Assembly: GCA_017531585.1 (NCBI GenBank)
Contig: JAFXKT010000001.1
Span: 248,001-312,000, forward strand
Length of the DNA stretch: 64,000 bases
From: Candidatus Saccharimonadota bacterium
GTDB taxonomy: Bacteria > Patescibacteriota > Saccharimonadia > Saccharimonadales > Saccharimonadaceae
Direction of reading: 5' to 3'
The notes below the pieces were generated by a model. The model did no database searches, was not told where the DNA came from, and worked only from the letters and a program-made list of their open reading frames with translations. Below, in pieces: positions 1-64,000 of this stretch. Each line of letters starts with the position of its first letter. The first letter of the stretch is position 1. Both the position numbers and the translations under genes were made by a program.

Positions 1-1
1 A

Positions 2-943
2 GATATCCTTGGCGTAGATATTCACTATAAAGTCCACGTAAACTGGGGCGCCATGCTCCAAGTCGTAAATGCCCTTGGCGGTATTGACGTAGTCTTCTTA
101 TATGGTGATCAGACATGGGACGGCCCAGAGACCACAATTGAAGTCTCCGACGAACGCGGCCTTCAAGAGCAAGACGGATACACGGTCTATTTCTCTTATC
201 CTACACAGGAAGTAATCCACCTAGATGGAACTGCAGCTCTTAGTGTAGCTAGGGCACGTAATGGCCACGGTGGCTATGGCGCTATTAGTGGCAACTTCTC
301 GCGCGAGTATTTCCAGCAGAGAATAATCGCCGCTCTCGTTCAGAAAGCTAGAACAACTAACTTCGTAACCGATCTAGGTGCCGCTACAGGCCTCCTGAAT
401 GCCGTTGGCGATAATCTCCGCACAACCTTCAAAGACACTGATATTAAGACCCTTATGCGCCTCGCAAAGGAGATTAATATCAATAACATGGAGACACTCT
501 CTACGATCGAGAACTATGACGGAGAAGCCGCTCTCATGACTACTGGCATGGAAAATGGTATTAGCTACGTCCTCCCGGTCGGTATGACTTATGATAGAAT
601 CCACAACTTCATCCAGAAGCGCCTCTATGCTGACGGTGCGGCCGCCGAAGACGCTACAATCGCCGTATTAAACGGCACTGAAGTAGCAGGGCTTGCATCG
701 AGCAATAAGCAAACTATCGAAGATGAAGGCTTAACTGTAGATAGCGTCGGCGACGCTCCAGACGAGCTAAAAGAGCAGGACGGCTTGTTTATTTATCAAA
801 ATAGGGAAGATGTTCCTGAGACAATTAAGAAGCTTCAGGCAATCTATCCAAACGCCACTGTTTCCTCTGAGGTTCCAGAAAGCCTCTCAGAGTACGCAGA
901 TATAGATATCATAGTTATTATAGGAAATGGCTACGCAAACTAG
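2..943 (+). CDS. LytR-CpsA-Psr (LCP) family protein, 5' truncated
   Basis: Open from the window edge in the same frame as the first ATG at 53, so the true start lies upstream. The N-terminal half has LCP-domain features: an ILGVDIHY-like strand, VNALGGIDV, and an ARARNGHGG segment followed by a REYFQQR helix that matches the family's arginine-rich substrate pocket. The last ~95 residues, from DATIAVLNGTEVAGL onward, match a LytR_C domain. LCP enzymes transfer undecaprenyl-linked glycopolymers to peptidoglycan at the outer membrane face. The N-terminal membrane anchor is not visible here. A strong terminator follows. Family call is firm; the attached polymer is unknown. Confidence 0.88.
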   Translation, partial: DILGVDIHYKVHVNWGAMLQVVNALGGIDVVFLYGDQTWDGPETTIEVSDERGLQEQDGYTVYFSYPTQEVIHLDGTAALSVARARNGHGGYGAISGNFSREYFQQRIIAALVQKARTTNFVTDLGAATGLLNAVGDNLRTTFKDTDIKTLMRLAKEININNMETLSTIENYDGEAALMTTGMENGISYVLPVGMTYDRIHNFIQKRLYADGAAAEDATIAVLNGTEVAGLASSNKQTIEDEGLTVDSVGDAPDELKEQDGLFIYQNREDVPETIKKLQAIYPNATVSSEVPESLSEYADIDIIVIIGNGYAN

Positions 944-956
944 TTAGAGCGCGTTT

Positions 957-983
957 TAGAGGGTCTACGGACCCTCTTTTTTG
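957..983 (+). terminator. Terminator of the LCP gene
   Basis: Perfect 8-bp stem AGAGGGTC/GACCCTCT with a TACG loop and a run of six T. Confidence 0.9.
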
Positions 984-1429
984 ATGTCGTCCACAGATTA
1001 TCGCAGAATTAGCTTTTCCATTGCTCTATTTTCACTTCCGTCCGTGAAAAGACTTGCGTGAAAAGTCGTTACTTTTCGCAGCCTGTTCTGGTAGGGTACT
1101 AGTAGTTGCGGCTTTGCAATTACCTATATTGTGCAGAGTTTCTTTTAAAGATCTGTTGCTAGTATTTATTTTCCATAATCGACACCCATCCAGCTTGTTA
1201 CTTTTTTGACAACAATTACTCTTTCTGTTTTGAGTTGCTTTGACAATTCTGGTTTTTATGTCGTTTTATTAGTCGTTATTGATTTGCTTTTTTAGATTTT
1301 TATTATGTTATATATTCACTTGTATAAATAATTTTTCCACAGGTGTGAAAATATTACAACATTTCCCTACCTTTTTGCAACAGTTAGAGTTTTACACCAT
1401 GTGGAAAAGTGCCTTCTCTCCTCTGTTAT
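984..1429. other. Gene-poor AT-rich interval with two hairpins and two DnaA-box-like sites
   Basis: No convincing gene. Two short hairpins lie at 1029-1050 (TTTTCAC/GTGAAAA) and 1060-1077 (GAAAAGT-cgtt-ACTTTTC). DnaA-box-like TTTTCCACA is at 1333-1341 and TGTGGAAAA at 1400-1408. A plus-strand frame across 1279-1593 runs antisense to the HTH gene and has no recognisable features. Confidence 0.5.
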
Positions 1430-1687
1430 TTAGGCAATTAGCAGCTGATTATGCCCTTGTAGGATTTGCTTTAGTCTTTCGTTTTGCATTCCAGCTATCT
1501 CCCGAACTAGATCCACATTATAGTAATTCTTGCCGCGCCACATACTCCCAATTCGCTTTATATATCCCCTGCCCAGCCTTGGCTCTCTTTTGATTATTTG
1601 CTCAATTTTTCTTATGTCCACACCCAAGATCCTAGTCATGACTTTTCGAGAAAGCCAGACGTTCCCTAACTGTTTCTTCTCCTTCAT
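1430..1687 (-). CDS. Small stand-alone helix-turn-helix protein
   Basis: 85 residues and strongly basic. The segment WLSRKVMTRILGVDIRKIEQII reads as an HTH and closely resembles the N-terminus of the 109-aa protein at 60865-61194 (WLTQKAMARILGTSQQNIS). This type of HTH is known from RhuM and Fic-associated proteins. No effector domain is present. A promoter with TTGCAA (1720-1725) and TATAAT (1697-1702) lies on the minus strand, with only 9 nt between the -10 and the ATG, so the mRNA is probably leaderless. DnaA-box-like sites lie just downstream. Probable DNA-binding regulator; target unknown. Confidence 0.65.
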   Translation of the reverse strand: MKEKKQLGNVWLSRKVMTRILGVDIRKIEQIIKREPRLGRGYIKRIGSMWRGKNYYNVDLVREIAGMQNERLKQILQGHNQLLIA

Positions 1688-1696
1688 ATTCGAAGA

Positions 1697-1725
1697 ATTA
1701 TATATATCCGCCTTTTACCTTGCAA
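1697..1725 (-). promoter_or_regulatory. Promoter of the small HTH gene
   Basis: Minus strand TTGCAA, 17-nt spacer, TATAAT, 9 nt, ATG. No Shine-Dalgarno fits, so a leaderless start is predicted. Confidence 0.6.
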
Positions 1726-1753
1726 GCTATAGCTCAATACTTTTTAAACAAAA

Positions 1754-1780
1754 ATAACCCCTTTTGGGGCTACTTTTATT
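1754..1780 (-). terminator. Terminator downstream of khpB
   Basis: Minus-strand reading: GCCCC-aaaa-GGGGT followed by a T-rich run; stem at 1756-1771. Confidence 0.75.
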
Positions 1781-2241
1781 TAGTCTTCTTTCTTCTTGAT
1801 ATGAAGGACGCGTTCTTTGCCTTCACCAGTACTAAAGGTTTCAATATCTGAATAATCTTCGGAGAATTTGTGAACCGTACGGCGATCGGCAGCGTTTAGA
1901 TTCAAGATTTTCTCTTGGCCAGTGCGGCGAACTTCCTGAATCCAGCGTTCGGCCTGTTGTTCAATCTTGTCCGCACGCTGACGTTTGTAATCTGCAATAT
2001 CGATATTTACGCGTTTTACTTCTGCATTGCGAGCAATCAAAGTCATCGTGACAACATGTTGCAAAGCCTTGAGATTGTTTGCATTCTTACCGATTAGCAA
2101 AGAGTTCATACTCGTGCTTGGGATAGATAGCTGAATCACATCATCCTCAATCGTAGAATAAACCGCGACATTAATACCAAAGAACGATAGTAAATCTTCT
2201 AGATACTTCGTTGCGAAGCGAATCGATTCATCAGTATTCAT
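1780..2241 (-). CDS. khpB: KhpB/Jag-like RNA-binding protein (KH + R3H)
   Basis: 153 residues. A KH domain occupies about 15-85, with loop GKNA at 51-54 in place of the usual GxxG. The R3H domain holds the R-x3-H signature at R120/H124 (RRTVH). The N-terminal Jag_N domain found in many Firmicute homologues is missing, so this is a short form. It sits directly downstream of yidC with a 5-nt gap, the usual place in rpmH-rnpA-yidC-jag clusters. Homologues bind RNA and affect cell elongation and division. Family call firm; RNA targets unknown. Confidence 0.9.
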   Translation of the reverse strand: MNTDESIRFATKYLEDLLSFFGINVAVYSTIEDDVIQLSIPSTSMNSLLIGKNANNLKALQHVVTMTLIARNAEVKRVNIDIADYKRQRADKIEQQAERWIQEVRRTGQEKILNLNAADRRTVHKFSEDYSDIETFSTGEGKERVLHIKKKED

Positions 2242-2246
2242 AATAA

Positions 2247-3434
2247 TTATTTCCTCCTTTTCTTATTAGAAGCGGAAATACGGGTAATATGTACACCTGA
2301 ATCGGTGCTAGATTTTTTATTTTTATTGCCATAATGGCTTGATTTGGAATCTTTAGAATCAGACTTATCGATTAGGACATCCTTAACAATCTCCGCTTCG
2401 ACAGCTTCGTGAGCCTTGAGCTCTTTCAAGATCTTCTTGTCTGCAGCAGCTTCCATCTCGGAAAGCTTACTATTCAAGGCGACCTTATTAGTTACGATTG
2501 TTACGAGGTTGTTCAAGAAGTAATACATAACTAGAGCGCCTGGAAGATTAATCATAATAAAGAGCATCATGAATGGCATCATCATAGTAGTCTGGCGCTG
2601 CGCAATAGCGTTCATCTCTTCCTGACTTGGCTCTTTGCCGCCCTTTGCAGCCTCTTTCATAATCTGGCGCATAGAACGCTGTTTCTTGCCCTTCTTGCGA
2701 CTTGGATCATTCTGACGAGCGACAATAAACTGAGCAAAGGCAGATGCAATGGCCATCACAAGAACTACAATCGAGCTAATAGCTTTGCGCTTTTTACCCT
2801 CCGCAAAGAGGCTCGTGAATTCTAGCGCTGTAACATCCAAGTGAACCTGGCCAAAGAGCTTTGGCTCGAAGTCATAGATAACGCTACCCTTCTCTTCATC
2901 TGAAGCTTCCTGGAAGGAAACAAAGTAATTATTCTGTTTCTCAATAATCTCGTTAATACGAGGCATTGTCCTTACAAATGGGTAGGCAGAATGATTGACA
3001 TTATATTTAGTCTCGCTGCCATCTTTTGTGCTTGCACAGCGCGAAACAGCAACATTATAGTCGCCAGAAACTTCACATGGGCGAACCGTAACGTTGATTG
3101 CGGTAAAGAGTGCCATAAAGATAGGAAGCTGAATCAAAACCAACAAGAAAGAACGGAATGGCTTGATATTTTTGCGCTTATAAAGATCCATCATCTGGAG
3201 AGATTCCATCTGACGATTGCCATTGCAGCGCTTCTTAATCTCTGCTAGTTCCGGCTGCATCTCGCGCATCATGCGAGTCTGGTGGAGCTGGCGCTTAATA
3301 AGCGGCAAGGTTAGAAGTTTTACGATAACAACAAAGATAATAATAGCAAGGCCAAAGTCGCCGACAAAGTTATAGATAATAAAAAGAATGTTGACGATTG
3401 GGCGAACGACTAACATATCGATCAAACTAAACAT
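2247..3434 (-). CDS. yidC: Membrane protein insertase YidC
   Basis: 395 residues from ATG at 3434; a GTG three bases earlier is possible but lies too close to the AAAGGATG ribosome site. Hydrophobic segments lie near residues 5-45, 90-115, 215-240 and 285-315, in the Oxa1/YidC order, with the basic helix RMMREMQPELAEIKKR after the first core segment. An insertion of about 100 residues sits between TM2 and TM3. The C-terminal ~55 residues are rich in Lys/Ser, as in ribosome-docking tails. YidC inserts and folds membrane proteins, alone or with SecYEG. Cotranscribed with rnpA and khpB. Confidence 0.93.
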   Translation of the reverse strand: MFSLIDMLVVRPIVNILFIIYNFVGDFGLAIIIFVVIVKLLTLPLIKRQLHQTRMMREMQPELAEIKKRCNGNRQMESLQMMDLYKRKNIKPFRSFLLVLIQLPIFMALFTAINVTVRPCEVSGDYNVAVSRCASTKDGSETKYNVNHSAYPFVRTMPRINEIIEKQNNYFVSFQEASDEEKGSVIYDFEPKLFGQVHLDVTALEFTSLFAEGKKRKAISSIVVLVMAIASAFAQFIVARQNDPSRKKGKKQRSMRQIMKEAAKGGKEPSQEEMNAIAQRQTTMMMPFMMLFIMINLPGALVMYYFLNNLVTIVTNKVALNSKLSEMEAAADKKILKELKAHEAVEAEIVKDVLIDKSDSKDSKSSHYGNKNKKSSTDSGVHITRISASNKKRRK

Positions 3435-3464
3435 CACACATCCTTTCGTTAAACTTTTCTAATT

Positions 3465-3806
3465 TTATACTATTTCCGCCTCTTTAAGCAAGTCTGCAAT
3501 AAGATTTTGTAGCTTCTCGAAATCCATATCCAGCACTTCTCTGTTATAGATATTAAAGATGCAATCTACAGGCTTATTAATTTCTGGCAGTTGCGAACGA
3601 ATTGCTTCGTAGACACGGCGGCGAATTCGATTTCTGCCGACGGCGGATTTTAGAACTTTTTTGCTTACAACAACAGCGAAGCGCTGTTTACCTCTAGCAT
3701 TTTCAGCAAAAACTAAGGAGATACGAGATCCCCTTATGGATTTGCCATTCTGGTAAGTGTATCTTACACCACCCCGCGAATGAAAGCGGTATTTCTTGGC
3801 TAACAT
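3465..3806 (-). CDS. rnpA: Ribonuclease P protein component
   Basis: 113 residues, the normal family length. The RNA-binding RNR signature is clear at about 58-68 (GRNRIRRRVYE), preceded by the FAVVVSKKVLKSAV strand and helix. RnpA binds the RNase P RNA and helps it recognise the 5' leader of pre-tRNA. Its ATG shares one base with the rpmH stop (TAATG), so the two genes are translationally coupled. The RNase P RNA gene is not in this window. Confidence 0.95.
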   Translation of the reverse strand: MLAKKYRFHSRGGVRYTYQNGKSIRGSRISLVFAENARGKQRFAVVVSKKVLKSAVGRNRIRRRVYEAIRSQLPEINKPVDCIFNIYNREVLDMDFEKLQNLIADLLKEAEIV

Positions 3807-3943
3807 TAAGCTGTTAGACGAGCGCGTCCTTTAATGCGGCGGCGAGCTAGAACCTTGCGGCCATTAACGGTTGCATTGCGCTTGCGGAAGCCGTGCTCAA
3901 CTTTGCGCTGACGCTTGTGCGGCTGATAAGTACGTTTTGGCAT
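3806..3943 (-). CDS. rpmH: 50S ribosomal protein L34
   Basis: 45 residues beginning [13 protein letters not shown] and ending with a [16 protein letters not shown] tail. Extremely basic, and it matches L34 end to end. It is the first gene of the leftward rpmH-rnpA-yidC-khpB operon and diverges from dnaA, the classic bacterial origin arrangement. The stop TAA overlaps the rnpA ATG by one base. Confidence 0.96.
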
Positions 3944-4059
3944 AAGTGTTATCCTGACTTTCTAATTATTGTTTTATTTAATGAATTGTGTCTATTATAC
4001 TAATTTTTTCCACTTTTATCAAGAACTTTTACACAGCGCCTCCCCTGTAATAAAAGTCC

Positions 4060-4134
4060 TGTGGAAAACTCTAATCTGTTAGCTATAATTATTATTAGAA
4101 AATATTCCACAGGTTGCCCAAAAACTGTGGAAAA
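4060..4134. promoter_or_regulatory. DnaA-box-like cluster in the dnaA promoter region
   Basis: TGTGGAAAA at 4060-4068 and 4126-4134, and TATTCCACA at 4103-4111 in the opposite orientation, in an AT-rich rpmH-dnaA intergenic region. These are one-base variants of the classical TTATCCACA box. Likely part of oriC and/or dnaA autoregulation. Confidence 0.65.
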
Positions 4135-4168
4135 GTCGTATAATATAGAGAGTAAAGGAGGTAGAGAG

Positions 4169-5653
4169 ATGCCAAACAACTGGCAAAGCATTCTGGACGA
4201 GATTAAAAGCCGCGTTTCTGACATGGCTTATCTCACCTATTTTCCACGCCTAAAGTTCATTTCTTTAGAGGGTGGTGTTTTGAAGCTCTCTGCTCCAAAC
4301 CCTTTTATTAAGCAGCAGATCGAGAGCAAGTACCGCATGGAAGTTATCGCTTCGGTTCGCTCACTTGGCCTAGAATGCGAAACTATCGAAGTCGAAATTG
4401 CTAGCTCGGAACCTGTTAGTAGAACTCGCGCCGTCGAGATCGTGCCAAACGAGCCGCTTGGTAGCAAAATTCCAGAAGCTAGACCAGTTACTATCCCTAC
4501 CCCTACTTCTACCCCTGTAAAAACAGAGGCTTCGATGAAGATGCCAAAAATTCAGGCTTATACCCCAGTCCACAGCGTTCCAAACAATGTTACGCACAGC
4601 AAAAATCCACGCTTCGATACTAGTAACGACGGCCTAAACGCCGAGTATAGGCTTGCAACTTACGTTATTGGTAGCAATAACGATCTCGCGGTTAGCGCCG
4701 CACAGCAAGTAATCGAGAATCCAGGTATCCGTTTTAATCCATACTTTATATATGGTGGCGCTGGTACTGGTAAAACCCACTTAATTCAGGCGATCGGCAA
4801 CGAGATTAAGATCAAGCATCCAGAGCTTAAGGTTCTTTTTGTTACAATCGAGCAGTTCTATCATGACTTCGTTGAGTCGATGCGCAAAAAGATTGACGGC
4901 TTCGCAGAAAAATATCGCAGCGTTGATGTTCTTATTATTGATGATTTTCAGTTTATCGTTGGTAAGGAAAAGAGCCAGGAAGAATTCTTCCATACTTTTA
5001 ATGAACTACACAACCACAATAAACAAATCATCATTAGTAGCGACCGTTTACCAAGCCAGATTGCAACCGTCGACCAGAGGCTTGCTTCCCGCTTAATGAT
5101 GGGTGTACCTATCGATATCGGTTTCCCAGATTTCGAAACACGTTGCGCAATCGTTAAGCAAAAAGCCGAGCTAAAAGGCTATAGCCTAGATAATCGCACG
5201 GTAGAATTTATCGCACAGAGTGCCAAGAGTAATATTCGCGAGCTTGAGGGTAACCTTAATAGGATTTTGTTGCTTGCCGATGTTCGTGGCGTAGATCCGA
5301 GTGAACTCGTCGACGATTCCATGGATACCCCTACGGAGAACACTTTTGCCCCATCCATGAAACAGCGCGCAATTAATCCTCGCACCGTAATCGACACCGT
5401 CGCAAAATACTACGGTCTCGACACCAATGATTTGCTCGGAAAGAGTCGCCTAAAAGATATCAAGACCGCTCGCCAGATTGCAATGTATATCATGAATGAA
5501 GAACTGTCTCTTAGCACGGTTCGTATCGGCCAAGAGTTTAGCAAGGATCACACGACTATCATGCATGGCATTAAGGTTGTAAAAGAAAATTTGAAAACCG
5601 ATTTTAACCTTCGTTCACAAATGACTGAGTTGAGGGATAAAATCTATGGCTAA
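4169..5653 (+). CDS. dnaA: Chromosomal replication initiator DnaA
   Basis: 494 residues from the ATG at 4169, which follows a good AAAGGAGG site; a longer frame from 4061 would run through the promoter and DnaA boxes and is rejected. Domain I is N-terminal, then a Pro/Thr-rich linker (~95-150). The AAA+ domain has Walker A GGAGTGKTH at 196-204 and Walker B IIDDFQF near 256-262. C-terminal domain IV has the box-binding signature DHTTIMHGI. DnaA-ATP binds oriC boxes and melts the origin. Box-like sites flank the gene on both sides. Confidence 0.97.
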   Translation: MPNNWQSILDEIKSRVSDMAYLTYFPRLKFISLEGGVLKLSAPNPFIKQQIESKYRMEVIASVRSLGLECETIEVEIASSEPVSRTRAVEIVPNEPLGSKIPEARPVTIPTPTSTPVKTEASMKMPKIQAYTPVHSVPNNVTHSKNPRFDTSNDGLNAEYRLATYVIGSNNDLAVSAAQQVIENPGIRFNPYFIYGGAGTGKTHLIQAIGNEIKIKHPELKVLFVTIEQFYHDFVESMRKKIDGFAEKYRSVDVLIIDDFQFIVGKEKSQEEFFHTFNELHNHNKQIIISSDRLPSQIATVDQRLASRLMMGVPIDIGFPDFETRCAIVKQKAELKGYSLDNRTVEFIAQSAKSNIRELEGNLNRILLLADVRGVDPSELVDDSMDTPTENTFAPSMKQRAINPRTVIDTVAKYYGLDTNDLLGKSRLKDIKTARQIAMYIMNEELSLSTVRIGQEFSKDHTTIMHGIKVVKENLKTDFNLRSQMTELRDKIYG

Positions 5654-5978
5654 TCTTTTCTCTTTCTCTACCCCTTTAAATAGTTATTCAGCCTGTGGAA
5701 AACTTGTGCAAAATCCTGTTAAAAAGTCTGTTGAAACTATGTTCGAAAAAGTTGTGGAAAAGCGCAAAATGTTTAAAAACCAAAAATCGCACAGTGTAAA
5801 AACTCACAAGTTATCTACTTTTAAACAAATATTCACAAATAAATTGAACAAGATTTGCACGTGCGGGCTTTCTAATTCTTATCTTAAAATCCCGAGTTTT
5901 CCACTTTTTCCACATAGAACTATTACTACTATTACTACATTTAAATAATAAGAAAGAAAAAAGGAAGGAGTTTGTATT
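5654..5978. promoter_or_regulatory. dnaA-dnaN intergenic region, candidate oriC
   Basis: 325 bp, AT-rich and gene-free. TGTGGAAAA sits at 5694-5702 and 5753-5761, and TTTTCCACA at 5906-5914; there are looser variants such as TGTGCAAAA at 5705-5713. The T/A-rich stretch at about 5800-5960 could act as a duplex-unwinding element. A GGAAGGAG ribosome site for dnaN lies at the right end. Confidence 0.6.
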
Positions 5979-7082
5979 ATGGAAGTTGAAGTTTCTCAAA
6001 GCAGAATAGCAAAAGCATTAAATAACGTAAGTAAAGTAGCAGCCAGTACGAGAGCTGGTCTACCAATTCTAAGTAACGTTCTTTTAAGAGCAAGTGAGAA
6101 TATTCTTAGCTTAACGGCAACCAATCTAGAGATTGCAGTAGTTGAATATGTAAATGCCAAATCTATCTCTAACGGAACACTTACTGTACCAGCAAAGCTT
6201 TTAGCAGATTTTGTATCTAATCTACCTAAAGATGATGTCAATCTAAAAGCCAATGGTGATAAGTTGGCTATTAAGTGTGGTACTTACAAATCCACTGTTA
6301 ATGGTATTTTGGCGGACGATTATCCAGAACTTCCAAGCATTAATGAGAATGAAGCACTTGGTTTCAAGATTGGAATCGAAGCTTTTAAAGATGCAGTCAG
6401 CCAGGTAATTGTAGCGGCCAGTAACGATACTTCTCGCCCTGCTCTTACGGGTGTATATTTCAACTCTCATGAGGGTGATATTTATATTGCAGCTACAGAT
6501 GGTTATCGTTTGGCGGATAGAAAATTCGTGGAAGGTGTCAATCAACAGATTAAAGCGATTGTTCCTGCTTCTACTCTTCGCGACGTCCTTGGTTTTATTA
6601 ATGACAGTATGGACGAGGTTGAGATTCTTATTAGTGATTCTTTGATCAGATTCCGCTTGGGCGAGATCGAAGTTACTTCTAAGCTTATAGATGGAAGTTT
6701 TCCAGATTATAGGAAGCTTATTCCAGAGACAGCAGAATGTACGTTAGTTTTGAACAAGGCCGAACTTTCTCGCATGACAAAGATGGCGGCGCTATTCGCA
6801 AAGCAATCTGGTGGTTCGGTAGTTTGTGAAGCAAATCAGGAAAAACAGAATTTTGCAGTTTGTGCAGTTGCTAGCGAACTTGGTGAAAACGTCTCATCTA
6901 TTGATACGAGTGTGGAAAAAGATGCCAAGGTTACACTTAATTCTCGCTATGTTCTTGATGCGCTAAATGCGATTGCGGATACGGAGGTGAAGTTTAGCTT
7001 TTCTGGTAAACTCGCCCCTATCGTTCTCAGGAACAACAAAGGTAATGATTATACGCATATTATTATGCCACTTAAGAGCTAA
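5979..7082 (+). CDS. dnaN: DNA polymerase III sliding clamp subunit beta
   Basis: 367 residues, typical length, with three repeated clamp folds. Recognisable segments are LTVPAKLLADFVSNLP, SNDTSRPALTGVYF, ATDGYRLADRKF and the C-terminal MPLKS. The clamp encircles DNA and tethers the polymerase; DnaE, encoded at 56813-60703, is its expected partner. A strong GGAAGGAG precedes the ATG. The stop shares one base with the recF start. Confidence 0.97.
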   Translation: MEVEVSQSRIAKALNNVSKVAASTRAGLPILSNVLLRASENILSLTATNLEIAVVEYVNAKSISNGTLTVPAKLLADFVSNLPKDDVNLKANGDKLAIKCGTYKSTVNGILADDYPELPSINENEALGFKIGIEAFKDAVSQVIVAASNDTSRPALTGVYFNSHEGDIYIAATDGYRLADRKFVEGVNQQIKAIVPASTLRDVLGFINDSMDEVEILISDSLIRFRLGEIEVTSKLIDGSFPDYRKLIPETAECTLVLNKAELSRMTKMAALFAKQSGGSVVCEANQEKQNFAVCAVASELGENVSSIDTSVEKDAKVTLNSRYVLDALNAIADTEVKFSFSGKLAPIVLRNNKGNDYTHIIMPLKS

Positions 7083-8104
7083 TGAATAAGGTTGTCGGAG
7101 TAAAACTTAAAAATTTTCGCTGTCACGAAGATTTTGAGCTGAGTTGTAATCGATCTACAACTTTGATTGTAGGCGAAAACGGCTCAGGAAAAACTTCGGT
7201 ACTCGAGGCAATTTATCTTGCGCTTAGGGGTAAATCCTTTAAAGGGGTGGATCGAGAGATTTTGCGAAGGGGCGCGGAATTTTACCGTGCGGAGATTTTT
7301 TTGTCCGACGCACAAACGGTTGTAATTCGTTTTGATGGTGCGAAGAAAAGTTTTGAAGTCGATTCGAAAAAGAGTTTGCGACTACCGAAGAAAAATAAAT
7401 ATCCTGTCGTGCTCTTTGAGCCGGATGATCTTTATTTGGTTGGCTCTTCTCCGTCGAGGCGGCGTGATTATTTTGATGACTTTTTCAAACAGCTAGACGA
7501 TAGCTACGGAACGAGTCTTAGTAAATATACGAAAGCTTTGAAACAAAGAAATGATTTACTAAAAAACGAGAATGTTTCTGAGGATGATTTGTTTTCTTGG
7601 AATGTGCTCTGTGCGCATTATGGAACAGAGGTTTTAAAGAGACGAATTTCCGGCCTCGCAAAGATTAATGAGGCTTTGACGGACAACTACAGAAGCATTG
7701 CAAAGAATGAAGATGTTTGTCGCTTGGATTATCTGGGGGATTTGGATTGTGATGAAAATAAATATATCGCTATTCTTGAGAGGAATTTTGAGCGTGACAG
7801 GATACTTGGTTATTCGAGCTACGGAATTCATAGAGATGATTTTGAATTTGTGTTTAATAATGAGCGAGCGGACGGATCGGCATCGCGCGGCGAAATTAGG
7901 AGTATGATTTTGGCGCTCAAGTTTATTGAGGCTCAGGTGCTAGAAAAAGAAACTGGCAAGATGCCAGTAGTGTTGCTAGATGATATATTTTCGGAGCTCG
8001 ATAGTTCAAGGCAGCAACATCTGATTGATAACTTCAAGAAATACCAGATGGTCGTAACGAGCACGGATGGACTCAAGGGAATGGAAGTTCAGGCTAAATT
8101 ATAA
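7082..8104 (+). CDS. recF: DNA replication and repair protein RecF
   Basis: 340 residues. Walker A GENGSGKTS lies at about 32-40, the ABC-type signature region is near YSSYGIHRDDFEF, and Walker B and the D-loop are in VVLLDDIFSELDSS close to the C-terminus. SMC-like ATPase that helps load RecA at gaps. Translationally coupled to dnaN through TAATG. No gyrB follows, unlike many bacterial origins. Confidence 0.95.
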   Translation: MNKVVGVKLKNFRCHEDFELSCNRSTTLIVGENGSGKTSVLEAIYLALRGKSFKGVDREILRRGAEFYRAEIFLSDAQTVVIRFDGAKKSFEVDSKKSLRLPKKNKYPVVLFEPDDLYLVGSSPSRRRDYFDDFFKQLDDSYGTSLSKYTKALKQRNDLLKNENVSEDDLFSWNVLCAHYGTEVLKRRISGLAKINEALTDNYRSIAKNEDVCRLDYLGDLDCDENKYIAILERNFERDRILGYSSYGIHRDDFEFVFNNERADGSASRGEIRSMILALKFIEAQVLEKETGKMPVVLLDDIFSELDSSRQQHLIDNFKKYQMVVTSTDGLKGMEVQAKL

Positions 8105-8129
8105 GCCGCTTAGCTACCCCGCCCTACTT

Positions 8130-8162
8130 TCAATAATGGCCTTAATTGGCCTTTATTTTGTG
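8130..8162 (+). terminator. Probable terminator after recF
   Basis: AATGGCC-ttaatt-GGCCTTTATTTT, a short stem followed by a T-rich run. Confidence 0.55.
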
Positions 8163-8503
8163 TTCTGAGGCTTGCTAATAATAAACACGTAAAAGTATTG
8201 CACATATGTCAAAAACTTTTGTGGAAAAATAGTTTTACTTATTTTTTACAATGCATTTTGTAATTTACTTTATTTTTACAACAATTTTTGATTTTTAATC
8301 TAAGGCGTAATAATTGGAGCTTTTGTAAAGATTTTAGAACATAAAAAATAGGCAGATTCCTGTGTAAAAAGCTGTGGAAAACTGCCTATTTTGTGGAAAA
8401 GTCAGGGCTATTGACATATAGCTTAACAGGGGTAAGTGCAGGTTTTGTCCTGTGGAAAAGTCTATATAAGGATGACTTTTTGTGTATTTTGCTAATATAT
8501 TCT
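8163..8503. promoter_or_regulatory. Gene-free interval with four DnaA-box-like motifs and a 10-bp stem
   Basis: TGTGGAAAA occurs at 8220, 8373, 8392 and 8451. The 8373 and 8392 copies are 19 bp apart, the same period as the array at 61365-61449. Inverted repeat AAATAGGCAG (8346-8355) / CTGCCTATTT (8382-8391) encloses one box. It could be part of the origin region or a DnaA-titration site; the stem might also terminate the leftward operon. Confidence 0.5.
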
Positions 8504-9430
8504 CTACTGTCCAGTGAACGAGTTGGCGGTATTTAGAATGTCATCAGGAACATTCGGCGTGTTTGCCTTAGTGAGGATTGGCTGCGGAGTCGAAGCAAGC
8601 TTCCAACTTTCCCCGCTCTTTTCTATAAGGACAAGGTACTTGCCGTTTAGAAGTTTGGTGTTTTTATTGTAGGCGCTATAGACGGCGAGATAATACTTGT
8701 CTGATAGATTCTGGCCAGAGATGTAGGTCATTCCATTGCCACTAAAACTATCTTTAATGAAAGTTTCTGGATTATTGGAGCTAGAGCTCTTAGGATTTGC
8801 AAAGGCATTAGTGATATTAAAATTGATATCTAGATCAATTAGAGAGACATCTTCGAAGTTTTTGAGGCGCGCGATGGCGACATCGAGATATTCGTAATCT
8901 GTCTTGATATTGATTTTTAGACCTTCGGATTTTATTGGGTCATCGAATGAATAGCCAATAGAATAAAAGCGGTTATTAATTGGTAAGTGCTTAATAATTG
9001 GGTATTTCTTTTGAATGGCAGCACCGGCGGCATTAAGAGATTTACCAACTACGCCTTCGGCGGCGGCGAATTGAGCCTGGTGGCCATTTATGAATTCTTC
9101 GCCTTCGGCATCATTAGCAACTAGGACGGCGCCAATATATGGCTGGTCAGCACTAATCGTAAAATCTCCCGAGAAGCTATCGAAATGATCGCATGAAGCT
9201 TCGACGTGATAGTTTCCTGGTTCTAGATAAATCTTGCCGTTGTTTTTGATCTCTATGCCATTTGCGATAACTTTGGCATGGAATGGCGCAATTTTAACTT
9301 CCACGCCGACTTTGCCAGCGCGAAAGATTGCGATAATGACGGAATATAGCAAGATGACTGCAAAAACTGCGGCGATGATACCGATAATGAGGAGTTTTTG
9401 TTTTGTCTTTTTGTTCTCTATTGTTGCCAT
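8504..9430 (-). CDS. Membrane-anchored protein with PEGA-like domain, end of T4SS operon
   Basis: 308 residues from ATG at 9430, after an AAGGCAAGG site; a longer frame reaching 9550 overlaps the upstream gene and is rejected. A short basic cytoplasmic tail precedes one transmembrane helix (~13-37). The next ~60 residues (VGVEVKIAPFHAKVIANG, LEPGNYHVEASC) resemble a PEGA-type beta domain. The rest is an extracytoplasmic region I do not recognise. Last gene of the prgI-to-hydrolase block, which suggests an accessory role at the T4SS channel or wall. Confidence 0.6.
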   Translation of the reverse strand: MATIENKKTKQKLLIIGIIAAVFAVILLYSVIIAIFRAGKVGVEVKIAPFHAKVIANGIEIKNNGKIYLEPGNYHVEASCDHFDSFSGDFTISADQPYIGAVLVANDAEGEEFINGHQAQFAAAEGVVGKSLNAAGAAIQKKYPIIKHLPINNRFYSIGYSFDDPIKSEGLKINIKTDYEYLDVAIARLKNFEDVSLIDLDINFNITNAFANPKSSSSNNPETFIKDSFSGNGMTYISGQNLSDKYYLAVYSAYNKNTKLLNGKYLVLIEKSGESWKLASTPQPILTKANTPNVPDDILNTANSFTGQ

Positions 9431-9446
9431 GTTTTGCCTTGCCTTT

Positions 9447-11249
9447 TTAGTTTGCGAGTAGTCCGCCTGCGGTTGTTGCGCGAGTGCCGGTTGTATTCTG
9501 TGGGTTGTAATTTGGATTGCGATACCAACGAACAATTGCGCCATTGCCAACTAGCGGGCTTTCTTTGCCAGCCATTGGTGCGCGTGCGGACGATTCGCCA
9601 TATGAGGCAGACGCAATAACACTATCGAAACCTGGGATTTCGCCTACATAGATCCAAGTGTGACCATTTGAGAAGGCAACATCGCCAGCTTGTAAGATGT
9701 TTGTATCGACGGTTGTGCTTTCGTTGGCGTTTAGGAGGGTCCAGCCATTTTCTTGTACCCACTGCTCTTGCCTACCAGTAGCACCAGATGGATTGGTATT
9801 GTAATCTGAGGCAACGCCAGAGTTTTGCATCAAGATAGTCACGAAGCCGCCGCAGTCGATGCCCGGAACGCCAAAGACGGAGCCGCCGACGTAGCGACCT
9901 TCGGATTGCGACTGCGTAACAGCCTCTGCATAGGCTGGCATGCGATCTACGTATGGAGCTGGGTGATAAGTTGGCCAGGCATAAGATAGAACGAGCTCTT
10001 GGAAGTTGCCACTTACACTACAGAGACCAGAGCCAGCACTGCTAACCGCATCATAAATGAGTTCGGCAAAAAGTTTTGCACCTTCGGAATTTGGGTGTAC
10101 GTTGTCACTGGCAAGGTATTTTCCTGGATCTTTAGAAACAGCCTCGTTCCAGTCGGCAAGGATGATATTGGAATTAGACTTTGCTAGTTCTCTGAACAGC
10201 TCGTTGTTTTGCTCGTAGCCGGCTGGGCCATAGTTTGTAATGAGAACAATTGTGCGACTGTTACCTGTAACGGCAAGCAAGTTATTAATATCGTTTTGAT
10301 TGATTGCTGGTGCGGAGTTGTTGGTACCAAGCGCAAAAACAACTACGTCTTTCAAATCCATGTTTTGGGCTTCTTGGATGCCTTCGTTCCATGGGCGGCT
10401 AACGCGAGCATTGATTTGATCGTCGGCAATATCTGTGAATTTAGCTTTTAACTCCCCTGTTGCGCCAACAGTGATTGAGTCGCCAATAATACTGACGTTT
10501 TTGCCAGAGCCAGAGCTTGCGCTAACAGCTACGCCGTGACCGCTGTACTCGTCGTAAGTTTCGCGGGCAAACTGGCGACGCTTGCTGGTTCCCTGATATA
10601 GGAGGCCCATATATGGTCCATAAAGAGTAATTGGGTCGTTGCCATTAATAGCGCGCTCAAAAGTTGTAAGGAAGATTTCTGCGGCGAGCTCTGGGTTGTT
10701 GGCTTCTTTGATAGCATCGACCCAAGCGTCATCGACTGGAGACATGAGAAAATCTAGCTCGACGGTAATAATATGATCGAGGTCGGCTTCTGGAATGAGC
10801 TCCTCTGCTCCTGCGTGCCAGTATTCTGAGCTGGTATATTGGCCAAGGCCTTCTTGCTCCATGATGGCCCAAAGATCTGGGCGGCGTGGGCCCCACTGGA
10901 AAATACCCCAATAAGAGCCGTTACTCGAACGGGTTGGCGTAAGACCAGATTCTGCCATGCCGTTACCAACAATACCGGCAACCTGTGCATCGCTAAAACC
11001 TTTATCGATGAAGTAGTTCCAGATTTTCTCTTTTACGTTGTCGCCAGGAAGACGAGTTGAAGAGCCGCAAGCATCGGCGGAGCCGTCTGGGTTGTAGTAG
11101 TAGATACCCTGCGAACCGTAGTAGTCGATAATACTTTCGTCCGGAAGGACGGCGAAGCATGGTTGTAAGATAAGAATCGAAGCAACAAAAGAACTGGCGA
11201 TGACTTTCGCAAAGATTCCGGAGTTTAGTTTTTTGATAAAGCTTAGCAT
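9447..11249 (-). CDS. Three-domain cell-wall hydrolase of the T4SS (PrgK/VirB1-like)
   Basis: 600 residues with an N-terminal signal or anchor (1-33). Domain 1 (~70-235) resembles phage-tail lysozyme, with probable catalytic Glu in GNGMAESG (E99). Domain 2 (~250-405) is an SGNH/GDSL-type hydrolase: GDS at 255-257, GTN at 307-309, DNVH at 381-384. Domain 3 (~420-590) is NlpC/P60- or CHAP-like, with Cys465 in DCGGF and His529 in NGHTWIYVG. In Gram-positive conjugation systems the PrgK-type protein likewise carries several wall-cutting domains beside VirB4; the SGNH domain in the middle is less usual. Start overlaps the upstream stop by 7 nt. Confidence 0.8.
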   Translation of the reverse strand: MLSFIKKLNSGIFAKVIASSFVASILILQPCFAVLPDESIIDYYGSQGIYYYNPDGSADACGSSTRLPGDNVKEKIWNYFIDKGFSDAQVAGIVGNGMAESGLTPTRSSNGSYWGIFQWGPRRPDLWAIMEQEGLGQYTSSEYWHAGAEELIPEADLDHIITVELDFLMSPVDDAWVDAIKEANNPELAAEIFLTTFERAINGNDPITLYGPYMGLLYQGTSKRRQFARETYDEYSGHGVAVSASSGSGKNVSIIGDSITVGATGELKAKFTDIADDQINARVSRPWNEGIQEAQNMDLKDVVVFALGTNNSAPAINQNDINNLLAVTGNSRTIVLITNYGPAGYEQNNELFRELAKSNSNIILADWNEAVSKDPGKYLASDNVHPNSEGAKLFAELIYDAVSSAGSGLCSVSGNFQELVLSYAWPTYHPAPYVDRMPAYAEAVTQSQSEGRYVGGSVFGVPGIDCGGFVTILMQNSGVASDYNTNPSGATGRQEQWVQENGWTLLNANESTTVDTNILQAGDVAFSNGHTWIYVGEIPGFDSVIASASYGESSARAPMAGKESPLVGNGAIVRWYRNPNYNPQNTTGTRATTAGGLLAN

Positions 11250-14068
11250 GATGTTGTCGCCTCTCTGCTTGTTACGAAGAAGATATATTTGTTTGCATTG
11301 TTGTCTGCGACTGCGTTTGGAGTTTCGACAAATTCTTTGCTCTCTAGCGGACTGAGATCTGTTTGTGGTTGTTCGATATATCCATAGCGGGTGCTTGGAT
11401 CGTAATTTGCGAGCATGGTGGAGTATTCTGCAAACTCGAGCAAGAAAGCGATGTCTTCTTTGGTGTTGCCGCTAATGCGTGCGAGAGTGCCTTCGAAGGA
11501 AGTATCGATTGGGTGATCTTTTTCGTACTGCTCGCGGTATTCGGCGACTGGGTTGTTGCTGTCTTCGCCATTCATAGTCTCAAGGATACGCATATCTTCG
11601 ACGTAACGCTGATAATACTTAAACTCGCCATCCCAGTAAGGGTTACTTGAAGAGTTGATACAGTTTTCGCCTGTTGACCAGCCAGCATTCATAGCATCCT
11701 CGACGACGTTTACTAGATCTTGGACATCATTCAAGATTGGCAAGTTGTTTACAACGATATTGCCAGATTGAAGTGCGTTCATGATGTTTGCATCTTTGAC
11801 GCCCCATGGAGATTCGCGGTCGGCGCAGAAAGTAATGAATTTTGCGAGGTTGGAATCTTCTTTAATTTTGCCGTTTTCGTCAAGGTTGTAACTTACGACG
11901 TATTCGTAGTTTGGATCGTCTGGAGTTATGTCTATAGTGGAATAATCCGAAGCGACAATTGGGTTGCCATACATATCACAGACGGTGCCTGGAAGATTTT
12001 CACATTCCTGGTTTTGTGATGTGTATTGGAGTGTGTCTACGAATGCAGAAGCATTTGAGCCAAGAGTTTTGGTTGCGGAATTTCTGACGGTACCCATGAA
12101 GCTTGCAACCATGTTCGGGATATTGGTTGTGTAGCTTAGGAAGGCAAATTTGCTGACGAGGCTTCCGAGGAAGGTGTTTGGACTAGAAATGTCTAGTGGG
12201 CTACGATTCATGCGATCAAGCTCGGCTTCCTGTGCATTTGCGAGAGCGAGCTCGTAGTTCTGGCGAGAAACTTGTTCTTGAGAGGCTGGCATGAGTGCAC
12301 TACCCTCTTGTGCGAGCTGGGCGTTAGCATTAAAGCCGCCAACCGTGAATAGTTCGCCTGCTTCGATACCAGTGTAAGCTTCGAAGACGTTGGTTGCAAA
12401 AATCTTGATGAGTTTTGGCATGATTGCGTTTACGACTAATGCAACAATACCAGTAAGCGCGACGCCGCCAACAACTTGGGCTGACATGCCAATAACAACC
12501 TTTGCAAGTGAGCCGCCTGGGACGCCAGCTGTAGCTAGTGACATAACTGCGCCGGCAGCCTGAACGCCTTCACAGACAACATTGCTTGAGCCTGTAAAGA
12601 AAGCTACTCTTGCGGCGGCATGAGAAATAGCGTTGATGCCAAATGGATCAGCGTCTTGCATATTGACAGCAGTGTTACCAAGGATAAGTTTTGCTCCGGT
12701 TGCTTCGAGCATGGAGCCAGAAACTTGTTTGGTTTGTGTATTGCCGTTTTCGTCTACATAATCGATATTACTAATTCTGTTTTCGGTGAATTTGTTGAGG
12801 GTTTCGTTGATTGCGGAAGTATTGCCCTCGCCTGCCATGGTTTTGCTAATTGGCTCCATGAAGCCCAAGAAATACGCGATAGATTCATATATCTGGTAAG
12901 CCATGGCGGTCACGGAAGCCATGTTAGCGATACGGAGTGCTGTACAGACTGGCACTCCTAAGGTTGAAACTTTGCCTGCAATACCAGTAACCATGGCACG
13001 AGCTTTGGCTTCGGCAGTGTCGCCAGCCATGTTTTTAGTCTTAAGGTCTTCGCCGTTTTTGTAGGTTTCTTCTTCGCCAGTCTCTTCGTTGATACGTTTA
13101 CCTGCACTGTTAATGCTGGTGTCGGTACCGGTTACGTGCTCGTTGATTGTGTCTTCAAAATTTGTTTTATCCGCTTCGGTGTCTCCTGTTGATCGGAACT
13201 GGTCAAAAATATCTCGCGTTGCTCCTCGCCGCTTGTAAAAACGTTCGGCTGTATCGTCAAAAAAGCCCGCGATACGTCCGCGTTTTGCTCGGTAATATGC
13301 GTCTCGGAAGTTTGCGTCTTGAGCGAATTTGGTTTGGAAATCCGAGGCGGTAATAATATCGTCGCCGTATTTTAAGACGGTAGATTTGGTAGATATAACC
13401 TGACCAGAAACGAATTCGCCGTTGGCATTAAGTTTGCCTACCTCGATGCCGTTGCTTGCGAGGCGCTTTTTGAGCCAAGGACTAAAGTTTGTGTATTTCT
13501 TTGTAAAGCCACTGATTTTGATCTGGTCACCGCCATCAAGAAGATACTTAAAGAGGCGTTGGTTACGCATGTTATAGGATGGGAATTGAAGATCTGTTGC
13601 TTCGGTAAACAAGGCGGAAATATGTGGACCAAGCATAGAGTTTGCGCCCGTTAGGAAGATTGCGCCAATAATGAAGAGTGCACAAATAAAGCCGATTGGG
13701 CCAAGGCGCTTGCCTGCTTTCTTGGCAAAGAATAAAGCCTTGCCGCCTTTAGTTTTTGGCATGCGCTTGCCTTTTACGGAGTTTTTGAACTGAGAGCTAA
13801 GTGCTTCTTTGCGATAATCTTGGTTCTCTTCTGCTTCACGGAGAGAGTCGGAAAGGGTTTCGGAAAGAGAGCGACGAGAGCCGGTAGAAAATTGGTCTAG
13901 GCTTTGGCTAGCTTGTTCTTCGGCATCAAGAAGGTCTTGGCTGGCTTCGTAATCTTCGTCATCATCAAGATTTGGGCGCACAAAAGATGGGCGGGTAATG
14001 GCGGATTCCATCCCGTTGTAGGGATCGTTACTGGCACGATACTGCCCAATACTTGGCTTTTTGACCAT
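11243..14068 (-). CDS. Large polytopic membrane protein of the T4SS operon
   Basis: 941 residues, not recognised. The first ~115 are charged and cytoplasmic-looking. A transmembrane helix follows at ~125-148 and another hydrophobic stretch at ~370-400. A Gly/Ala/Val-rich hydrophobic block occupies ~480-560. The C-terminal ~350 residues look extracytoplasmic. Position between virB4 and the hydrolase suggests a channel or scaffold component, possibly a VirB6/VirB8-type role, but no homology is claimed. It has its own likely promoter with the -10 only 10 nt from the ATG. Confidence 0.7.
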   Translation of the reverse strand: MVKKPSIGQYRASNDPYNGMESAITRPSFVRPNLDDDEDYEASQDLLDAEEQASQSLDQFSTGSRRSLSETLSDSLREAEENQDYRKEALSSQFKNSVKGKRMPKTKGGKALFFAKKAGKRLGPIGFICALFIIGAIFLTGANSMLGPHISALFTEATDLQFPSYNMRNQRLFKYLLDGGDQIKISGFTKKYTNFSPWLKKRLASNGIEVGKLNANGEFVSGQVISTKSTVLKYGDDIITASDFQTKFAQDANFRDAYYRAKRGRIAGFFDDTAERFYKRRGATRDIFDQFRSTGDTEADKTNFEDTINEHVTGTDTSINSAGKRINEETGEEETYKNGEDLKTKNMAGDTAEAKARAMVTGIAGKVSTLGVPVCTALRIANMASVTAMAYQIYESIAYFLGFMEPISKTMAGEGNTSAINETLNKFTENRISNIDYVDENGNTQTKQVSGSMLEATGAKLILGNTAVNMQDADPFGINAISHAAARVAFFTGSSNVVCEGVQAAGAVMSLATAGVPGGSLAKVVIGMSAQVVGGVALTGIVALVVNAIMPKLIKIFATNVFEAYTGIEAGELFTVGGFNANAQLAQEGSALMPASQEQVSRQNYELALANAQEAELDRMNRSPLDISSPNTFLGSLVSKFAFLSYTTNIPNMVASFMGTVRNSATKTLGSNASAFVDTLQYTSQNQECENLPGTVCDMYGNPIVASDYSTIDITPDDPNYEYVVSYNLDENGKIKEDSNLAKFITFCADRESPWGVKDANIMNALQSGNIVVNNLPILNDVQDLVNVVEDAMNAGWSTGENCINSSSNPYWDGEFKYYQRYVEDMRILETMNGEDSNNPVAEYREQYEKDHPIDTSFEGTLARISGNTKEDIAFLLEFAEYSTMLANYDPSTRYGYIEQPQTDLSPLESKEFVETPNAVADNNANKYIFFVTSREATTSC

Positions 14069-14078
14069 TTATACTTAT

Positions 14079-14107
14079 ATTTTAAAATATTTTGACCGAT
14101 TTGTCTA
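14079..14107 (-). promoter_or_regulatory. Promoter inside the T4SS block, likely leaderless
   Basis: Minus strand TAGACA (14102-14107), 17-nt spacer, TAAAAT (14079-14084), 10 nt, ATG at 14068. No Shine-Dalgarno between them. Confidence 0.6.
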
Positions 14108-14140
14108 GAAATGACTAGAGCTTGTAACAGATAGAAACGA

Positions 14141-15940
14141 TTAGCGAGCGCGCTTATCGTTTGGATTTGTTGTGATGAGTGATTCTTCTGTTTCGCTAGC
14201 GATAATTTGGATATGAACGTGGTTTTGACCAGCAAAGAACAACCCATGACCGACTGGGAAGTTTGCGAGACGTTTTCTCTCTTCGCTTGTTAACTTGAAG
14301 ACATCGGAAAGAACATCGACTGCAGATGCGGACTGCTTGAGCAATAGTTGCATGGACGAGTTGCTGACGATAGCGCGGCCCATTTTACTACTCATAAAGT
14401 CTTCAACGTCCTGAGAAATTGTAGTCAGACCGAGGAAGTACTTACGAGCGCGCTTTGCAAGGCTAAATAGGAAGCTTGCAGAATCTTCGTGTTGCATCAA
14501 GAGCCAGGCCTCATCAACGATAAGCATACGCTTGGTCTTCTTGGAACGGACAATACTCCAGATGTGAGATAGAACGATATACATTGCGACTGGGCGAAGT
14601 TCGTCTTCGAGATCGCGAATATTAAAGACGACCATGCGGTTATTGATATCGATATTGCTCTGCTGTGAGAAGATGCCGGCAAATGTACCAGTGGTATATT
14701 TGCGTAGGCGCTGTGCGAGGCTTGGACCGTTACCACCCATGTGTAGCAAAGTATCAAACAGATTGATAATTGTTGGTGGAGTTGCGGTATGTGTGAGCGG
14801 ATCGCTTGTGATGCCTGCGCGAGCGTAGGTATCGATAAGAGCTTGGTCAAGATCGGCATCCTCTGCTGGAGTAAGTGGCGTGCCACCGCCAAGCATGACA
14901 CGGAATAGACCGTGCAAGGTTGTGATGTTGGTACGAAGCGCATCATTGGCGTCTTCGGCATCAATAACCTTTGGAAGATCGAATGGGTTAATACGTGCAT
15001 CAGAGTTAAGGCTGAGGCGAATATACGAACCACCGACAGCATCGCAAAGGCGCTGATACTCGTTTTCTGGGTCGATAATAAGGATTTCGGTACCAATCAT
15101 CATGGAGCGCAAAGCTTCGAGCTTAACGGTGAAAGATTTACCTGCACCAGATTTAGCGAAGACGACCATGTTGGCGTTTTCTAGTGTGAAGCGGTCGAAG
15201 ATAACGAGACCGTTGTTGTGCATGTTAACGCCATAAAGAATGCCGTTTTCCTGGGTGAGGTCGGCAGACGTGAATGGGAATGTTGTCGAGATAGCACCAG
15301 TGTTCATGTTGCGGCGAATCTGGAGCTGATCGGTACATTGTGGCATGGTAGAGTTCATGCCCTGCTCTTGCTGTGAAGTAGCAACCTTAGAGAAGACCAT
15401 CTGCTGGCCGAGAATGTTTTCGATCTTGTGCTGAACAAACTGTAGTTCGTCTAGAGAATCGGCGTAAAGCGTAAAATATAGGCCGAAGCGGAAGAACTTT
15501 TCGGAACCAGTCTGGAGACCATCGCGCAAAGCTTCGGCATCCTGGAGAGCGTGTTCTAGTTCTGGGTCGCGAACTTTACCCTTTTCTGCGTTGAGGTTTA
15601 GGCTTGCTTCGAGCTGAGTAACCTTTTTGGTAAGGTTTTTCATGACGACTGTACTATCTGTTGGGTAGATGTACATGGAAATATCTAGAACTTCGTCGAT
15701 ATTGATGATTGAGCTAAGCCAACCAGTAATAAGGCTGCGTGGGTAGCCATAGACATAAAGCGTGCGGCCGTATTTCTGACCAAGACGATAATAATCTCCG
15801 TGGAACTCCAATGAAGCTGGAGCAATAAAATCTCGGAGGGTTCTTGTACCGACCTCAAACGCGTTCTGGATTTCAATTTCTTCTTGTAGTTTTGATTGTG
15901 AAGCGATGTCTGCTGCGCTTAGATTTTGCTTTTTTGCCAT
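14141..15940 (-). CDS. virB4: VirB4-type T4SS ATPase
   Basis: 599 residues. Walker A AKSGAGKSF lies at ~262-270, Walker B in RMLIVDEAWLLM, and a TTISQDVEDF motif further downstream. The first ~240 residues are a VirB4-like N-terminal region shorter than usual, and the preceding gene encodes a further TraC-like segment. VirB4 ATPases energise pilus biogenesis and substrate transfer at the inner membrane. Two nucleotides separate it from the upstream gene, whose last codons supply the AAGGAGA ribosome site. No separate VirD4 is seen. Confidence 0.9.
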   Translation of the reverse strand: MAKKQNLSAADIASQSKLQEEIEIQNAFEVGTRTLRDFIAPASLEFHGDYYRLGQKYGRTLYVYGYPRSLITGWLSSIINIDEVLDISMYIYPTDSTVVMKNLTKKVTQLEASLNLNAEKGKVRDPELEHALQDAEALRDGLQTGSEKFFRFGLYFTLYADSLDELQFVQHKIENILGQQMVFSKVATSQQEQGMNSTMPQCTDQLQIRRNMNTGAISTTFPFTSADLTQENGILYGVNMHNNGLVIFDRFTLENANMVVFAKSGAGKSFTVKLEALRSMMIGTEILIIDPENEYQRLCDAVGGSYIRLSLNSDARINPFDLPKVIDAEDANDALRTNITTLHGLFRVMLGGGTPLTPAEDADLDQALIDTYARAGITSDPLTHTATPPTIINLFDTLLHMGGNGPSLAQRLRKYTTGTFAGIFSQQSNIDINNRMVVFNIRDLEDELRPVAMYIVLSHIWSIVRSKKTKRMLIVDEAWLLMQHEDSASFLFSLAKRARKYFLGLTTISQDVEDFMSSKMGRAIVSNSSMQLLLKQSASAVDVLSDVFKLTSEERKRLANFPVGHGLFFAGQNHVHIQIIASETEESLITTNPNDKRAR

Positions 15941-15942
15941 GA

Positions 15943-16860
15943 TTATTCTCCTTGAGCCTTTCTGATTTCGGCGATCTCTTCTGGGGTTGCCTTCTTTACA
16001 TAAAGACCAGATAGCTTATTGAAGTCACCGAGTGGTTGACGGATTGCATCGTCTGGGTTGTTGAAGCTATAGAAGAGCTGGCCAAGTTCACTTGTGTTAA
16101 GGCGAACAGCATGAATACCGATGCTATATAGACCCTGGATCACGGAATCACAGCGGTTGTTAATTTCGGTAATAGCTTTATCGTAGATGTCACGGTTAAT
16201 GCGAGAAACGGTTGTGCCCTGGTTCTTGGACATAGCCTTCATAAAGTTCTTGGTCTCAGTAAGTTCCTTCTCTGCTTCTTTGGAGCTGTAGTATGGAACG
16301 ACAACAAAGAAAGATTTATCCATAATGTTTGCTTCCTGAGAAAGTTCATCGATAAAGTCGATGTAATCGTCCATGAGACGGCCAAGAAGCATGTTGTCTT
16401 CGTTGCGGCGAAGATTTTCGAGCTTGTCGATGTAAGGACGAATATCGATACGTTGAGAACGAATAAGGATTTGAATCGTAAAGTTGATGGAGTTTAGAAA
16501 GTCTTGATAAGACATTTCTACGCCTTCGCGCTCATTGTTCGCCATGAGGTCGAAGTTGATAGACTTACAAGCAATAACTGCACGGAAAGAGCCATCCTTC
16601 ATGATAACCATGGAGTCGCGAAGTTCGGAGAATTGAAGCGAGCCTTGTGTAGAATTTGGGTTTTGCTTTACCTGTTTTGGCTGCTGCTGTTGCTGCTGTG
16701 GCTGGTTTGGTGCGCTAGAAATAGCCTGGCCCTGCTGTGGGGCTTGGTTTGGAAAAGCTTGGCTCTGCTGCGGCATGGCAGTAGACATTTGTTGTGGCAT
16801 TTGCTGAGGCATAGCTTGCGCTTGTGGAGCGCTAAAGTTTTGTGGTCCTTGGTTTTGCAT
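15943..16860 (-). CDS. TraC-like protein of the T4SS
   Basis: 305 residues. Residues 1-70 are a low-complexity Gln/Pro/Met-rich tail. Residues ~75-290 resemble the N-terminal TraC-type domain of VirB4 families: SFRAVIACKSINFDLM, QILIRSQRIDIRPYI, FFVVVPYY. No P-loop is present, so it is not an ATPase by itself. Located between prgI and virB4, as in Gram-positive conjugation modules, and likely a membrane-proximal partner of VirB4. AAGGAG site 11 nt before the ATG. Confidence 0.75.
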   Translation of the reverse strand: MQNQGPQNFSAPQAQAMPQQMPQQMSTAMPQQSQAFPNQAPQQGQAISSAPNQPQQQQQQPKQVKQNPNSTQGSLQFSELRDSMVIMKDGSFRAVIACKSINFDLMANNEREGVEMSYQDFLNSINFTIQILIRSQRIDIRPYIDKLENLRRNEDNMLLGRLMDDYIDFIDELSQEANIMDKSFFVVVPYYSSKEAEKELTETKNFMKAMSKNQGTTVSRINRDIYDKAITEINNRCDSVIQGLYSIGIHAVRLNTSELGQLFYSFNNPDDAIRQPLGDFNKLSGLYVKKATPEEIAEIRKAQGE

Positions 16861-16874
16861 TTATCTATAACTCC

Positions 16875-17870
16875 TTAATGTAACGAAATGTATACTTCCC
16901 CATCACTACTGTTGTTTTGCTTTTGCGAAATGCGGTTTGCTTCTTTCGCAATAGTCTCAACGGAAAGATTTTCATTGTTGGCGAGGTTTACCATATCTGG
17001 AGAACTGGTCTGGGTTGGTGCTGGATTCTGCTGCTCTGCTGATAAGCCTAGCTGTGCTGGAGCTGGAGCGGCAGGAATATTGACTGGGTTAAATTTCTCT
17101 TGCTGAGTTTCATAGTAGTCTGGAGCGCTTGGAAGCTGTGGAACTTTGGAGAAAGCCGTGCTTGGCAAAACTGGCTCTTTTTTCTGAGCTGGTTCGGCAG
17201 TAGCTGGGCCAAAGCTTGCAACGGATGGCTGAGCTGGCGAGCTGTGAGAAATAGAAGCGTTTTGCGCTTTTAGGTTATGAGAGTTATCGATAGCATTGCG
17301 CATTTGCTCTACTAGAGCTTGGTGGCGAGAAGCGTTGTTGCTATCCAAAGTATTGTTTAGGTTTGTGCTCTTGTCTGCATCATAAATATCCACGATGCTG
17401 TCTGCTTCGGCATAAATTTCGTCATTGAATGGCAAATTTGGGTTGTTGCCTTTGATAGCATAACCTTCGGTATCGACGATATCTGCAAGGAAAGATAGAC
17501 GGCGCATAGCTTCTGCCTGAGAGAAACCTTTGGTGCGATCTTCTTCGACTTTTTTCGGTGCAGCAATCTCAATAGTGGTTTCGGACTGCCCTGGCATCCA
17601 GACGCGTTTGTTGTTCTTGAAAAGGAAAGAAATTTTGGCAGCAAGATAGGTTTCCATTGGCTGATCTTTCTTGATTGGAAGCGCCAAAACAAGCAAAAAG
17701 ATTGCTGGTGGAATGACAATTACGATAAGACCAATAAATATCTGGGCTAATAAATAACCCACTCCAATTAATGCGGCGACGATAATAAGATAGATAAACT
17801 GACGTATGTTAAAAGGACCCAAAATCTTATCATCGGTTTCGACGTCTTGTGGAACCGTATGCACAGCCAT
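16875..17870 (-). CDS. prgI: PrgI family T4SS membrane protein
   Basis: 331 residues. The opening MAVHTVPQDVETDDKILGPF, followed by two adjacent transmembrane helices (~25-70) and a short basic stretch, is the PrgI pattern. Residues ~115-331 form a long Pro/Ala/Gln-rich tail absent from short PrgI proteins. PrgI proteins sit beside VirB4 in Gram-positive type IV secretion and conjugation modules. First gene of the leftward block. A TAAAAT box (17881-17886) lies 10 nt before the ATG with no ribosome site, suggesting a leaderless start, although its -35 is weak. Confidence 0.8.
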   Translation of the reverse strand: MAVHTVPQDVETDDKILGPFNIRQFIYLIIVAALIGVGYLLAQIFIGLIVIVIPPAIFLLVLALPIKKDQPMETYLAAKISFLFKNNKRVWMPGQSETTIEIAAPKKVEEDRTKGFSQAEAMRRLSFLADIVDTEGYAIKGNNPNLPFNDEIYAEADSIVDIYDADKSTNLNNTLDSNNASRHQALVEQMRNAIDNSHNLKAQNASISHSSPAQPSVASFGPATAEPAQKKEPVLPSTAFSKVPQLPSAPDYYETQQEKFNPVNIPAAPAPAQLGLSAEQQNPAPTQTSSPDMVNLANNENLSVETIAKEANRISQKQNNSSDGEVYISLH

Positions 17871-17944
17871 ATATGTCTATATTTTAACATAATCCACTAT
17901 ATTTTTACAGTATGAGCGTTTTGTGAAAAGGCTCGAAAGCAGCA

Positions 17945-17973
17945 AAAAATCCCTCTGTTATAGAGGGATTTTT
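17945..17973 (-). terminator. Terminator between virB6-like gene and prgI
   Basis: AAAATCCCTCT-gttat-AGAGGGATTTTT; 11-bp stem with T-runs on both strands. It ends the virB6-like transcript and separates it from the prgI block. Confidence 0.9.
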
Positions 17974-17982
17974 GAATGCAAT

Positions 17983-20874
17983 TTAATTGTCTGGACTGAG
18001 TACGCCGACAAGCTTTGCGACAGTTGGGTTCATGCCACTTCTCATCGAGCTGTTCGAGCGAGACTGTAGTTCCTCGATTGCATGGTTCTTTGTGAGTAAT
18101 TCGATAAGGGTCGTACTCATAGCCTCGTGGCGTAGGACGCCTTTATCGTCGCGATAAGTAATATCGTGTACTCTACCATCAACAGCAGCAAGCATGCGGC
18201 TGAGCGTTAGGATTGCAGTAGACTTTGATGTAGAGAGCTGTTTTGCGCTCATACCACCAACGATTTCCGAAACGTATTCGTAAGCAGCTTGCTTATTCTC
18301 TGCGGTCTTAAAGTAATCGTTCTGACGTGCCGCGAGAGCCTGAATAGATGCAGCGTCTGCGCCATCTTCGATCTTGCCCATATCGAAACCGTTTGTAACA
18401 AGGCGGAGAGCGTTATTGAGAAGTTCACCATCCATTTCGCCGGACGAGATACTACCGCGAATATCCTTTGTATCAAAGAAGAAGTCGCTATTCTTAAGAA
18501 CACCACTTTGTTTGTATTTGAGGAGCTGTTTAAAGACGGTGCGGTCTTGAGTTTTGACGAGACCTTTATTCTTTTCGTCCTTGACGAGACCTGCGCGACT
18601 TACTTTCGCGTATTGTGTTGTATCGAGGTCGCCAGCAAGCTTTTTATCTTGGATAAAGTCTTCAAAGCTGATATAGCCTTCGATTTCGATACCCTGATCG
18701 TGCATGGAACGACGGATGTTGTTAGCTTTCGACCAGAGAGCGACTGGCTCATTTTCAGATTTGAGGCCCATGACGCTATCTACAAGGTGTTTCTGAGCAG
18801 TCATAAGCTTGAGGTCCTGAGGGTTGCTGAGGTCGCCACTATCCTTGATGTTGCCGCTATAGTTGCGCAAGATTTCCATGATATCGCCATGGTCGCCACG
18901 CCTTGAGATTTCTGGCAAAGCTGCATCGAAGATTGTGTAGTCAATATTGGCAACGTTTGCTTTGTATTGTTCGAGCTCGTCTGCAGTGAGGTTGCGTGCA
19001 GATGAACCTTCGCCCTGACGGCCAAGAGTCTTCTCTACTTCGTCGATAATACCGCGACCAGCGCGAGTTTCTGCGAAACGATCAGCATGACGTTTAACAG
19101 AGTCGGAGTCAACCTTGCGGCGGTCAGCAATAGCGTCGGAAATTAGGATACTACGAGCATGTTCGAAGCCTGCAGCATCGCCTGGATGAATACCAAAGCT
19201 TTCTGCGACCATGTTGCGAATGCGTAGAGATTCGTTGCTGAGGTTGCCTGCTGCATCGCCTTGGTCTTCAAGACTTTCGCGAATTCTAGTAGCAGCGCCA
19301 GAAGCGTTCTTGTGCGCGACATCATTGCGGTGCGCCTGAGCAATAGCCTTTCTAGTAACGTCTTCCTGGAGATGGGTGTTAACTTGACGGACGATATTGC
19401 GATAACCTGCAGTAACTTCGTTTTCGGCAAGGCCACTATCCATCTTGGTGTCAAATTCCATTCTTTCGTTGGCATTGTTGAGCTTGTTTTCTTGCATGAT
19501 GTAATACGTAGCGGCACGACGGTTATAGCGACCGTTGCGGTTGCGAGCATTGCGATAGTAACTTGCTTCGCCGTTCTCTTTTGCGGTGCGTTCATGAAGC
19601 GCGGTATCAACAGAAAGCTCGTTGCGGCGACGTTCGAGGTATTGAGCTAGACGGTTGTGTGGCATACCAGCACCACGGCCAAGGCCTGAGCGTTGACGCG
19701 CGAGAGTATTTCTGCGCCTTGCTTCGGCGAAACGACCGAAGGAGGCAGTAGCTGGTTTGGTTGTCTTGTTGATAATGTCGCTGATCTTGCCAAGGATAGT
19801 ACCAGACATACGCATGAGCGAGATAGAAGAAAATAGAGGCAGAATCTGGATTGCAAAACCAAGTACGAGCTGAAGTTCGTATCTTTCGTCGTTGACGTTT
19901 GCAGATGTCATAACAACAAAGCCTGCGAGGTGAGATGCACCATACATAACAGCAAACATTGGGAAGAAAATGAGCATGCGTAAGAGTAATGCGTACCACT
20001 TCTTTGCCCACGATTCAGTGTTTGGCAAGGCGTAAGCGATGATAGCGAGTGGCGATACCATAGTTAATAGATAGATGAGGGCCTGACGTGCGGCCATGGT
20101 TGCGATTGCGCTAATAACAGCAAGAGCGCCAGTAAGAAGAATTGGAAGGATTAGCCACATAATACCAGTGAAGCCACCAGTTTGAGATAGAACGGCAGTG
20201 CCGGCTACGACAGTTGCAACACCGATACCAAGAATCTTAGAAACAAGTGCACTAGCATTAACGGCACTTTCTGTATTAATGGTACCGTCTGCGATAGCTT
20301 GTGCCTCGATAGAAGCAAAGAAATCCTTTAGTCCGTGACCAATGATATTACTTAGATCTACGGCAACTTGGCATAGTAGATAGCTAAGGTTTGCGGCAAT
20401 AGCAATAATAACTAGGCGTGGAAGCGCTCTTTTGATGCCATAATTGTTGATGCCAAAACCGGTAATTTGGGACAAAATACAGATAAGAAGCACAACAATA
20501 AAGAGGCTGTTTGTAATGGTGCGGAAATAATTCCAAACGATTCTAAATGGTGCGTTTTCCTCTGTTGGCAGAGGGTCTACTTTGATTAAGTATTCAAGAA
20601 GGCCATATGCGCCATCGATAAGATTTGCAAGAGTACCAGTGCCCTGGCAGATAAACCAGGCCTGACCGCCAGCTTGTTTGCTACAGCTTTTTGGATCTTC
20701 TGTACCATTTGACTCTACGGTAGTTGTAGTGTTGTCTTCTGGAGCAGTAACTGCTGGAGTTTCTGGCGTAGGATTTGTAGGGGTTGGGTCGGCAAAAACA
20801 GGGGCGCTCAAGCTAAAAACGCCAAGCAACATAGCGAAAACGGAAAGAATGGCACCTCGCCAAAACTTCTTCAT
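17983..20874 (-). CDS. VirB6/TrbL-like T4SS channel protein
   Basis: 963 residues from the ATG at 20874; an upstream start at 20925 would overlap the promoter. A signal peptide (1-~30, ending APVFADP) is followed by a Thr/Pro/Glu linker. Several transmembrane helices lie between ~110 and 385, including a Gly/Ala-rich cluster and a YGIKRALPRLVIIAIAANLSY-like segment typical of VirB6/TrbL proteins. The C-terminal ~570 residues are soluble, charged and largely helical. VirB6 proteins form the inner-membrane part of the translocation channel. It diverges from the pilin array. Confidence 0.75.
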   Translation of the reverse strand: MKKFWRGAILSVFAMLLGVFSLSAPVFADPTPTNPTPETPAVTAPEDNTTTTVESNGTEDPKSCSKQAGGQAWFICQGTGTLANLIDGAYGLLEYLIKVDPLPTEENAPFRIVWNYFRTITNSLFIVVLLICILSQITGFGINNYGIKRALPRLVIIAIAANLSYLLCQVAVDLSNIIGHGLKDFFASIEAQAIADGTINTESAVNASALVSKILGIGVATVVAGTAVLSQTGGFTGIMWLILPILLTGALAVISAIATMAARQALIYLLTMVSPLAIIAYALPNTESWAKKWYALLLRMLIFFPMFAVMYGASHLAGFVVMTSANVNDERYELQLVLGFAIQILPLFSSISLMRMSGTILGKISDIINKTTKPATASFGRFAEARRRNTLARQRSGLGRGAGMPHNRLAQYLERRRNELSVDTALHERTAKENGEASYYRNARNRNGRYNRRAATYYIMQENKLNNANERMEFDTKMDSGLAENEVTAGYRNIVRQVNTHLQEDVTRKAIAQAHRNDVAHKNASGAATRIRESLEDQGDAAGNLSNESLRIRNMVAESFGIHPGDAAGFEHARSILISDAIADRRKVDSDSVKRHADRFAETRAGRGIIDEVEKTLGRQGEGSSARNLTADELEQYKANVANIDYTIFDAALPEISRRGDHGDIMEILRNYSGNIKDSGDLSNPQDLKLMTAQKHLVDSVMGLKSENEPVALWSKANNIRRSMHDQGIEIEGYISFEDFIQDKKLAGDLDTTQYAKVSRAGLVKDEKNKGLVKTQDRTVFKQLLKYKQSGVLKNSDFFFDTKDIRGSISSGEMDGELLNNALRLVTNGFDMGKIEDGADAASIQALAARQNDYFKTAENKQAAYEYVSEIVGGMSAKQLSTSKSTAILTLSRMLAAVDGRVHDITYRDDKGVLRHEAMSTTLIELLTKNHAIEELQSRSNSSMRSGMNPTVAKLVGVLSPDN

Positions 20875-20884
20875 AATGCGTTTA

Positions 20885-20913
20885 ATTATAGCACACATAA
20901 GCGATTTAGTCAA
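20885..20913 (-). promoter_or_regulatory. Promoter of the virB6-like gene, leaderless
   Basis: Near-consensus TTGACT (20908-20913), 17-nt spacer, TATAAT (20885-20890). Only 10 nt separate the -10 from the ATG, so transcription should begin within ~4 nt of the start codon. Confidence 0.8.
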
Positions 20914-21063
20914 GGTCAATCGCATATAATTATGTGGTGCTAGTCCTACCCTTTCTTACGTTTTTAATTATATCAATTTGGTATCATTTTTGCTTATGTT
21001 TGCAGGTTTGCTAAAAAAGTGTGCACCGTGATAATATATTACTAAGCTTAATAGGAGAGGTTC

Positions 21064-21519
21064 GTGATAAAGAAGCAGTCGACCAAAGAGTCGAATAAGT
21101 TTGGTAGTGTAAAAAAGAAATTTTTTGCGTTAGCCATTATGATGGCTGTTTTCTCTTCTCTTTTTGTAGGTTATACGAATGTATATGCCGATCCAGCTGC
21201 TTCTAATACGACTACTACAACTGGCGGTTCGGGTTCTACTACTTCTTCTAGTACGGGTAATTGTAAAACTGGCATTTTGCCGCAATCTTGGTGCGATCAA
21301 GGTATTGAGCAAATGATTAAGGATGTCGCAAGTATTCTTACTGCTCTAATCTTTGTTGCTGGTACAGGTTTTATAGTTTATGCTGGCTTCATTTGGGCTA
21401 CGGCAGGCGATAATCCTTCTCGTGTCGCTACTGCCAAGAAGCGTATCTTGGAAATTGTGATTGGTATGGTCTTCTTCTTGTTGATTAATCTATTAATTCA
21501 GTTCTTGATAGGTAACTAA
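21064..21519 (+). CDS. VirB2/TrbC-like pilin, array member 1
   Basis: 151 residues. GTG start 6 nt after an AGGAGAGG site. A signal segment (~20-43, ending NVYADP) precedes a Thr/Ser/Gly linker, then the two-helix pilin module (~90-150) with the loop AGDNPSRVATAKKRI. VirB2/TrbC pilins have this signal plus hydrophobic hairpin. First of eight pilin genes on this strand, divergent from the virB6-like gene. It differs from the others in the loop (DNPSR instead of DPGK). Confidence 0.75.
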   Translation: MIKKQSTKESNKFGSVKKKFFALAIMMAVFSSLFVGYTNVYADPAASNTTTTTGGSGSTTSSSTGNCKTGILPQSWCDQGIEQMIKDVASILTALIFVAGTGFIVYAGFIWATAGDNPSRVATAKKRILEIVIGMVFFLLINLLIQFLIGN

Positions 21520-21531
21520 AGGAAATAAAAA

Positions 21532-22182
21532 ATGAAGAAGTTTTTAGCCTCATTACTAATAGCTGTAACTGCAGTTTTTGGCATTGTCAATTTTTCTGCT
21601 CCGGCCACTGCCGCAGATATTGAGTGTAATCCTCCAAAAGTTATCGGAATTAATAGATGGTGTAATGGCCTGAGTGATGATTTTTCTACTGGCGACAAAT
21701 TAAAAGAATTTGTGATTGGTCTTGCAATTAATATATTGGATATGCTTCTTGGTGTTGCTAACTACGTGGCTGTTGTTATGGTGATGTATGGCGGTTTCTT
21801 GTATTTGACAGCTGGTAGCAATGAGCAACAGGTTGGTAAAGGTAAGAAAGTTGTTACTAATGCCGCGATTGGTGTTGCGATTATGACGGCTTCATCGGCA
21901 GTCATTGGTGTTATTCGCGAAGTATCGGGTTGGTTTTCAAAACCCAACGGTTCTGTTGCAGATGGCTTTGTTGAGATTGCGAACCAAGCATTCATTTGGG
22001 CTGGTGTTTTGGCAATTCTTATGATTATCTGGGGTGCGATTCAGTATTCTACTAGCGCGGGTGATCCTGGAAAGATTCAGAAGTCCAAGAAGACGATCAT
22101 TAATTCCGTCATTGGCGTTGTTATTGTGATTTTGGCGGCTTCTATCGTAAACCTAGTAGTTAAACAGGCAGGTAATTTGTAA
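21532..22182 (+). CDS. Double-module VirB2/TrbC-like pilin
   Basis: 216 residues with a signal peptide ending PATAAD. It contains two hydrophobic hairpins in tandem: ~58-118 with the loop AGSNEQQVGKGKK, and ~145-212 with the canonical SAGDPGKIQKSKKTI loop. The other array members have one hairpin each. GGAAATAA precedes the ATG by a few bases; the next gene starts 2 nt after the stop. Could be a fusion of two ancestral pilins and have a structural role distinct from the single-module forms. Confidence 0.75.
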   Translation: MKKFLASLLIAVTAVFGIVNFSAPATAADIECNPPKVIGINRWCNGLSDDFSTGDKLKEFVIGLAINILDMLLGVANYVAVVMVMYGGFLYLTAGSNEQQVGKGKKVVTNAAIGVAIMTASSAVIGVIREVSGWFSKPNGSVADGFVEIANQAFIWAGVLAILMIIWGAIQYSTSAGDPGKIQKSKKTIINSVIGVVIVILAASIVNLVVKQAGNL

Positions 22183-22183
22183 T

Positions 22184-22612
22184 ATGAAAAAGATTATTTC
22201 CAATGTAATTATTGTTCTTGGCTTTGTTGCTCTACTTTTAGCCCCACAGCAGTGTTTTGCTTCTGGAACTGGTGGCACTTCTGGCGGCACGGGCAAGATC
22301 GATGTTAAAGTTGACCCGGAGTATTGTTTTAAGAATCCTTCAGCTAAAGAATGTGTGGGTTATGACAATGATAAGCATTTAGATAAGGCTCAGAATATGG
22401 TCAAGACTATTATTGGCTGGGCTTCTCTAGTTGTAGGCCTTGCTTCGGTTGGCTTTATTATTTGGGGTGGCGTGATGTACTCTGCTGCATTTGGCGATCC
22501 TGGCAAGATTCAGAAGGCTAAGATGATTATTATTTCTGCAATCATCGGCCTTGTAATCGCTTTGATTTCGGGCTTTATCGTAACGGTAGTGTTAAATGGG
22601 CTTGGAATATAA
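22184..22612 (+). CDS. VirB2/TrbC-like pilin, array member 3
   Basis: 142 residues with a signal peptide (to ~CFASGTG) and a Gly/Thr linker. Two cysteines (EYCF, KECVG) fall before the hairpin at ~70-140, whose loop reads FGDPGKIQKAKMIII. Tightly packed behind the double-module pilin. Confidence 0.75.
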   Translation: MKKIISNVIIVLGFVALLLAPQQCFASGTGGTSGGTGKIDVKVDPEYCFKNPSAKECVGYDNDKHLDKAQNMVKTIIGWASLVVGLASVGFIIWGGVMYSAAFGDPGKIQKAKMIIISAIIGLVIALISGFIVTVVLNGLGI

Positions 22613-22625
22613 GGAGTAAGTTACA

Positions 22626-22943
22626 ATGAATCGTATTTTTACTACTTTTGGAGTTAAGGTTAAGGGTGCTGATCCTTGTGATGTCGATCCAAACTGTCAT
22701 GTGATTGATAATCCTGAAGGTTTCTTGAGTACTACTGCGCAGAATATTATTAACATTCTTCTTATTGCGGCTGGTGTCGTTGCGGCTATTGCTATTATTT
22801 ATGGCGGTGTTTCGATGATGACTGCTGCTGGCGATCCAGCCAAGATTACCAAGGGTAAGAAAGCAATTTTCGGTGGCGTAATTGGCCTAATTATCGTTCT
22901 CTTGGCCGGTGCAATTGTCAATTTTGTGCTCGCTAATATTTAA
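22626..22943 (+). CDS. VirB2/TrbC-like pilin without obvious signal peptide
   Basis: 105 residues. The hairpin module (~40-104) has the loop AGDPAKITKGKKAI. The N-terminus (MNRIFTTFGVKVKG) lacks a hydrophobic signal; CDVDPNCHV supplies two cysteines. AAGGAGTAAG precedes the ATG. A ~78-bp AT-rich gap follows before the next pilin. Confidence 0.72.
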   Translation: MNRIFTTFGVKVKGADPCDVDPNCHVIDNPEGFLSTTAQNIINILLIAAGVVAAIAIIYGGVSMMTAAGDPAKITKGKKAIFGGVIGLIIVLLAGAIVNFVLANI

Positions 22944-23021
22944 GATAGTTTTTGGCATTTTTATTTTTTGGGTTTTATGTTATATTTTTAGTAACTACTC
23001 TAAAATAATTAAAGGAGAAAA

Positions 23022-23555
23022 ATGAATAAGATTAAAAAAGCTTTGATGGTTCTTGCCCTCACAGTGCTTAGCGGTTTGGCGATTGCTGCGCCAATCTTCG
23101 CTGCTGGTAATGGTCTCTGCGATGGTCGTTACAACCTAATCGCATCAGACAAGGCAACTAATGACTTTACCGTCTCTTGTGGATCACAGTATGTTTCCGC
23201 AGAAACTGCAAGCCTATTGAATGTTAACAATAAGAAGGCTGGTCCTGTTAACTTCTATGGTAAGTCTCAGTCTGACTGTGCTCGCCTTGGTACTATCCTA
23301 AGCGCAAGCGACCCTTGCTCTGCAACCGATCTTAATTCTACAATTCGTACTATCATTAACGGTATTACATTCGTAGTTGGTCTTATCGCAGTTATCATGA
23401 TTATCATCGGTGGTATCTTCTACGCTATCTCCGCTGGTGATCCAGGCAAGGTCAAGAAAGCTAAGGATACTATCATGTATGGTATCATCGGTCTTATCGT
23501 TGCTCTTCTCGCCTTTGCGATTATCAACTTCGTACTCCAGATGGTACAGGGCTAA
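23022..23555 (+). CDS. VirB2/TrbC-like pilin, longest single-module member
   Basis: 177 residues. Signal peptide (1-27, ending PIFAAG), then a ~75-residue ectodomain with four cysteines (GLCDG, VSCGS, SDCAR, DPCSA), then the hairpin (~110-175) with SAGDPGKVKKAKDTIMYGIIGL. AAAGGAG site 6 nt upstream. The Cys-rich ectodomain may be disulfide-bonded outside the membrane. Followed by a strong terminator. Confidence 0.78.
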   Translation: MNKIKKALMVLALTVLSGLAIAAPIFAAGNGLCDGRYNLIASDKATNDFTVSCGSQYVSAETASLLNVNNKKAGPVNFYGKSQSDCARLGTILSASDPCSATDLNSTIRTIINGITFVVGLIAVIMIIIGGIFYAISAGDPGKVKKAKDTIMYGIIGLIVALLAFAIINFVLQMVQG

Positions 23556-23570
23556 TTAGAAAAGCTTATT

Positions 23571-23597
23571 AAAACCGCCAGAGATGGCGGTTTTTTG
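23571..23597 (+). terminator. Terminator splitting the pilin array
   Basis: AAAACCGCC-agagat-GGCGGTTTTTT; strong stem and T-run. Divides the eight pilin genes 5 + 3. Confidence 0.9.
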
Positions 23598-23668
23598 TTA
23601 GAGCTTATGGATGATGCTAATTAGTAGTTATGGTATAATATTTTTAAGAATATAAAAGGAAGTGTAAA

Positions 23669-24004
23669 TTGAGTAACTCTATTGTTTTGAGATTGCTTTC
23701 TGGCTTTGGCGATGCAAAATCGAAAGTCAATGATGGTATTGAGGCAGTCGATCCAGGTTCCTCTACCCCAGGTTCTGGAGATCTATACAGCGACGTTCAA
23801 AGAATCCTCGGCTATGTATTTATGGTCGTTGGCATCGTGGCGGTCATCATGATTATCTATGGTGGCGTCTTGATGCTTATTTCTATGGGCGATCCGGGCA
23901 AGAATAAGAAGGCTCGTGATACCATTATCTATGGTATTATTGGTTTAATAATCGTGCTCTTGTCTTGGGCGATTGTAAATTTTGTACTATCTTTGTTCAA
24001 TTAA
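23669..24004 (+). CDS. VirB2/TrbC-like pilin, TTG start
   Basis: 111 residues, starting at TTG after AAAGGAAGTG. No signal peptide is visible. The hairpin module (~45-110) carries the loop MGDPGKNKKARDTIIYGIIGL. A TATAAT-like box near 23634-23639 suggests that this second pilin group has its own promoter. Confidence 0.72.
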   Translation: MSNSIVLRLLSGFGDAKSKVNDGIEAVDPGSSTPGSGDLYSDVQRILGYVFMVVGIVAVIMIIYGGVLMLISMGDPGKNKKARDTIIYGIIGLIIVLLSWAIVNFVLSLFN

Positions 24005-24014
24005 GGAGAAAAAA

Positions 24015-24464
24015 ATGAAAGTAATGAAAAAAATTGGTTATTATCTAGCTGCAGTTCTTTGTATGGGTTTTGTAGCTTTTGCTGCAAACGAATTGCATCC
24101 CGATGTTTACGCGGCGGTAAGCGTTGATTGTTCTAGCGAGACTTCTCCTGCTCGTATTGCAAAGTGTGGTGCTTGTAAGACTCAGTCTAATGACGATGCT
24201 GCCTACCAAGATTGTATGGATGGTAAGAACGAAAAGAACGATCTTTATAGCAATGTTCGCACGATTATTAACTGGATTGTAATGGTTGTTGGCATTGTTG
24301 CTGTAATTATGATTATTCTTGGTGGTATCTTCTATGCAATCTCTGCCGGTGATCCTGGAAAGACCAAGAAAGCAAAGGATACGATTCTTTATGGCATTAT
24401 TGGTCTAGTTATTGTTCTTCTCGCCTTTGCAATCGTAAACTTTGTTTTGGGTATTTTGGAATAA
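24015..24464 (+). CDS. VirB2/TrbC-like pilin
   Basis: 149 residues from the ATG at 24015 after AAGGAG; an earlier in-frame ATG at 23982 overlaps the previous gene and is rejected. Signal peptide (~1-33), short ectodomain with four cysteines (DCSSE, KCGACK, DCMDG), hairpin ~85-148 with SAGDPGKTKKAKDTILYGIIGL. Shares its hairpin sequence closely with the pilin at 23022. The next pilin follows directly after the stop. Confidence 0.78.
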   Translation: MKVMKKIGYYLAAVLCMGFVAFAANELHPDVYAAVSVDCSSETSPARIAKCGACKTQSNDDAAYQDCMDGKNEKNDLYSNVRTIINWIVMVVGIVAVIMIILGGIFYAISAGDPGKTKKAKDTILYGIIGLVIVLLAFAIVNFVLGILE

Positions 24465-24860
24465 ATGAAGAAGTTTCTACTTAGTTTGGGGGCAATCGTA
24501 TTAGCTATTACAGGTAGTTTTGCTATTACTGTTCCTTGTTTTGCTGGATCTAAGGAAACAAAGGAGGCAGCTTGCGCGGCGGCTTATGGTGATTCTGGAC
24601 CGGATTACAATAAGTGTATGAATGGTAGCACTACGGATGGTGTTCTTGCTAAGGTTAAGGACATTCTAAATGTAGTCTTCCTAGTAGTAGGTATCTTGGC
24701 AGTTATTATGATTATTGTGGGCGGCATATTTATGATGATATCTGCGGGCGATCCTGGTAAGATTAAGCGAGCTAAGGATACTATTATATATAGCGTAATT
24801 GGTCTTATTATTACCCTTCTAGCCTTTGCGATCGTAAACTTTGTAGTTGGAATGTTCTAG
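24465..24860 (+). CDS. VirB2/TrbC-like pilin, last of the plus-strand array
   Basis: 131 residues. Signal peptide ending CFAGS, short Cys-containing ectodomain (EAACAAAYG, YNKCMNG), hairpin ~62-130 with SAGDPGKIKRAKDTIIYSVIGL. No gap from the previous stop, so translation is coupled. A terminator follows within 10 nt. Confidence 0.78.
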   Translation: MKKFLLSLGAIVLAITGSFAITVPCFAGSKETKEAACAAAYGDSGPDYNKCMNGSTTDGVLAKVKDILNVVFLVVGILAVIMIIVGGIFMMISAGDPGKIKRAKDTIIYSVIGLIITLLAFAIVNFVVGMF

Positions 24861-24866
24861 AAAAAA

Positions 24867-24889
24867 AGAAGCCTTCGGGCTTCTTTTTT
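24867..24889 (+). terminator. Terminator at the end of the pilin array
   Basis: AGAAGCC-ttcg-GGCTTCTTTTTT with a stable TTCG tetraloop. Confidence 0.92.
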
Positions 24890-24916
24890 GTTGGTCTAAT
24901 AATATGTTGCAGGCAA

Positions 24917-24947
24917 AAAAATAACTGCCCTTTCGGACAGTTATTTG
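24917..24947 (-). terminator. Terminator of hsp20
   Basis: AATAACTG/CAGTTATT stem around TTTCGG; the T-run is on the minus strand. Confidence 0.8.
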
Positions 24948-24959
24948 CTTTTATAGATC

Positions 24960-25472
24960 CTAGTTGATTGGGATTCTGGTTGGAGCTGCAACCTTTTCCT
25001 TTTCGAAGGAGATGGTTAGAACGCCGTCTTTTAGGATAGCTTCTACGCCATTCTCTTTGACCTGGACTGGAAGAGCGATGGTGCGGCTAAATTCACCCCA
25101 GTAGCATTCCTGAATGTGCCACTGAGTAGCCTTGTCGTCTTCTCCGCTATTAAGAACACCAGAAATTGTTAGGATATTATCGTTGATAGAAACATCAAGA
25201 TCTTTTCTTTCGATACCGGCAGTGCGGGCCTTGATGATTAGTTTGTCAGCAGTTTCGTAAACATCGACTGCAAGCTGACCTGGGAGCTGATCGTCGTCAT
25301 CCCATTCGTCATCTTCTTCAACTTCTTCAATAACTTGCTCTTCTTCTGCTGGAGTGTCGTCGGGGACTTCCACAGGTTCCTCTTCGGCGGTCAAAGCAGA
25401 TACGCCATCCTCTTGCAAGAAAGCGGCGGCAAGCTCATCGTCTAAGCTCATTTCGTCTTGTTTTCGAGCCAT
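24960..25472 (-). CDS. Small heat-shock protein (Hsp20/alpha-crystallin)
   Basis: 170 residues. Residues 1-65 are strikingly acidic (Glu/Asp runs) and unlike a typical Hsp20 N-terminus. Residues ~70-165 form the alpha-crystallin domain: LAVDVYETADKLIIKA, GIERKDLDVSI, ILTISGV, and the C-terminal GVLTISFEK followed by the TRIPIN tail (I-x-I-like motif). ATP-independent holdase for unfolding proteins. GGAGG site before the ATG. No CIRCE element is seen here. Confidence 0.9.
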   Translation of the reverse strand: MARKQDEMSLDDELAAAFLQEDGVSALTAEEEPVEVPDDTPAEEEQVIEEVEEDDEWDDDDQLPGQLAVDVYETADKLIIKARTAGIERKDLDVSINDNILTISGVLNSGEDDKATQWHIQECYWGEFSRTIALPVQVKENGVEAILKDGVLTISFEKEKVAAPTRIPIN

Positions 25473-25558
25473 AATAAATTTTTTCCTCCACTATTACACT
25501 CTTAAGCTTTATTATATGGGGCTTTTACTCTAAAATCAAGATATAAAGAGGAGGTGTT

Positions 25559-26221
25559 GTGAAAAATACAATGAGATTTGTTTTGTCGAACACATTTTGT
25601 CCTTTATTCTGTTTGAATTGCGGTAAATGCGGTGATATTTTGTGTGATTGTTGTAAGAAAAACATGAGTCTTGGCTATGGCAAGTGTCTAAAATGCGGCA
25701 AGGTTTTGAATGATGGTTTCTGTTCTGTTTGTGGTTTGCCCTTCCGCTTTCAATTTTGTTTAGGCGAAAGACATGGTGTTTTGAAAGAATTGATTTCGGA
25801 GTTTAAATACAATTCGAACAAAGCCGCCGGAGCGAAGCTTGTAGAATTAATTGGAGAGTTAGTTGGATTCGATAAAGATGCTATTATTGTGCCGCTTCCA
25901 ACGATTATGAAGCATGTGCGTGAGCGTGGCTTTGGTCAGACTGAATGACTGGCTAAGAGACTTAGGGAAGCTAACGGATGTAAGGCATTAAATTTGCTCA
26001 CAAGGGCTAAAAATACGGTTCAAGTTGGTGCAAGTTCGGATCAAAGAAAACTTCAGGCCGCGGAGGCTTATAGGCTTGCTGGGCGCATTGATCGAGACAA
26101 GCAGTTTGTGCTGCTAGACGATGTATGGACGACAGGAAGCTCCATGATGGCTGCTGCGGAGTTGTTTAGGCGCGTGGGCGCGAATAATGTCTCTGCTCTT
26201 CTGTTAGCGCGTACGATTTAA
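25559..26221 (+). pseudogene. comF: comF-like phosphoribosyltransferase gene with in-frame TGA
   Basis: The frame from GTG 25559 (after AGAGGAGG) is open to 26221 except for one TGA at 25946-25948, with no shift of frame. The N-terminal zinc-ribbon cysteines (CLNCGKCG, CDCC, CLKCG, CSVCG) are present, then the family motif RGFGQTE, the TGA where a hydrophobic residue is expected, then LAKRL, and finally an intact PRPP-binding LLDDVWTTGSS. ComF proteins act in DNA uptake during competence. A single TTA-to-TGA change would explain it. Real nonsense mutation, sequencing error, or readthrough cannot be told apart here; restart at TTG 25994 would give only a 75-residue tail. Confidence 0.8.
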
Positions 26222-26227
26222 GAAGTA

Positions 26228-26254
26228 ACAAAAAACCGCCCTTTCGAGCGGTTT
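26228..26254 (-). terminator. Terminator of the detached pilin gene
   Basis: Minus strand AACCGC...GCGGTTTTTT; lies between the convergent comF and pilin genes. Confidence 0.8.
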
Positions 26255-26263
26255 GGTTTCGTA

Positions 26264-26674
26264 TTATTGACTTACGCTTCCGATTGCGCCAATTACAAAG
26301 TTAATGATTGCATAGGCTAGGATTGCGATAATAAGGCCGATAATTGCGTAGATGATTGTGTTCTTAGCGGCTGTAACTTTGGATGCGTCGCCGCCAGATA
26401 GAACATAGCGAAGACCGCCGTAGATGAGCATGATAACGGAAATGATACCAACGGCGTAAAGGACAGTGTTAGTAAGATTGTTAAAGACACCATCGACACC
26501 AACTAGTTCAGATGGCATGCCGTTTGCTTTTGCGGTTTCTGCGCCAGCCTGTGCTGGATTATCGTTGCCAGAGATATTTGTAATATCTAGAGCCATTACA
26601 CTACCAGCTGATAGTACGATAGCGGTAGCAATACCAGTTACAATTAGCCCTGCTTTTTTTGCGATTTGCTTCAT
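26264..26674 (-). CDS. VirB2/TrbC-like pilin, detached ninth gene
   Basis: 136 residues. Signal peptide (~1-28, ending SVMALD), short polar ectodomain without cysteines, and a hairpin module ~66-130 with the loop SGGDASKVTAAKNTIIYAIIGL. AGGAAAG upstream of the ATG. Lies alone on the opposite strand beyond hsp20 and comF, so it is probably regulated apart from the main array. Confidence 0.78.
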   Translation of the reverse strand: MKQIAKKAGLIVTGIATAIVLSAGSVMALDITNISGNDNPAQAGAETAKANGMPSELVGVDGVFNNLTNTVLYAVGIISVIMLIYGGLRYVLSGGDASKVTAAKNTIIYAIIGLIIAILAYAIINFVIGAIGSVSQ

Positions 26675-26781
26675 TTTATCTTAAAACTTTCCTTATAAGT
26701 TGCATAAATTATAGCATATGCGTTGTAATTTGTAAAATACTCTACAATTACGGACTAAGGTGTGCTAAAATAAGAGGTACT

Positions 26782-26874
26782 GGAGGGTTACCCAAGTGGC
26801 TGAAGGGGACGGTTTGCTAAATCGTTAGACTGGCGAAAGCTGGTGCGAGAGTTCGAATCTCTCACCCTCCGCCA
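26782..26874 (+). tRNA. tRNA-Ser (anticodon GCT)
   Basis: 7-bp acceptor GGAGGGT/ACCCTCC, D arm, anticodon loop TTGCTAA, long variable arm typical of serine tRNAs, T arm with GTTCGAATC, and encoded CCA. Reads AGC/AGT. Confidence 0.96.
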
Positions 26875-26880
26875 AAAGAT

Positions 26881-26906
26881 GTTCAGGTTTTCCTGGACGT
26901 TTTTTG
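26881..26906 (+). terminator. Terminator of tRNA-Ser(GCT)
   Basis: GTTCAGG-tttt-CCTGGAC followed by G and six T. Confidence 0.8.
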
Positions 26907-26910
26907 TGGT

Positions 26911-26939
26911 TTAGCATTTGATAGCGCTCATGGTATAAT
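26911..26939 (+). promoter_or_regulatory. Promoter of the 154-aa membrane protein gene
   Basis: TTAGCA, 17-nt spacer, TATAAT (26934-26939), 9 nt, ATG. No Shine-Dalgarno; leaderless start predicted. Confidence 0.6.
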
Positions 26940-26948
26940 GGATGTATT

Positions 26949-27413
26949 ATGGGAGCAAAGAAGATAATCAATTGGGAAGCGAAGGAATATATTCCTCGCA
27001 AGAAAAATGCTTGGTGGTATGTAATTCTAGTACTTGTCGTTGCGGCCTTGATGGCGCTTGCGATTTGGATGAAAGATTGGAGCTTTGGTATCTTAATCGT
27101 AATTGGTGTAATTGCACTTCTGCTCTACACACTCCGCGCACCTAGGAAGCTTCACTATACGCTTTCGAGCGATGGTCTTACTGAAGGCAATCATTTGTAT
27201 AAGTTTGAAGATTTTAAATCTTTCGGTATTTTGAACGAAGATAACCACTATTCCATTGTTCTTACGCCAAAGAAACGCTTCTATCCAAGAAACAATGTCT
27301 TCTTCCCAGAGACTCAAGGCGAGGAAATTGTAGATATGTTTGGTGAAAATCTACCAATGGAGCCTGTGAAACTTGATCTCCTTGATCATATCGTAAGGAT
27401 TTTGCGAATTTAG
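26949..27413 (+). CDS. Two-helix membrane protein of unknown function
   Basis: 154 residues. Basic N-terminus with an INWEAKEYIPRKKNAWWY motif, two close transmembrane helices (~24-62), then a soluble ~90-residue domain with a strand-rich look (KLHYTLSSDGLTEGNHLYKFEDF). The topology and WEAxEY-type start resemble small conserved membrane proteins of CPR genomes, but I do not recognise a named family. Leaderless promoter directly upstream. Confidence 0.6.
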   Translation: MGAKKIINWEAKEYIPRKKNAWWYVILVLVVAALMALAIWMKDWSFGILIVIGVIALLLYTLRAPRKLHYTLSSDGLTEGNHLYKFEDFKSFGILNEDNHYSIVLTPKKRFYPRNNVFFPETQGEEIVDMFGENLPMEPVKLDLLDHIVRILRI

Positions 27414-27466
27414 CATAAGCGTGGTAATATTAAAGGTAAGTATTTAGAGATAAAAAGGTGGGTAAA

Positions 27467-28009
27467 ATGGATAATAATGGTGCAGCTCAGGACGAGCTAC
27501 AGCAAGCAATCAACAACATCACGAACGCTTCAAAGGCTTCTGAGGCAGATAGCACTGAAGCTGTTGCTCAGATTGAAGATCGTATCAAAAAAGGTTCTAA
27601 TGGTAATGGTGGAAATAATGGCGGCAGAGGTGGCAAACCAGTTCCAGCTGCCCCAGTAATTCCAGCTCCTGCTGCTCCTGCAGCACCAGCAATGCCTGCT
27701 TTCATGAATAACGCTACAGCTCCACTCGGTGAGCCAGAAACAAAGGCATTCTATGGTGATCCAGATTTGGACCGCGTAAAGGCTTCTGCCCTTTCCGATC
27801 TACGCCCAATCATCGAGAAAGTTGATCTTCCAGTAGAAAAGAAATTCCTTATCTACAAGGAAATTATCGAGACAACAAACGACAAGTCTTGCATCGAGGG
27901 TGCTTATAATGCAGCAAAAGGCATCCAGGACGAAAAGGCTCGCGCCGAAGCCCTTCTCTTTGTAGTTGAGTCCATCGATAGACTTGGCGTTCAGATGCCA
28001 AAGAAATAG
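27467..28009 (+). CDS. Hypothetical cytoplasmic protein with Ala/Pro linker
   Basis: 180 residues from the ATG at 27467, which has an AAGGTGG site 5 nt upstream (a GTG at 27458 lies inside that site). An N-terminal helical segment (~5-50) is followed by a Gly/Asn-rich stretch, an Ala/Pro linker (~60-90), and a C-terminal helical domain (~100-180, LDRVKASALSDLRPIIEKV). No signal peptide or known domain. Followed by a terminator. Confidence 0.6.
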   Translation: MDNNGAAQDELQQAINNITNASKASEADSTEAVAQIEDRIKKGSNGNGGNNGGRGGKPVPAAPVIPAPAAPAAPAMPAFMNNATAPLGEPETKAFYGDPDLDRVKASALSDLRPIIEKVDLPVEKKFLIYKEIIETTNDKSCIEGAYNAAKGIQDEKARAEALLFVVESIDRLGVQMPKK

Positions 28010-28018
28010 AGCAGTTAG

Positions 28019-28052
28019 AAGCCCTGAACTTAAAAAGTTTGGGGCTTTTTCT
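28019..28052 (+). terminator. Terminator after the Ala/Pro-linker protein
   Basis: AAGCCCTGAACTT / AGTTTGGGGCTT stem followed by a T-run. Confidence 0.8.
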
Positions 28053-28059
28053 TATCAAC

Positions 28060-28090
28060 AAAAAATCCGCCCCTTTCGGAGCGGAGTTTT
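28060..28090 (-). terminator. Terminator of groEL
   Basis: Minus strand TCCGC...GCGGA stem with a T-run, a few bases past the groEL stop. Confidence 0.75.
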
Positions 28091-28095
28091 TGGCT

Positions 28096-30085
<1,990 letters not shown>

Positions 30086-30340
30086 TTAAAGAGTTGCGAG
30101 AATATCTTCCTCTTTGATGATTAGATATTCTTCGCTATTTACTTTGATTTCGGTGGCGGAATAATCACGATAGATGATTTTGTCGCCCTTCTTTACGGCT
30201 TTGACGTCTGGGCCTACCGATTCGATAATTGCAAGATTAGATTTCTCTTTAGCTTCGCCAAGGAGAATGCCGGATGCGGTCGTAGTGGTTGCAGCTTCTT
30301 TTTTAGCGACAACGCGGTCGGCTAATGGTTTAATTGACAT
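30086..30340 (-). CDS. groES: Co-chaperonin GroES
   Basis: 84 residues, slightly shorter than typical (~95). Begins MSIKPLADRVVAKKE; the mobile-loop region is TTTTASGILLGEA, in place of the usual GGIVLP-type sequence; ends in an EEDILATL strand. Caps GroEL. AGGAGTT site before the ATG and a CIRCE operator ~46 bp upstream. Confidence 0.95.
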   Translation of the reverse strand: MSIKPLADRVVAKKEAATTTTASGILLGEAKEKSNLAIIESVGPDVKAVKKGDKIIYRDYSATEIKVNSEEYLIIKEEDILATL

Positions 30341-30385
30341 TTTTAACTCCTGTTTAAGGTGATAATTCTAGTGTAGTCGCTTAAA

Positions 30386-30412
30386 TTAGCACTGTCAAGC
30401 ATAGAGTGCTAA
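30386..30412 (-). promoter_or_regulatory. CIRCE element (HrcA operator) of groES-groEL
   Basis: TTAGCACTG-N9-GAGTGCTAA; differs from the canonical TTAGCACTC-N9-GAGTGCTAA at one position. Placed just upstream of groES. Predicts repression by HrcA and heat induction; hrcA itself is not in this window. Confidence 0.92.
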
Positions 30413-30427
30413 TATTTTTTAGACAAG

Positions 30428-30452
30428 AGAAAGCCCCGCGCGGGGCGGGGTT
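30428..30452 (-). terminator. GC-rich hairpin after the 60-aa membrane peptide gene
   Basis: Palindrome GCCCCGCGCGGGGC (30433-30446) directly after the stop; its T-tract on the minus strand is weak, so terminator function is probable but not certain. Confidence 0.55.
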
Positions 30453-30635
30453 TCAGTGCTTTGACTTGAGAGATTCCTGGTCCGGAGACCAGAATGCGCC
30501 GTCGGTCTTAATAAGACCTTCCTTATGTACTCTGTCTATTTCGTCTCTGATAGCCTTCGAGAGGTCATTGAGCGTAGGAACGACATATATGATAAGTGCG
30601 GTGCTAAGAGCCAGAGCAAATAATACTTCTAACAT
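30453..30635 (-). CDS. Small single-pass membrane protein
   Basis: 60 residues from the ATG at 30635, placed 8 nt after AGGAGGG (a GTG at 30644 touches the ribosome site). An N-terminal hydrophobic helix (~2-22, VLFALALSTALIIYVV) is followed by a charged helix (LSKAIRDEIDRVHKEG). Ends in TGA, one of the few TGA stops here. Function unknown; the strong ribosome site supports it as a real gene. Confidence 0.55.
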   Translation of the reverse strand: MLEVLFALALSTALIIYVVPTLNDLSKAIRDEIDRVHKEGLIKTDGAFWSPDQESLKSKH

Positions 30636-30770
30636 AATATCCACCCTCCTATTTGGATAAAATTTATTAGACTATTGAATTATACCATAAGCGTTTGAAA
30701 ATGTCAATGCTTATGTTTAAAAATCTCGCTTTTTGAAGTATAATAAAATAAAGATTTATAGAGGTATTTT

Positions 30771-32030
30771 ATGGGTTTAAAGGAAAAAATTCCGTTTTAT
30801 GATAGTTTGACGATTCCTTATCATATTGGTAAGGCTAGTGCCTATGCCCTTCGCTATGGCTTCCCCGGCAAGAAATTGACAGTCATCGGTGTTACGGGCA
30901 CAAACGGCAAGACAACTACATCTTTTATGATCTGGAAGATGCTTAATAATGCCGGCCGCAAGGCTGGTCTTATGACTACTGTTGGTTGGGGTGTCGATGA
31001 GATTCACGAGCAAGTTGAGCATATGACCACTGTAGATTCTAATCTTTTGAATCAGCGTATCAAGAAAATTGCAGATTCCGGGGCTCAATATCTTGTTTTG
31101 GAGCTTACTTCTCATGCTTTGGCGCAACATCGTGCTATTGGTGTACCGATTGACATCGCTGTTATTACTAATGTTACGCATGAACATCTTGATTATCACA
31201 AGACTTTCGAGAGGTATCGCGATGCAAAGCGTAAGCTATTCAAGATGGCGCGCTATGGCGTAATTAATGCCGACGATCCATCTGCAGAATATTTTGAATC
31301 TGATATTGATGATTTTGTTACTTACGGTGTAGAATATGGCGATTTGAAGGCTGACAAGATTAAGCTTTCGCCCTACTCCGTTGAATACAAGGTCCCAAGC
31401 TTAGAAAATCTAGAGATTAAGACGCAGATTGGTGGCCAGTTTAATGTGTATAACTCTTTGGCCTGTGTTGCTGTTGGCAAGAGGCTTGGCCTAAGCGACA
31501 AAGAAATTGTAGATGGTATCTATGCTTTGACTTCGGTAGAGGGTCGTATGGTAAAGATTGACGAGAAGCAAGATTTTACCGTAGTAATGGACTATGCCCA
31601 TACGCCAGATGCTTTTGAGAAGTTGCTTCCAGACATGAAGAAGGCTACCAAGGGTCGCCTGATTGTTATGTTTGGCTCTGCTGGCGGTCGTCGCGATCCA
31701 AGCAAGCGTGAGCCGATGGGCGAAATCGCTGGTAGATACGCAGATATTGTAATGCTTACAGAGGAAGATGACCGCGATACTCCTGGCGCAGAGATCATTG
31801 AGCAGATTGCTAAGGGTGCCAGAAAGAGCGGAAAGAAAGACGGCGAAGATTTGTTTATGGAACTTTATCGCCCGACGGCAATTCTTAAATGTTGCGAGAT
31901 GGCTAAAAAAGGCGATACTATTCTCTTCCTTGGTAAAGGCAATGAGAAAACGATTGAACGCGCAGATGGTCCTCACGCTTATTATGAAGAAGATGAGATT
32001 CGCAAAGCTTTGAAGAAAATCAAGAAATAA
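30771..32030 (+). CDS. MurE-like Mur ligase
   Basis: 419 residues. P-loop VTGTNGKTTTSFM at ~41-53, MTTVDSN substrate segment, LELTSHALAQHR, THEHLDYH, and C-terminal GSAGGRRDPSKREPMG. Catalytic and C-terminal domains are complete but the N-terminal uridine-binding domain is reduced. The DNPR motif of meso-DAP-adding MurE is replaced by EDDRDTP, which argues against DAP as substrate. It adds the third amino acid to the UDP-MurNAc dipeptide or a related substrate in the cytoplasm. AGAGG site upstream. Confidence 0.82.
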   Translation: MGLKEKIPFYDSLTIPYHIGKASAYALRYGFPGKKLTVIGVTGTNGKTTTSFMIWKMLNNAGRKAGLMTTVGWGVDEIHEQVEHMTTVDSNLLNQRIKKIADSGAQYLVLELTSHALAQHRAIGVPIDIAVITNVTHEHLDYHKTFERYRDAKRKLFKMARYGVINADDPSAEYFESDIDDFVTYGVEYGDLKADKIKLSPYSVEYKVPSLENLEIKTQIGGQFNVYNSLACVAVGKRLGLSDKEIVDGIYALTSVEGRMVKIDEKQDFTVVMDYAHTPDAFEKLLPDMKKATKGRLIVMFGSAGGRRDPSKREPMGEIAGRYADIVMLTEEDDRDTPGAEIIEQIAKGARKSGKKDGEDLFMELYRPTAILKCCEMAKKGDTILFLGKGNEKTIERADGPHAYYEEDEIRKALKKIKK

Positions 32031-32062
32031 AAAAACGCCCCCTGTTCTAGGGGGTGTTTTTT
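32031..32062. terminator. Bidirectional terminator between murE-like and amidinotransferase-fold genes
   Basis: ACGCCCCCT-gttc-TAGGGGGTGT flanked by A- and T-runs; serves the two convergent genes. Confidence 0.9.
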
Positions 32063-32064
32063 GT

Positions 32065-32913
32065 TTAATCTAGCCAAAGGCTAATGCAACGAATATATCC
32101 GCCACCTTTTTTGAGCTCAGTAATATCTGGAGTAAGGCAGATAAAACCTCTATCTTCTAGTTCCTTTTGGAAATTTGGCGCATGGTTGGACATAATGACG
32201 TATTTGCCAGTGCTTACTAGGTTGCAGGCGAAGCCTTCTTGGGCTTCTTCGAGGCTAACACGGATTTTATTTACAGGGGTAGCTTCGATTTTGTCGATAG
32301 ATTCTTGATCGAAAGCTTCTGGGCAGTAAGCGATAGTATTCTCGTCGATTACAGATAGAGCCAAATCTAGATCATAGAAGAAGGAGTCAGCGTGATTGGT
32401 TTCTGGATTAATATGTACTGTTCCATCTTCATTTAACTGTGGCTTAGCATGGAGCTGAACAAGTTTTAGTCCTAAAGTATCCGCGACAAATTGTTGTGCG
32501 GCAGGCTCAGAACGGTAGCCGGAGCCAGCAAATAGATATTCTCCGCAGCGGAGTGAATCGCCCTGACCTGAGAACAGCATATTATCTGGAACTTCAAAAA
32601 TTTGGTAACCAAGTTGTTTGAGCTGAGCTTTTGCATAAGGTTCTTCGTCTTTGCGGGCTTTTGGTAGGCGCGACATGATTGCCTTGCCCTCTTTTGTGAT
32701 GGCCCAGTTTGCAGTATAGACGCCGTCTTGGCAATTTGCTGGAGCATCGACCTGAACAATTTCGATACCAGCTTGTTTGAAACAGTTTACGATTTCTTGG
32801 TGCTCACGGATAGCTTTCTCGCGGTTAATTTGTGAATCGTTGTAATATGGGTTGATTTTGAAATCATCGGCAAAAAATTGCGCACCAGAAACAAGAAGTT
32901 TTTGATTTATCAT
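32065..32913 (-). CDS. Amidinotransferase-fold hydrolase (DDAH/arginine deiminase-like)
   Basis: 282 residues from the ATG at 32913, directly after the upstream stop; an earlier frame overlaps that gene. Conserved blocks of the guanidino-modifying superfamily: QDGVYTANWAI, GQGDSLRCGEYLFAGSGYRSE, HADSFFYDLDLAL, and a late Cys in GFACNLVSTGKYVIM that fits the nucleophile. These enzymes act on arginine or methylated arginines. Substrate not inferable. Translationally linked to the degenerate Mur-ligase gene. Confidence 0.75.
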   Translation of the reverse strand: MINQKLLVSGAQFFADDFKINPYYNDSQINREKAIREHQEIVNCFKQAGIEIVQVDAPANCQDGVYTANWAITKEGKAIMSRLPKARKDEEPYAKAQLKQLGYQIFEVPDNMLFSGQGDSLRCGEYLFAGSGYRSEPAAQQFVADTLGLKLVQLHAKPQLNEDGTVHINPETNHADSFFYDLDLALSVIDENTIAYCPEAFDQESIDKIEATPVNKIRVSLEEAQEGFACNLVSTGKYVIMSNHAPNFQKELEDRGFICLTPDITELKKGGGYIRCISLWLD

Positions 32914-32914
32914 T

Positions 32915-33655
32915 TTAGAATTGTTCGGATTGATCGTTAGCAATTGTTGTTGGGTTGGTTGGTTCGTAGTTGGCAATGCCATCAACGATAGTGTCGATGT
33001 CTAGGCCAATTGCGAGTGCAGTAAGAGCTGCAGCTGCCATGTAGTTTTCGGACTGCTCGCTTGTGATATAGGTGGCGAGGTCGAATTTGCAGTTCTGGTA
33101 GCTGTAGTTAGCTTCGGCGCCAACTTTGTAAAGCTTCGAACGGTTAATGCGAAGATCGGCATCATTGTCGTGACCATAGCTCAAAGTAGCAGACTTTGAT
33201 GGGAAGCTTTGGAACAAAGCGTAGTTTGGATCATCGTGGTTAAGAATTGCGAAGTATGGCTCTTTATTGAAGAGGATAGACTTTACGTCTTCGTCTTGCT
33301 CTGCACTAGTCTCTGTAACAACAACGGCAAAGAATGGCAATTGATAGAAGAAATGATTGGCAATAGCTTCCTTGGAAGCAGTAACGATTACATGGTCGGT
33401 TCCAGAGCGCCAGACCTTGAAGAGTTGCTTGTATAAGCTAGAAGTTGATTCTGGATCAATGATAAGGCCGACTTTAGGATCGCGACTGCGGATAATCTCT
33501 TGAATAAGATGCGCAGTTTCGGCACGACCGTGGCTGCCAGTGACGGCGATAATCTTTAAATCTTTGGCAGGGTTACTGTAATAGGTCGCAAAGAACTTTG
33601 CTTTGACCTTTTGGATTTTTGGTTTTAGACTGGATTTCTTCGCTTGTTTTGCCAT
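32915..33655 (-). CDS. Truncated, degenerate Mur-ligase-like protein
   Basis: 246 residues. Resembles the central Mur ligase domain: KIIAVTGSHGRAETAHLI replaces the usual GTNGKTTT P-loop, so the catalytic Lys is lost. FAILNHDDPNYALF parallels VINADDPS, and a NYMAAAALTALAIGLDIDTIVDGI helix parallels the linker before the C-terminal domain, which is absent. Probably not an active ligase; a binding or regulatory role, or decay, is possible. The frame is intact and coupled to the amidinotransferase-fold gene. Confidence 0.6.
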   Translation of the reverse strand: MAKQAKKSSLKPKIQKVKAKFFATYYSNPAKDLKIIAVTGSHGRAETAHLIQEIIRSRDPKVGLIIDPESTSSLYKQLFKVWRSGTDHVIVTASKEAIANHFFYQLPFFAVVVTETSAEQDEDVKSILFNKEPYFAILNHDDPNYALFQSFPSKSATLSYGHDNDADLRINRSKLYKVGAEANYSYQNCKFDLATYITSEQSENYMAAAALTALAIGLDIDTIVDGIANYEPTNPTTIANDQSEQF

Positions 33656-33697
33656 ATGTAACTTTAGTATAGCATCTCTTGAGAAAATGTGCTATAA

Positions 33698-33791
33698 TAG
33701 TTGTTATCGCGAGGGTTAAGGCCTTCGTAGATGTTCATTTAATCTATTGAACAGGTGGATGTTTGGTTACAAAGTAGCCAAATCCACATAT
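33698..33791 (+). promoter_or_regulatory. Structured 5' leader of tRNA-Arg
   Basis: A TATAAT box lies near 33691. The ~90-nt leader contains hairpins GTTCA/TGAAC (33733-33752) and GTGGATGTTTGG/CCAAATCCAC (33755-33787). The tRNA starts 4 nt after the second hairpin. Confidence 0.5.
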
Positions 33792-33868
33792 GCACCCGTA
33801 GCTCAGTTGGATAGAGCGTTGGCTTGCGGAGCCAAAGGTCGTACGTTCGAATCGTATCGGGTGTACCA
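33792..33868 (+). tRNA. tRNA-Arg (anticodon GCG)
   Basis: Acceptor GCACCCG pairs with CGGGTGT (one G-T pair), anticodon stem TTGGC/GCCAA with loop TTGCGGA, 5-nt variable loop, T arm GTACG-TTCGAAT-CGTAT, encoded CCA. The anticodon reads GCG, whereas most bacteria use ACG (modified to ICG). Confidence 0.93.
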
Positions 33869-33977
33869 TTATTTGAATTAAAATCCCCTATCTGGGCGAT
33901 TTTTCGTTTTCGCTCGATCAATAATCGCGCTTCAAACGAAGAACTCACCCACCTAGGGGATTTTCTTTTCAAATAAT
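33868..33977 (+). repeat. Large imperfect inverted repeat after tRNA-Arg
   Basis: ATTATTTGA (33868-33876) pairs with TCAAATAAT (33969-33977), and AAAATCCCCTA (33880-33890) with TAGGGGATTTT (33954-33964): 20 paired bases separated by 3-4 nt internal loops. The 63-nt apical region contains one of the CAATA mini-hairpins. The right arm ends in TTTT and may terminate tRNA transcription. Confidence 0.75.
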
Positions 33978-34066
33978 AATTTGCTATCAATAATAGCGCT
34001 GCGCAACAAGAAAATACTCTTCTAGACATTTTAATCTTCGAAATATTCTCTGTTATCAATAATAGC
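33915..34066 (+). repeat. Three CAATA-loop mini-hairpins spaced exactly 69 bp
   Basis: CGAT-CAATA-ATCG (33915-33927), GCTAT-CAATA-ATAGC (33983-33997) and GTTAT-CAATA-ATAGC (34052-34066). CAATA loops start at 33919, 33988 and 34057. Stems change while pairing is kept; GCGCT follows each copy. Sequence between copies is only partly conserved. Confidence 0.65.
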
Positions 34067-34113
34067 GCTGCCCTGTTTGGTTATGGTCTGGTTTTTATGA
34101 TAAGATAAGAAGT

Positions 34114-34201
34114 GGAAGCGTGGCCGAGTGGTTGAAGGCGCACGACTCGAAATCGTGTGGGCAGCAATGTCTCGGAGGTTCGAATCCTCTCGCTTCCGCC
34201 A
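34114..34201 (+). tRNA. tRNA-Ser (anticodon CGA)
   Basis: Acceptor GGAAGCG/CGCTTCC, anticodon stem CACGA/TCGTG with loop CTCGAAA, long variable arm, T arm with GGTTCGAATCC, encoded CCA. Reads TCG. Confidence 0.95.
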
Positions 34202-34319
34202 GAAACAAAGGAGCCGATAGGCTCATTTTTTCTGCGAAGAGAGGATGAGAGCCTAGGTTCGTCCAATACCCGGTCGCTTGCGACGACGGCGTATTGTTCA
34301 TATCCTCTCGCTTCCGCCA
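34184..34319 (+). repeat. Duplicated tRNA-Ser 3' end flanking a hairpin element (copy A)
   Basis: The 18-bp tRNA 3' end from T-loop to CCA (34184-34201) recurs at 34302-34319. Before the second copy lies a core (34256-34301) that starts GGTTCGTCC, resembling a T-loop opened by an insert. It forms stem CAATAC (34264-34269) / GTATTG (34291-34296) around GTCGC-tt-GCGAC. A related core follows tRNA-Ser(GGA) at 52902-52952. Confidence 0.75.
34211..34231 (+). terminator. Terminator of tRNA-Ser(CGA)
   Basis: GAGCC-gata-GGCTC followed by A and six T. Confidence 0.85.
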
Positions 34320-34328
34320 CAATAAAAA

Positions 34329-34352
34329 GCAACCGCAAGGTTGTATTTTTTG
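34329..34352 (+). terminator. Second terminator downstream of the tRNA-Ser(CGA) element
   Basis: CAACC-gcaa-GGTTG followed by a T-run. Confidence 0.75.
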
Positions 34353-34379
34353 TGTTTATGCTTTTGTTATAATTTAGGT

Positions 34380-34874
34380 ATGGATGATAGTAATAAGAGG
34401 ATGTCTGATGCCGAGTGGCTCGGTGTTAAGGAAGAGCCCGTAGCTCAGCCTCAGTCTGTTCAGAACGCTAATACTCAGCCTGCTGAGGGCGTTCAGGATG
34501 TAAATACAACCGTAAACACTCCAGCTACTTCGAATATACCGGTCGCGGTCGATAACAGTAAATACGAGAAGATGGCAACTTGGGCGATTATTCTTAATTT
34601 TGGTGCGCCGGTAATTGCTGGTTTTTGGTTCATTTCTCTCCTAGCAGAGCTTGGCTGTGCGCTTAGTCATGGTTGCTCTTCTCTACATTCTAGCGCCTAT
34701 TACTATATCTTAATGCTAGTTGTTGGTGCTGCTTTTCTTGTTGGTGTCATTCTTTCGTTTATGTCTTTCGGCAAAACAAGAAGTACTATCAAGAAAGTCC
34801 TGATTGTTGTTTCTCTGCTTCCTTACGTTCCTGTTGTTCTTGGCTTACTTACTAGCCTTGTAGGCGCACTCTGA
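34380..34874 (+). CDS. Membrane protein of unknown function
   Basis: 164 residues from ATG 34380, 6 nt after a TATAAT box (34368-34373), so leaderless; an upstream in-frame ATG lies before the promoter. The N-terminal ~65 residues are polar and Gln/Asn/Thr-rich with MSDAEWLGVKEE. Then three or four hydrophobic helices (~68-160) with two cysteines in ELGCALSHGCSS. Ends in TGA; the HIT gene begins 12 nt later in the same frame with no other stop between. Confidence 0.6.
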   Translation: MDDSNKRMSDAEWLGVKEEPVAQPQSVQNANTQPAEGVQDVNTTVNTPATSNIPVAVDNSKYEKMATWAIILNFGAPVIAGFWFISLLAELGCALSHGCSSLHSSAYYYILMLVVGAAFLVGVILSFMSFGKTRSTIKKVLIVVSLLPYVPVVLGLLTSLVGAL

Positions 34875-34886
34875 TATCATATAGAT

Positions 34887-35273
34887 ATGGCTACTATTTT
34901 TACGAAAATTATTGAGGGAGAGATTCCTTCTTACAAGATTTACGAAGATGACCGCGTAATGGCTTTTTTGGATATTAATCCAGAAGTCAAGGGACATACT
35001 CTAGTTGTTCCTAAGGTAGAAGTAGACAAAATCTATGATCTATCTGACGTTGACTGGGTTGCTCTATGGGCTGCCGTAAAGAATATCTCTAAGCATATGG
35101 AAGAGGTTACTGGTCGTCGTACGCTTTACAAGGTTATCGGTACAGATGTGCCTCATGCTCACGTTCATCTTATGCCTTTTGATGAGACTTGGGAGCAAGG
35201 TAAGACCCTTTCCCTAAGCGAAGATGAATTCAATTCAATTCGCGAAAAGCTTTCGATGATCGAAGAAGCTTAG
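34887..35273 (+). CDS. HIT family nucleotide-binding protein
   Basis: 128 residues. Starts with the typical TIFTKIIEGEIPSYKIYED, continues AFLDINPEVKGHTLVVPK, and carries the histidine triad HAHVHLMPF near 90-98. HIT hydrolases cleave nucleotide phosphoramidates or dinucleoside polyphosphates. Close behind the membrane protein gene and followed by a strong terminator. Confidence 0.93.
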   Translation: MATIFTKIIEGEIPSYKIYEDDRVMAFLDINPEVKGHTLVVPKVEVDKIYDLSDVDWVALWAAVKNISKHMEEVTGRRTLYKVIGTDVPHAHVHLMPFDETWEQGKTLSLSEDEFNSIREKLSMIEEA

Positions 35274-35283
35274 CCTAATCAAT

Positions 35284-35313
35284 AAAAAATGCCTATTAGT
35301 TAGGCATTTTTTT
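35284..35313. terminator. Bidirectional terminator after the HIT gene
   Basis: AAAAAATGCCTA-ttag-TTAGGCATTTTTTT; serves convergent genes. Confidence 0.92.
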
Positions 35314-35319
35314 GTGTTT

Positions 35320-36711
35320 TTACTCTTCTGTTGTGTTTTGTGCTGCTTCACCAAGCTGTTTTGCACGTCGGCGCATTTGGATTTCCCTAGTGGCGTCATC
35401 TTGTCTTTTGGTTTCGGTTTTTGCTATTTCGGTAAATCTACTATATGATTCGTCCTCGTCTGTAAAATCAGATTGTATCTCTTTAAGAAGGATACTAACG
35501 CCGGCTCTTACTTCTTCTTGAGTTAGAGGACCTTCTGGCTTTTTGAGGATATATCTAATAGTGGATTCTGTGGCTGGTAGGTCCGAAGTTAGAATACCTT
35601 TTTGCGTTTCGTGGATTGAATCTTCGAGAATAGCTATCATCTTTTCGAGTTTATGTTTCCAGCGATTTGCGGAATATATTTTTTCCTCAGTCTCTTTTAC
35701 CTGGCTTTTTAGTTGTTCATCTTCAATGTATTCTGAAAATGGATAATCGTCGATGCTTTCTTCTAGTTCTTCGATTTCTCTTTCGGTTGCTGCTAGGTAG
35801 TAGTAGTTTTGGGCCTGGATTTGTAAAAGGAATTTTAGCTTTAGGTCTGGCATTTTGTCGATGCCATTTTCCGTAAGGCCATTTTCGTCGATTTCAGTCT
35901 GAAATAGGACATCGTCACATGCTTGGTCGCCAAGGCTTAGCGTATAGTGGATGACGTGATTCTTTGGAAATTCGCGCTGCTGTTTGCTTGGGTCGTTTTC
36001 GCCCGGTTTGGCGTAATATGTAATTTGCGATTCACCAGGATGCAACTGTCTGTCTCCGGCCATCCTTATTTTTGTAAGCTTTTTGCCGAGCTTTTCTGGG
36101 ATTTTAGTGGAGGTGATGTCAAAAGCGATAATTAGGCTTGGAGCGCGCCCTTCCTCGTCTGGCTGTCCTTCGATTATCGAGTAGATATCGATGCCATTTT
36201 TTAGGTCATCAAAATCTGAGGACTGACGGGTTCTAATGGTTTCGTTTTCGAGAGCAAAAAACTGCGAATTATTGAGATAGGTTACGAACAATCTTTCGAC
36301 AGCCTTGGCTTTGCTAAAGGTATTATCGAGGCCTCTTTCAGTATCTTCCTGACTAAGCAGTTCGCGCATTTCTCTCGTGTCTGCTTCGTTATAGTCGATG
36401 CGGCTCGTATAAACATCTTCGTCTTGAAGTTGTCTGCGACCTGCTTGAATTTCGCGAAGAGATTTTTTGGTAAGAATTGGCAACTTGCCTTGCATACCTC
36501 TTTGTTCTGCTTCTCTATAGGCTTGGAGTTTAGCCGTTTGAGATGAGGCGAATTTTGCTTCGGATTGACTGCGATATGATTTGAATTCTTGTAGGTTTGG
36601 AGTTTCGATTACTTCAAAATCTACATCTTCGATTTCGCTAAGATTTTTTTCGATTTTGTGTTTTCTTTTTTCGTCGAAGCTTTCGGTGGAAGGTTTTTGT
36701 TTTTCGCTCAT
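35320..36711 (-). CDS. Hypothetical charged cytoplasmic protein
   Basis: 463 residues from the ATG at 36711. No signal or membrane segment. N-terminal third is rich in Lys/Glu/Arg/Gln and likely helical; the middle (~190-270) has strand-like LIIAFDITSTKIPEKLG and HVIHYTLSLGDQA; the C-terminal ~170 residues look coiled-coil (EREIEELEESI, KETEEKIYSANRWKHKLEKMIAILE). I do not recognise a family. The promoter is TTGACA-N17-TTATAT with a leader of only ~7 nt. Confidence 0.65.
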   Translation of the reverse strand: MSEKQKPSTESFDEKRKHKIEKNLSEIEDVDFEVIETPNLQEFKSYRSQSEAKFASSQTAKLQAYREAEQRGMQGKLPILTKKSLREIQAGRRQLQDEDVYTSRIDYNEADTREMRELLSQEDTERGLDNTFSKAKAVERLFVTYLNNSQFFALENETIRTRQSSDFDDLKNGIDIYSIIEGQPDEEGRAPSLIIAFDITSTKIPEKLGKKLTKIRMAGDRQLHPGESQITYYAKPGENDPSKQQREFPKNHVIHYTLSLGDQACDDVLFQTEIDENGLTENGIDKMPDLKLKFLLQIQAQNYYYLAATEREIEELEESIDDYPFSEYIEDEQLKSQVKETEEKIYSANRWKHKLEKMIAILEDSIHETQKGILTSDLPATESTIRYILKKPEGPLTQEEVRAGVSILLKEIQSDFTDEDESYSRFTEIAKTETKRQDDATREIQMRRRAKQLGEAAQNTTEE

Positions 36712-36725
36712 TTTTCTTATCTTTA

Positions 36726-36754
36726 ATATAAGCATAAATACTTTAATTTGTCAA
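36726..36754 (-). promoter_or_regulatory. Promoter of the 463-aa hypothetical gene
   Basis: Consensus TTGACA (36749-36754), 17-nt spacer, TTATAT (36726-36731), then 14 nt to the ATG; no Shine-Dalgarno. Confidence 0.7.
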
Positions 36755-36759
36755 GAAGC

Positions 36760-36783
36760 AAAAAGGGGGCATTTCTGCCCCCA
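36760..36783 (-). terminator. Terminator of the 81-aa hypothetical gene
   Basis: Minus strand GGGGGCA-gaaa-TGCCCCC followed by five T. Confidence 0.9.
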
Positions 36784-36793
36784 TGGGTTTGAA

Positions 36794-37039
36794 TTACTCA
36801 AAAGCTTTTTTGAGTTTCTCTAAACCCAGCTCTGGTGTTGTCCATGACAATGGATTGGTCACGATCATGATGACCCCATTTTTCGCGTAGTCCATGCTGA
36901 ATCCGGCGATTTCGCCAGTAATCGTCATGTCCCGGAGGATTTTTTGTGCCTTATCGGCACTAAGATGGACCTTTTGCGTATCAAAGGATACTTGCAGCAG
37001 CGTATCTGCTGCTTTCGAAATAACGATATTCTCTTTCAT
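36794..37039 (-). CDS. Small hypothetical protein
   Basis: 81 residues from ATG 37039, after a GGGAGGAAATAATATA leader with a strong ribosome site. Alternating hydrophobic pattern (LLQVSFDTQKVHLSADKAQKILRDM, GVIMIVTNPLSW) suggests a small alpha/beta fold. No transmembrane segment, no known motif. Own terminator, so probably monocistronic. Confidence 0.6.
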   Translation of the reverse strand: MKENIVISKAADTLLQVSFDTQKVHLSADKAQKILRDMTITGEIAGFSMDYAKNGVIMIVTNPLSWTTPELGLEKLKKAFE

Positions 37040-37118
37040 TATATTATTTCCTCCCCTCATGCGAGAATATAATGGCTATATTATAGCATAAAAGCTTTGA
37101 TTTGTAAAGTGTAGGCAA

Positions 37119-37146
37119 CAAAAATACCAGCGGCTTAAGCTGGTAC
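37119..37146 (-). terminator. Terminator of valS
   Basis: TACCAGC/GCTGGTA stem with the T-run on the minus strand. Confidence 0.85.
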
Positions 37147-37158
37147 TTTCGAGTCGTT

Positions 37159-39732
37159 TTAGACTAGTTCGAGCTCGGCTTTCATCTTGGCAATGAGGCC
37201 GTTTTTCTCTTCTAGTCTGTTTCTGGTTTCTTCGACTAGTTCCTTTGGCGCCTTTTCGACGTACTTTGGATTGCGCAGGCGGGCTTCAAGGGTGTTGATT
37301 TCCTGGCCAAGCTTTAAGATACGATCTTCGAGGTTTGCCTTGTACTTTTTGTGGATATCCTCTGGAATCTGTAGGTAGATGTTGTGGCCTGGAATTGCAA
37401 GACGTAGGCCCTTTGCTTCTTCGACCTTGATCTGTGGAACACTTGGAGCTTTGGTTAGGTGCTGAACGAGAAGCTGGTTTTCGTACATGAGCTGGTCGTC
37501 ATGGAAGGTGATTGGGTATAGACCTGAACCTGGTAAGCTCTGGAAGTGGCTACGAACATTAGTGACGATTTCGATAATCTCATCAAAGTTCTTGGCGCGT
37601 TCTTCGTCAACCTTGTATAGCTCTGGCCATTTCTGGTTAATTAGTAGGCCTTCGGTCCAGCTTAGGGCTTGCCAGATTGTTTCGGTTACAAATGGAGCGA
37701 ATGGATGTAGCATGATAAGGACCTTTTCTAGGGTATCCTTGAGAAGGTCGGTGCTCTTCCATAGCTTTTCGCTTTCGAGGAACCAGTCGGCATATTTGTT
37801 CCAGACTAGGTCGTAAAGCATGTCACCGGCTTCTGCGAAGCGGTAGTTCTTCATGAGCTTGACGAGTTCTTTATTGGTGCGGTTGATTTCGCGGCGGATC
37901 CAGTTCTCGCCAAGGGCTTTGTTGCCGTCGCCGTTGTTGTCGTTTTCTGGGTTTTCGTCGACGATGTTCTGGATTAGGCGGCTAACGTTCCAGAGCTTGT
38001 TGCAGAGGTTGCGGCTTGCGATAACCTTGCTTACGCTGAAGGCCTGGTTGACGCCTGCGCTTCTAGATGCGATAAGACCAAGGCGAAGGGCATCGGAACC
38101 GTACTTGCTGACGGTTTCGATTGGGTTGATAACGTTACCCTTTGACTTGCTCATCTTCTGGCCGTGTTCGTCAAGAACCATACCGTGCATGTAGACTTCC
38201 TTGAATGGAATGTCGTCTTTGACGAAGAGGCTCATCATAATCATGCGACCTACCCACTGGAATAGGAGGTCGGCGCCTGTTTCCATGACGGAGGTTGGGA
38301 AATGTTTGTCGCTGTCGCTAGTGGTGATATATGGCCACTGGCTAGAGCTGAACCAGGTATCGAAGGTGTCTGGATCGCGGCGATAAGTTTTGCCATCGCT
38401 GACGATTTCTGGTTCGTTTACGCGAGTATCGTAAATCCAATCCGTTGGATCGTCGATGTTCTGGAAGGCTGGAATCGGGATACCCCAAGGGATTTGGCGG
38501 GAAATGTTCCAGTCTTTGAGGTTTTCTAGGTAGTTAATAAGAACCTTTTGCTTGTTGGCTGGATGGAATTTAATCTTCCCTGCCTTGAGAGTTTCGATTG
38601 CTTTCTTTGCAAGAGGCTCCATATCGACGAACCACTGTTCCTTGAGGAGCGGCTCGATGACGGTGTCGCATTTGTAGCAGTGGCCGACTTCGTGGACGAT
38701 ATCCTCTTCTCCGCGACGAAGACCGAGTTCTTCGAGGTCGTCTAGAACGGCTTTGCGGCAATCTTTGGTGGTAAGGCCGGCATATTTTTCGCCTGCTTCT
38801 TTGGTCATTTTGCCATCAAAACCAATGACGGTAATCATCTTGAGGTCATGGCGCTGGCCAACTTCGTAGTCGTTCTGGTCGTGAGCTGGGGTGATTTTTA
38901 CGGCACCAGTACCGTAGTTCATGTCGGCGTGTTCGTCGGCAATGATAGGGATTTCACGGTTTGTAAGAGGAAGTTTAATCTTCTTGCCGATGACATCTTT
39001 GTAGCGTGGATCTTCTCCGTTAACTGCAACTGCGGTATCGCCGAGAAGGGTTTCTGGGCGGGTAGTTGCGATGACGATTTCAGTCATGCTATCGGTTGGC
39101 TCGGCTAGAGGATAGGCAATCTTCCAAAGTTTGCCCTTTTCTTCCTTGTGGGTGACTTCGATATCCGCGAAAGCAGTCTGGTGCTTAGTACAGAAGTTAA
39201 CGAGCTTTTTGCCTCTGTAAATAAGACCCTTTTTCCAGAATTTGCCAAAAGTGTCGTAGACGGTATCGACTACTTTTTGATCGAGAGCAAAGACGAGATT
39301 ATTCCAGTCGCAGGATGCGCCTAGGGCACGAAGTTGAAGTTCCATGTTGCCGCGCTGTTCGTGAACGAAGTTCCAGACCTGCTGGTATAGTTCGTCACGG
39401 GTGTAATCGAAGCGGGTTTTGCCTTCTGCTTCTAGCTTGCGTTCATAAACAACCCAAGTTTCAAAGCCGGCATGGTCGGCACCAGGAATATACCAAGTGT
39501 CTTCCCCTCTCAAGCGGTGGTAACGGGTAAGAATATCTTCAAGAGCGATGGTTAGACCATGGCCGATATGAAGATTGCCGTTTGCGTTTGGTGGTGGCAT
39601 TACGATCGTGTATGGATCGGATTTGTCTTTTGGATTTTTCTCAGATTTTCTAGAAAATGCGCCGCTTTGTTCCCAGAGGGCGTAAATGTCTGTCTCGTAT
39701 TCGTTAGGCTCGTAAGCTTTGCTGAATTTCAT
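37159..39732 (-). CDS. valS: Valyl-tRNA synthetase
   Basis: 857 residues, full length. Class I signatures: HIGH at 55-58 in NGNLHIGHGLT, KMSKSKGN near 520. The CP1 editing domain includes ATTRPETLLGDTAVAV. The DALRLGL helix and a C-terminal coiled coil (ILKLGQEINTLEARLRNPKYVEKAP) are specific for ValRS. Charges tRNA-Val and edits threonine. No T-box is apparent on its side of the upstream gap. Confidence 0.96.
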   Translation of the reverse strand: MKFSKAYEPNEYETDIYALWEQSGAFSRKSEKNPKDKSDPYTIVMPPPNANGNLHIGHGLTIALEDILTRYHRLRGEDTWYIPGADHAGFETWVVYERKLEAEGKTRFDYTRDELYQQVWNFVHEQRGNMELQLRALGASCDWNNLVFALDQKVVDTVYDTFGKFWKKGLIYRGKKLVNFCTKHQTAFADIEVTHKEEKGKLWKIAYPLAEPTDSMTEIVIATTRPETLLGDTAVAVNGEDPRYKDVIGKKIKLPLTNREIPIIADEHADMNYGTGAVKITPAHDQNDYEVGQRHDLKMITVIGFDGKMTKEAGEKYAGLTTKDCRKAVLDDLEELGLRRGEEDIVHEVGHCYKCDTVIEPLLKEQWFVDMEPLAKKAIETLKAGKIKFHPANKQKVLINYLENLKDWNISRQIPWGIPIPAFQNIDDPTDWIYDTRVNEPEIVSDGKTYRRDPDTFDTWFSSSQWPYITTSDSDKHFPTSVMETGADLLFQWVGRMIMMSLFVKDDIPFKEVYMHGMVLDEHGQKMSKSKGNVINPIETVSKYGSDALRLGLIASRSAGVNQAFSVSKVIASRNLCNKLWNVSRLIQNIVDENPENDNNGDGNKALGENWIRREINRTNKELVKLMKNYRFAEAGDMLYDLVWNKYADWFLESEKLWKSTDLLKDTLEKVLIMLHPFAPFVTETIWQALSWTEGLLINQKWPELYKVDEERAKNFDEIIEIVTNVRSHFQSLPGSGLYPITFHDDQLMYENQLLVQHLTKAPSVPQIKVEEAKGLRLAIPGHNIYLQIPEDIHKKYKANLEDRILKLGQEINTLEARLRNPKYVEKAPKELVEETRNRLEEKNGLIAKMKAELELV

Positions 39733-40062
39733 TTATTCTCCCGTCATAAAAATGGGTTGGTTTTTCTTTGACCTTCCCTACTCTCTTTTGACTTATATTA
39801 TACACTAAAACAGGTGTTTTTGCTAATGGACTGGAACGCGATTTTGCTTTGAATTTGGTTTACAAAAAATTGTTAAAAAGTATTAAAAAATCGCCCCTTC
39901 GGACGCATCTGTATCTGTTATGGTTGTGCTTGACAATTGTATATAATTATATTCTAATAAAAATCAATTTCACACGAAAATGCTAGACCTTAAATTTTTA
40001 GGACTTGACAAAACATAACTAGTGTTGTGAAAAATGTATTTGTATTGATTCATAGTTTAATC
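39733..40062. other. Gene-free AT-rich region left of the candidate RNA
   Basis: No supported gene. TTGACA at 39930-39935 with a TA-rich box ~17 nt on, and a second TTGACA at 40005-40010 with a weak -10, could drive rightward transcription into the structured segment at 40063-40198. A small hairpin CGCCCCTTCGGACGC-like sequence lies near 39892-39906. Confidence 0.4.
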
Positions 40063-40198
40063 GACTTTTCTGCCGGGATATACGGATTATCCTACCCCAC
40101 GTCAAACCAGGACGTGATCCTTATGGCCGTCATGTATAAGAGTCCACCTCTTGCCCACCGCCATTAACATAAGTATATATGGTCGGGGTTGCTAAGTC
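40063..40198. ncRNA. Candidate structured non-coding RNA (strand uncertain)
   Basis: A GC-richer 136-bp island in AT-rich DNA, closed by GACTT (40063-40067) / AAGTC (40194-40198). Internal stems: GGATA/TATCC (40076-40092), CACGTC/GACGTG (40098-40116), CTTAT/ATAAG (40120-40140) or, mutually exclusive, AAGAG/CTCTT (40138-40152); and long-range ACCCC (40094-40098) / GGGGT (40185-40189). Looks like a multi-branch fold. Not SRP RNA, tmRNA, RNase P or a T-box by any signature I can see. Confidence 0.5.
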
Positions 40199-40265
40199 AA
40201 TAAAATGCTAATGATTGTTTGGGGTGGTGTAGGATAGTGAATTTTTGCTTTGTGTAGCTTCTAAT

Positions 40266-40274
40266 TGTGGATAA
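40266..40274 (+). promoter_or_regulatory. Classical DnaA box
   Basis: TGTGGATAA, exact complement of TTATCCACA, isolated between the candidate RNA and the transposase fragment. Confidence 0.4.
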
Positions 40275-40316
40275 TTACTTTTGAATTTTTCTTCTAAAGT
40301 GCTAATGTTATAAGTA

Positions 40317-40520
40317 ATGGCGTATATCCGAAAATTTAAAACTGGTAGCGGTGCGACTGGCGTTCAGGTTTGTTACAAGAAGGGTAGAGAAGTCGTCAAG
40401 ACGGTTCATGTTGGCTCGGCTAATTCTGAAGCGGCGCTCAAAAAACTGCTCAAAAAGGCCAGGGCAATAATGGCTGAGGGCGAGACGCCGCTTTTTGATC
40501 TTTCGAAATTTGACGAGTAG
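40317..40520 (+). CDS. Fragment resembling the N-terminus of IS1634-type transposases
   Basis: 67 residues: MAYIRKFKTGSGATGVQVCYKKG, then VKTVHVGSANSEAALKKLLKKA. This pattern is typical of the first ~60 residues of IS1634/IS1549-group transposases (MAYxRKxxTxSGATAVQI...EHIGSAH). The catalytic part is missing. It could be a relic of an insertion sequence or a domesticated small DNA-binding protein. No terminal inverted repeats were found. Confidence 0.55.
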   Translation: MAYIRKFKTGSGATGVQVCYKKGREVVKTVHVGSANSEAALKKLLKKARAIMAEGETPLFDLSKFDE

Positions 40521-40642
40521 GGAATTTTTATGGAAGCTGTTAATGTCGTAAAATGTTGATTGTGGCGAAGTTAAGAATTTGAGCGTTTTTGTCTTTTAGA
40601 AATTTTCTCGGTTTCTTTGTTTTTCTGCGTTGCTTGAGCATC

Positions 40643-40668
40643 AAAAAACCGCCTATTTTAGGCGGTCG
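40643..40668 (-). terminator. Terminator of the leftward femAB gene
   Basis: ACCGCC-tatttta-GGCGGT with the T-run on the minus strand. Confidence 0.88.
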
Positions 40669-40672
40669 TTTG

Positions 40673-41593
40673 TTACTTTAGGATTTTTCGCTTCAAGCGA
40701 TTGGCTTTGCGAAGAGCAGTGTAGATTTTGTATTTTGTGCCGGAAATGATGTAGTCATATGTGCCGGCGTATTCTACCATTTTGCCACCAAAGGTTAGCT
40801 TATACTGAGTAAAGTGATACCATGGGTGGTTTGGATCTTGCGAATCGGTTGCGCCCCAGAAGTCGAAATATTTCTGGCCATTTTTCTTGGCATCCATAAT
40901 CATCTGGGTAAGGATAGCTACGCCAGGGGAGAGCTTGCGATGTTCTTCGGAAGCTGCAGCATGGGCGTAATATCTAGTATCTTTTGTATCGTAAATGAGT
41001 GCTGCGCCAATGGCTTTGCCTTCGAATTCGGCGATATAGAGTTTTGCGAAGTCGAAGTTTAGCTGGTTTAGCAGGTATTCGTCGCTATGAGGTAGGAAGT
41101 TCCTCTTGTCTGATAGCTGATGTAGATAGTTTAGAAGAATTTTGCCGTCTTCCTTGTCTCTTGACTGCCTTATCGTAATGCCTTTTTTATAGTAGTTGCG
41201 ATAAATCTGGCGTTTTTTCTGCTCCATGTTTAGTAGCAACTCTTCTTCGCTTGGAGCAAGGTCTAGAATGATTGTGTGTTTTGGATCTAGATCCTTGGTC
41301 TTTTTGAGCTTTAGGGCGCTGATGGTCTTTTCCGAGATTTGGATGGTTGGCTCGATGCGAATAAAGATGCAGTCATTTTCTTTTGCTAGCTCTTCGATTT
41401 TTGCAAGAGCAGGCTTCAGGGCTTTTTCGTCTTTCAATGTTGGGCCATAAGGCAAGAATAGATAGTTGCCAACTTTTGTCTTTTTGAGAGTGCAGAGAGC
41501 TTCAAAATCTTTTTCTTTAATGTGAAAGGTTTTTTCGCCTTCTGAATTAATGAAATCTCCCCATGCACTAGTTTGCAAGAAATGTGGTGTCAT
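40673..41593 (-). CDS. FemAB family peptidoglycan bridge ligase, 306 aa
   Basis: 306 residues from ATG 41593, which lies 6 nt after a TACAAT box (leaderless). Two GNAT-like halves: FLQTSAWGDFINSEGEKTF at the N-terminus, and the signature YYAHAAASEEHRKLSPGVAILTQ-type segment plus YFDFWGATD in the second half. The RQIYRNYYKKGI region matches the FemX/MurM substrate-binding part. FemAB enzymes use aminoacyl-tRNA to build the interpeptide bridge. Divergent from a second FemAB gene. Confidence 0.85.
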   Translation of the reverse strand: MTPHFLQTSAWGDFINSEGEKTFHIKEKDFEALCTLKKTKVGNYLFLPYGPTLKDEKALKPALAKIEELAKENDCIFIRIEPTIQISEKTISALKLKKTKDLDPKHTIILDLAPSEEELLLNMEQKKRQIYRNYYKKGITIRQSRDKEDGKILLNYLHQLSDKRNFLPHSDEYLLNQLNFDFAKLYIAEFEGKAIGAALIYDTKDTRYYAHAAASEEHRKLSPGVAILTQMIMDAKKNGQKYFDFWGATDSQDPNHPWYHFTQYKLTFGGKMVEYAGTYDYIISGTKYKIYTALRKANRLKRKILK

Positions 41594-41679
41594 GAATTCA
41601 TTGTAGCACATGCTATCCTATGCGTTCTGTGACGTAAGAGTTTTAAAGCTTATGATTCTTAGTAATATATAATATATAT

Positions 41680-42750
41680 ATGAATTTAGTTGAGATTTCT
41701 GAGCGGGATTACCGCAAATTTGAGGAGGGTGCAAAGACGGGAAATTTGCTTCAGGATTTTTCTCGTGCAGATTTTCGTAAGACTTTAGGTTTTGAATCGT
41801 ACACGCTTGGCGTTTTCGATAAAAAAGATTTGAAGGCTTGTATGTTGTTGCTCGTCAAAAATGGCGAAGGGATGATCCAGCTTGGTCCGATTATGGATTA
41901 TACGGACTTGAAGCTATTAAAGTTCGTGCTTGAAGAAATTTCTGAGTTTTGTCGCAACAAAAATGTATTCGTTTTGGAAATTTTCCCACCAATGCTTGTG
42001 AGTATTCGTGACAAAGACGGCAATGTTCTTGAAAGCTTTGAAAAGGAAGCAGTAAAGAAGTGTTTTGCTGATGCGGGCTTTAAATTTGAGGGTGAGACTA
42101 TCGGAACAGTCGCGAAGGCAAACCGTTTTATGGCTGTAAAAGATATGTCCGAGATTCATGATGAAGAAGCGTTATCTAAGAGCTATAACTATAATGTTCG
42201 TCGCACGATTAAGAAGTACGGCGATCAGGTTTATGTTGAGACATTAAAAGATTTGTCCAAGCTTGCTGATGTTATGCAGCCGATTAGTGATAGTAACAAG
42301 CGTAATGAAGTAAACGATAGGCCAGTTTCGTATTTTGAAGATATGAAGAAATATTTTGGCGATGAATTGGTGCTTCAGGTGGCTTATTCTAAGGAGAGCG
42401 GAGAAGCGGTTGCGTCGCATGTATTCTTTAACCATTCGGGCGAGCTTGTTAGCTTCTTGGCTGGTATTTCTGAAAAGAACAAACATCTTAACGGCATGAC
42501 ATTCTTATATGATGCGTTTTATAAGTATGCGATAGAGAAGAAGTTGGATCGTGCGAACCTGTATGGCGTAGAGGGCGATTTCTCTGAAAAGAATCAGCTG
42601 CTTCGCTTTAAAGGTCATTTTGGCATTTTTGTAGAAGAGTATGTTGGTGGCTTTAAGAAAGTTTTGGACGAGAAGGCTTATTCTAAGGCCAACAGAAAAA
42701 AGAAGCTCATGGGTGGGCTTCGTAAAATTAAGCGTTTGATCAAAAAATAA
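41680..42750 (+). CDS. FemAB family peptidoglycan bridge ligase, 356 aa
   Basis: 356 residues. YNYNVRRTIKKYGDQVYVET matches the RRxxKxxxxG helix of FemA/MurM proteins; EAVASHVFFNHSGELVSFLAGISEKNKHLNG matches the second GNAT half; the C-terminus is Lys/Arg-rich. A TATAAT box (41668-41673) sits 6 nt before the ATG, a leaderless start. Divergent from the other FemAB gene with an 86-bp shared promoter region. Together they suggest a multi-residue cross-bridge. Confidence 0.82.
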   Translation: MNLVEISERDYRKFEEGAKTGNLLQDFSRADFRKTLGFESYTLGVFDKKDLKACMLLLVKNGEGMIQLGPIMDYTDLKLLKFVLEEISEFCRNKNVFVLEIFPPMLVSIRDKDGNVLESFEKEAVKKCFADAGFKFEGETIGTVAKANRFMAVKDMSEIHDEEALSKSYNYNVRRTIKKYGDQVYVETLKDLSKLADVMQPISDSNKRNEVNDRPVSYFEDMKKYFGDELVLQVAYSKESGEAVASHVFFNHSGELVSFLAGISEKNKHLNGMTFLYDAFYKYAIEKKLDRANLYGVEGDFSEKNQLLRFKGHFGIFVEEYVGGFKKVLDEKAYSKANRKKKLMGGLRKIKRLIKK

Positions 42751-43806
42751 TTATTTAATAACAGAACGTGGGGAAATGTCGAGCGAGTATGGGTCGCTCG
42801 CTTTTTCTCCGGCCTGAATAGAATAATATGCGGCCGAAGCAACCATGGCGCCATTGTCTGTGGCGAACTTTAGGTCAGGGAAGTATACTTCGTGGGATTT
42901 TTCGAAAGCTTTGGTTAGGCCTTCGCGGAGGGCAAGGTTGGCAGAAACGCCGCCAGCAAGAAGGATAGATTTTGCTTCTGGATACATGCTGCAGGCTTTT
43001 TGTAGTTTTTGAACCAAGATTTTGACGGCTGTCTTTTGGAAGCTGGCTGCAAAATCGCAGATTTGTTGTTCGGTAAGCTTTTCTTTTAGCTCGTAGCTTG
43101 GGGTAGTGATAGGCAAGACGAGTTCTTTTTGGATGGCTCGAAGCACAGCAGTTTTTAGGCCGCTGAATGAAAAATCTAGTCCATCGACTTTTGGAATCGG
43201 GAGCTGGTATTTGTCTGGATCGCCATTTAAGGCTTTTTTGGCAATGTTTGGACCGCCTGGGTAGAGAAGGCCAAGGATTTTTGCGACCTTGTCGAAGACT
43301 TCGCCGATGGCATCATCGCGAGTAGAACCGATGATATGAAAATCGTCATGGCGCTGCATATATATTATTTGTGTATGTCCACCAGAAACAACTAGGGCAA
43401 GAATAGGGAAGGTTGGGTTGTAACCGGTTAGCCAGTTGGCGTAGATATGAGATTTTAGATGGTGAGTTGGATAAAATGGAACGTTATTAATAACGGCCAT
43501 AGTGCGGGCGGTTAACGTGCCTACAAGCAGAGAGCCAACAAGGCCTGGCGTATGAGTAACGGCAATAGCGTCAATTTTGTTTGGCTGGTTTTGATCGAGC
43601 GTACAGCCTGCATCTTTTAGGGCCTGATTAATAACGGGAAGAACGACTTCGATGTGAGAGCGGGCAGCGATTTCTGGAATAACACCGCCATAGGCTGCAT
43701 GGATATCGATTTGGGAATTTACGACATTCGAAAGCACGCGGTTGCCGTCTTCAACGACTGATGCCGCGGTCTCATCACAGGAGCTTTCTATCCCTAAGAT
43801 CTTCAT
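42751..43806 (-). CDS. tsaD: tRNA threonylcarbamoyladenosine transferase TsaD
   Basis: 351 residues from MKILGIESSCDETAASVV at 43806; a longer frame to 43851 overlaps the promoter. Metal-binding HHLKSH motif near 110-116 and nucleotide-binding VVSGGHTQI. Makes t6A37 on ANN-decoding tRNAs with TsaB/C/E, which are not in this window. TATAAT (43817-43822) lies 10 nt before the ATG, again leaderless. Convergent and abutting with the FemAB gene. Confidence 0.95.
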   Translation of the reverse strand: MKILGIESSCDETAASVVEDGNRVLSNVVNSQIDIHAAYGGVIPEIAARSHIEVVLPVINQALKDAGCTLDQNQPNKIDAIAVTHTPGLVGSLLVGTLTARTMAVINNVPFYPTHHLKSHIYANWLTGYNPTFPILALVVSGGHTQIIYMQRHDDFHIIGSTRDDAIGEVFDKVAKILGLLYPGGPNIAKKALNGDPDKYQLPIPKVDGLDFSFSGLKTAVLRAIQKELVLPITTPSYELKEKLTEQQICDFAASFQKTAVKILVQKLQKACSMYPEAKSILLAGGVSANLALREGLTKAFEKSHEVYFPDLKFATDNGAMVASAAYYSIQAGEKASDPYSLDISPRSVIK

Positions 43807-43923
43807 AACTTTGCATATTATATCATATTTTTGGGATTTTTCAGAGAGCAATGCGCTTGCGCTTGAGAGTAATGCTTATGATATAATTGACTTAAACTAT
43901 ATATTGGGAGAGGTATTATTTTT

Positions 43924-44307
43924 ATGGAACAGGTCAATCAGTTTATTGATTCGCTTATTGACGAAAAAGGGTTAAGCGTCGATGGCGACGTCCGCGAAGA
44001 ACTAAGGAAGGATATGGCTGATCGCCTTATGACTCAAATCGATAATGCCCTAATCAATGCTTTGCCTAGCGACAAGGTTGCTGAGCTAAATGAGAAGCTT
44101 GACGATCCTAACTTCTCCGAGCAGGATACTTATGACTTCATTAATAATTCTGGTATTGATACGCAGCGCGTCATTCTTGAAACAATGATGCAGTTCAAGA
44201 TGCTTTATGTTGGTGCTGACGAGGCCGATGAGGTTGCTCGTGAAGTTAGAGCAGAGAGCTCTATGGTCGAGAGTGCTAACAAAGAATCTGGCGAAATTAA
44301 AGGGTAG
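43924..44307 (+). CDS. Small acidic helical protein
   Basis: 127 residues, acidic, entirely helical-looking, no signal peptide. MEQVNQFIDSLIDEKG followed by EELRKDMADRLMTQIDNALINALP resembles the DUF5663-type small proteins of CPR bacteria; I hold this family call loosely. GGGAGAGG site upstream. The giant repeat protein starts 10 nt after its stop, so the two are cotranscribed and may work together. Confidence 0.6.
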   Translation: MEQVNQFIDSLIDEKGLSVDGDVREELRKDMADRLMTQIDNALINALPSDKVAELNEKLDDPNFSEQDTYDFINNSGIDTQRVILETMMQFKMLYVGADEADEVAREVRAESSMVESANKESGEIKG

Positions 44308-44317
44308 GAGATAATTA

Positions 44318-47300
44318 ATGGATAATAAATCTGGAAATCCGTTTCCGCCAGAGAGGGCTGATGATCTAGAGCAGGGCTCTGGAAGTCCTTTTGACATCCT
44401 TGGAGATGTTCAGTTTGGCGGCCAGGACGACGATCCGCTTGGGCGTCAGGCGGAAGCTGATAAGCATGCGCAGAGATACGAAGATCTTCGCAAAGAAAAA
44501 GACGAACGTGCTCAAAGGCTTGAAGAGTACGAGTCGACTCAAACTATACCTTTTAAACCCGATACACATAATGAACGTGCTGCTCAGGCCGATGTTGAGC
44601 TTGGCCGTTATCTTAGTCTGATTGACCCAAGTCAGCAAGAGGCAATTGCTTTTGTGCAAGAGCCTGGCGTTGTTGACTTTTTGAATGATACCCAAATTGC
44701 TGGTTACAGCCCAATAGATGACCGTATGGTCGATGCTTTAAGAGCTAGCTTTGAAGAATGGAAGGGGAAGCAAGAGGATAGTAGCTCTGAGATTGATGCT
44801 TCTTCTGAAGCTCCTATTTTTGAAAACTCGAGCGATAATGATGAACGTCATTTTGATGAGCACTATGAAAAGTTAAATGATCCTGCATATATGGATTCGT
44901 TAAAGAGCCTAAGTGTTGATGAACTTAGGAAAGGCAATATTATCGGTGCTCGCCAGGAGCTAGAACGAAGAGCTCGTGAGCTAGATAATGCTCCGATTGA
45001 GACTAGTGCAGATGACAACAAGGACGAGACTGATCATAGTGCTGACCTTGATCAACATCGTAAAATGTATTTGGAAGAATTAACTAGCGGTCCTGGTGCT
45101 AAGTGGCTTGCCGTGAATATGCCAGATACTACTCCTGAAGATCTTAAAAAGATGGATGATTTTCAGTTGATGAGTATTTATTTGGATTATGATACTGCTC
45201 ATACGCAGTCGTTAATCGATGAACAGGACGCTCTAAGTGAACGGCTGAATAATCTGAATAATAATTCCGCTGAAGGCGAAACTGGAACAGAGACCGATTC
45301 CGCAGAGCAACCTGCCGAAGAGACAGTTGAGGAGCCTACTGAGCAAGCCGCAGAGCAAACAGTCCAACAGCCTACCGAACAACCTGCCGAACAGCCTGCT
45401 GTTCAGCCTTCTGAGCAGCCAGTTGAACAACCTGCTGAGCAGCCTGTCGTGCAACCTGTTGCTGAAGCGATTTCAGAGGAGCAGTCTGCTGATGGTTCTG
45501 CAGACGGTCAAGCTAGCGAACCTGCTGGACAATCCACTGAGGATTTGACTGGAGATTCTTCTGCAGAGCAAGAGTCGGGAGATGACAAAGATAGCGAAGC
45601 TAGTGGGGATTCTGCAGACGGTCAGGCTAGTGAATCTGCTGAGCAATCCACTGAGGAATTGACTGGAGATTCTTCTACTGAAAGCGAAGAAGCAGGTGAA
45701 CCTACTGAAGAAGAGCAATCCGACGAAGAGACCGAAGAGTCCGAACAGAGCTCTACTGAGGAGGAAGAGAATTCTACCGAAGAAGAAGAGAGCTCAGAGG
45801 ATGAAGAATCTGAGAAGAATTTTGAGCGCGAAAAAGCCTTAGAAACATTCTTTGGTGAGGAAGATGCCACGAATTGGCTAGAAAAGAATCATGGCGAATT
45901 GTCTGGTACTGATATAGAAAACTTGAGCGATGAAGAACTCGAAGCTCTTTGGAAAGAGTACATGGATAGCCGTGGCGAAGAAGAAGAGGATTCCGCAGAA
46001 GAAGGCGAATCCAAGAAGCCAAAGAGCATGATGGAATTCTTGAACGAAAAGGGGATCACTGGTGATGATCTTCGCAATATGGATCCAAAGAAGATGATGG
46101 CGCTCTTGAATGAGTATGATTCTCTATATTCTGGCGGAAATCGCGAAGAAGAAAATTCTGATGAGGACGAAGAATCCGAAAAGAATTTTGAGCGCGAGAA
46201 AGCTCTAGAAACATTCTTTGGTAACGAAGATGCTACGGAATGGCTAGAAAAGAATCATGGCGAATTGTCTGGCACGGATCTAGAAAATATGAGCGACGAG
46301 GATCTTGAAGCTCTTTGGAAAGAGTACATGGATAGCCGTGGTGAGGAAGAAGAAAATTCTGATGAAGATGAAGAATCTGAGAAGAATTTTGAGCGCGAAA
46401 AAGTCCTAGAAACATTCTTTGGTAACGAAGACGCTGCGGAATGGCTAGAAAAGAATCACGGTGAATTGTCTGGTACTGATATTGAGAATATGAGCGACGA
46501 AGAACTCGAAGCTCTTTGGAAAGAGTACATGGATAGCCGTGGTGAGGAAGAACGTTCCGAAGAAGAAGGGGAAGAAGAACGCCGCTCGCCAGAGGAAGAG
46601 GGGGGAGAGCGCGAAGAAGAAGAAAAAGCCGAAGACGAAGAGTCTGAGAAAGAAGAGGAAGAAGAGCGCTCTGCTGAGGAAGAAAGAGCCGAACGCGAAG
46701 TCTTGACGGTCGTTAATGCTATGGCTGAAGAGGATGCAAGAATTGCAGCTGGCATTATTGCTGAACAGGCTTATAACGAAGAAATTAACAAGATGTGGCG
46801 CTTTAATCCTGTACGTTTGTGGCGTCAGTCGAGGCCAGGTCGTTCGTTCAGAATGAAGCACTATAATGCTGAGGCTATGGATAAACTTCGCAGCTTCAGA
46901 AATGGTGAAACTCCAGAAGTTCCAGCAGGGTTCTGGAATGAAAGAGACGTTATCGCTAAGTTTACGATGGCATACATGGAGAATCTCGAGAACGAGATGG
47001 TTCACAGCGATGCTGGCGAAATGATGCGTGGCTACACGGTTCGTGTTGGTGAAGATGGTACAGAAACTGTTGTTCATCGCCGCCGTAACGAAAATGGTGA
47101 GATTGAAGAAATCGAGGTTATGCGCCGCAAGAGCGATGGTACTATCGAGAATCTCATCGAAGAGGAAGAAGGCGACGAATCCGAGGCGATGGAGCGCGAC
47201 GCAAGGGCGGCCATTGAAACCAAGGATGCTATTAGGCGCTTTGCTGAATCTGGCGGTACTGCCGATGATAAGAATGCATTTATTGCAGCCATTAAGAAGA

Positions 47301-49567
47301 TTAAGGTTGAGACGCTTGGCCTAACAGATAACCAGAGCGACTTCACGATGGATAACTATCTCGATGCTGCTGTTGCCGCTCGCGATAAGATTAGTCATGG
47401 TATCGCAATGGACCGTGTCCTTGATGGCTTTAACTACATTAATGCTGAATCTAGAAGCCAGGTACGTACAGAGGTCGAAAAGACCAATATCGACTCTGTT
47501 GCTGCAAAGATTGCTATGCGTACACATGGTCTTATTGCGCCTGAAACAGCTGCTGCCGTTATCGGCTTTGCATCTGGCTACCTATTAACTGGCGCAAAGA
47601 CTGCCGCTAAGGCTGGTATTGCAGTTGGCGGTGTAGCTCTTGGCGTAGCTGTTCCTGCTACTATCCCACTAGTCGCTGGCGCCTTGATTTCTGGTGTTTG
47701 GGGTGGCATTAACGAAGCCAACAGAGTTAAGAGAGATCAGTCTAGAACGCTTCGCGATATGGCTATGGGTTCCACAAAGAGTACTTTGAATCCAAGTAAT
47801 CCATTTATGCGTGGCCGTCTCAAATATGACGAAGCTTTGAGGGCTGCAAATTATGATAGTCAGCCAGCAAATGGTTTGAAAGAAGCTTTGAATAATGCGA
47901 TTTCTGCAGGTAATACCGATGAAATTATGAAGCAGCTCGCAGCTATTGATTCTAGGATTAAGATTAGTGATCAGCAGGGTATCGACTTGATTAGCTATAC
48001 CTCTGGTGAATCGATTGTTAACGAACGTGCAAACTTGGATATTGCAAGAGCTCGCGCTAGGATTGCTCTCCGTGAAGCCGGCATAAATCCAAGCGAATGT
48101 GATACTTACTCTGATGCTTATGCAAGTAGCGTAGAGAGCATTAACCAGAATGTTTCTGATACGAAGAAGGTTCAGGGCAAGTTGCGCCGTCGTCGTGCAA
48201 TTGGCCATGGTATCAAAGCCGCTGCAATTTCATCGCTTGCATCTATTGTTGGCCAGGAAGTTCGCGCAGCCTTCGATGATAATGTGGTTGGCGTATTTGA
48301 ATCCGATAGCGCGAACAATATTGGCGCAAGTCGTACGGTTCTTGGTAATGCTCGTGAGAGATTCTTCTCGAGCCCAGATCCAAAGATTGGCATCGACCAG
48401 CAACTTACAGCTCAGCAAATCTCGGATCTTCGCCAAGAAGGTTATACGGTTGCGAAATCTGGTGCAATTCCTGGTGGTACCAACGAGTATGATATTCAGA
48501 CCTCAAGTAGCGAGTTTGCTAGTGAGAAGGGCTTCGTAGTTAATCGTTCACACTTTGGTAACGGTACGGGAGATACTGACTTCGATGAAGGTCGTACTTA
48601 TAGGACTGATGATCAAGGCTGGTTTACCGGCTTTAAGAACCAGATTACTGATGGCCGTGGTGGTTCTAGAGACTGGCGCGAAGTTGTTGAAAGCGGTCGC
48701 GTAAGAGCATACTTCACCCCAGAAGGCGTAGGCGGTGGTAAGACGATCGAGCTTAACGCAACTCCATTTACAGATGCTAGTGGCATGCCACAGATTAGTA
48801 TTACTTCGGATATTCCTGAAATCCAGGATGCTCTCGATAAGAAACTTGGTATGGTTGAAATCGCAGAGTACATGGGTACAAATGCAGACGGTACAGTGAA
48901 TGCGAATATCTTTAGTACATGGCCAGGTTCGGCAATGACTGGAGATATTACAGAGCATGTTACCGAACAGTTGCCAGATATCCCAGTATACTCGGTTACT
49001 TCACCAGATAGAGCTGTCGACTTCTTGCATCCAGTAGTTATCCCAGTACCTAGAACAGAAGCTGGTCCTAGCGAAAGAGGCACGGGACATACTAGACTTG
49101 ATTCTCTAAATCCTGTTGAGGAGGAAGAGCGTGAAGAAGAGGAAAGGCCTGCTGAGGAAGAAGAGCGCCGCACGACTCGCGAAGAAGAAAGACGTTCCGA
49201 AGAAGAGCGCCGCGCGCCAGAGGAAGAGCGTGAGGAAGAAGAAAGGTCTACTGAGGAAGAAGAGCGTCGCGCAACTGGCGAGGAAGAAGAAAGAAGAAAA
49301 GCTGCCGAGTTTAAACCTTCGAAGGGCGAACCAATTGTAGAGAGTCCAGCTAGGATAAATAAAATCGTGAAATCGCTTGGAAAAGAGTTTAAGACTAACG
49401 ATGAGCGTGCCAGGGCGTTTTTGGCAATTAGATCCTGGAATAGGATTATCGATGATGATCGTAAAAAGATTGTTAGTGGCAAAGATAAGACATCTAGAGC
49501 CGCTCTCTTGGCATTACAGTATCTTGTCCCGCACGGCTTGATCGAGCTAGAACCTACTTCTGAATAG
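44318..49567 (+). CDS. Giant acidic repeat protein with membrane segment
   Basis: 1749 residues. About 320-440 is a Pro/Glu/Gln/Val repeat (EQPAEQP-type), then Glu/Ser-rich low complexity. Three near-identical ~60-residue modules (FEREKALETFFG ... LEALWKEYMDSRG) start at nt ~45821, 46187 and 46388; weaker relatives occur at ~45060-45200 and ~46020-46130. A hydrophobic Gly/Ala hairpin (~1090-1140) is followed by a large domain and a second Glu/Arg-rich tract before a basic C-terminus. No signal peptide. Possible host-interaction or envelope-spanning protein; function not inferable. Confidence 0.7.
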   Translation: MDNKSGNPFPPERADDLEQGSGSPFDILGDVQFGGQDDDPLGRQAEADKHAQRYEDLRKEKDERAQRLEEYESTQTIPFKPDTHNERAAQADVELGRYLSLIDPSQQEAIAFVQEPGVVDFLNDTQIAGYSPIDDRMVDALRASFEEWKGKQEDSSSEIDASSEAPIFENSSDNDERHFDEHYEKLNDPAYMDSLKSLSVDELRKGNIIGARQELERRARELDNAPIETSADDNKDETDHSADLDQHRKMYLEELTSGPGAKWLAVNMPDTTPEDLKKMDDFQLMSIYLDYDTAHTQSLIDEQDALSERLNNLNNNSAEGETGTETDSAEQPAEETVEEPTEQAAEQTVQQPTEQPAEQPAVQPSEQPVEQPAEQPVVQPVAEAISEEQSADGSADGQASEPAGQSTEDLTGDSSAEQESGDDKDSEASGDSADGQASESAEQSTEELTGDSSTESEEAGEPTEEEQSDEETEESEQSSTEEEENSTEEEESSEDEESEKNFEREKALETFFGEEDATNWLEKNHGELSGTDIENLSDEELEALWKEYMDSRGEEEEDSAEEGESKKPKSMMEFLNEKGITGDDLRNMDPKKMMALLNEYDSLYSGGNREEENSDEDEESEKNFEREKALETFFGNEDATEWLEKNHGELSGTDLENMSDEDLEALWKEYMDSRGEEEENSDEDEESEKNFEREKVLETFFGNEDAAEWLEKNHGELSGTDIENMSDEELEALWKEYMDSRGEEERSEEEGEEERRSPEEEGGEREEEEKAEDEESEKEEEEERSAEEERAEREVLTVVNAMAEEDARIAAGIIAEQAYNEEINKMWRFNPVRLWRQSRPGRSFRMKHYNAEAMDKLRSFRNGETPEVPAGFWNERDVIAKFTMAYMENLENEMVHSDAGEMMRGYTVRVGEDGTETVVHRRRNENGEIEEIEVMRRKSDGTIENLIEEEEGDESEAMERDARAAIETKDAIRRFAESGGTADDKNAFIAAIKKIKVETLGLTDNQSDFTMDNYLDAAVAARDKISHGIAMDRVLDGFNYINAESRSQVRTEVEKTNIDSVAAKIAMRTHGLIAPETAAAVIGFASGYLLTGAKTAAKAGIAVGGVALGVAVPATIPLVAGALISGVWGGINEANRVKRDQSRTLRDMAMGSTKSTLNPSNPFMRGRLKYDEALRAANYDSQPANGLKEALNNAISAGNTDEIMKQLAAIDSRIKISDQQGIDLISYTSGESIVNERANLDIARARARIALREAGINPSECDTYSDAYASSVESINQNVSDTKKVQGKLRRRRAIGHGIKAAAISSLASIVGQEVRAAFDDNVVGVFESDSANNIGASRTVLGNARERFFSSPDPKIGIDQQLTAQQISDLRQEGYTVAKSGAIPGGTNEYDIQTSSSEFASEKGFVVNRSHFGNGTGDTDFDEGRTYRTDDQGWFTGFKNQITDGRGGSRDWREVVESGRVRAYFTPEGVGGGKTIELNATPFTDASGMPQISITSDIPEIQDALDKKLGMVEIAEYMGTNADGTVNANIFSTWPGSAMTGDITEHVTEQLPDIPVYSVTSPDRAVDFLHPVVIPVPRTEAGPSERGTGHTRLDSLNPVEEEEREEEERPAEEEERRTTREEERRSEEERRAPEEEREEEERSTEEEERRATGEEEERRKAAEFKPSKGEPIVESPARINKIVKSLGKEFKTNDERARAFLAIRSWNRIIDDDRKKIVSGKDKTSRAALLALQYLVPHGLIELEPTSE
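45821..46555 (+). repeat. Tandem coding repeats in the giant protein
   Basis: Three copies of a ~180-nt unit (consensus peptide start FEREKxLETFFGxEDA). Copies 2 and 3 are 201 bp (67 codons) apart; copies 1 and 2 are 366 bp apart because a degenerate module (MMEFLNEKGITGDDLRNM) lies between. Confidence 0.8.
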
Positions 49568-49579
49568 AAGTGAATAGAA

Positions 49580-49610
49580 AATAATCTCCCGAAAGGGAGG
49601 TTATTTTTTG
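49580..49610 (+). terminator. Terminator of the giant repeat protein gene
   Basis: AATAATCTCCC-gaaa-GGGAGGTTATT followed by T-run. Confidence 0.92.
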
Positions 49611-49659
49611 GTTAGTTTTTTAGCAGTATTAACTCTTAAGAGAATTTAAACTGGGGTAT

Positions 49660-49688
49660 CAAAAAACCTCTGGTTTTGGCCAGAGGTT
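49660..49688 (-). terminator. Terminator of the ABC transporter operon
   Basis: ACCTCTGG/CCAGAGGT stem with six T on the minus strand. Confidence 0.9.
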
Positions 49689-49694
49689 TAATGT

Positions 49695-50924
49695 TTATCT
49701 ATAGAACTTTAGGGAAATGATTGGGTCCTTCCTTGCCGCCTTAACTGCTGGGTAAATACCGAATATGATACCAGTTACTAAGGAAACGGCGCCCGTAATT
49801 GCGAGGATTTGCCATGAGATATGTACGGCAAATGGCGTAACTAGGGATATTAGGAATGCGCCAGCATAACCTAAAGCGAAGCCCATGATACCGCCCGCAA
49901 TGCTTAGAATGGTAGATTCAAGAAGGAATTGAAGTAGGATATTTCCACTTGAAGCACCAACGGCTTTGCGAATACCGATTTCGCGGGTTCTCTCGGAGAC
50001 GGAGACGAGCATGATATTCATGATACCGACGCCACCAACTACGATAGAGATGCCTGCTACGATTGTTAGCATCATAGAAACGATTGATAGTAAGGAGCCG
50101 GCTGGATGTAGATCCTTATTTCCAGTAACTACCTGGAAGCTATTGCTGTTGCCTTTGTTTTCGGCTAGAGCATTCTTAACAGTATCGGCAGTTTGATCGA
50201 TTGCGCCAGTCGTTGCGGTGCGGACATCGATTTGCTGAATCTGTAGGGCAGACTCAAATGTCTTTGCGTAGTCTGCACTAATAATGATTGAGTTATCGAA
50301 ATCTACGCCAGTATAGTTGATTGGTTCGTCGAGTTCTTCAAGAACACCGATGATCATGAAGCGCTGATTGTTATAGATAATAGTCTTTGTTAAGGCTTCT
50401 GGGCCGCCAAAGATTTGCATTGCGGCTTTGTAACCGATAACGGCTGCGTTTTCGCGACTGTCTGCTTTTAGAAATTCACCACGATTTAGTTTGAAGTTAA
50501 GGATGTCGCCAAGCTGATAGTTACTTGCTACAACATGGAAACCGTCGTGAGGTTTGTCATTTGCAACTAGTGTGCTTGTTGTAATTGCAAGTGGGGAAAC
50601 GCTTTCGATGCCTTCGATTTTACTAATCGTGTCGACGTCGTTTAGGGTGAGACTCGATTTTGTAAATTGGTTGTTCTCTGAAAGTTCGTCGATAAGATTT
50701 GTAGTGAAATCTTTTCCGCTGCTTGGTCGAACGATGATAAGGTTCGCATTGTTCTTGTCCGAATTGGCATTGATGAGCTTATTGATGCCACCCGTTAGAG
50801 AAAGGATAAGAACGATTGATGCGACGCCGATTGCGATACCGAGAGCAGATAGGAAAGTGCGGCCGCGATTACGGCGAAGGCTGTCTTTTGCAAGGCGATA
50901 ATGCGTGTTCAAGAGCAGTGCCAT
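49695..50924 (-). CDS. MacB/FtsX-type ABC transporter permease
   Basis: 409 residues. N-terminal TM (~20-45, FLSALGIAIGVASIVLIL), a ~220-residue extracytoplasmic MacB-type domain, then three TMs with the typical GGVGIMNIMLVSVSERTREIGIRKAVGA loop and a C-terminal PAVKAARKDPI motif. Homologues drive mechanotransmission rather than classical transport, moving peptides or lipoproteins. Overlaps operon-wise with the ATPase gene directly upstream (no gap). Confidence 0.9.
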   Translation of the reverse strand: MALLLNTHYRLAKDSLRRNRGRTFLSALGIAIGVASIVLILSLTGGINKLINANSDKNNANLIIVRPSSGKDFTTNLIDELSENNQFTKSSLTLNDVDTISKIEGIESVSPLAITTSTLVANDKPHDGFHVVASNYQLGDILNFKLNRGEFLKADSRENAAVIGYKAAMQIFGGPEALTKTIIYNNQRFMIIGVLEELDEPINYTGVDFDNSIIISADYAKTFESALQIQQIDVRTATTGAIDQTADTVKNALAENKGNSNSFQVVTGNKDLHPAGSLLSIVSMMLTIVAGISIVVGGVGIMNIMLVSVSERTREIGIRKAVGASSGNILLQFLLESTILSIAGGIMGFALGYAGAFLISLVTPFAVHISWQILAITGAVSLVTGIIFGIYPAVKAARKDPIISLKFYR

Positions 50925-52163
50925 TTATGCCTCCTTTCCTTTTGTCTTAGATTTTGTATCGGCTTTTGCCTTGCTAGATTTTGAAGTTACTTTTTTCTTG
51001 TCGTCCTTCTTATCTTCTTTTGGCTTCTTGTTTTTGCCGAGAAGCTTGTTAGTGAAGGCGCCTAGACCGGATTCTTTCTTTTCTGGTTTTGCTTTGTCTT
51101 TCTTGTCTTTGTGAAGCTTCTTTGTGAGGCTGCTTAGGCTGACGGTTCTGCGACGAGGCTTGCGTTCTTTATTCTTGTCTAGATCGCTTGCTTTTTCTTC
51201 TTTTACATTATCTGGCTTTGGTGCATCCTTTGCGGTTGCTGGTTTTGCCGAGATTGTCGTGTTGTGAAGTTCGCGATTGCCGCTTGGGGCTGGTTTTGGC
51301 TCTGCGTTTGGCTTAGCATTCGGGACTTCGACTGTAACGTTTTCGCCAGAGACCTTAACTGGAGTATCTGATACGACTTCTAGTTCTGGTGGACGCTTTT
51401 TAGATAGAACACGAACAGAAATCTTTTCTGGGATACGATTGCCTTGTGGCAAGTTATGATCAGCAACGGTCTTAATATCCGTATCAATCTGACCATCGAG
51501 CATATTGATAACGCGAGTTGCGTATGCGGTTAGGTCAGGGTTGTGAGTAACCATGATAATAGTGTTGCCTTTGGCGTGGATGCTGCGAAGTTCTTCCATG
51601 ATGATATGAGAAGAGCGGCTATCCAAGTTGCCAGTTGGCTCATCAGCAAGGATGATAGATGGATTAGAAATAAGGCTACGAGCAATAGCGACGCGCTGCT
51701 GTTGACCACCAGAGAGCTGGTATGGCATGTAGTATTCGCGTTCGCGAAGATGGAAATGTTCGAGTACGCGATCGGCAGCTTTTAGACGGCGAGTTCTGTG
51801 AACGCCAGAGTAGATAAGTGGTAGAGAAACGTTCTCAATAACCGAAAGATTAGAAATAAGATTGAAGTTTTGAAAAACGAAACCAATTTCTTCAGCACGA
51901 AAACGTGCTTTTTTACGAGCGGAAATTTTGGTAATCGGTTTTCCGTGCAAGAAATACTGACCTTCGTCAGGTTTATCTAGAAGACCAATGATGTTTAGTA
52001 GGGTAGTTTTACCGCAGCCAGAAGGACCCATGATCATGATGAACTCACCGCGCTTTACGGTTAGGTCAAACTTGTCTAGTGCATGAGATTCTGTATCGCC
52101 AAGGCCATAGATTTTCGAGACAGACTTAAGCTCGATAATGGTTTCGTTTTCTTGTTTCGACAT
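50925..52163 (-). CDS. MacB/LolD-type ABC ATPase with lysine-rich C-terminal extension
   Basis: 412 residues. The first ~230 are a complete ATPase: Walker [10 protein letters not shown] near 44-52, [14 protein letters not shown], Walker [15 protein letters not shown]-loop MVTHN. The remaining ~180 residues are low-complexity, Lys/Pro/Glu-rich ([17 protein letters not shown]), and unusual for this family; they would face the cytoplasm. Forms a pair with the permease just downstream. Confidence 0.9.
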
Positions 52164-52244
52164 TGCTCGCTTGTTCGTATTTAGTTGATATTAAACTAGT
52201 TTTAATTATACACTCTACCGAGCATTTTGGCGGTGTTTCGGACG

Positions 52245-52273
52245 AAAAAATGCCCGCATTTTTTATGCGGGCG
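52245..52273 (-). terminator. Terminator of the 105-aa hypothetical gene
   Basis: TGCCCGCAT/ATGCGGGC stem with T-run on the minus strand. Confidence 0.9.
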
Positions 52274-52284
52274 GGGTGAAAATG

Positions 52285-52602
52285 TCAGCCTTTGTAGGCA
52301 CTGATAAATTCTTCGGTTGCATCGACAAGAGTAGCGTCTTTGTCGTGTTCTTCGAGGAACTTTCTGAGTCTATCCAGGTTTTCATCATTAAAGCAGTACA
52401 CGATTTGCTTTTCGTCGTCTTTGTAGACGACGAGGCAAGAATCATTGATTGTTGCCATTGCCTGTTCGACCGTGCTTGATGTGTGTTTTGGTGTAAGGAT
52501 TGTAGCGTCATCAAGCTGCAGAATGATGCTAATGACAATGATGTCTTCTTGTGCGGGTACTCCTTGCTTTTTGAAAAGGAACGCTTTTGGAATGCTGCTC
52601 AT
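52285..52602 (-). CDS. Small hypothetical protein, 105 aa
   Basis: 105 residues; strong AAGGAGGGG site upstream of the ATG and its own terminator. Soluble alpha/beta pattern: IIVISIILQLDDATILTP, SCLVVYKDDEKQIVYCFNDENLDRLRKFLEEHDKD. Ends in TGA. No family recognised. Confidence 0.62.
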   Translation of the reverse strand: MSSIPKAFLFKKQGVPAQEDIIVISIILQLDDATILTPKHTSSTVEQAMATINDSCLVVYKDDEKQIVYCFNDENLDRLRKFLEEHDKDATLVDATEEFISAYKG

Positions 52603-52744
52603 GATTAATATCCCCTCCTTATTGGGCGGCAGCCACTAGAATGGTTATAATTATAATATCAAACAATGGTTTAGTCAATCTGATGCAAGGTGTTGATGGA
52701 CGGGCTTTATTAGGAGCAAAGATTGTGTTATAATCGTGAGAACT

Positions 52745-52834
52745 GGAGAGGTGTCCGAGTGGTTGAAGGAGCACGCTTGGAAAGCGTGTATGCGGGCAAC
52801 CGTATCTGGGGTTCGAATCCCCATCTCTCCGCCA
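52745..52834 (+). tRNA. tRNA-Ser (anticodon GGA)
   Basis: Acceptor GGAGAGG paired with CATCTCTCC region, anticodon stem CACGC/GCGTG with loop TTGGAAA, long variable arm, T arm GGGGTTCGAATCCCC, encoded CCA. TATAAT promoter box just upstream (near 52730). Reads TCC/TCT. Confidence 0.95.
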
Positions 52835-52846
52835 GTAATGAAAAAT

Positions 52847-52866
52847 GACCCGAAGGGTCTTTTTTG
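52847..52866 (+). terminator. Terminator of tRNA-Ser(GGA), first copy
   Basis: GACCC-gaa-GGGTC followed by six T; repeated exactly at 52983-53002. Confidence 0.85.
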
Positions 52867-52982
52867 TTGCTGGTGGAGAGTATGTGGCGAGAAGACCAGT
52901 GGGTTCGTCCAAAACCCGGTTGAGCGAAGCGAGACGACGGCGTTTTGTTTATATCCCCATCTCTCCGCCAGTAATGAAAAAT

Positions 52983-53002
52983 GACCCGAAGGGTCTTTTT
53001 TG
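52983..53002 (+). terminator. Terminator, second copy
   Basis: Exact duplicate of the terminator at 52847-52866. Confidence 0.85.
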
Positions 53003-53068
53003 TTGCTGGTGGAGTAATGTGTTTATGCTAAAATTATAGTAAGTATTTTCTGGTGAGGAGAGATAAAA

Positions 53069-53902
53069 ATGGATGATAAAGTTCAGGGTGAAGCTGCGGC
53101 TTTTGGTGGTTTATATGACAAGCCTCGGACTTTTGGTGCAGGCGTAGAAGAGTCTGAAAAGGTCCAGCTAGAAACGCCAGCGACGGAAGCTGTACCTGAG
53201 GCAGAGAAAACAACTGAGTCTGTAGATAATGCGGCGGCAATGGATGCTGTGCTTAAAGCTGCGAGCGTGAATAATCCAAACATTAAGCCAATCGAATTTA
53301 AGGACACGATCGCTGCTAAGAAGCAGAGCGAGAGCACAGGGGGCGAGACTTTAAATGTAATTAATGCGAATGGTATTATTAGTGGCCAAAAAGTTGTAAA
53401 TGGAACTTGGCGCACCTTTGCTGTCGTTATGGTGGTTTTGTTCTTGATTGCGCTGGTTGGTATTGGTTATCTTTTCTTTATATATAGTGCTGCAGAGAAA
53501 GATAGGAGTGAACTCTCTGAAAAAACTGGCTCTTATTCCGCAAAGCTTGAAAGCCTTTATGACGTACTAGGCGTATCGAATCAGGCAGATGCGCTAAGTG
53601 CTGCTAATGGTGAAGATGTTGTTTTGTCTCAAACTGAGATTCTTGGATTAAAAGAAGCGCTCGAAGGTAGCTATGAGATTTCTTCGATAGATTTTTCTCA
53701 TGAGGGCACTTTCATTAAGCGTGTTGGTTCTTACAAGGTGTTTAGTTTTTATAGCGGTAGTGAGCATGTTGTAGCTTATGCAAATAAAGATGGGCAGTGG
53801 AAGTTGCTTAGCTATAGTGATACTGCGACTCGTCCATGCAATGACTACTTGCAATTAGAAAAAGAAATAGTTGATAAAGCGCTAGGCTGTTCGGAGGATT
53901 AA
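53069..53902 (+). CDS. Single-pass membrane protein, first gene of five-gene operon
   Basis: 277 residues. A ~110-residue cytoplasmic N-terminus rich in Glu/Ala/Thr is followed by one TM helix (~114-136, FAVVMVVLFLIALVGIGYLFFIY). A coiled-coil-like stretch and a small extracytoplasmic domain with two cysteines (RPCNDY, LGCSED) complete it. GAGGAGAG site upstream. Stop shares one base with the next start. Possibly a membrane partner of the downstream metalloprotease. Confidence 0.65.
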   Translation: MDDKVQGEAAAFGGLYDKPRTFGAGVEESEKVQLETPATEAVPEAEKTTESVDNAAAMDAVLKAASVNNPNIKPIEFKDTIAAKKQSESTGGETLNVINANGIISGQKVVNGTWRTFAVVMVVLFLIALVGIGYLFFIYSAAEKDRSELSEKTGSYSAKLESLYDVLGVSNQADALSAANGEDVVLSQTEILGLKEALEGSYEISSIDFSHEGTFIKRVGSYKVFSFYSGSEHVVAYANKDGQWKLLSYSDTATRPCNDYLQLEKEIVDKALGCSED

Positions 53903-54489
53903 TGTTTAGCGGTATTTTGACTTTAGCGATGTCTGCAGAGCTACTCAAAGCCCAGAATGATATTGCTGAGATTTCGAGAAATGCATACGGCATTAGCGAT
54001 TATAAGGTTGTGACTTGGGATGTCTCGAGTAGAGGCGATGTAAATGGCGATCTTGATGAGTTTAAGACTATTGTTGAGGATATTTACAATGATCCGCGGG
54101 GTTGGATTAGGGCTGGCGTGAAGTTTGAATATGTCGAGAGTGGCGGGCAGCTTCATGTTGTGCTGGCTTCGCCGACAGACGTTGAGGCTTTTTCGCCATC
54201 TGGTTGTTCAGCTGAATGGAGCTGCACGGTCAGGCCTTATGTAATTATTAATGACGATAGATGGATGGGGGCGACGGTTTCTTACCAAGAAGCAGGGGAG
54301 AGTCTTTTGAATTATCGCAGGATGGTTGTAAATCACGAGACTGGTCACTGGCTTGGGCATGATCATATTACGACTTGTACGGATTATGAAAACTGGGCGC
54401 CGATTATGATGCAGCAGTCGATTGATCTTCGTGGTTGCAAGGCGAATCCATGGCCAACTGAAAGTGAACTCTGGACGAGCACGATTTAG
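53902..54489 (+). CDS. DUF3152-like zinc metalloprotease
   Basis: 195 residues. Motif VVNHETGHWLGHDH gives a HExxHxxGxxH-type zinc site, followed by C...APIMMQQSIDLRGCKANPWP, the hallmark C-terminal block of DUF3152. The N-terminal WDVSSRGDVNGDLDEF and GWIRAGVKFEYV are also in register. No clear signal peptide; the start MFSGILTLAMSAELL is only weakly hydrophobic. DUF3152 is best known from Actinobacteria, the hosts of cultivated Saccharibacteria. Coupled to the upstream gene by TAATG. Confidence 0.85.
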   Translation: MFSGILTLAMSAELLKAQNDIAEISRNAYGISDYKVVTWDVSSRGDVNGDLDEFKTIVEDIYNDPRGWIRAGVKFEYVESGGQLHVVLASPTDVEAFSPSGCSAEWSCTVRPYVIINDDRWMGATVSYQEAGESLLNYRRMVVNHETGHWLGHDHITTCTDYENWAPIMMQQSIDLRGCKANPWPTESELWTSTI

Positions 54490-54497
54490 GACTTACT

Positions 54498-55244
54498 ATG
54501 GAAGAAGATTTTGAGAAAAATAACAAAATGTTGCAACGCAAGAAGACAGCAAAGAGTGGAAAGATTCTCTTTCTGATTGGTCTTTTCTTGGTAACGGTTT
54601 TTGCGGTTTTTGGCGTCCTGCTTTTTGCCACAAGGAACAAGGGAAAAGAAGAATCTTTTGAATGGTTTTCTAGAATCTCGGAAACAAAAGAAAGCGTTCT
54701 AAGTGTTGTAGATTATGCGCCTAGTGATATAAATGATTTGGATACTGGCAAGCTAGAACAGCTTAACTCTTCGATTTCGAGCATAAAACAGAATATGGAT
54801 GCGATTCGTGGATCAAAGGTGCTTGATTCTGATGAAAAGAAGGCAAAGTTCGAAGAAGCAGATAAGTTGTTTGCAAAGATTCAGATGATTGGCGAAAATT
54901 CCGAGATTCTTAAAAAGCTTTACGATGAGGCGAGAAGTGAGGCTGGCGTATCTGATGAAACTTTGAAAAAGCTTAGTGAATCTTCTTGCGAATATATTAA
55001 GAATCTCGGCGCGAAGATGTCCGATCTTCGAGGTAAGGTTTCTAGCTTTAAAGAAAAGTATTCTGCAGGTGGAAATACGATTGATTTTGTAAAAGACTAT
55101 ACGGAAATCGAGGATATTTTGAATAGCTTTGAAGTTCCTGATGGCTCTGGTGTTGGGTTAAAGGAAGTATTCGGTATCGACAGGGGTGAAATCAGCGGTT
55201 TTTATGATAAGATAGAAGAGCTGAATAATCTAGTAAAAGAATAG
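54498..55244 (+). CDS. Single-pass membrane protein with helical ectodomain
   Basis: 248 residues. Short basic N-terminus, TM helix (~22-44, ILFLIGLFLVTVFAVFGVLLFA), then a ~200-residue extracytoplasmic domain that looks all-helical and coiled-coil-like (LEQLNSSISSIKQNMDAI, KFEEADKLFAKIQMIG). No family recognised. Eight nt from the metalloprotease stop, six nt before the kinase start. Confidence 0.65.
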   Translation: MEEDFEKNNKMLQRKKTAKSGKILFLIGLFLVTVFAVFGVLLFATRNKGKEESFEWFSRISETKESVLSVVDYAPSDINDLDTGKLEQLNSSISSIKQNMDAIRGSKVLDSDEKKAKFEEADKLFAKIQMIGENSEILKKLYDEARSEAGVSDETLKKLSESSCEYIKNLGAKMSDLRGKVSSFKEKYSAGGNTIDFVKDYTEIEDILNSFEVPDGSGVGLKEVFGIDRGEISGFYDKIEELNNLVKE

Positions 55245-55250
55245 TTTTTA

Positions 55251-56171
55251 ATGCAAAGAATCGTTATTGTTTACAATCCTCGCAGTTCTCATGCTAAAGA
55301 GGTAGAAGAGAAGGTAATTGAACCGGCTCGTCATCTTGGTGGCTATGTTCTTGCGAAGTTTGAGGTCGCTGATGCGATTGTGGATATTAACGCGGATAGG
55401 CTTGCAAAGATTCTATTCGATAACGATCTTGTAGTTGTAGCTGGTGGAGATGGTACCGCAACGGTAGCAATCAACGGTATTATGCTGTCTAAAGCTAAAA
55501 ATGTCAGGTTAGGCGTTCAGGGTTTTGGTAACTTTAACGACCTTGCTAGAAGCCTAGGTAACATGAGCTTTGATGAAATTATTGAGGCGAAGACGCACGA
55601 AGTTTGGCCTCTTGAATGTGTTGTAAATGGTAAGCATTGGCGCTATGGTATGTGCTATTTTACTATCGGTATGTTTGCCGAGGCTTGCGCGGTTTTTGAT
55701 GATCCAAAGACCAGAAAGACGCTTCGTAAGGGCGGAAGGAAGCTAATCTTTAGCTTGTTTACGCTGGCAAAGTGGTGGCTAAAACAACACAAGCGCAGCT
55801 TTTTGCCGAGCTTTTTGCTTGGTGATGCCTCTGGGGATTTTGTAGACAAGACAGGCGCCTCAGATTATATGGCAGTGAATAGTTTGACTGTTGCCAAGAT
55901 CATGAAGGGTGACCGCTTCTTCACAAAGAAGAAGGAATTTTTGAGTGCTACTGGTGAACTAACTCGTTTTTGGCCGATGGTTTCCTTTATGCTAAAGAGT
56001 ATTTTTAAGAGGATTCCTGGTGACACTAGTGAGCTAGATGTCCTTAGGTTTGGTACGCCTAGCAGAGTAACAGTTCAGGCCGAGGGCGAATATGCTGAGC
56101 TTGAAGACGTAAAGAAGATCGAAATTGCGAAATCCGATAAGCCGCTTCTTGTGGTTACGAGGACTAAATAA
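55251..56171 (+). CDS. Diacylglycerol kinase family lipid kinase
   Basis: 306 residues. DAGK catalytic domain: IVYNPRSSHAKEVEE at the start, GGDGTATVAINGI with the GGDGT ATP site at 65-69, then GVQGFGNFNDLARSLGN. The C-terminal half has the YMAVNSLTVAKIMKGDRFF region typical of DgkB/YegS proteins. Such kinases phosphorylate diacylglycerol or related lipids for recycling. Stop overlaps the next start by one base. Confidence 0.88.
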   Translation: MQRIVIVYNPRSSHAKEVEEKVIEPARHLGGYVLAKFEVADAIVDINADRLAKILFDNDLVVVAGGDGTATVAINGIMLSKAKNVRLGVQGFGNFNDLARSLGNMSFDEIIEAKTHEVWPLECVVNGKHWRYGMCYFTIGMFAEACAVFDDPKTRKTLRKGGRKLIFSLFTLAKWWLKQHKRSFLPSFLLGDASGDFVDKTGASDYMAVNSLTVAKIMKGDRFFTKKKEFLSATGELTRFWPMVSFMLKSIFKRIPGDTSELDVLRFGTPSRVTVQAEGEYAELEDVKKIEIAKSDKPLLVVTRTK

Positions 56172-56737
56172 TGGATAGCATGCCTGTTGTTGGTCGTGCC
56201 GAGTTTAAGATTGCCGGCGCTTTCAAAGAGTTTGGCGCAGATTTGCGCGAGAAGGTCGTGCTAGATATTGGTTCGAGCACGGGTGGTTTTACGGAGTTTG
56301 CATTGAGGATGAGCGCTAAGAAGGTTATTGCCGTAGAAAAAGGCACGAACCAGATGAAGGCACCACTTCGTTTTGACCCGAGAATCGAGCTTCATGAGAA
56401 GCAGGATATTTTTGAGTTTGTAACGGATGAAAATATCGATGTTATCTTGGCTGATGTTAGCTTTGTGAGCCTGAAGAAGGTTTTAGCTTATGCGAAGAAG
56501 AATCTTGCGGGGAAAAATACTGAATTTTTAGTTATGTTAAAGCCGCAATTTGAGGCTCCAGACTATATGCTTCGTCGTGGAGTTCTCAAGAATAACAAGA
56601 TGCGCCGTGAGATAATTGCGGATTTTGAAGCTTGGCTCAAAGAGAAGGGTTTCTTGATTGTAGGCAAGAAAGACAATGAAGTGGCTGGGCGCTTTGGAAA
56701 TGTCGAAAGATTTTATTATTTGAAAATTACAAAATAA
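56171..56737 (+). CDS. TlyA-like rRNA 2'-O-methyltransferase without S4 domain
   Basis: 188 residues. SAM motif LDIGSSTGGFTEFAL (~31-45), VGRAEFKI matching the SRAGLKL entry motif, LADVSFVSLKKVL, and LVMLKPQFE, all in TlyA order. Full-length TlyA has ~270 residues with an N-terminal S4 RNA-binding domain, absent here. TlyA methylates 16S and/or 23S rRNA. Last gene of the operon; a terminator follows. Confidence 0.85.
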   Translation: MDSMPVVGRAEFKIAGAFKEFGADLREKVVLDIGSSTGGFTEFALRMSAKKVIAVEKGTNQMKAPLRFDPRIELHEKQDIFEFVTDENIDVILADVSFVSLKKVLAYAKKNLAGKNTEFLVMLKPQFEAPDYMLRRGVLKNNKMRREIIADFEAWLKEKGFLIVGKKDNEVAGRFGNVERFYYLKITK

Positions 56738-56761
56738 CCCCGTTCCTCAGCGGGGATTTTT
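56737..56761 (+). terminator. Terminator of the five-gene operon
   Basis: CCCCG-ttcctcag-CGGGG followed by A and a T-run. Confidence 0.85.
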
Positions 56762-56812
56762 AGATTTCAAGGGGTGGTTTACAAGTTTTGCATGTTAAAA
56801 TAATAGATAGTT

Positions 56813-59800
56813 ATGGCAGAGGAGGTTAAGAAAGCCGCGGATGAGGCGGCTGGTGATGAGGTGGCAAAAGAACAGACATTAGTTGAAAAACTTGTGGCTG
56901 AGGGTAAGGTTGGTCTTTTGGCGGGCGAACTTCCGAAAGATTACCAGCTTCAGGCAAAAGATTATGTTCACTTGCACAACCATACTCATTACTCCTTGCT
57001 CGATGGTCTAACCAAGATTGACGAGCTTGTAGATTTTGTAAAAGAAAAAGGCATGGAAGCCGTTGCGGTTACCGACCACGGCACAATGTGTGGTTTGGTT
57101 GAGCTCTTCAAAACCTGTGAAGGCGCCGGCATTAAATCTATTCTTGGCCTTGAGGCTTATGTTGCGGCGCGCAATAAAGAAGATCGTGATCCAGCTTATG
57201 ACAAGAAGCGCTTCCATATTACTTTGCTCGCAATGAACGATAAGGGTTTTGAAAACCTTAGTCGTTTGATGACTGACGCCGAAATCGATGGTAAGTATTA
57301 CAAACCGCGTACCGACCATAAGGACATGGAGAAGTACGCTGAGGGCGTGATTTGCTGTTCGGGCTGTATTGGTAGTGAGATTTCTGATGCGATTCGTTAT
57401 GATGATTTGGATCGCGCGCGCAAGATGATTGAGTGGTATCACTCGGTTTACCAGGATCGTTTCTACTTGGAGGTTCAGGATCATGGTCACCCAGATTCGC
57501 CAACGCATTGGGATGAACAAAATAAGGTTAACCAGCAGCTACTAGAGTTTTCAAAAGAGTATAAAATTCCAGTAGTTGTTACTTGTGATGCTCACTATTT
57601 GAAGGTAGAGGATGAACCGGCGCATGAGGCTTTGCTTTGTATTGGTACGGGTTCAAAACTGTCTGATACAAATCGTATGAGTTTGTCTAACTTCCAGCTT
57701 AACGTTATTCCACCAGAAGATGTTATTTCTCGTTGGGGCAAAACTTGTCCAGAGGCTGTGATCAATACGCGTATTATTGCTGAGCGTTGTACGGCAAAGT
57801 TTGAGCTCGGGCGTATTTTGATTCCAAAGTTTCCAATCGATACTGGTCAGACGGAGAAGGAATACCTTGATGATATGGTTTTCCGCGGTCTTGCCGAGCG
57901 TTACAAGATTTATACGCCAGAAGAGGCGAAAAAACACAGCGTAGAGGAGATTCGTCCACAGCTTCCACCAGAGGTGATTGAGCGTATTGATTATGAGCTA
58001 AGCGTTGTAGATAACATGGGCTACAACGGTTACTTCTTGATTGTTCAGGACTTTATTAACTGGGGTAAGCGCCAGGGTATTATTTATGGCCCAGGGCGTG
58101 GTTCGGCGGCAGGTGCTTTGCTAGCTTATGCAATTCATATTACAGAGGTGAATCCGCTAGATTATGATCTACTCTTTGAGCGTTTCTTGAACCCTGATCG
58201 TATTTCCATGCCAGATATTGATACCGATATTCAGGATACGCGCCGTGATGAGGTTATTGAATACTGTACGGAAAAGTATGGCAAGCCTCGTGTGGCTAAT
58301 ATTGTTACCTTTGGCAAAATGATGTCCAAGAACGCCGTGCGCGATGTTGCGCGCGTGCTTGATGTGCCTTATGCCGAGGCGGATAGGATTGCGAAGCTCG
58401 TGCCGGATCCAATTATGGGCCATGCCGTGAAGCTAAAGGATGCTATAAAAGAAGGCGATCTTAAGACTGAGTACGAAAACAATCCAACCTGTAAGGAAGT
58501 GATTGATCTTGCGATGCGCCTAGAGGGTACAATTCGTGGCCACGGTGTGCACGCTTGTGGCGTGGTTATTGCGCCAGACGATATTGTGAAGTATATGCCA
58601 ATGGAAGTTTCGGCCAAGGGTCCGCTAACAACGCAGTATCCTGGCCCGACAGTAGAGGAAATTGGCCTTCTTAAGATGGACTTTTTGGGTCTATCTAACC
58701 TTTCTGTTATTCAGCAAGCTTTGCGTATGATCAAGAAGGTATATAAGCAAGTCATTGTAATGAACGACTTGAAGACCGACGATCCAGAAGTTTACAAATT
58801 ATTCCAGCGTGGTGATACGACGGGTGTCTTCCAGTTTGAATCTGGCGGCATGAAGAAATATTTGCGCGAGCTCAAGCCAACTGAGTTTGCGGATTTGATT
58901 GCTATGAACGCGCTTTATCGTCCAGGCCCGATGCAGTTTATTCCGAGCTTTATTAAGCGTCGTCATGGCGAAGAGCCGATTACTTATCTCCATCCTGGTC
59001 TTGAGAACTCGTTGAAGAGTACTTATGGTATTTTGATTTACCAGGAACAGTTCATGCAGGCGTCGAAGGAGTGGTGTGGCTTTACCGGTGGTCAGGCAGA
59101 TACTTTGCGTAAGGCTGTGGGTAAGAAGAAAATCGATCTCATGAACAAGGTTAAGCCGCAGTTTATCGAGGGCGCGGTTAAGATTGGTGGCGCAACAGAG
59201 GAAATTGCGAATACGTTCTGGGATCAGCTTCTAGAATTCGCTAACTACTGTTTTAACAAATCCCACGCGGCTTGCTATGCCTTGGTGGCTTATTGGACAG
59301 CTTGGCTAAAGACTCATTATCCAGATGCCTATATGGCGGCTTTGATGACTTCAGATATGCGCTGGACAGAACGTCTCACGATTGAGATGACCGAATGTAA
59401 GCGCATGGGCATGAAGGTACTTGGTCCAGATATTAACGAATCTTATGCAGACTTCGGTATTGTGGGTCAGACAAAGACAATTCGTTTTGGTCTTGCGGCG
59501 ATTAAGGGTATGGGTAAAGCTCTTGCAGAAGATGTAATCGCCGAGCGTGATGCGAACGGCAAGTTCGAGACGATTTTTGATTTTGCTAAGCGTGTTCCTG
59601 CGACGAAGTTCAATAAGAAGAGCTGGGAATCTTCGATTAAGTGTGGCGTGTTTGATAGCTTTGGTTATACGCGCTCAGATTTGCTTTACAATTTGGAAGC
59701 GATTCAGGGTTATGCAAACAAGTGTCAGAAAGATGCAAACTCTGGCCAGACAGATTTGTTTGGCATGATGGGCGATGCAGCCGAGATTCCAACGCCAGAG

Positions 59801-60703
59801 ATTAAGAAAGCTCCAGCACAGTACACCGATAAGGAAATGTTGCTTTGGGAGCGCGAGCTTATGGGCTTGTATATTTCCGCACATCCATTGGATAAGTATG
59901 ATAAGTACTTCGAAGAGCAGTGTATGCCAACGTCCGAGATTAAGCCGACGATTGATGGTGCGACGGTGATTGTTGGCGGTATCATTACGGCGCTTCGCAC
60001 GATCGTGACGAAGAGTGGCTCCAAGATGGCCTTCGTAAAGATTGAGGATAAGACGGGTGAAATGGAAGTTATTGTTTTCCCAAGGACTTATGAATCGGTT
60101 GGAACTTTGCTTGCTGTTGATACGGTTATTAAGGTTACGGGTAAGGTTAATGCTACGGACCGTGATGGCAATATGACGGACGAGGCGAAGGTTAATGCTT
60201 CGGAGATTGAAGTTGTTACAGATGAAGAGCTGGATGCCTATGAGTCGACCGGTGCGAAACTCGAGGTCCCAACAAAAGCCGTAAAGCAGGAGCCTCGCTG
60301 GCCAAAGAAAGAGAAGAAAGAAGGCGAAGGGGATAATAAGTCTGACGATTCTAAAGAAAAGAAATCTTCTAGTTCTGCGCCGAAACGCTCTGGCGGCGGT
60401 GGTGGCCCAAGGCGTGGTGGTGGCGAAAAGCCAGTAACGCATTTTAGGACTTCTGAAAGTCAGAACTTATATAAGCCAGTGAAGCAGACGAAGGTCTTTG
60501 TTAGGGTCAACGATCCGTCGGACACTGACGCTCTGATGAAACTAAAAGCGGCTTGCAAGAACTGCCCAGGTTTGTCCGAAGTTATTCTCGTGATCGGGCC
60601 AGAGAAGAAAGCAATGCGTATGCCGTTTAAGTGTGAGCCGAACGAAGAGTTAGTGAGCGGACTAATTAAGATCTTTGGTTCGAATGGCGTTGTTGTAAAA
60701 TAG
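56813..60703 (+). CDS. dnaE: DNA polymerase III subunit alpha
   Basis: 1296 residues. After a ~48-residue charged leader, a PHP domain (YVHLHNHTHYSLLDG, VAVTDHGTMCG). The polymerase core has YGPGRGSAAGALLAYA, the catalytic MPDIDTDIQDTRRDEVIEY and GVFQFESGGMKKYL. Then helix-hairpin-helix (~930) and OB fold (TVIVGGIITALRTI). A Lys/Ser/Gly-rich tract (~1170-1200) precedes a C-terminal domain. A TAAAAT box lies 11 nt before the ATG without a ribosome site, again leaderless-like. Confidence 0.96.
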   Translation: MAEEVKKAADEAAGDEVAKEQTLVEKLVAEGKVGLLAGELPKDYQLQAKDYVHLHNHTHYSLLDGLTKIDELVDFVKEKGMEAVAVTDHGTMCGLVELFKTCEGAGIKSILGLEAYVAARNKEDRDPAYDKKRFHITLLAMNDKGFENLSRLMTDAEIDGKYYKPRTDHKDMEKYAEGVICCSGCIGSEISDAIRYDDLDRARKMIEWYHSVYQDRFYLEVQDHGHPDSPTHWDEQNKVNQQLLEFSKEYKIPVVVTCDAHYLKVEDEPAHEALLCIGTGSKLSDTNRMSLSNFQLNVIPPEDVISRWGKTCPEAVINTRIIAERCTAKFELGRILIPKFPIDTGQTEKEYLDDMVFRGLAERYKIYTPEEAKKHSVEEIRPQLPPEVIERIDYELSVVDNMGYNGYFLIVQDFINWGKRQGIIYGPGRGSAAGALLAYAIHITEVNPLDYDLLFERFLNPDRISMPDIDTDIQDTRRDEVIEYCTEKYGKPRVANIVTFGKMMSKNAVRDVARVLDVPYAEADRIAKLVPDPIMGHAVKLKDAIKEGDLKTEYENNPTCKEVIDLAMRLEGTIRGHGVHACGVVIAPDDIVKYMPMEVSAKGPLTTQYPGPTVEEIGLLKMDFLGLSNLSVIQQALRMIKKVYKQVIVMNDLKTDDPEVYKLFQRGDTTGVFQFESGGMKKYLRELKPTEFADLIAMNALYRPGPMQFIPSFIKRRHGEEPITYLHPGLENSLKSTYGILIYQEQFMQASKEWCGFTGGQADTLRKAVGKKKIDLMNKVKPQFIEGAVKIGGATEEIANTFWDQLLEFANYCFNKSHAACYALVAYWTAWLKTHYPDAYMAALMTSDMRWTERLTIEMTECKRMGMKVLGPDINESYADFGIVGQTKTIRFGLAAIKGMGKALAEDVIAERDANGKFETIFDFAKRVPATKFNKKSWESSIKCGVFDSFGYTRSDLLYNLEAIQGYANKCQKDANSGQTDLFGMMGDAAEIPTPEIKKAPAQYTDKEMLLWERELMGLYISAHPLDKYDKYFEEQCMPTSEIKPTIDGATVIVGGIITALRTIVTKSGSKMAFVKIEDKTGEMEVIVFPRTYESVGTLLAVDTVIKVTGKVNATDRDGNMTDEAKVNASEIEVVTDEELDAYESTGAKLEVPTKAVKQEPRWPKKEKKEGEGDNKSDDSKEKKSSSSAPKRSGGGGGPRRGGGEKPVTHFRTSESQNLYKPVKQTKVFVRVNDPSDTDALMKLKAACKNCPGLSEVILVIGPEKKAMRMPFKCEPNEELVSGLIKIFGSNGVVVK

Positions 60704-60710
60704 CGAATTT

Positions 60711-60742
60711 AAGTGACTTGGTTTAGGCCAAGTCACTTTTTA
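60711..60742 (+). terminator. Terminator of dnaE
   Basis: AAGTGACTTGG-tttagg-CCAAGTCACTT followed by T-run; 11-bp stem. Confidence 0.92.
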
Positions 60743-60864
60743 TTTGTAAATGACTAGATATTGATGGAGTTTTTGTGTGGTTTTTGTCGGCTTTGAAAAT
60801 GGGGTTATAGGGGTGGACTTTGCTTATGCTTGAAGAATAAAAATAAATAGCGTAACTTCTGTTC

Positions 60865-61194
60865 ATGGAAGATTATTTAGGATTCAATACGTGGCTGACT
60901 CAGAAAGCAATGGCTAGAATTCTTGGTACGAGTCAGCAAAATATTTCAGTTCATATTCGTAATATTCTTAAGAAGCATGAAGATTATAATAAGGTCTTTG
61001 TGAAGAAAAATAAGTGGAGTCGCGACACGATTCGTCTTCGCGGTTGCAGTCAGAAATATTACCATAGTGTGCTTTTGGAATTGGTTGCGAAGCATATTCA
61101 TAATGATACGGCCAGGGAAGTGTATAGGCGCCTTAGGGCGGAGTCGATTGCTTCTAGAATGAAGCGTTTCTCGATGGTCCGGATTGCGGAATAG
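60865..61194 (+). CDS. RhuM-type stand-alone HTH protein
   Basis: 109 residues, basic. WLTQKAMARILGTSQQNISVHI (~10-31) matches the N-terminal HTH of RhuM and related proteins and is paralogous to the 85-aa protein at 1430-1687. The middle keeps SRDTIRLRGCSQKYYHSVL, a RhuM-like segment (usually YNLDAIISVGYRVNS). No toxin or effector domain. A promoter TTGAAG-N17-TAACTT lies 6 nt before the ATG. Lies just upstream of the 19-bp repeat array. Possible regulator binding that array. Confidence 0.7.
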   Translation: MEDYLGFNTWLTQKAMARILGTSQQNISVHIRNILKKHEDYNKVFVKKNKWSRDTIRLRGCSQKYYHSVLLELVAKHIHNDTAREVYRRLRAESIASRMKRFSMVRIAE

Positions 61195-61216
61195 GGGTTG
61201 TTTTGACTAATCTGAA

Positions 61217-61244
61217 AAATATGTCTATTTTGGACATATTTTTT
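61217..61244 (+). terminator. Terminator of the RhuM-type HTH gene
   Basis: AATATGTC-tattttg-GACATATT followed by T-run. Confidence 0.85.
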
Positions 61245-61364
61245 GTAATCTAGCAAAATGATTGTGAAAAGTAGCTTTGTAATCTGTTAGTTTTTTGAAA
61301 TATTTTTTGCCGATTTGCAAATTAGAACAGAATAGGATTTATGCTTGCAGTGATATATTTTGGT

Positions 61365-61459
61365 TGTGGAAATGCTTTTGGATTGTGGAAAAGTCAGAAT
61401 CCTGTGGAAAAGTCTTTGGTCTGTGGAAAACTCTTTGACTTGTGGAAAACTTTTGGAAC
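61365..61459 (+). repeat. Five-copy 19-bp direct repeat array (iteron-like)
   Basis: Units start at 61365, 61384, 61403, 61422 and 61441, exactly 19 bp apart. Each begins TGTGGAAA; positions 9-17 share a looser pattern (A-GTCTTTGG consensus). The box equals the DnaA-box-like motif around dnaA, but only here in an exact tandem array. A CG-rich tract (cgcgcgcgcg, ~61493-61502) follows. No gene overlaps it. Confidence 0.9.
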
Positions 61460-61549
61460 GCTCAAAAATGTCGCAAAAAAACATGACATATCGCGCGCGC
61501 GTGGGGTGGAGAATTTTTGGATTACAGATGAAAAATTAGCATAAAAAGT

Positions 61550-61578
61550 TTGCAATGCTTGTGGTTATTTGGTAAACT
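61550..61578 (+). promoter_or_regulatory. Promoter of the glycine-rich surface protein
   Basis: TTGCAA, 17-nt spacer, TAAACT (61573-61578), then 12 nt to ATG 61591. The transcript would have a leader of about 5 nt. Confidence 0.55.
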
Positions 61579-61590
61579 AGTAGATAGGAT

Positions 61591-64000
61591 ATGGGAGTTA
61601 TAAAAGCGAGGAAATTTAAACTTTTTATAGCTTCTATTTTGAGTATCTTTGGCCTCTTTGGCCTCTCTGTTTTGTTGTCTAGCAAAAATGCTAGTGCAGC
61701 AGACGAGGATTTGATTGATGATTTTTGTCCAGATGGCGTTATTCATCGTGCTTTGGACAATGACACTCATGATAACTACTGTCTTTACGAGTTTAATGGT
61801 GCTACGAATGGCACTAATGGTAACTACCAGGTATGGACTGCTCCATTTGATGGCTTCTATACCTTTGAGGCTTGGGGTGCTCGTGGTGGTAAAGGTTGGT
61901 ACGATCGCAGTGGATACGAAGGCGCTCGCGGTGGTTACACCAAAGGTTTAGTTGAGCTTCACGAAGGTGATACCTTCTACATTTACGTTGGTGGCCATGG
62001 TGGCGATGCGACGAACAATGCGACAAACGAAGCTACTGCTGGTTGGAACGGTGGTGGTTCAGGTAGTACTGATGGTTCTGGTACGGAGAGTAATGGTAAC
62101 GATAATGGCGGTGGCGGCGGTGGTGCTTCCGATATTCGCTATTTTGGTTCTATGAGCATTACGGCCGATGATCTAGTTTGGAATTCCAGCCTTGGTTTGG
62201 CTTCCCGTGTCATGGTTGCTGGTGGTGGTGCTGGTTATGGCCCATACAATAACAACACATCTTTGGCTAACAAGTCCCTATCTTCCTATGGTGGTTACTA
62301 TTTGAACAACACCGGCGGTAACGCTTTTGGTGTTGGTGCTAACGGTGGCGTTATTGACTGGGGTGGCCAGCCTGGTGGTGGCGGTGGTTACTGGGGTGGT
62401 GCCAAGAACAGTGGTGTTTCTTATGGTGGTACAAACTATATTTCTGGTCATCTCGGTAGCTTGGCTATTGTTTCTTCATCTTCGACTAACTGGCGCCTCG
62501 ATTCCAATGGCAACACCTGTACGGCTGCAACTGCTTTGACTGACGTCCTATGTTCTGTTCACTACAGCGACTTGAAGTTTACCTACACGACATCTTCTTA
62601 TGGTTACGAAAGAATGCCAAAGCCAACTGACTTTTATGACACAGTTGAGCATGGTAGCTACACGAACGGTTATGTCCGCATTCGAGAATACTATCCAAAT
62701 GATGATACGACTCTTCGTAGCTTGGTTGTAGTTGGTGAAGAGCTTGATCAAGATTTCGATCCGGAAGAGCACGAATATGTTGTCGATGTCGAAGCCGATA
62801 CGACTTATGTTGATGTTACGGCTGTTGCAAATGATTCCGTTGCTTTCGTTAGTGGTGCTGGTAGGCACTATATTGCAGTTGGCGAATCGAAGGATATTGT
62901 AATATCGGTTACGGCTGAGGATGGTACGACTAACGTTTATACCGTTACGGTTAATCGCCCGCTAACAGATAATCAGCTCTTCGGCTGTACTGGTTATCCT
63001 CAGATCTTTACTGCTCCACGCGAAGGTTACTACTATGTCAATCTTTGGGGTGCTCAGGGTGGTAAAGGTACGCGCGATACAACTGTAGGTGATGGTGCAA
63101 AAGGTGGCTTCACTCGCGGTATGATTCACTTTGATGAAGGTGATCAGGTTTATGTTTACGTTGGTTGTAAGGGTGGTGATTCGACAAACTACTACAAAGC
63201 TGTTGGCGGTACTGGCGGCTGGAACGGCGGTGCTAACGGTGGTAAGGATGATTCCGATAACAACGATACTGACAACGGTGGTGGCGGTGGTGGCGCTACG
63301 GATATCCGCCTAAGCGAGAGCTTGAATTCTCGTATCATGGTAGCTGGTGGTGGCGGCGGCTTCGCTTATTACTCTTACAATGCTATGGGTGACCGTGTTG
63401 GTGGTTACAACAAGAACAATACGAATGGCTATCAGTTTGGTCAGGGCCAGGCTGGTTATACTCACAGCAATAGTACTGGTACTGGCGGTGGTGCTGGTGG
63501 TTATTGGGGTGGCGCTAGCTCGGATAGGGCAGGTTTCGGTGGTACGAGTTTCGTATCTGGTTACAAGGAAAGCCTGGCTATTGCTTCGGTAGATTCTACT
63601 GCTTGGAGAACTGACAGCGAGGGTAATGCTTGTACGACCGCTTCGACAGATATTACTTGCTATACTCACTATTCTGGTAGAAAGTTTACAAACGTTCAGG
63701 TCATGAATGGTGGCCAGACAATGCCAGATCCATTCGATGCAGAAACGGATATTGTTGGTAATTCTGGTGATGGTGCTGCTCGCTTTACTTATGTTGTTCC
63801 TTCTTCCGATAACGATTTGAAGTCCTTGGTTCTTAGCGCTGGCACTTTAACCCCAGCTTTCAGTGCGAGCGAAACTCAGTATACAGCAGATATTCCAGCT
63901 GATCTCAATAGCGTTCAGGTTACAGCAATTGCAAACAGTGATGTCGCATATGTCGCTGGTAATGGCGTTTATGATCTTGCTGCTGGTGAGAAGAGAACTG
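61591..64000 (+). CDS. Large glycine-rich/cadherin-like surface protein, 3' truncated
   Basis: 803 residues visible, open to the window edge. Signal peptide (~6-36, ending ASAAD). Module 1: YQVWTAPFDGFYTFEAWGARGGKG, GDTFYIYVGGHGG, Gly-run and RVMVAGGGAGYG (~nt 61825-62690), resembling the Gly_rich domain of ALK/LTK receptors. Next, a cadherin-like beta-sandwich (LRSLVVVGEELDQDFDPEEHEY ... TVTVNRP, nt ~62706-62960). Module 2 repeats both (nt 62990-63800, then 63805 on). Likely exported adhesin or surface-layer protein; sits after the 19-bp array. Confidence 0.8.
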   Translation, partial: MGVIKARKFKLFIASILSIFGLFGLSVLLSSKNASAADEDLIDDFCPDGVIHRALDNDTHDNYCLYEFNGATNGTNGNYQVWTAPFDGFYTFEAWGARGGKGWYDRSGYEGARGGYTKGLVELHEGDTFYIYVGGHGGDATNNATNEATAGWNGGGSGSTDGSGTESNGNDNGGGGGGASDIRYFGSMSITADDLVWNSSLGLASRVMVAGGGAGYGPYNNNTSLANKSLSSYGGYYLNNTGGNAFGVGANGGVIDWGGQPGGGGGYWGGAKNSGVSYGGTNYISGHLGSLAIVSSSSTNWRLDSNGNTCTAATALTDVLCSVHYSDLKFTYTTSSYGYERMPKPTDFYDTVEHGSYTNGYVRIREYYPNDDTTLRSLVVVGEELDQDFDPEEHEYVVDVEADTTYVDVTAVANDSVAFVSGAGRHYIAVGESKDIVISVTAEDGTTNVYTVTVNRPLTDNQLFGCTGYPQIFTAPREGYYYVNLWGAQGGKGTRDTTVGDGAKGGFTRGMIHFDEGDQVYVYVGCKGGDSTNYYKAVGGTGGWNGGANGGKDDSDNNDTDNGGGGGGATDIRLSESLNSRIMVAGGGGGFAYYSYNAMGDRVGGYNKNNTNGYQFGQGQAGYTHSNSTGTGGGAGGYWGGASSDRAGFGGTSFVSGYKESLAIASVDSTAWRTDSEGNACTTASTDITCYTHYSGRKFTNVQVMNGGQTMPDPFDAETDIVGNSGDGAARFTYVVPSSDNDLKSLVLSAGTLTPAFSASETQYTADIPADLNSVQVTAIANSDVAYVAGNGVYDLAAGEKRT

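What the first reader, a model, noticed from the sequence alone, without database searches (positions are those of the whole stretch)
21064..26674. Nine VirB2/TrbC-like pilin genes carrying ten pilin modules
Conjugation systems normally encode one major pilin. Here eight genes in a row plus a ninth across hsp20-comF share the hairpin with a GDPGKxxKAKxTI-type loop. Ectodomains differ sharply (no signal, Cys-rich, Thr/Gly-rich). A terminator splits the array 5 + 3. This looks like diversification, perhaps a heteropolymeric pilus or switchable surface subunits.
Basis: partly seen in the sequence, partly recalled or inferred. Interest (0 to 1): 0.7.

Follow-up and report, generated by a model that had tools for sequence, protein, structure and literature searches.

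The report
Array of nine T4SS pilin genes
A tiny bacterium that probably lives attached to other bacteria carries nine related genes for the building blocks of a secretion pilus; such arrays are already published for its phylum, but here they show a conserved plan of one apparently highly expressed main subunit plus several fixed specialist subunits.

Summary
Eight genes on the + strand (21064-24860) and a ninth on the - strand (26264-26674) carry ten copies of a two-helix module. All nine proteins pass Pfam's T4SS_pilin (PF18895) cut-off; none passes TrbC/VIRB2 (PF04956). All ten of the genome's modules lie here, beside a VirB4/PrgI-type secretion locus. A terminator splits the array 5+3. It is not unusual for its group: 142 of 147 genomes of the class have this family, usually 5-9 copies, and such arrays were published in 2023 and 2025. 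What this study adds concerns organisation. Across 34 arrays the first pilins form a tight, low-codon-bias block. A ~75-nt gap with a promoter-like motif follows, then one codon-optimised pilin (P5 here). Position 1 is orthologous across the order, and position 2 probably is; the ninth gene is one clade in the genus; later positions duplicate locally (P5-P8). All eight array genes are under purifying selection, and two close relatives keep the same order. This favours a fixed mixed-subunit pilus or channel over switchable surface variants. Polymerisation and a pilus remain inferred. Novelty: new member of a known kind. Genus-specific in-frame TGA codons in the neighbouring comF may be the more unusual observation.

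The parts
21064..21519 (+). P1 (class A): pilin with signal-like N-terminus, Thr/Ser/Gly linker, 2 Cys, one hairpin; orthologous to the first pilin of arrays across the order
21532..22182 (+). P2 (class B): two tandem hairpin modules, predicted four long helices (54-93, 98-136, 142-174, 179-214); double-module form kept in most same-genus genomes
22184..22612 (+). P3 (class C): pilin with signal-like N-terminus and 2 Cys outside it; at this position four relatives have 538-555 aa proteins
22626..22943 (+). P4 (class D): short pilin without signal sequence; predicted helical hairpin 30-65 / 71-104
22978..22986 (+). promoter-like extended -10 (TGTTATATT) 44 nt before P5; similar motif before the codon-optimised pilin in 30 of 34 arrays
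23022..23555 (+). P5 (class E): candidate major pilin; signal-like N-terminus, 4 Cys, highest codon adaptation of the array (CAI 0.679)
23571..23594 (+). intrinsic terminator after P5, splitting the array 5+3
   Evidence: -15.0 kcal/mol, followed by T-rich tail
23634..23639 (+). TATAAT -10-like hexamer before P6 (TGGTATAAT context)
   Evidence: sequence printed upstream of P6
23669..24004 (+). P6: pilin without signal sequence and without Cys; lineage-specific duplicate of the P5 type
24015..24464 (+). P7: pilin with signal-like N-terminus and 4 Cys outside it; lineage-specific duplicate; CAI 0.63
24465..24860 (+). P8: pilin with signal-like N-terminus and 2 Cys outside it; lineage-specific duplicate
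24862..24889 (+). intrinsic terminator after P8
   Evidence: -17.5 kcal/mol
26264..26674 (-). P9 (class I): pilin beyond hsp20 and comF on the other strand; one clade in the genus, found in this place in the same-genus loci that cover the region
17983..20925 (-). VirB6-like polytopic protein (assignment by position and literature; no Pfam match)
   Evidence: PMC12102498
16875..17870 (-). PrgI/VirB3-like protein
   Evidence: PF12666, 44.7 bits
15943..16860 (-). TrsD-like / VirB4 N-domain-like protein (weak match to TraC_F_IV)
14141..15940 (-). VirB4-type ATPase
   Evidence: PF19044, 105 bits
9447..11249 (-). phage-lysozyme2 + GDSL + NlpC/P60-like cell-wall enzyme of the same locus

Best explanation
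The locus encodes the pilin set of the chromosomal type IV secretion system of a Saccharibacteria-type epibiont. Shown: nine proteins with ten T4SS_pilin modules next to VirB4/PrgI; P1-P4 tightly spaced with low codon bias; P5 behind its own gap and promoter-like site, with codon use close to ribosomal proteins and a terminator after it; the same two-part layout in arrays from the genus and 12 other families; ancient position-specific paralogues; purifying selection. Inferred: the hairpins insert with the basic loop facing the cytoplasm and the N-terminal ectodomain outside; P5 is the major, most abundant subunit; P1, P2 and probably P4 and P9 are specialised minor subunits (initiator, adaptor to the membrane platform, or tip); P6-P8 are recent extra copies that widen the subunit set. 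Together they would form a mixed-subunit pilus or envelope-spanning channel used to contact the host bacterium.
For: All nine pass PF18895, and only this locus in the genome has them. VirB4 and PrgI neighbours. Order VirB4-TrsD-PrgI-VirB6 | pilins | hsp20 kept in most relatives. Position-1 pilins of the genus and of 12 of 13 arrays from other families form one set in the tree (99), not rejected as a clade (p 0.90), whereas the window's ten modules as one clade are rejected (p 1e-41). P9 orthologues are one clade. Codon adaptation: P5 0.679, r-proteins 0.73, the other seven + strand pilins 0.43-0.63; at C-ending codons P5 has 31/53 against 63/282. The codon-optimised gene follows the tight block in 18 of 22 same-genus arrays and is last or next to last in 12 of 13 other-family arrays; it has the largest upstream gap in 22 of 34 (6.6 expected) and a promoter-like motif in 30 of 34 against 25 of 117. 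dN/dS 0.03-0.24. The Southlakia pilin series is essential (PMC10633639).
Against: Codon bias and promoter-like motifs are proxies for expression; P7 also has fairly high CAI (0.63), and two relatives have the next gene slightly above the P5 position. Weights from this genome were applied to all genomes, and the motif was chosen after looking at some of the sequences. The tree rests on 63 columns, many forks are unresolved, and orthology of positions C and D is unclear. No structure match singles out conjugative pilins, and no pilus of this system has been seen. PMC12206443 attributes the thick filament of N. lyticus to a type IV pilus, not the T4SS.
Confidence: 0.62

Rival explanations
1. Host-range or antigen-like diversification: paralogues are alternative major pilins whose ectodomains diversify to bind different hosts, used one at a time or in changing mixtures (the suggestion made in PMC12102498 by analogy with Bartonella and Anaplasma).
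For: Ectodomains change faster than hairpins; P5-P8 are a lineage-specific expansion; copy number varies among relatives; P6 has its own promoter-like site. In TM7x some T4SS and 'effector' genes change between infection phases (PMC10768705).
Against: The same eight genes in the same order in three genomes; dN/dS well under 1 even in ectodomains (0.03-0.30); no long repeats or inverted repeats suited to switching; the first positions are orthologous across families.
Confidence: 0.2
2. The paralogues are Sec-exported, membrane-anchored surface or effector proteins that use a pilin-like hairpin as anchor and do not polymerise; only one or two build the T4SS.
For: Relatives have 410-650 aa, and Parcubacteria 911-2320 aa, proteins with the same N-terminal hairpin, one with Ig-like Big_2 domains. 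In PMC10768705 the T4SS region of TM7x carries putative effector genes; PMC12102498 re-reads the Sec-secreted array of TM7x as pilins.
Against: The window proteins have only short extensions beside the hairpin; the short class is a bare hairpin; the hairpin is the best-conserved part with basic loop and glycines kept.
Confidence: 0.13
3. Recent selfish or neutral tandem duplication with no functional partition.
For: P5-P8 form one recent clade.
Against: Old position-specific orthology, purifying selection in every gene, retention in small genomes, and essentiality of the series in Southlakia epibionticum (PMC10633639).
Confidence: 0.05

Closest known systems
Patescibacteria VirB2-like pilin arrays (Quinonero-Coronel et al. 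2025, PMC12102498; 441 arrays of 2-11 genes in 383 assemblies)
   Same: Same Pfam family used to find them, same VirB4-linked location, same tandem arrangement and high divergence
   Different: That paper suggests host-range versatility; in the passages read here it does not give the position-wise orthology, the codon-optimised gene with its own promoter-like site, or the double-module subunit
Southlakia epibionticum ML1 T4SS pilin series (SEML1_0006-0019, Wang et al. 2023, PMC10633639; six pilins according to PMC12857230)
   Same: Saccharibacteria T4SS with a series of predicted pilins; essential for epibiotic growth
   Different: Nine genes and ten modules here; P6-P8-type duplicates and the ninth pilin beyond hsp20 were not compared with ML1
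VirB2/TrbC conjugative pilins (Pfam PF04956)
   Same: Small two-helix hairpin, basic loop, T4SS linkage; sub-threshold profile similarity in several window proteins
   Different: No window protein reaches the family cut-off; one pilin per system is usual there; larger ectodomains here
Mbov_0395 family pilin-like conjugal transfer proteins of mycoplasma ICEs (NF045849)
   Same: P5-P8 pass the curated cut-off of 40 bits
   Different: That profile is only 80 positions long, whereas these proteins are longer and come as an array; P1-P4 and P9 fall below the cut-off

Membership tests
Pfam PF18895 T4SS_pilin | score above the curated cut-off | tested here: met
   40-65 bits against 26.6 for all nine; ten modules in the genome
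Pfam PF04956 TrbC/VIRB2 pilin | score above the curated cut-off | tested here: not met
   best 25.8 against 27.9 bits; no match at E 0.001 in the whole genome; 16 of 37 aligned relatives reach E 0.001
NCBIfam NF045849 Mbov_0395 pilin-like protein | score above 40 bits | tested here: inconclusive
   P5-P8 42.6-47.8 pass; P1-P4 and P9 25-37 do not
VirB2-type conjugative pilin (structural) | two-helix hairpin with short loop | tested here: met
   AlphaFold2 model of P4, helices 30-65 and 71-104, hairpin blocks pLDDT about 91-95; P2 shows two hairpins at lower confidence
VirB2-type conjugative pilin (structural) | fold match to solved conjugative pili | tested here: inconclusive
   A. pernix conjugation pilus 8dfu appears at Z 7.8, rmsd 3.8, 74 residues, among many unrelated helical hairpins of equal or higher Z
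VirB2-type conjugative pilin (structural) | polymerises into a pilus, lipid-bound or cyclised subunits | not testable with these tools
   needs biochemistry or cryo-EM
[quoted passage not shown]
   eight in tandem plus one beyond hsp20 and comF; VirB4 about 5 kb away
Gram-positive MPF_FATA T4SS | VirB4 and PrgI-type components | tested here: met
   PF19044/PF12846 and PF12666 matches
Conjugative T4SS | relaxase and coupling protein | not tested
   not searched for in this genome; PMC12102498 reports relaxases in few Patescibacteria and few coupling-protein genes near virB4

The most novel reading that the evidence does not exclude
The order-wide layout encodes an obligately heteromeric T4SS pilus with fixed roles: a translationally coupled set of minor pilins made in low amount, including a fused double pilin, and one separately promoted major pilin. 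That would be unlike the single-pilin conjugative pili known so far.
Probability: 0.45. Interest if true: 0.6.

Novelty: new member of a known kind. Interest (0 to 1): 0.4.

Why it matters
The T4SS is essential for epibiotic growth in the one Saccharibacteria species tested (PMC10633639), and its pilus has not been seen. Naming one gene as the likely major pilin, and the first positions as conserved minor subunits, gives direct targets: tag P5-type proteins to look for a filament, and delete position 1 or 2 to test assembly. The data speak against copying the antigenic-variation model from Bartonella and Anaplasma.

Tried and rejected
Fold searches with P2 and P4 models gave only generic helical hairpins, so they neither confirm nor deny a conjugative pilin fold; a PDB sequence search with the pilin alignment found nothing significant. 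No RNA family other than a tRNA in the region. Repeats suited to switching were looked for and not found. The 'hairpin CAI / N-part CAI' columns printed were computed partly out of frame and are ignored. Position names C and D were not resolved as orthologous groups. An all-ORF search for in-frame stops was too noisy because of shadow ORFs and is not used.

Full report
Observation. Eight adjacent + strand genes (21064-24860) and one - strand gene (26264-26674) encode proteins of 105-216 aa. All nine pass the Pfam cut-off of PF18895, T4SS_pilin, and the second has two modules. These are the only ten such modules in the 1.01 Mb genome. TrbC/VIRB2 (PF04956) stays just below its cut-off and finds nothing in the genome at E 0.001. 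P4 and P6 lack a signal-like segment; the others have one; the Cys outside the signals number 0, 2 or 4. Terminators follow P5 and P8. The stated 5+3 split is therefore correct.

Context. On the other strand, divergent from the array, lie a polytopic protein (VirB6-like by position), PrgI, a TrsD-like protein, a VirB4 ATPase and a cell-wall hydrolase. This is the chromosomal T4SS described for Patescibacteria (PMC12102498). The nearest named relatives are uncultured Ca. Saccharibacteria.

Known status. PMC12102498 reports 441 arrays of 2-11 VirB2-like pilin genes in 383 assemblies, with about 25% mean identity, especially in Saccharimonadia and Microgenomatia. PMC10633639 reports an essential series of pilins in the T4SS of Southlakia epibionticum ML1. 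Our own counts agree: 39 of 41 relatives and 142 of 147 genomes of the class have the family; by my tally the usual number is 5-9 copies and ten genomes have ten or more. So the array is not exceptional in kind, although its ten modules are at the upper end.

Orthology. In most same-genus genomes the order is VirB4-TrsD-PrgI-VirB6 (reverse), pilins (forward), hsp20 (reverse), a pilin (reverse), a 154-aa gene, groEL; the sampled genomes of other families have mostly six or seven pilins and none beyond hsp20. In a tree of the modules, the first pilin of 12 of 13 other-family arrays groups with the genus's first pilin (99), the second groups with the first module of the double protein (94, not starred), and the ninth gene is a single clade (96). 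Holding the first-position pilins together is not rejected (p 0.90); holding the window's ten modules together is (p 1e-41). By contrast P5-P8 form a clade found only in the window and its close relative G009. A third genome, L081, has the same eight plus one genes in the same order. The tree has only 63 columns and many open forks, so the middle positions remain unresolved.

Selection. Between the window and G009 all eight array genes have dN/dS of 0.03-0.24. Hairpins are mostly the most conserved part; N-terminal parts reach 0.30. This is relaxed or slowly diverging sequence, not positive selection, although pairwise averages cannot exclude selection on single sites.

Expression layout. P1-P4 are separated by 1-13 nt. 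P5 lies behind 78 nt holding a promoter-like TGTTATATT, and is followed by a terminator. Its codon use is far more like ribosomal proteins (CAI 0.68) than that of most other + strand pilins. Genes on the - strand have a different base composition, so only + strand genes were compared. In 34 arrays the codon-optimised gene usually comes right after the tight block, has a median upstream gap of 74 nt against 1 nt for the others, and has a promoter-like motif in 30 of 34 against 25 of 117 other genes. The motif was chosen after seeing some sequences, so the p-value is descriptive.

Structure. P4 is predicted as a two-helix hairpin, well scored; P2 as two hairpins at moderate confidence. Fold searches are uninformative for such simple shapes.

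Interpretation. The simplest reading is a heteromeric T4SS pilus or channel: an abundant P5-type subunit and several low-abundance, position-specific subunits, with recent extra copies in this lineage. Switching is disfavoured. Steps shown are family membership, location, orthology, selection and layout. Steps inferred are abundance, topology, co-assembly and host contact.

Side finding. The neighbouring comF (25559-26221) is interrupted by an in-frame TGA. In the genus nearly every comF has one to three in-frame stops, all TGA, at different places, with the frame otherwise kept. In 198 genomes of the family every stop among the listed matches lies in this genus and is TGA. In three genomes TGA stands where the other genus members have Trp. 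Control genes of the locus have 5 in-frame stops in about 59,000 codons. This was not part of the finding but may deserve its own study.

Noticed in passing
window 25559-26221 (TGA at 25946-25948); L054, L059, L061-L066, L070, L072-L079, L081, L082: comF in this genus carries 1-3 in-frame TGA codons (never TAA or TAG) at differing positions with an otherwise intact frame; three genomes have TGA at a column that is Trp in the other genus members; G001 and G011 and the listed genomes of other genera have none. Suggests UGA read-through (perhaps as Trp) in this gene, or shared decay limited to TGA.
   Followed up: partly
L063:7041-8708, L065, L074, L078 (position C), L055, L057, L058: In some same-genus relatives a pilin module is attached to a much larger protein (about 500-650 aa); the one scanned, L063, has Ig-like Big_2 domains and a weak DUF4886 match. 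Possible pilus-borne adhesins or enzymes.
   Followed up: partly
L083, L084, L085, L086: Parcubacteria and Falkowbacteria contigs encode 911-2320 aa proteins with an N-terminal T4SS_pilin-like hairpin.
   Followed up: no
window 34341-35273 and 35320-36801: Two ORFs that become longer if TGA is read as sense; the first joins a membrane protein to an HIT-like protein and looks like two adjacent genes, the second only extends an N-terminus, so neither is good evidence for recoding.
   Followed up: partly
window 44318-49567 and 56813-60703: Very long ORFs of 1749 and 1296 aa, not examined.
   Followed up: no

Follow-up and report, generated by a model that had tools for sequence, protein, structure and literature searches.

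RtT-like repeat units carrying tRNA 3′ halves behind tRNA genes of Saccharibacteria

Two repeat units behind serine tRNA genes

The window analysed here is a stretch of 64,000 nucleotides (positions 248001-312000 of contig 4) from the 1.01-Mb genome of a Candidatus Saccharimonadota bacterium. Two of its tRNA genes, tRNA-Ser(CGA) and tRNA-Ser(GGA), are each followed on the same strand by a short repeat unit, and no unit stands behind either of the remaining tRNAs, Ser(GCT) and Arg(GCG). The units are built in a constant order: the tRNA 3′ half from the T-loop to CCA (R), a terminator, an arm (R′) reverse-complementary to the tRNA 3′ half and ending in GGATGAGA, a small hairpin ending in GGTTCG, a core hairpin, and the tRNA 3′ half once more. 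The unit is 118 bp long at tRNA-Ser(CGA) and 136 bp long at tRNA-Ser(GGA), with the same anatomy and different sequences. The features are as follows.

34114..34201, + strand: tRNA-Ser(CGA), T-loop junction at 34183/34184 (ARAGORN; Rfam tRNA model, 59 bits)
34184..34301, + strand: complete 118-bp unit, RtT-like in anatomy, from the tRNA 3′ half to TTCAT (direct repeat at a spacing of 118; L285 has, and L287 lacks, a like-built unit at this tRNA)
34184..34201, + strand: R copy 1, ATCCTCTCGCTTCCGCCA (sequence)
34209..34231, + strand: terminator-like hairpin GGAGCC..GGCTC TTTTTT, carried by the unit (sequence and fold; unlike the outer terminator)
34234..34246, + strand: R′, reverse complement of R (GCGAAGAGAGGAT), then the shared motif GAGA (outer stem covaries with tRNA type)
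34249..34261, + strand: small hairpin GAGCC-TA-GGTTC(G) (paired in 13 of 13 aligned units)
34256..34301, + strand: core, GGTTCGTCC plus hairpin CAATAC..GTATTG with a variable tip, plus TTCAT (model R1, 71.8 bits; covariation)
34302..34319, + strand: R copy 2, a tRNA 3′ half with no tRNA body (sequence)
34323..34351, + strand: outer terminator, probably native (G011 and G133 have the same sequence behind their last unit)
52745..52834, + strand: tRNA-Ser(GGA) (ARAGORN)
52817..52952, + strand: complete 136-bp unit at tRNA-Ser(GGA) (62-nt identical repeat 52817-52878 / 52953-53014; three tandem copies in G133)
52873..52897, + strand: R′ arm of the tRNA-Ser(GGA) unit, imperfect (sequence; complementarity score)
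52902..52952, + strand: core of the tRNA-Ser(GGA) unit, stem CAAAAC/GTTTTG (model R1, 61.7 bits)
52953..52970, + strand: R copy 2 at tRNA-Ser(GGA) (direct repeat)

The first-pass annotation had described a duplication of the tRNA-Ser(CGA) 3′ end 118 bp downstream, and the 3′ half at 34184-34201 indeed recurs exactly, at this spacing, at 34302-34319; at tRNA-Ser(GGA), the identical repeat covers 62 bp at a spacing of 136. The same core had been noticed behind both tRNAs, with a matched change in its stem. GGTTCGTCC occurs at 34256 and at 52902, with no other exact match in the window and a chance expectation of 0.22, and the stem reads CAATAC/GTATTG behind the former tRNA versus CAAAAC/GTTTTG behind the latter, as described. 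The picture of a T-loop opened by an insert was half right: GGTTCG forms a small hairpin with a strand that adjoins the R′ arm (GAGAGCC-TA-GGTTCG lies between GCGAAGAGAGGAT and the core stem at tRNA-Ser(CGA)), and what is repeated includes a terminator as well as the tRNA 3′ half. That annotation overlooked that the arm at 34234-34246 reverse-complements the tRNA 3′ end, that tRNA and core have a terminator between them, and that tandem and gene-bearing versions are present in related genomes. The fold has a z-score of -4.8, and none of 200 shuffles was as good.

Separately, a palindrome of ~90 bp (AATCCCCTATCTGGGCGATTTTT...CACCTAGGGGATTTTC) lies downstream of tRNA-Arg(GCG) at 33880-33975. Look-alikes of other sequence stand behind tRNAs or units in L011, L023, L298, L300, and L302, and together they are possibly a second tRNA-adjacent repeat family.

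Conserved fold, host tRNAs, and presence or absence of whole units

Covariation is seen in the core and in the outer stem. Standard pairs fill 96.5% of pair cells across 74 distinct cores, and nine of the 13 core pairs are altered on both sides, values reached by none of 500 shuffles. In the outer stem, formed by R′ and the tRNA 3′ half, 31 distinct units make 4.48 of six pairs at positions 5-10 with their own tRNA versus 2.44 with others, a result equalled in none of 2000 permutations and only diluted by a couple of units that are false anchors inside tRNA bodies. A looser complementarity test over all copies gave the same sign with a smaller gap (6.9 versus 5.2), and several units at Gln(CTG) and Lys have an imperfect R′. 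Among 13 aligned units, seven of the ten outer-stem pairs are altered on both sides, and stem pairs changed on a single side are of the G.U type on the given strand. The strand test on the core counted 11 G.T against six A.C, which clearly favours neither strand, and the energies of the top and bottom strands, folded as DNA, are similar.

Five loci (L355-L357, L362, and L368), mostly of genus g18, with L362 belonging to G260 of the window's genus, have the same R′, GAGA, and GGTTCG part joined to different core hairpins, so that the core is the module that can be exchanged. L357 additionally shows three partial tRNA-Arg ends in series.

A pattern search allowing two mismatches found copies in 18 of 41 relatives. 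A covariance model of the core (R1) found seven copies in the window's genome; 33 of the genus's 45 genomes have copies, as do 11 other members of the family, for a family total of 44 genomes out of 394. The units are sparse in the family, and they are almost absent from the rest of the order: in an order-wide sample, the sole match outside the family was weak (E 0.008) and had no adjoining tRNA, for which reasons it is judged to be due to chance. An intact tRNA ends at most 260 nt upstream on the same strand in 57 of 86 examined copies, and many of the others are second or third units of arrays, lie behind extra genes, or sit at contig ends. The host tRNAs are Gln, Ser, Lys, Glu, Arg, and Leu.

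The duplication starts at a constant position of the T-loop, TTCGA/NTCC in the tRNA, and the junction after the core is TTTAT/NTCC in the window's genus; the base N is A, G, or C as set by the tRNA, and the junction is constant at more than ten tRNA species. Empty sites, which the annotation had proposed to look for, were found. At tRNA-Ser(CGA) of G008 (L287), the tRNA is followed by ATCAGATGATATG and its own terminator, with no unit, and in G210 (L285) exactly one unit intervenes at the same place. The same ATCAGATG sequence stands behind the second tRNA 3′ half of G210 as at the unit-less site; the native terminator is still intact further downstream and differs from the one within the unit, which therefore came with the unit. 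Among the loci listed for tRNA-Ser(CGA), seven of 30 hold a unit. Such comparisons of filled and empty sites record the gain or loss of whole units and fit either direction, since ordinary recombination between two R copies (18-62 bp) can also give empty sites by deletion. A small element that targets tRNA T-loops, as the first-pass annotation had suggested, fits these observations well, given a junction that is always TTCGA/NTCC at many tRNAs and the existence of empty sites.

Units also occur in tandem and together with genes, some of them of defence type. G133 carries three units at Ser(GGA), and two at tRNA-Ser(CGA) against a single one in the window; arrays of one, two, and three copies are seen across G000 and G133. 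At tRNA-Gln(UUG) of G000, a second segment contains a ClbS/DUF1706 gene and ends in a decayed core; G011 is without this segment, and the flanks of the two genomes are 95-96% identical. Array genes elsewhere encode a DUF1771 protein, an EcoO109I-type restriction enzyme with its methylase (type II restriction-modification), a Fic protein, a macro-domain protein, a sacsin/TmtA-like protein, and a Schlafen-type helicase. Behind tRNA-Ser(CGA) of G016 and G257 (L282 145-169 and L297 1644-1668), there is a different small hairpin, GCTCTAATTT..AAAGGC, and after it the tRNA acceptor end is repeated in shorter form (GCTTCCGCCA), which would suit a second type of element that uses the acceptor stem.

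Relation to the enterobacterial RtT repeats

At the Rfam gathering threshold, the window yields tRNAs only. A permissive scan aligned the RtT model (RF00391, rttR of E. coli) over its full length to 34224-34319 with 16.8 bits against a gathering score of 45, a value that alone proves nothing because an unrelated snoRNA model scored slightly above RtT in the permissive scan of a short stretch. The same model gave 29.1 bits (E 3.4e-4) at a sister unit, L019, which is under the gathering score, and 48.5 bits at a unit of another genus (G306), which passes it. In the reciprocal direction, model R3, made from saccharibacterial units only, matched RtT units in register at six of seven enterobacterial loci, with a best E of 1e-4 in 58 kb and every match falling on an RtT unit. 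The six comprise every locus whose tyrTV or Salmonella proK array is intact; the E. coli proK locus (L377) gave no match at E values up to 1. A model of the core alone fails to reach E. coli because the cores differ.

The anatomy agrees as well. Like the saccharibacterial units, RtT units stand in tandem behind a tRNA and each repeats the tRNA 3′ half; both have an R′ arm reverse-complementary to that half, the identical motif GGATGAGA plus AGGTTCG ahead of the core, and a T-loop junction, which is TA/ATCC in RtT. The E. coli tyrTV locus reads GGGGAAGGATGAGAAGC..CCAAGGTTCG, core, GAGTA/ATCCTTCCCCCACCACCA, and the proK (tRNA-Pro) loci of E. coli and Salmonella run tRNA, terminator, R′, core, tRNA 3′ half, terminator, like those of the window. 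The core hairpin of the saccharibacterial units is another and a smaller one; these units occur at at least six tRNA isotypes, as against Tyr and Pro at the RtT loci examined, usually have their terminator ahead of the core, and form gene-bearing arrays. On this anatomy and the reciprocal model matches, we class the units of the window as RtT-like, a distant relation of the rtT repeats, and not as RtT proper, since the window copies score under the Rfam threshold. That they represent a new branch of such units outside Enterobacterales is a reading in which we place middling confidence. The new aspects are the host phylum, the range of tRNAs occupied, a distinct core, presence or absence at the level of the unit, and arrays that bear genes.

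Whole-unit differences are also seen in E. coli, where the unit between tyrT and tyrV is present in MG1655 and 2018-10-1CC and absent in Br_112_kylling and ST80; filled and empty loci differ by exactly this one unit, 175 bp, and the native trailer is retained. E. coli genomes have from one to 14 RtT matches, with zero in 731 of 5426 at the search sensitivity used. For the rtT repeats of E. coli, no function is known to have gained acceptance since they were first described. RtT is treated as a structured RNA, with a tandem GA motif noted, in PMC8250186 and PMC7657543, and our literature search, which covered few subscription journals, found no link of RtT to mobility or to other phyla.

Two further enterobacterial loci deserve mention. 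In Salmonella Infantis (L380 3171-3420, proK), the third RtT unit is interrupted in its core by a reading frame that we take to resemble the N-terminal part of a P4-type integrase. In Klebsiella (L378 5600-7025), the RtT array is separated from narI by genes for an Lrp/AsnC regulator and a DMT transporter, which are absent from this position in E. coli.

How the units may spread

Integrase genes, which the first-pass annotation had named as a thing to check, accompany none of the copies in the window's genome. G000 has a single tyrosine recombinase of the Xer type, a type present across the order; it scores 252 bits with the XerD model, below the cut-off, and 128.7 with the integron integrase model (cut-off 265), and no IntI-type integrase was found. 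No serine recombinase, IS110, or Y1 transposase occurs in G000. Across the 45 genomes of the genus, the DEDD transposase of an IS110 bridge-RNA element is found in none and the Y1 transposase of a REP/Y1 transposon in four, and neither these nor a serine or second tyrosine recombinase is consistently present with the units. A tRNA-integrating element with its own tyrosine integrase is likewise set aside, as the minimal units measure ~105-145 bp and the cargo genes read include no integrase. A search for dif, relevant to an IMEX that uses the host Xer, did not pin down the dif site of the window's genus. In G180, a conventional integrative element with a tyrosine integrase and an excisionase-like gene lies in tRNA-Arg(TCG) (L131 297-2300, G180:C3) and adjoins an RtT-like unit, the tRNA being repeated from the anticodon loop; its integrase, near the core, belongs to this separate element and is rejected as the mover of the unit.

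The viral contigs, phages, and plasmids searched held no true saccharibacterial-type unit. In a pattern scan of contigs, the matches listed were mostly due to chance, and of the loci tested only those of Saccharibacteria scored clearly with the model. The RtT matches inspected on plasmids are displaced tyrTV-nar chromosome segments, and apart from such segments no circle, phage, plasmid, or viral contig carries a unit; the PLSDB 'plasmids' with RtT from E. coli, Salmonella, and Klebsiella (L381-L384) are circular pieces of chromosome around purU-tyrTV-nar.

Besides RtT, the closest parallels lie with three known systems. The units resemble integron attC cassettes in combining a target site with a folded site, in their tandem arrangement and cargo genes, and in the imperfect palindrome with a bulge and a variable tip; unlike integrons, they have no integron integrase and no GTTRRRY junction, target the tRNA T-arm, and are mostly gene-less. 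With tRNA-targeting integrative elements and tycheposons they share the duplicated tRNA 3′ end and the restored tRNA, but those islands carry an integrase of their own, which units of ~105-145 bp do not. The rr sRNAs of E. coli, as described in PMC8144298, are similarly short segments with two flanking terminators behind a stable RNA operon; they follow rRNA operons, whereas the units are duplications of tRNA T-loops.

The reading we prefer, to which we would give an even chance of being right, is that of a structured DNA repeat unit anchored at the T-loop, gained or lost whole and able to carry cargo, with the units spreading as DNA. A DNA-level repeat inserted at, and lost from, the T-arm fits the constant junction in the T-loop, the tandem growth, the array genes, the terminator between tRNA and unit, and the tRNA 3′ half that each unit brings with it and that keeps the tRNA intact. 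The covariation of the core, the match of the outer stem to each tRNA, the filled and empty sites, and the variable array number likewise speak for it. As in integrons, the conserved fold may by analogy be a recombination site. The unit would exist as a circle or an excised strand in which core-TTTAT is joined to NTCC, and would recombine with the T-arm of its cognate tRNA at TTCGA/NTCC, restoring the tRNA and leaving a structured site adjacent, ready for the next unit or a gene cassette, a scheme that resembles attI x attC in outline. The folded strand, its R′ paired with the split T-arm, might present the half-site of the tRNA as attC does to the integron integrase; a need for the R′/R outer stem to fold would explain why R′ tracks the 3′ half of each tRNA. 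The reaction would call on the resident Xer, on a trans-acting enzyme encoded by a different element, or on RecA working through the R repeats. Against the scheme stand the failure to find a recombinase accompanying the copies or a mobile contig with a unit in the material searched, the possible origin of empty sites by deletion between R copies, with homologous recombination a serious alternative mechanism, and the G.U-type single-sided changes, which would be expected of an RNA too. An extension of this scheme, in which the RtT units of E. coli and Saccharibacteria alike are attachment sites of an unrecognised integron-like system, with the folded strand rebuilding the T-arm for a trans-acting or Xer recombinase and defence genes being loaded beside tRNAs, strikes us as unlikely.

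The units could instead be a structured RNA gene, an RtT-like sRNA copied behind tRNAs and released from read-through tRNA transcripts; it would act via its three-way junction, R′ could base-pair with the 3′ half of the tRNA, and slippage would alter the tandem number. In its favour, RtT has an Rfam entry and, in E. coli, an annotation as an sRNA that is processed out of the tyrT transcript; the structure covaries and has G.U pairs on the strand as given; and a tandem GA motif is reported for RtT (PMC7657543). Against read-through, a terminator is usually present within the unit and separates it from the tRNA, in Saccharibacteria as at enterobacterial proK; the unit ends ahead of another terminator, a promoter is not demonstrated, and the 731 E. 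coli genomes without a match and the want of an established function there also weigh against an RNA gene, which we consider rather unlikely. We doubt still further that the units are a selfish or passive palindromic tandem repeat of ancient origin, with no dedicated enzyme and no function, propagated by homologous recombination and slippage via the tRNA 3′ half and by natural transformation between strains. The R repeats of 18-62 bp are ready recombination sites, the difference between G011 and G000 is as expected from recombination between cores, and no recombinase accompanies the copies; such a process nevertheless leaves unexplained the spread to more than ten tRNA species with a constant junction, the tRNA-matched R′, and the compensatory changes in the core. 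An assembly artefact at a repeat deserves almost no credence: most genomes used are draft assemblies, but the same structures recur in dozens of independent assemblies, and homologous units stand in finished E. coli genomes. The repeat unit is real, and is neither chance nor artefact.

With the RtT anatomy present in a remote phylum, at many tRNAs and together with unit-less sites and arrays that hold genes, an enterobacterial oddity among RNAs becomes a broader class of repeat unit anchored at tRNAs, the mobility of which can be tested in E. coli itself.

Follow-up and report, generated by a model that had tools for sequence, protein, structure and literature searches.

The gap between valS and a small divergent gene, orf67, in a bacterium of Candidatus Saccharimonadota raises the question of whether it contains a novel structured RNA, as a preliminary description proposed, and if so on which strand and between which boundaries. 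The window, by which we mean the whole stretch of 64,000 nucleotides that was analysed, carries valS on the minus strand (37159–39732) and orf67 on the plus strand (40317–40520), and the 584 bp between them are free of longer genes. A segment of 136 bp at 40063–40198 stands out from this AT-rich gap, as had been described, with a GC content of 48.5% compared with 30.3% in the rest of the gap to its left and 28.8% to its right. It is also without a coding frame, its sole frame being one of 20–22 amino acids on the minus strand (40164–40102).

The complementary letters from which the RNA was proposed are all in place. They comprise GACTT (40063–40067) and AAGTC (40194–40198), which were to close the segment, the stems CACGTC/GACGTG (40098–40103 and 40111–40116), GGATA/TATCC (40076–40080 and 40088–40092) and CTTAT/ATAAG (40120–40124 and 40136–40140), and the long-range pair ACCCC/GGGGT (40094–40098 and 40185–40189), which has base 40098 in common with the CACGTC stem. 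By folding alone, the named stems are at chance level. The 151 nt around the segment give a z score of −1.11 when folded as the plus strand (22 of 200 shuffles fold equally well) and of −0.62 as the minus strand (47 of 200), and the whole of the minus-strand RNA predicted below folds like its shuffles (z = −0.46). Covariation on the window's own helices was assessed with three near-identical sequences only; these helices gain no support from it and are no better than shuffles, one 5′-terminal hairpin (z = −2.3) excepted.

No known family accounts for the locus. Rfam gives no family match there at the gathering cut-off and no relevant match at E values up to 10; what appears at that level lies in other parts of the gap and is attributable to chance. 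The remark that the segment bears no signature of SRP, tmRNA, RNase P or 6S agrees with the lack of covariance-model matches at the locus; the RNase P and tmRNA models match elsewhere on the contig (C4), and the Rfam searches return no T-box at the locus. The small and large SRP models and the 6S model find nothing in the window's genome (G000, 99.6% complete), and its SRP RNA may be very divergent.

A DNA search with the 136 bp finds the segment in three of 45 congeneric genomes (its own, G011 and G035), with no match in phages or viral contigs. When these three sister species are aligned, a single site of the 136 is variable, against 26 of 448 in the rest of the gap (ten of 330 in its left part and 16 of 118 in its right part; Fisher p = 0.0096) and 126 of 858 valS third codon positions (14.7%; Fisher p = 1e-7). 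The segment is thus conserved, and something at this place must be under constraint. Judged from the alignment, the true conserved block is wider than the segment and spans 39961–40223, with two variable sites among 263.

The best-placed sigma70-like site in the gap, P−, is oriented leftwards. Its −35 box TTGACT (40195–40200, minus strand) is separated by 17 nt from the −10 box TATACT (40172–40177, minus strand), and together they match the consensus at ten of 12 positions. The AAGTC arm of the proposed closing helix overlaps this −35 box, so the GACTT/AAGTC helix is impossible in a transcript made from P−. The promoters originally suggested for the segment, TTGACA at 39930 and 40005, are present as letters, and both are without a good −10 box. 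The second of them (40005–40010, plus strand) is conserved in most congeners beside CACGTG palindromes and, from its sequence, could possibly be a weak promoter opposing P−.

Relatives carry the same arrangement in the DNA adjoining orf67, with a minus-strand consensus of TTGACA/T, 17 nt and TAAAAT/TATAAT. A P−-type promoter with its box for leftward transcription was picked at 85 loci, some of which are duplicates; the loci with this promoter number about 80 and come from two sister genera. The spacing is 17 nt in 80 of the 85 and 18 nt in five, a count that is biased because each locus contributed its single best site, which favours consensus match and 17-nt spacing; the sequence context, for example CGCTAAAAT and TTAGCAWCCC, is free of this bias. 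The pair of valS (minus strand) on the left and orf67 (plus strand) on the right is kept in more than 30 congeners of the window's genus (g1), and this genus alone has valS as the left neighbour. The second genus (g2) has another neighbour, a femX-like gene at L059, while valS is on the other strand at L090, and the DNA beside orf67 is still recognisably alike despite this change. With valS, a femX-like gene or an opposite-strand gene next to the promoter and hairpin, the unit is, as far as gene order tells, not the leader of any one gene.

The structural evidence comes from these relatives, where a hairpin starts 7–9 nt after the −10 box, at or adjoining the predicted +1. The seven-pair stem is 89% paired among 37 sequences of g2, with 34 double-change cells compared with 10.7 in shuffles (0/500), and 91% paired among 28 sequences of g1 counted separately, with 17 compared with 5.5 (0/500), although these shuffle counts overstate the case since related loci are not independent. 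Sliding the partner strand in g2 lowers the pairing to 23–52%, and RNAalifold finds the g2 hairpin unaided. G–U pairs in the stem, which amount to eight cells in g1 and were counted in g2 too, become A–C if read on the plus strand. At 57 loci the minus strand has the stronger folding energy, at 22 the plus strand (p = 3e-6, a value uncorrected for the relatedness of the loci and hence overstated). The check for homology and covariation in relatives thus gives compensatory changes in the 5′ hairpin of both genera, and the locus of the relatives appears to be that of a structured noncoding RNA, a predicted transcript with an evolutionarily supported 5′ hairpin. Another g2 hairpin, CCGAC...GCCGG, was considered as a terminator; its T run fits the minus strand, and it is not used as evidence because of a regular A–C mismatch that would be G–U on the plus strand.

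The window's own copy has a proper −10 box, a hairpin in the right place and a terminator. This hairpin, H1 (40123–40164, minus strand), pairs AUGGC with GCCAU around AAGAG/CUCUU, starts 7 nt after the −10 box, matching the relatives, and occupies the same place as their covarying hairpin. Its folding energy is −14.7 kcal/mol (z = −2.34), which four of 200 shuffles equal. Two of the stems noted at the outset lie further along the minus strand as H2 (CACGUC-7-GACGUG, 40098–40116) and H3 (GGAUA-7-UAUCC, 40076–40092); both are read from the sequence, H2 also from the fold, and neither has comparative support. A putative intrinsic terminator, CGTCCGAAGGGGCG-ATTTTTT (39886–39905, minus strand), is kept in both sister species as CGTCCGAAAGGGCG-ATTTTTT. 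The transcript would accordingly be about 280 nt long (39886–40165, minus strand), from a predicted +1 near 40165 to this terminator. A minus-strand terminator lies beyond P− in 16 congeners out of 35, compared with 1.3 in shuffles; for both genera together such terminators outnumber those of the plus strand only modestly and some are two-way, which leaves the 3′ end uncertain.

The covariance model R1, which was built from g2 and spans promoter and hairpin, finds g1 loci at 17–52 bits. In a search of 197 genomes of the order, matches above about 35 bits occur in g2 and g1 follows at lower scores, while matches near 24–34 bits outside the two genera look like chance promoters. The best matches adjoin orf67 in divergent orientation, about 120–800 bp away. 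Strong matches and orf67 are confined to the same two genera, orf67 being present in g1 and g2 only, of 42 genera in the family. A further 80 orf67 loci from named genomes belong to Saccharibacteria, including Candidatus Nanosyncoccus alces, apart from one filed as Nomurabacteria and one filed merely as bacterium. On the window's copy the model recognises only the −35 half (40186–40200, 7 bits) and leaves the RNA part unmatched; H1 is therefore placed by position and promoter rather than by RNA homology. That −35 half, TTGACTTAGCAACCC, is kept and is identical in several relatives. The window's copy is, on this reading of its sequence, a strongly diverged, lineage-specific version of the locus.

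The region between P− and orf67 is rich in short repeats. The motif G[GA][TA]TGC[TC]A[AG] occurs there in 115 copies over 11.6 kb, against 90 over 1149 kb elsewhere (127-fold enriched), and direct repeats GGWTGCTAR are exactly 16 bp apart in 40 of 40 two-copy loci. The window has one operator-like copy, GGTTGCTAA (40187–40195, plus strand), indicated by the enrichment in relatives, and 16 bp from it a degenerate one read from the sequence, AAATGCTAA (40203–40211, plus strand). The protein encoded by orf67, 67 amino acids long and without a match in Pfam or NCBIfam, resembles through its residues 2–37 the N-terminus of actinobacterial IS1634-family transposases (49–56% identity, E = 4e-4). Among the sister species its gene has eight variable sites, all at third codon positions. 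Unlike those transposases, it lacks the catalytic part and is present as one copy per genome with no insertion sequence around the gene, and it is possibly a domesticated transposase domain.

The proposal of a novel structured RNA in the gap therefore stands in part. What remains of it is a conserved locus resembling that of a noncoding RNA, with covariation in relatives and no Rfam match; the strand, boundaries, closing helix and promoters differ from those put forward. On the sequence evidence we regard this as a real, conserved and undescribed noncoding RNA locus on the minus strand whose transcript is predicted. We favour, as the probable explanation, a minus-strand gene for a regulatory small RNA, of which the segment forms the 5′ part and which has its start at P−, a 5′ hairpin, a terminator before valS and probable control through the repeats, likeliest by the orf67 protein. 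The promoter, hairpin and terminator are present and conserved as sequences, and we infer that they are used as follows. RNA polymerase would start at P− (+1 at about 40165) and read leftwards, and the RNA would begin with the hairpin and end, in the window's species, at 39905–39886. Control of P− probably falls to a protein that binds the 16-bp-spaced repeats just upstream, the likeliest candidate being the divergent IS1634-derived protein, which would also control itself. Most likely the RNA would have a regulatory role as a small RNA, with the hairpin at its 5′ end shielding it or serving to hold a protein. Behind the −35 half, the sequence may in the window's lineage have been replaced by, or have rapidly become, a longer GC-rich form that was then fixed.

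Two other explanations, both unlikely, retain the conservation and assign it to something else. One is that the block is a regulatory region in which only the DNA matters, containing promoters and operators of orf67 and its neighbours, with any RNA a by-product. The strong 16-bp-spaced repeats, the palindromes and the extension of the conserved block to both sides of P− speak for it; operators, however, explain neither why a hairpin at a fixed distance from +1 shows compensatory changes nor the minus-strand preference. A reading about as unlikely makes P− the promoter of a valS leader, with an attenuator, composed of the 5′ hairpin and the terminator at 39905, that controls valyl-tRNA synthetase, like the attenuator and T-box leaders of aminoacyl-tRNA synthetase genes. 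The locus does resemble these: wherever a congener was recovered with valS, that gene is located downstream and on the same strand, and the terminator stands between P− and the gene. It differs in that valS has a TATAAT of its own (39797–39802), no T-box is matched and, outside the genus, the link to valS is lost, the same promoter and hairpin preceding other genes or facing a gene's end in g2. We reject this leader because the unit follows orf67 and not valS.

The original version, in which one of the TTGACA sites (40005 or 39930) drives a plus-strand RNA with GACTT/AAGTC as its closing helix, is improbable: it has in its favour the conservation of the 40005 site in congeners and the plus-strand z score of −1.1, and against it the poor −10 regions, the use of its closing arm as the −35 box of P− and the relatives' hairpin, which favours the minus strand. 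That the 136 bp are an insert, either neutral or of recent spread, shared by three very closely related species is about as improbable; the restriction to three congeners of 45 and the failure of model R1 to match the segment would suit such an insert, but one variable site in 136 does not when 14.7% of valS third positions vary in the same genomes. Least probable of all is a leaderless 20-amino-acid peptide, MAVGKRWTLIHDGHKDHVLV (40164–40102), expressed from P−, as an ATG does coincide with the predicted +1 at 40164 but other congeners have none at this place; the frame itself carries no substitutions.

Returning to the small RNA gene read from P−, a role of orf67 as its repeat-binding regulator is an inference. 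A wider and more tentative extension, which we consider possible and not likely, is that a domesticated IS1634-type N-terminal domain and a divergent small RNA with a covarying 5′ hairpin form a two-part regulatory module inherited in two genera of Saccharibacteria, in which the protein would bind 16-bp-spaced repeats descended from transposon-end sites and set the RNA level. Intergenic small RNAs transcribed divergently from a putative regulator gene are a general class in bacteria. The locus shares with them a sigma70-type promoter, a 5′ hairpin, a terminator in some loci and a short predicted noncoding transcript in the gap; it departs from them in being paired with a transposase-like N-terminal domain that stands alone and in being confined to two Saccharibacteria genera and without an Rfam family. 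As for a small RNA gene, compensatory helix changes are found in the relatives' hairpin and the locus has its own promoter and terminator (P− and 39905–39886), although only some relatives have the terminator. The family is new but of an ordinary kind, resembling the regulatory small RNAs of bacteria. A literature search brought up no such RNA from Saccharibacteria or from elsewhere in the candidate phyla radiation. In these tiny parasitic bacteria, whose genomes are very small and in which few regulators are known, the covariation evidence from about 80 genomes at species level, the defined promoter and the candidate regulator linked to it make the locus a concrete, testable small RNA system.

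Some minor observations concern the surroundings. In congeners (L008:1–3201 and others) two parS-like palindromes, TTTCACRTGAAA, stand between valS and P− as a near-unique pair, of which the window's lineage keeps only TTTCACACGAAA at 39968–39979, with no other site in its genome. The idea that the TTTCACGTGAAA palindromes are a chromosomal parS cluster at an origin has in its favour this near-unique pairing at the locus in congeners, and against it their absence from the window's genome and a GC skew without a switch at the locus. A motif CAGGGAA/TTCCCTG recurs in intergenic DNA close to gene starts (39733–39830 and many relatives), and near 39775–39794 it gives a sub-threshold DUF805b match of 13 bits (gathering 35.6). 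Further to the right, an open reading frame of 1749 amino acids (44318–49567, plus strand) contains long glutamate-rich and repeated stretches.
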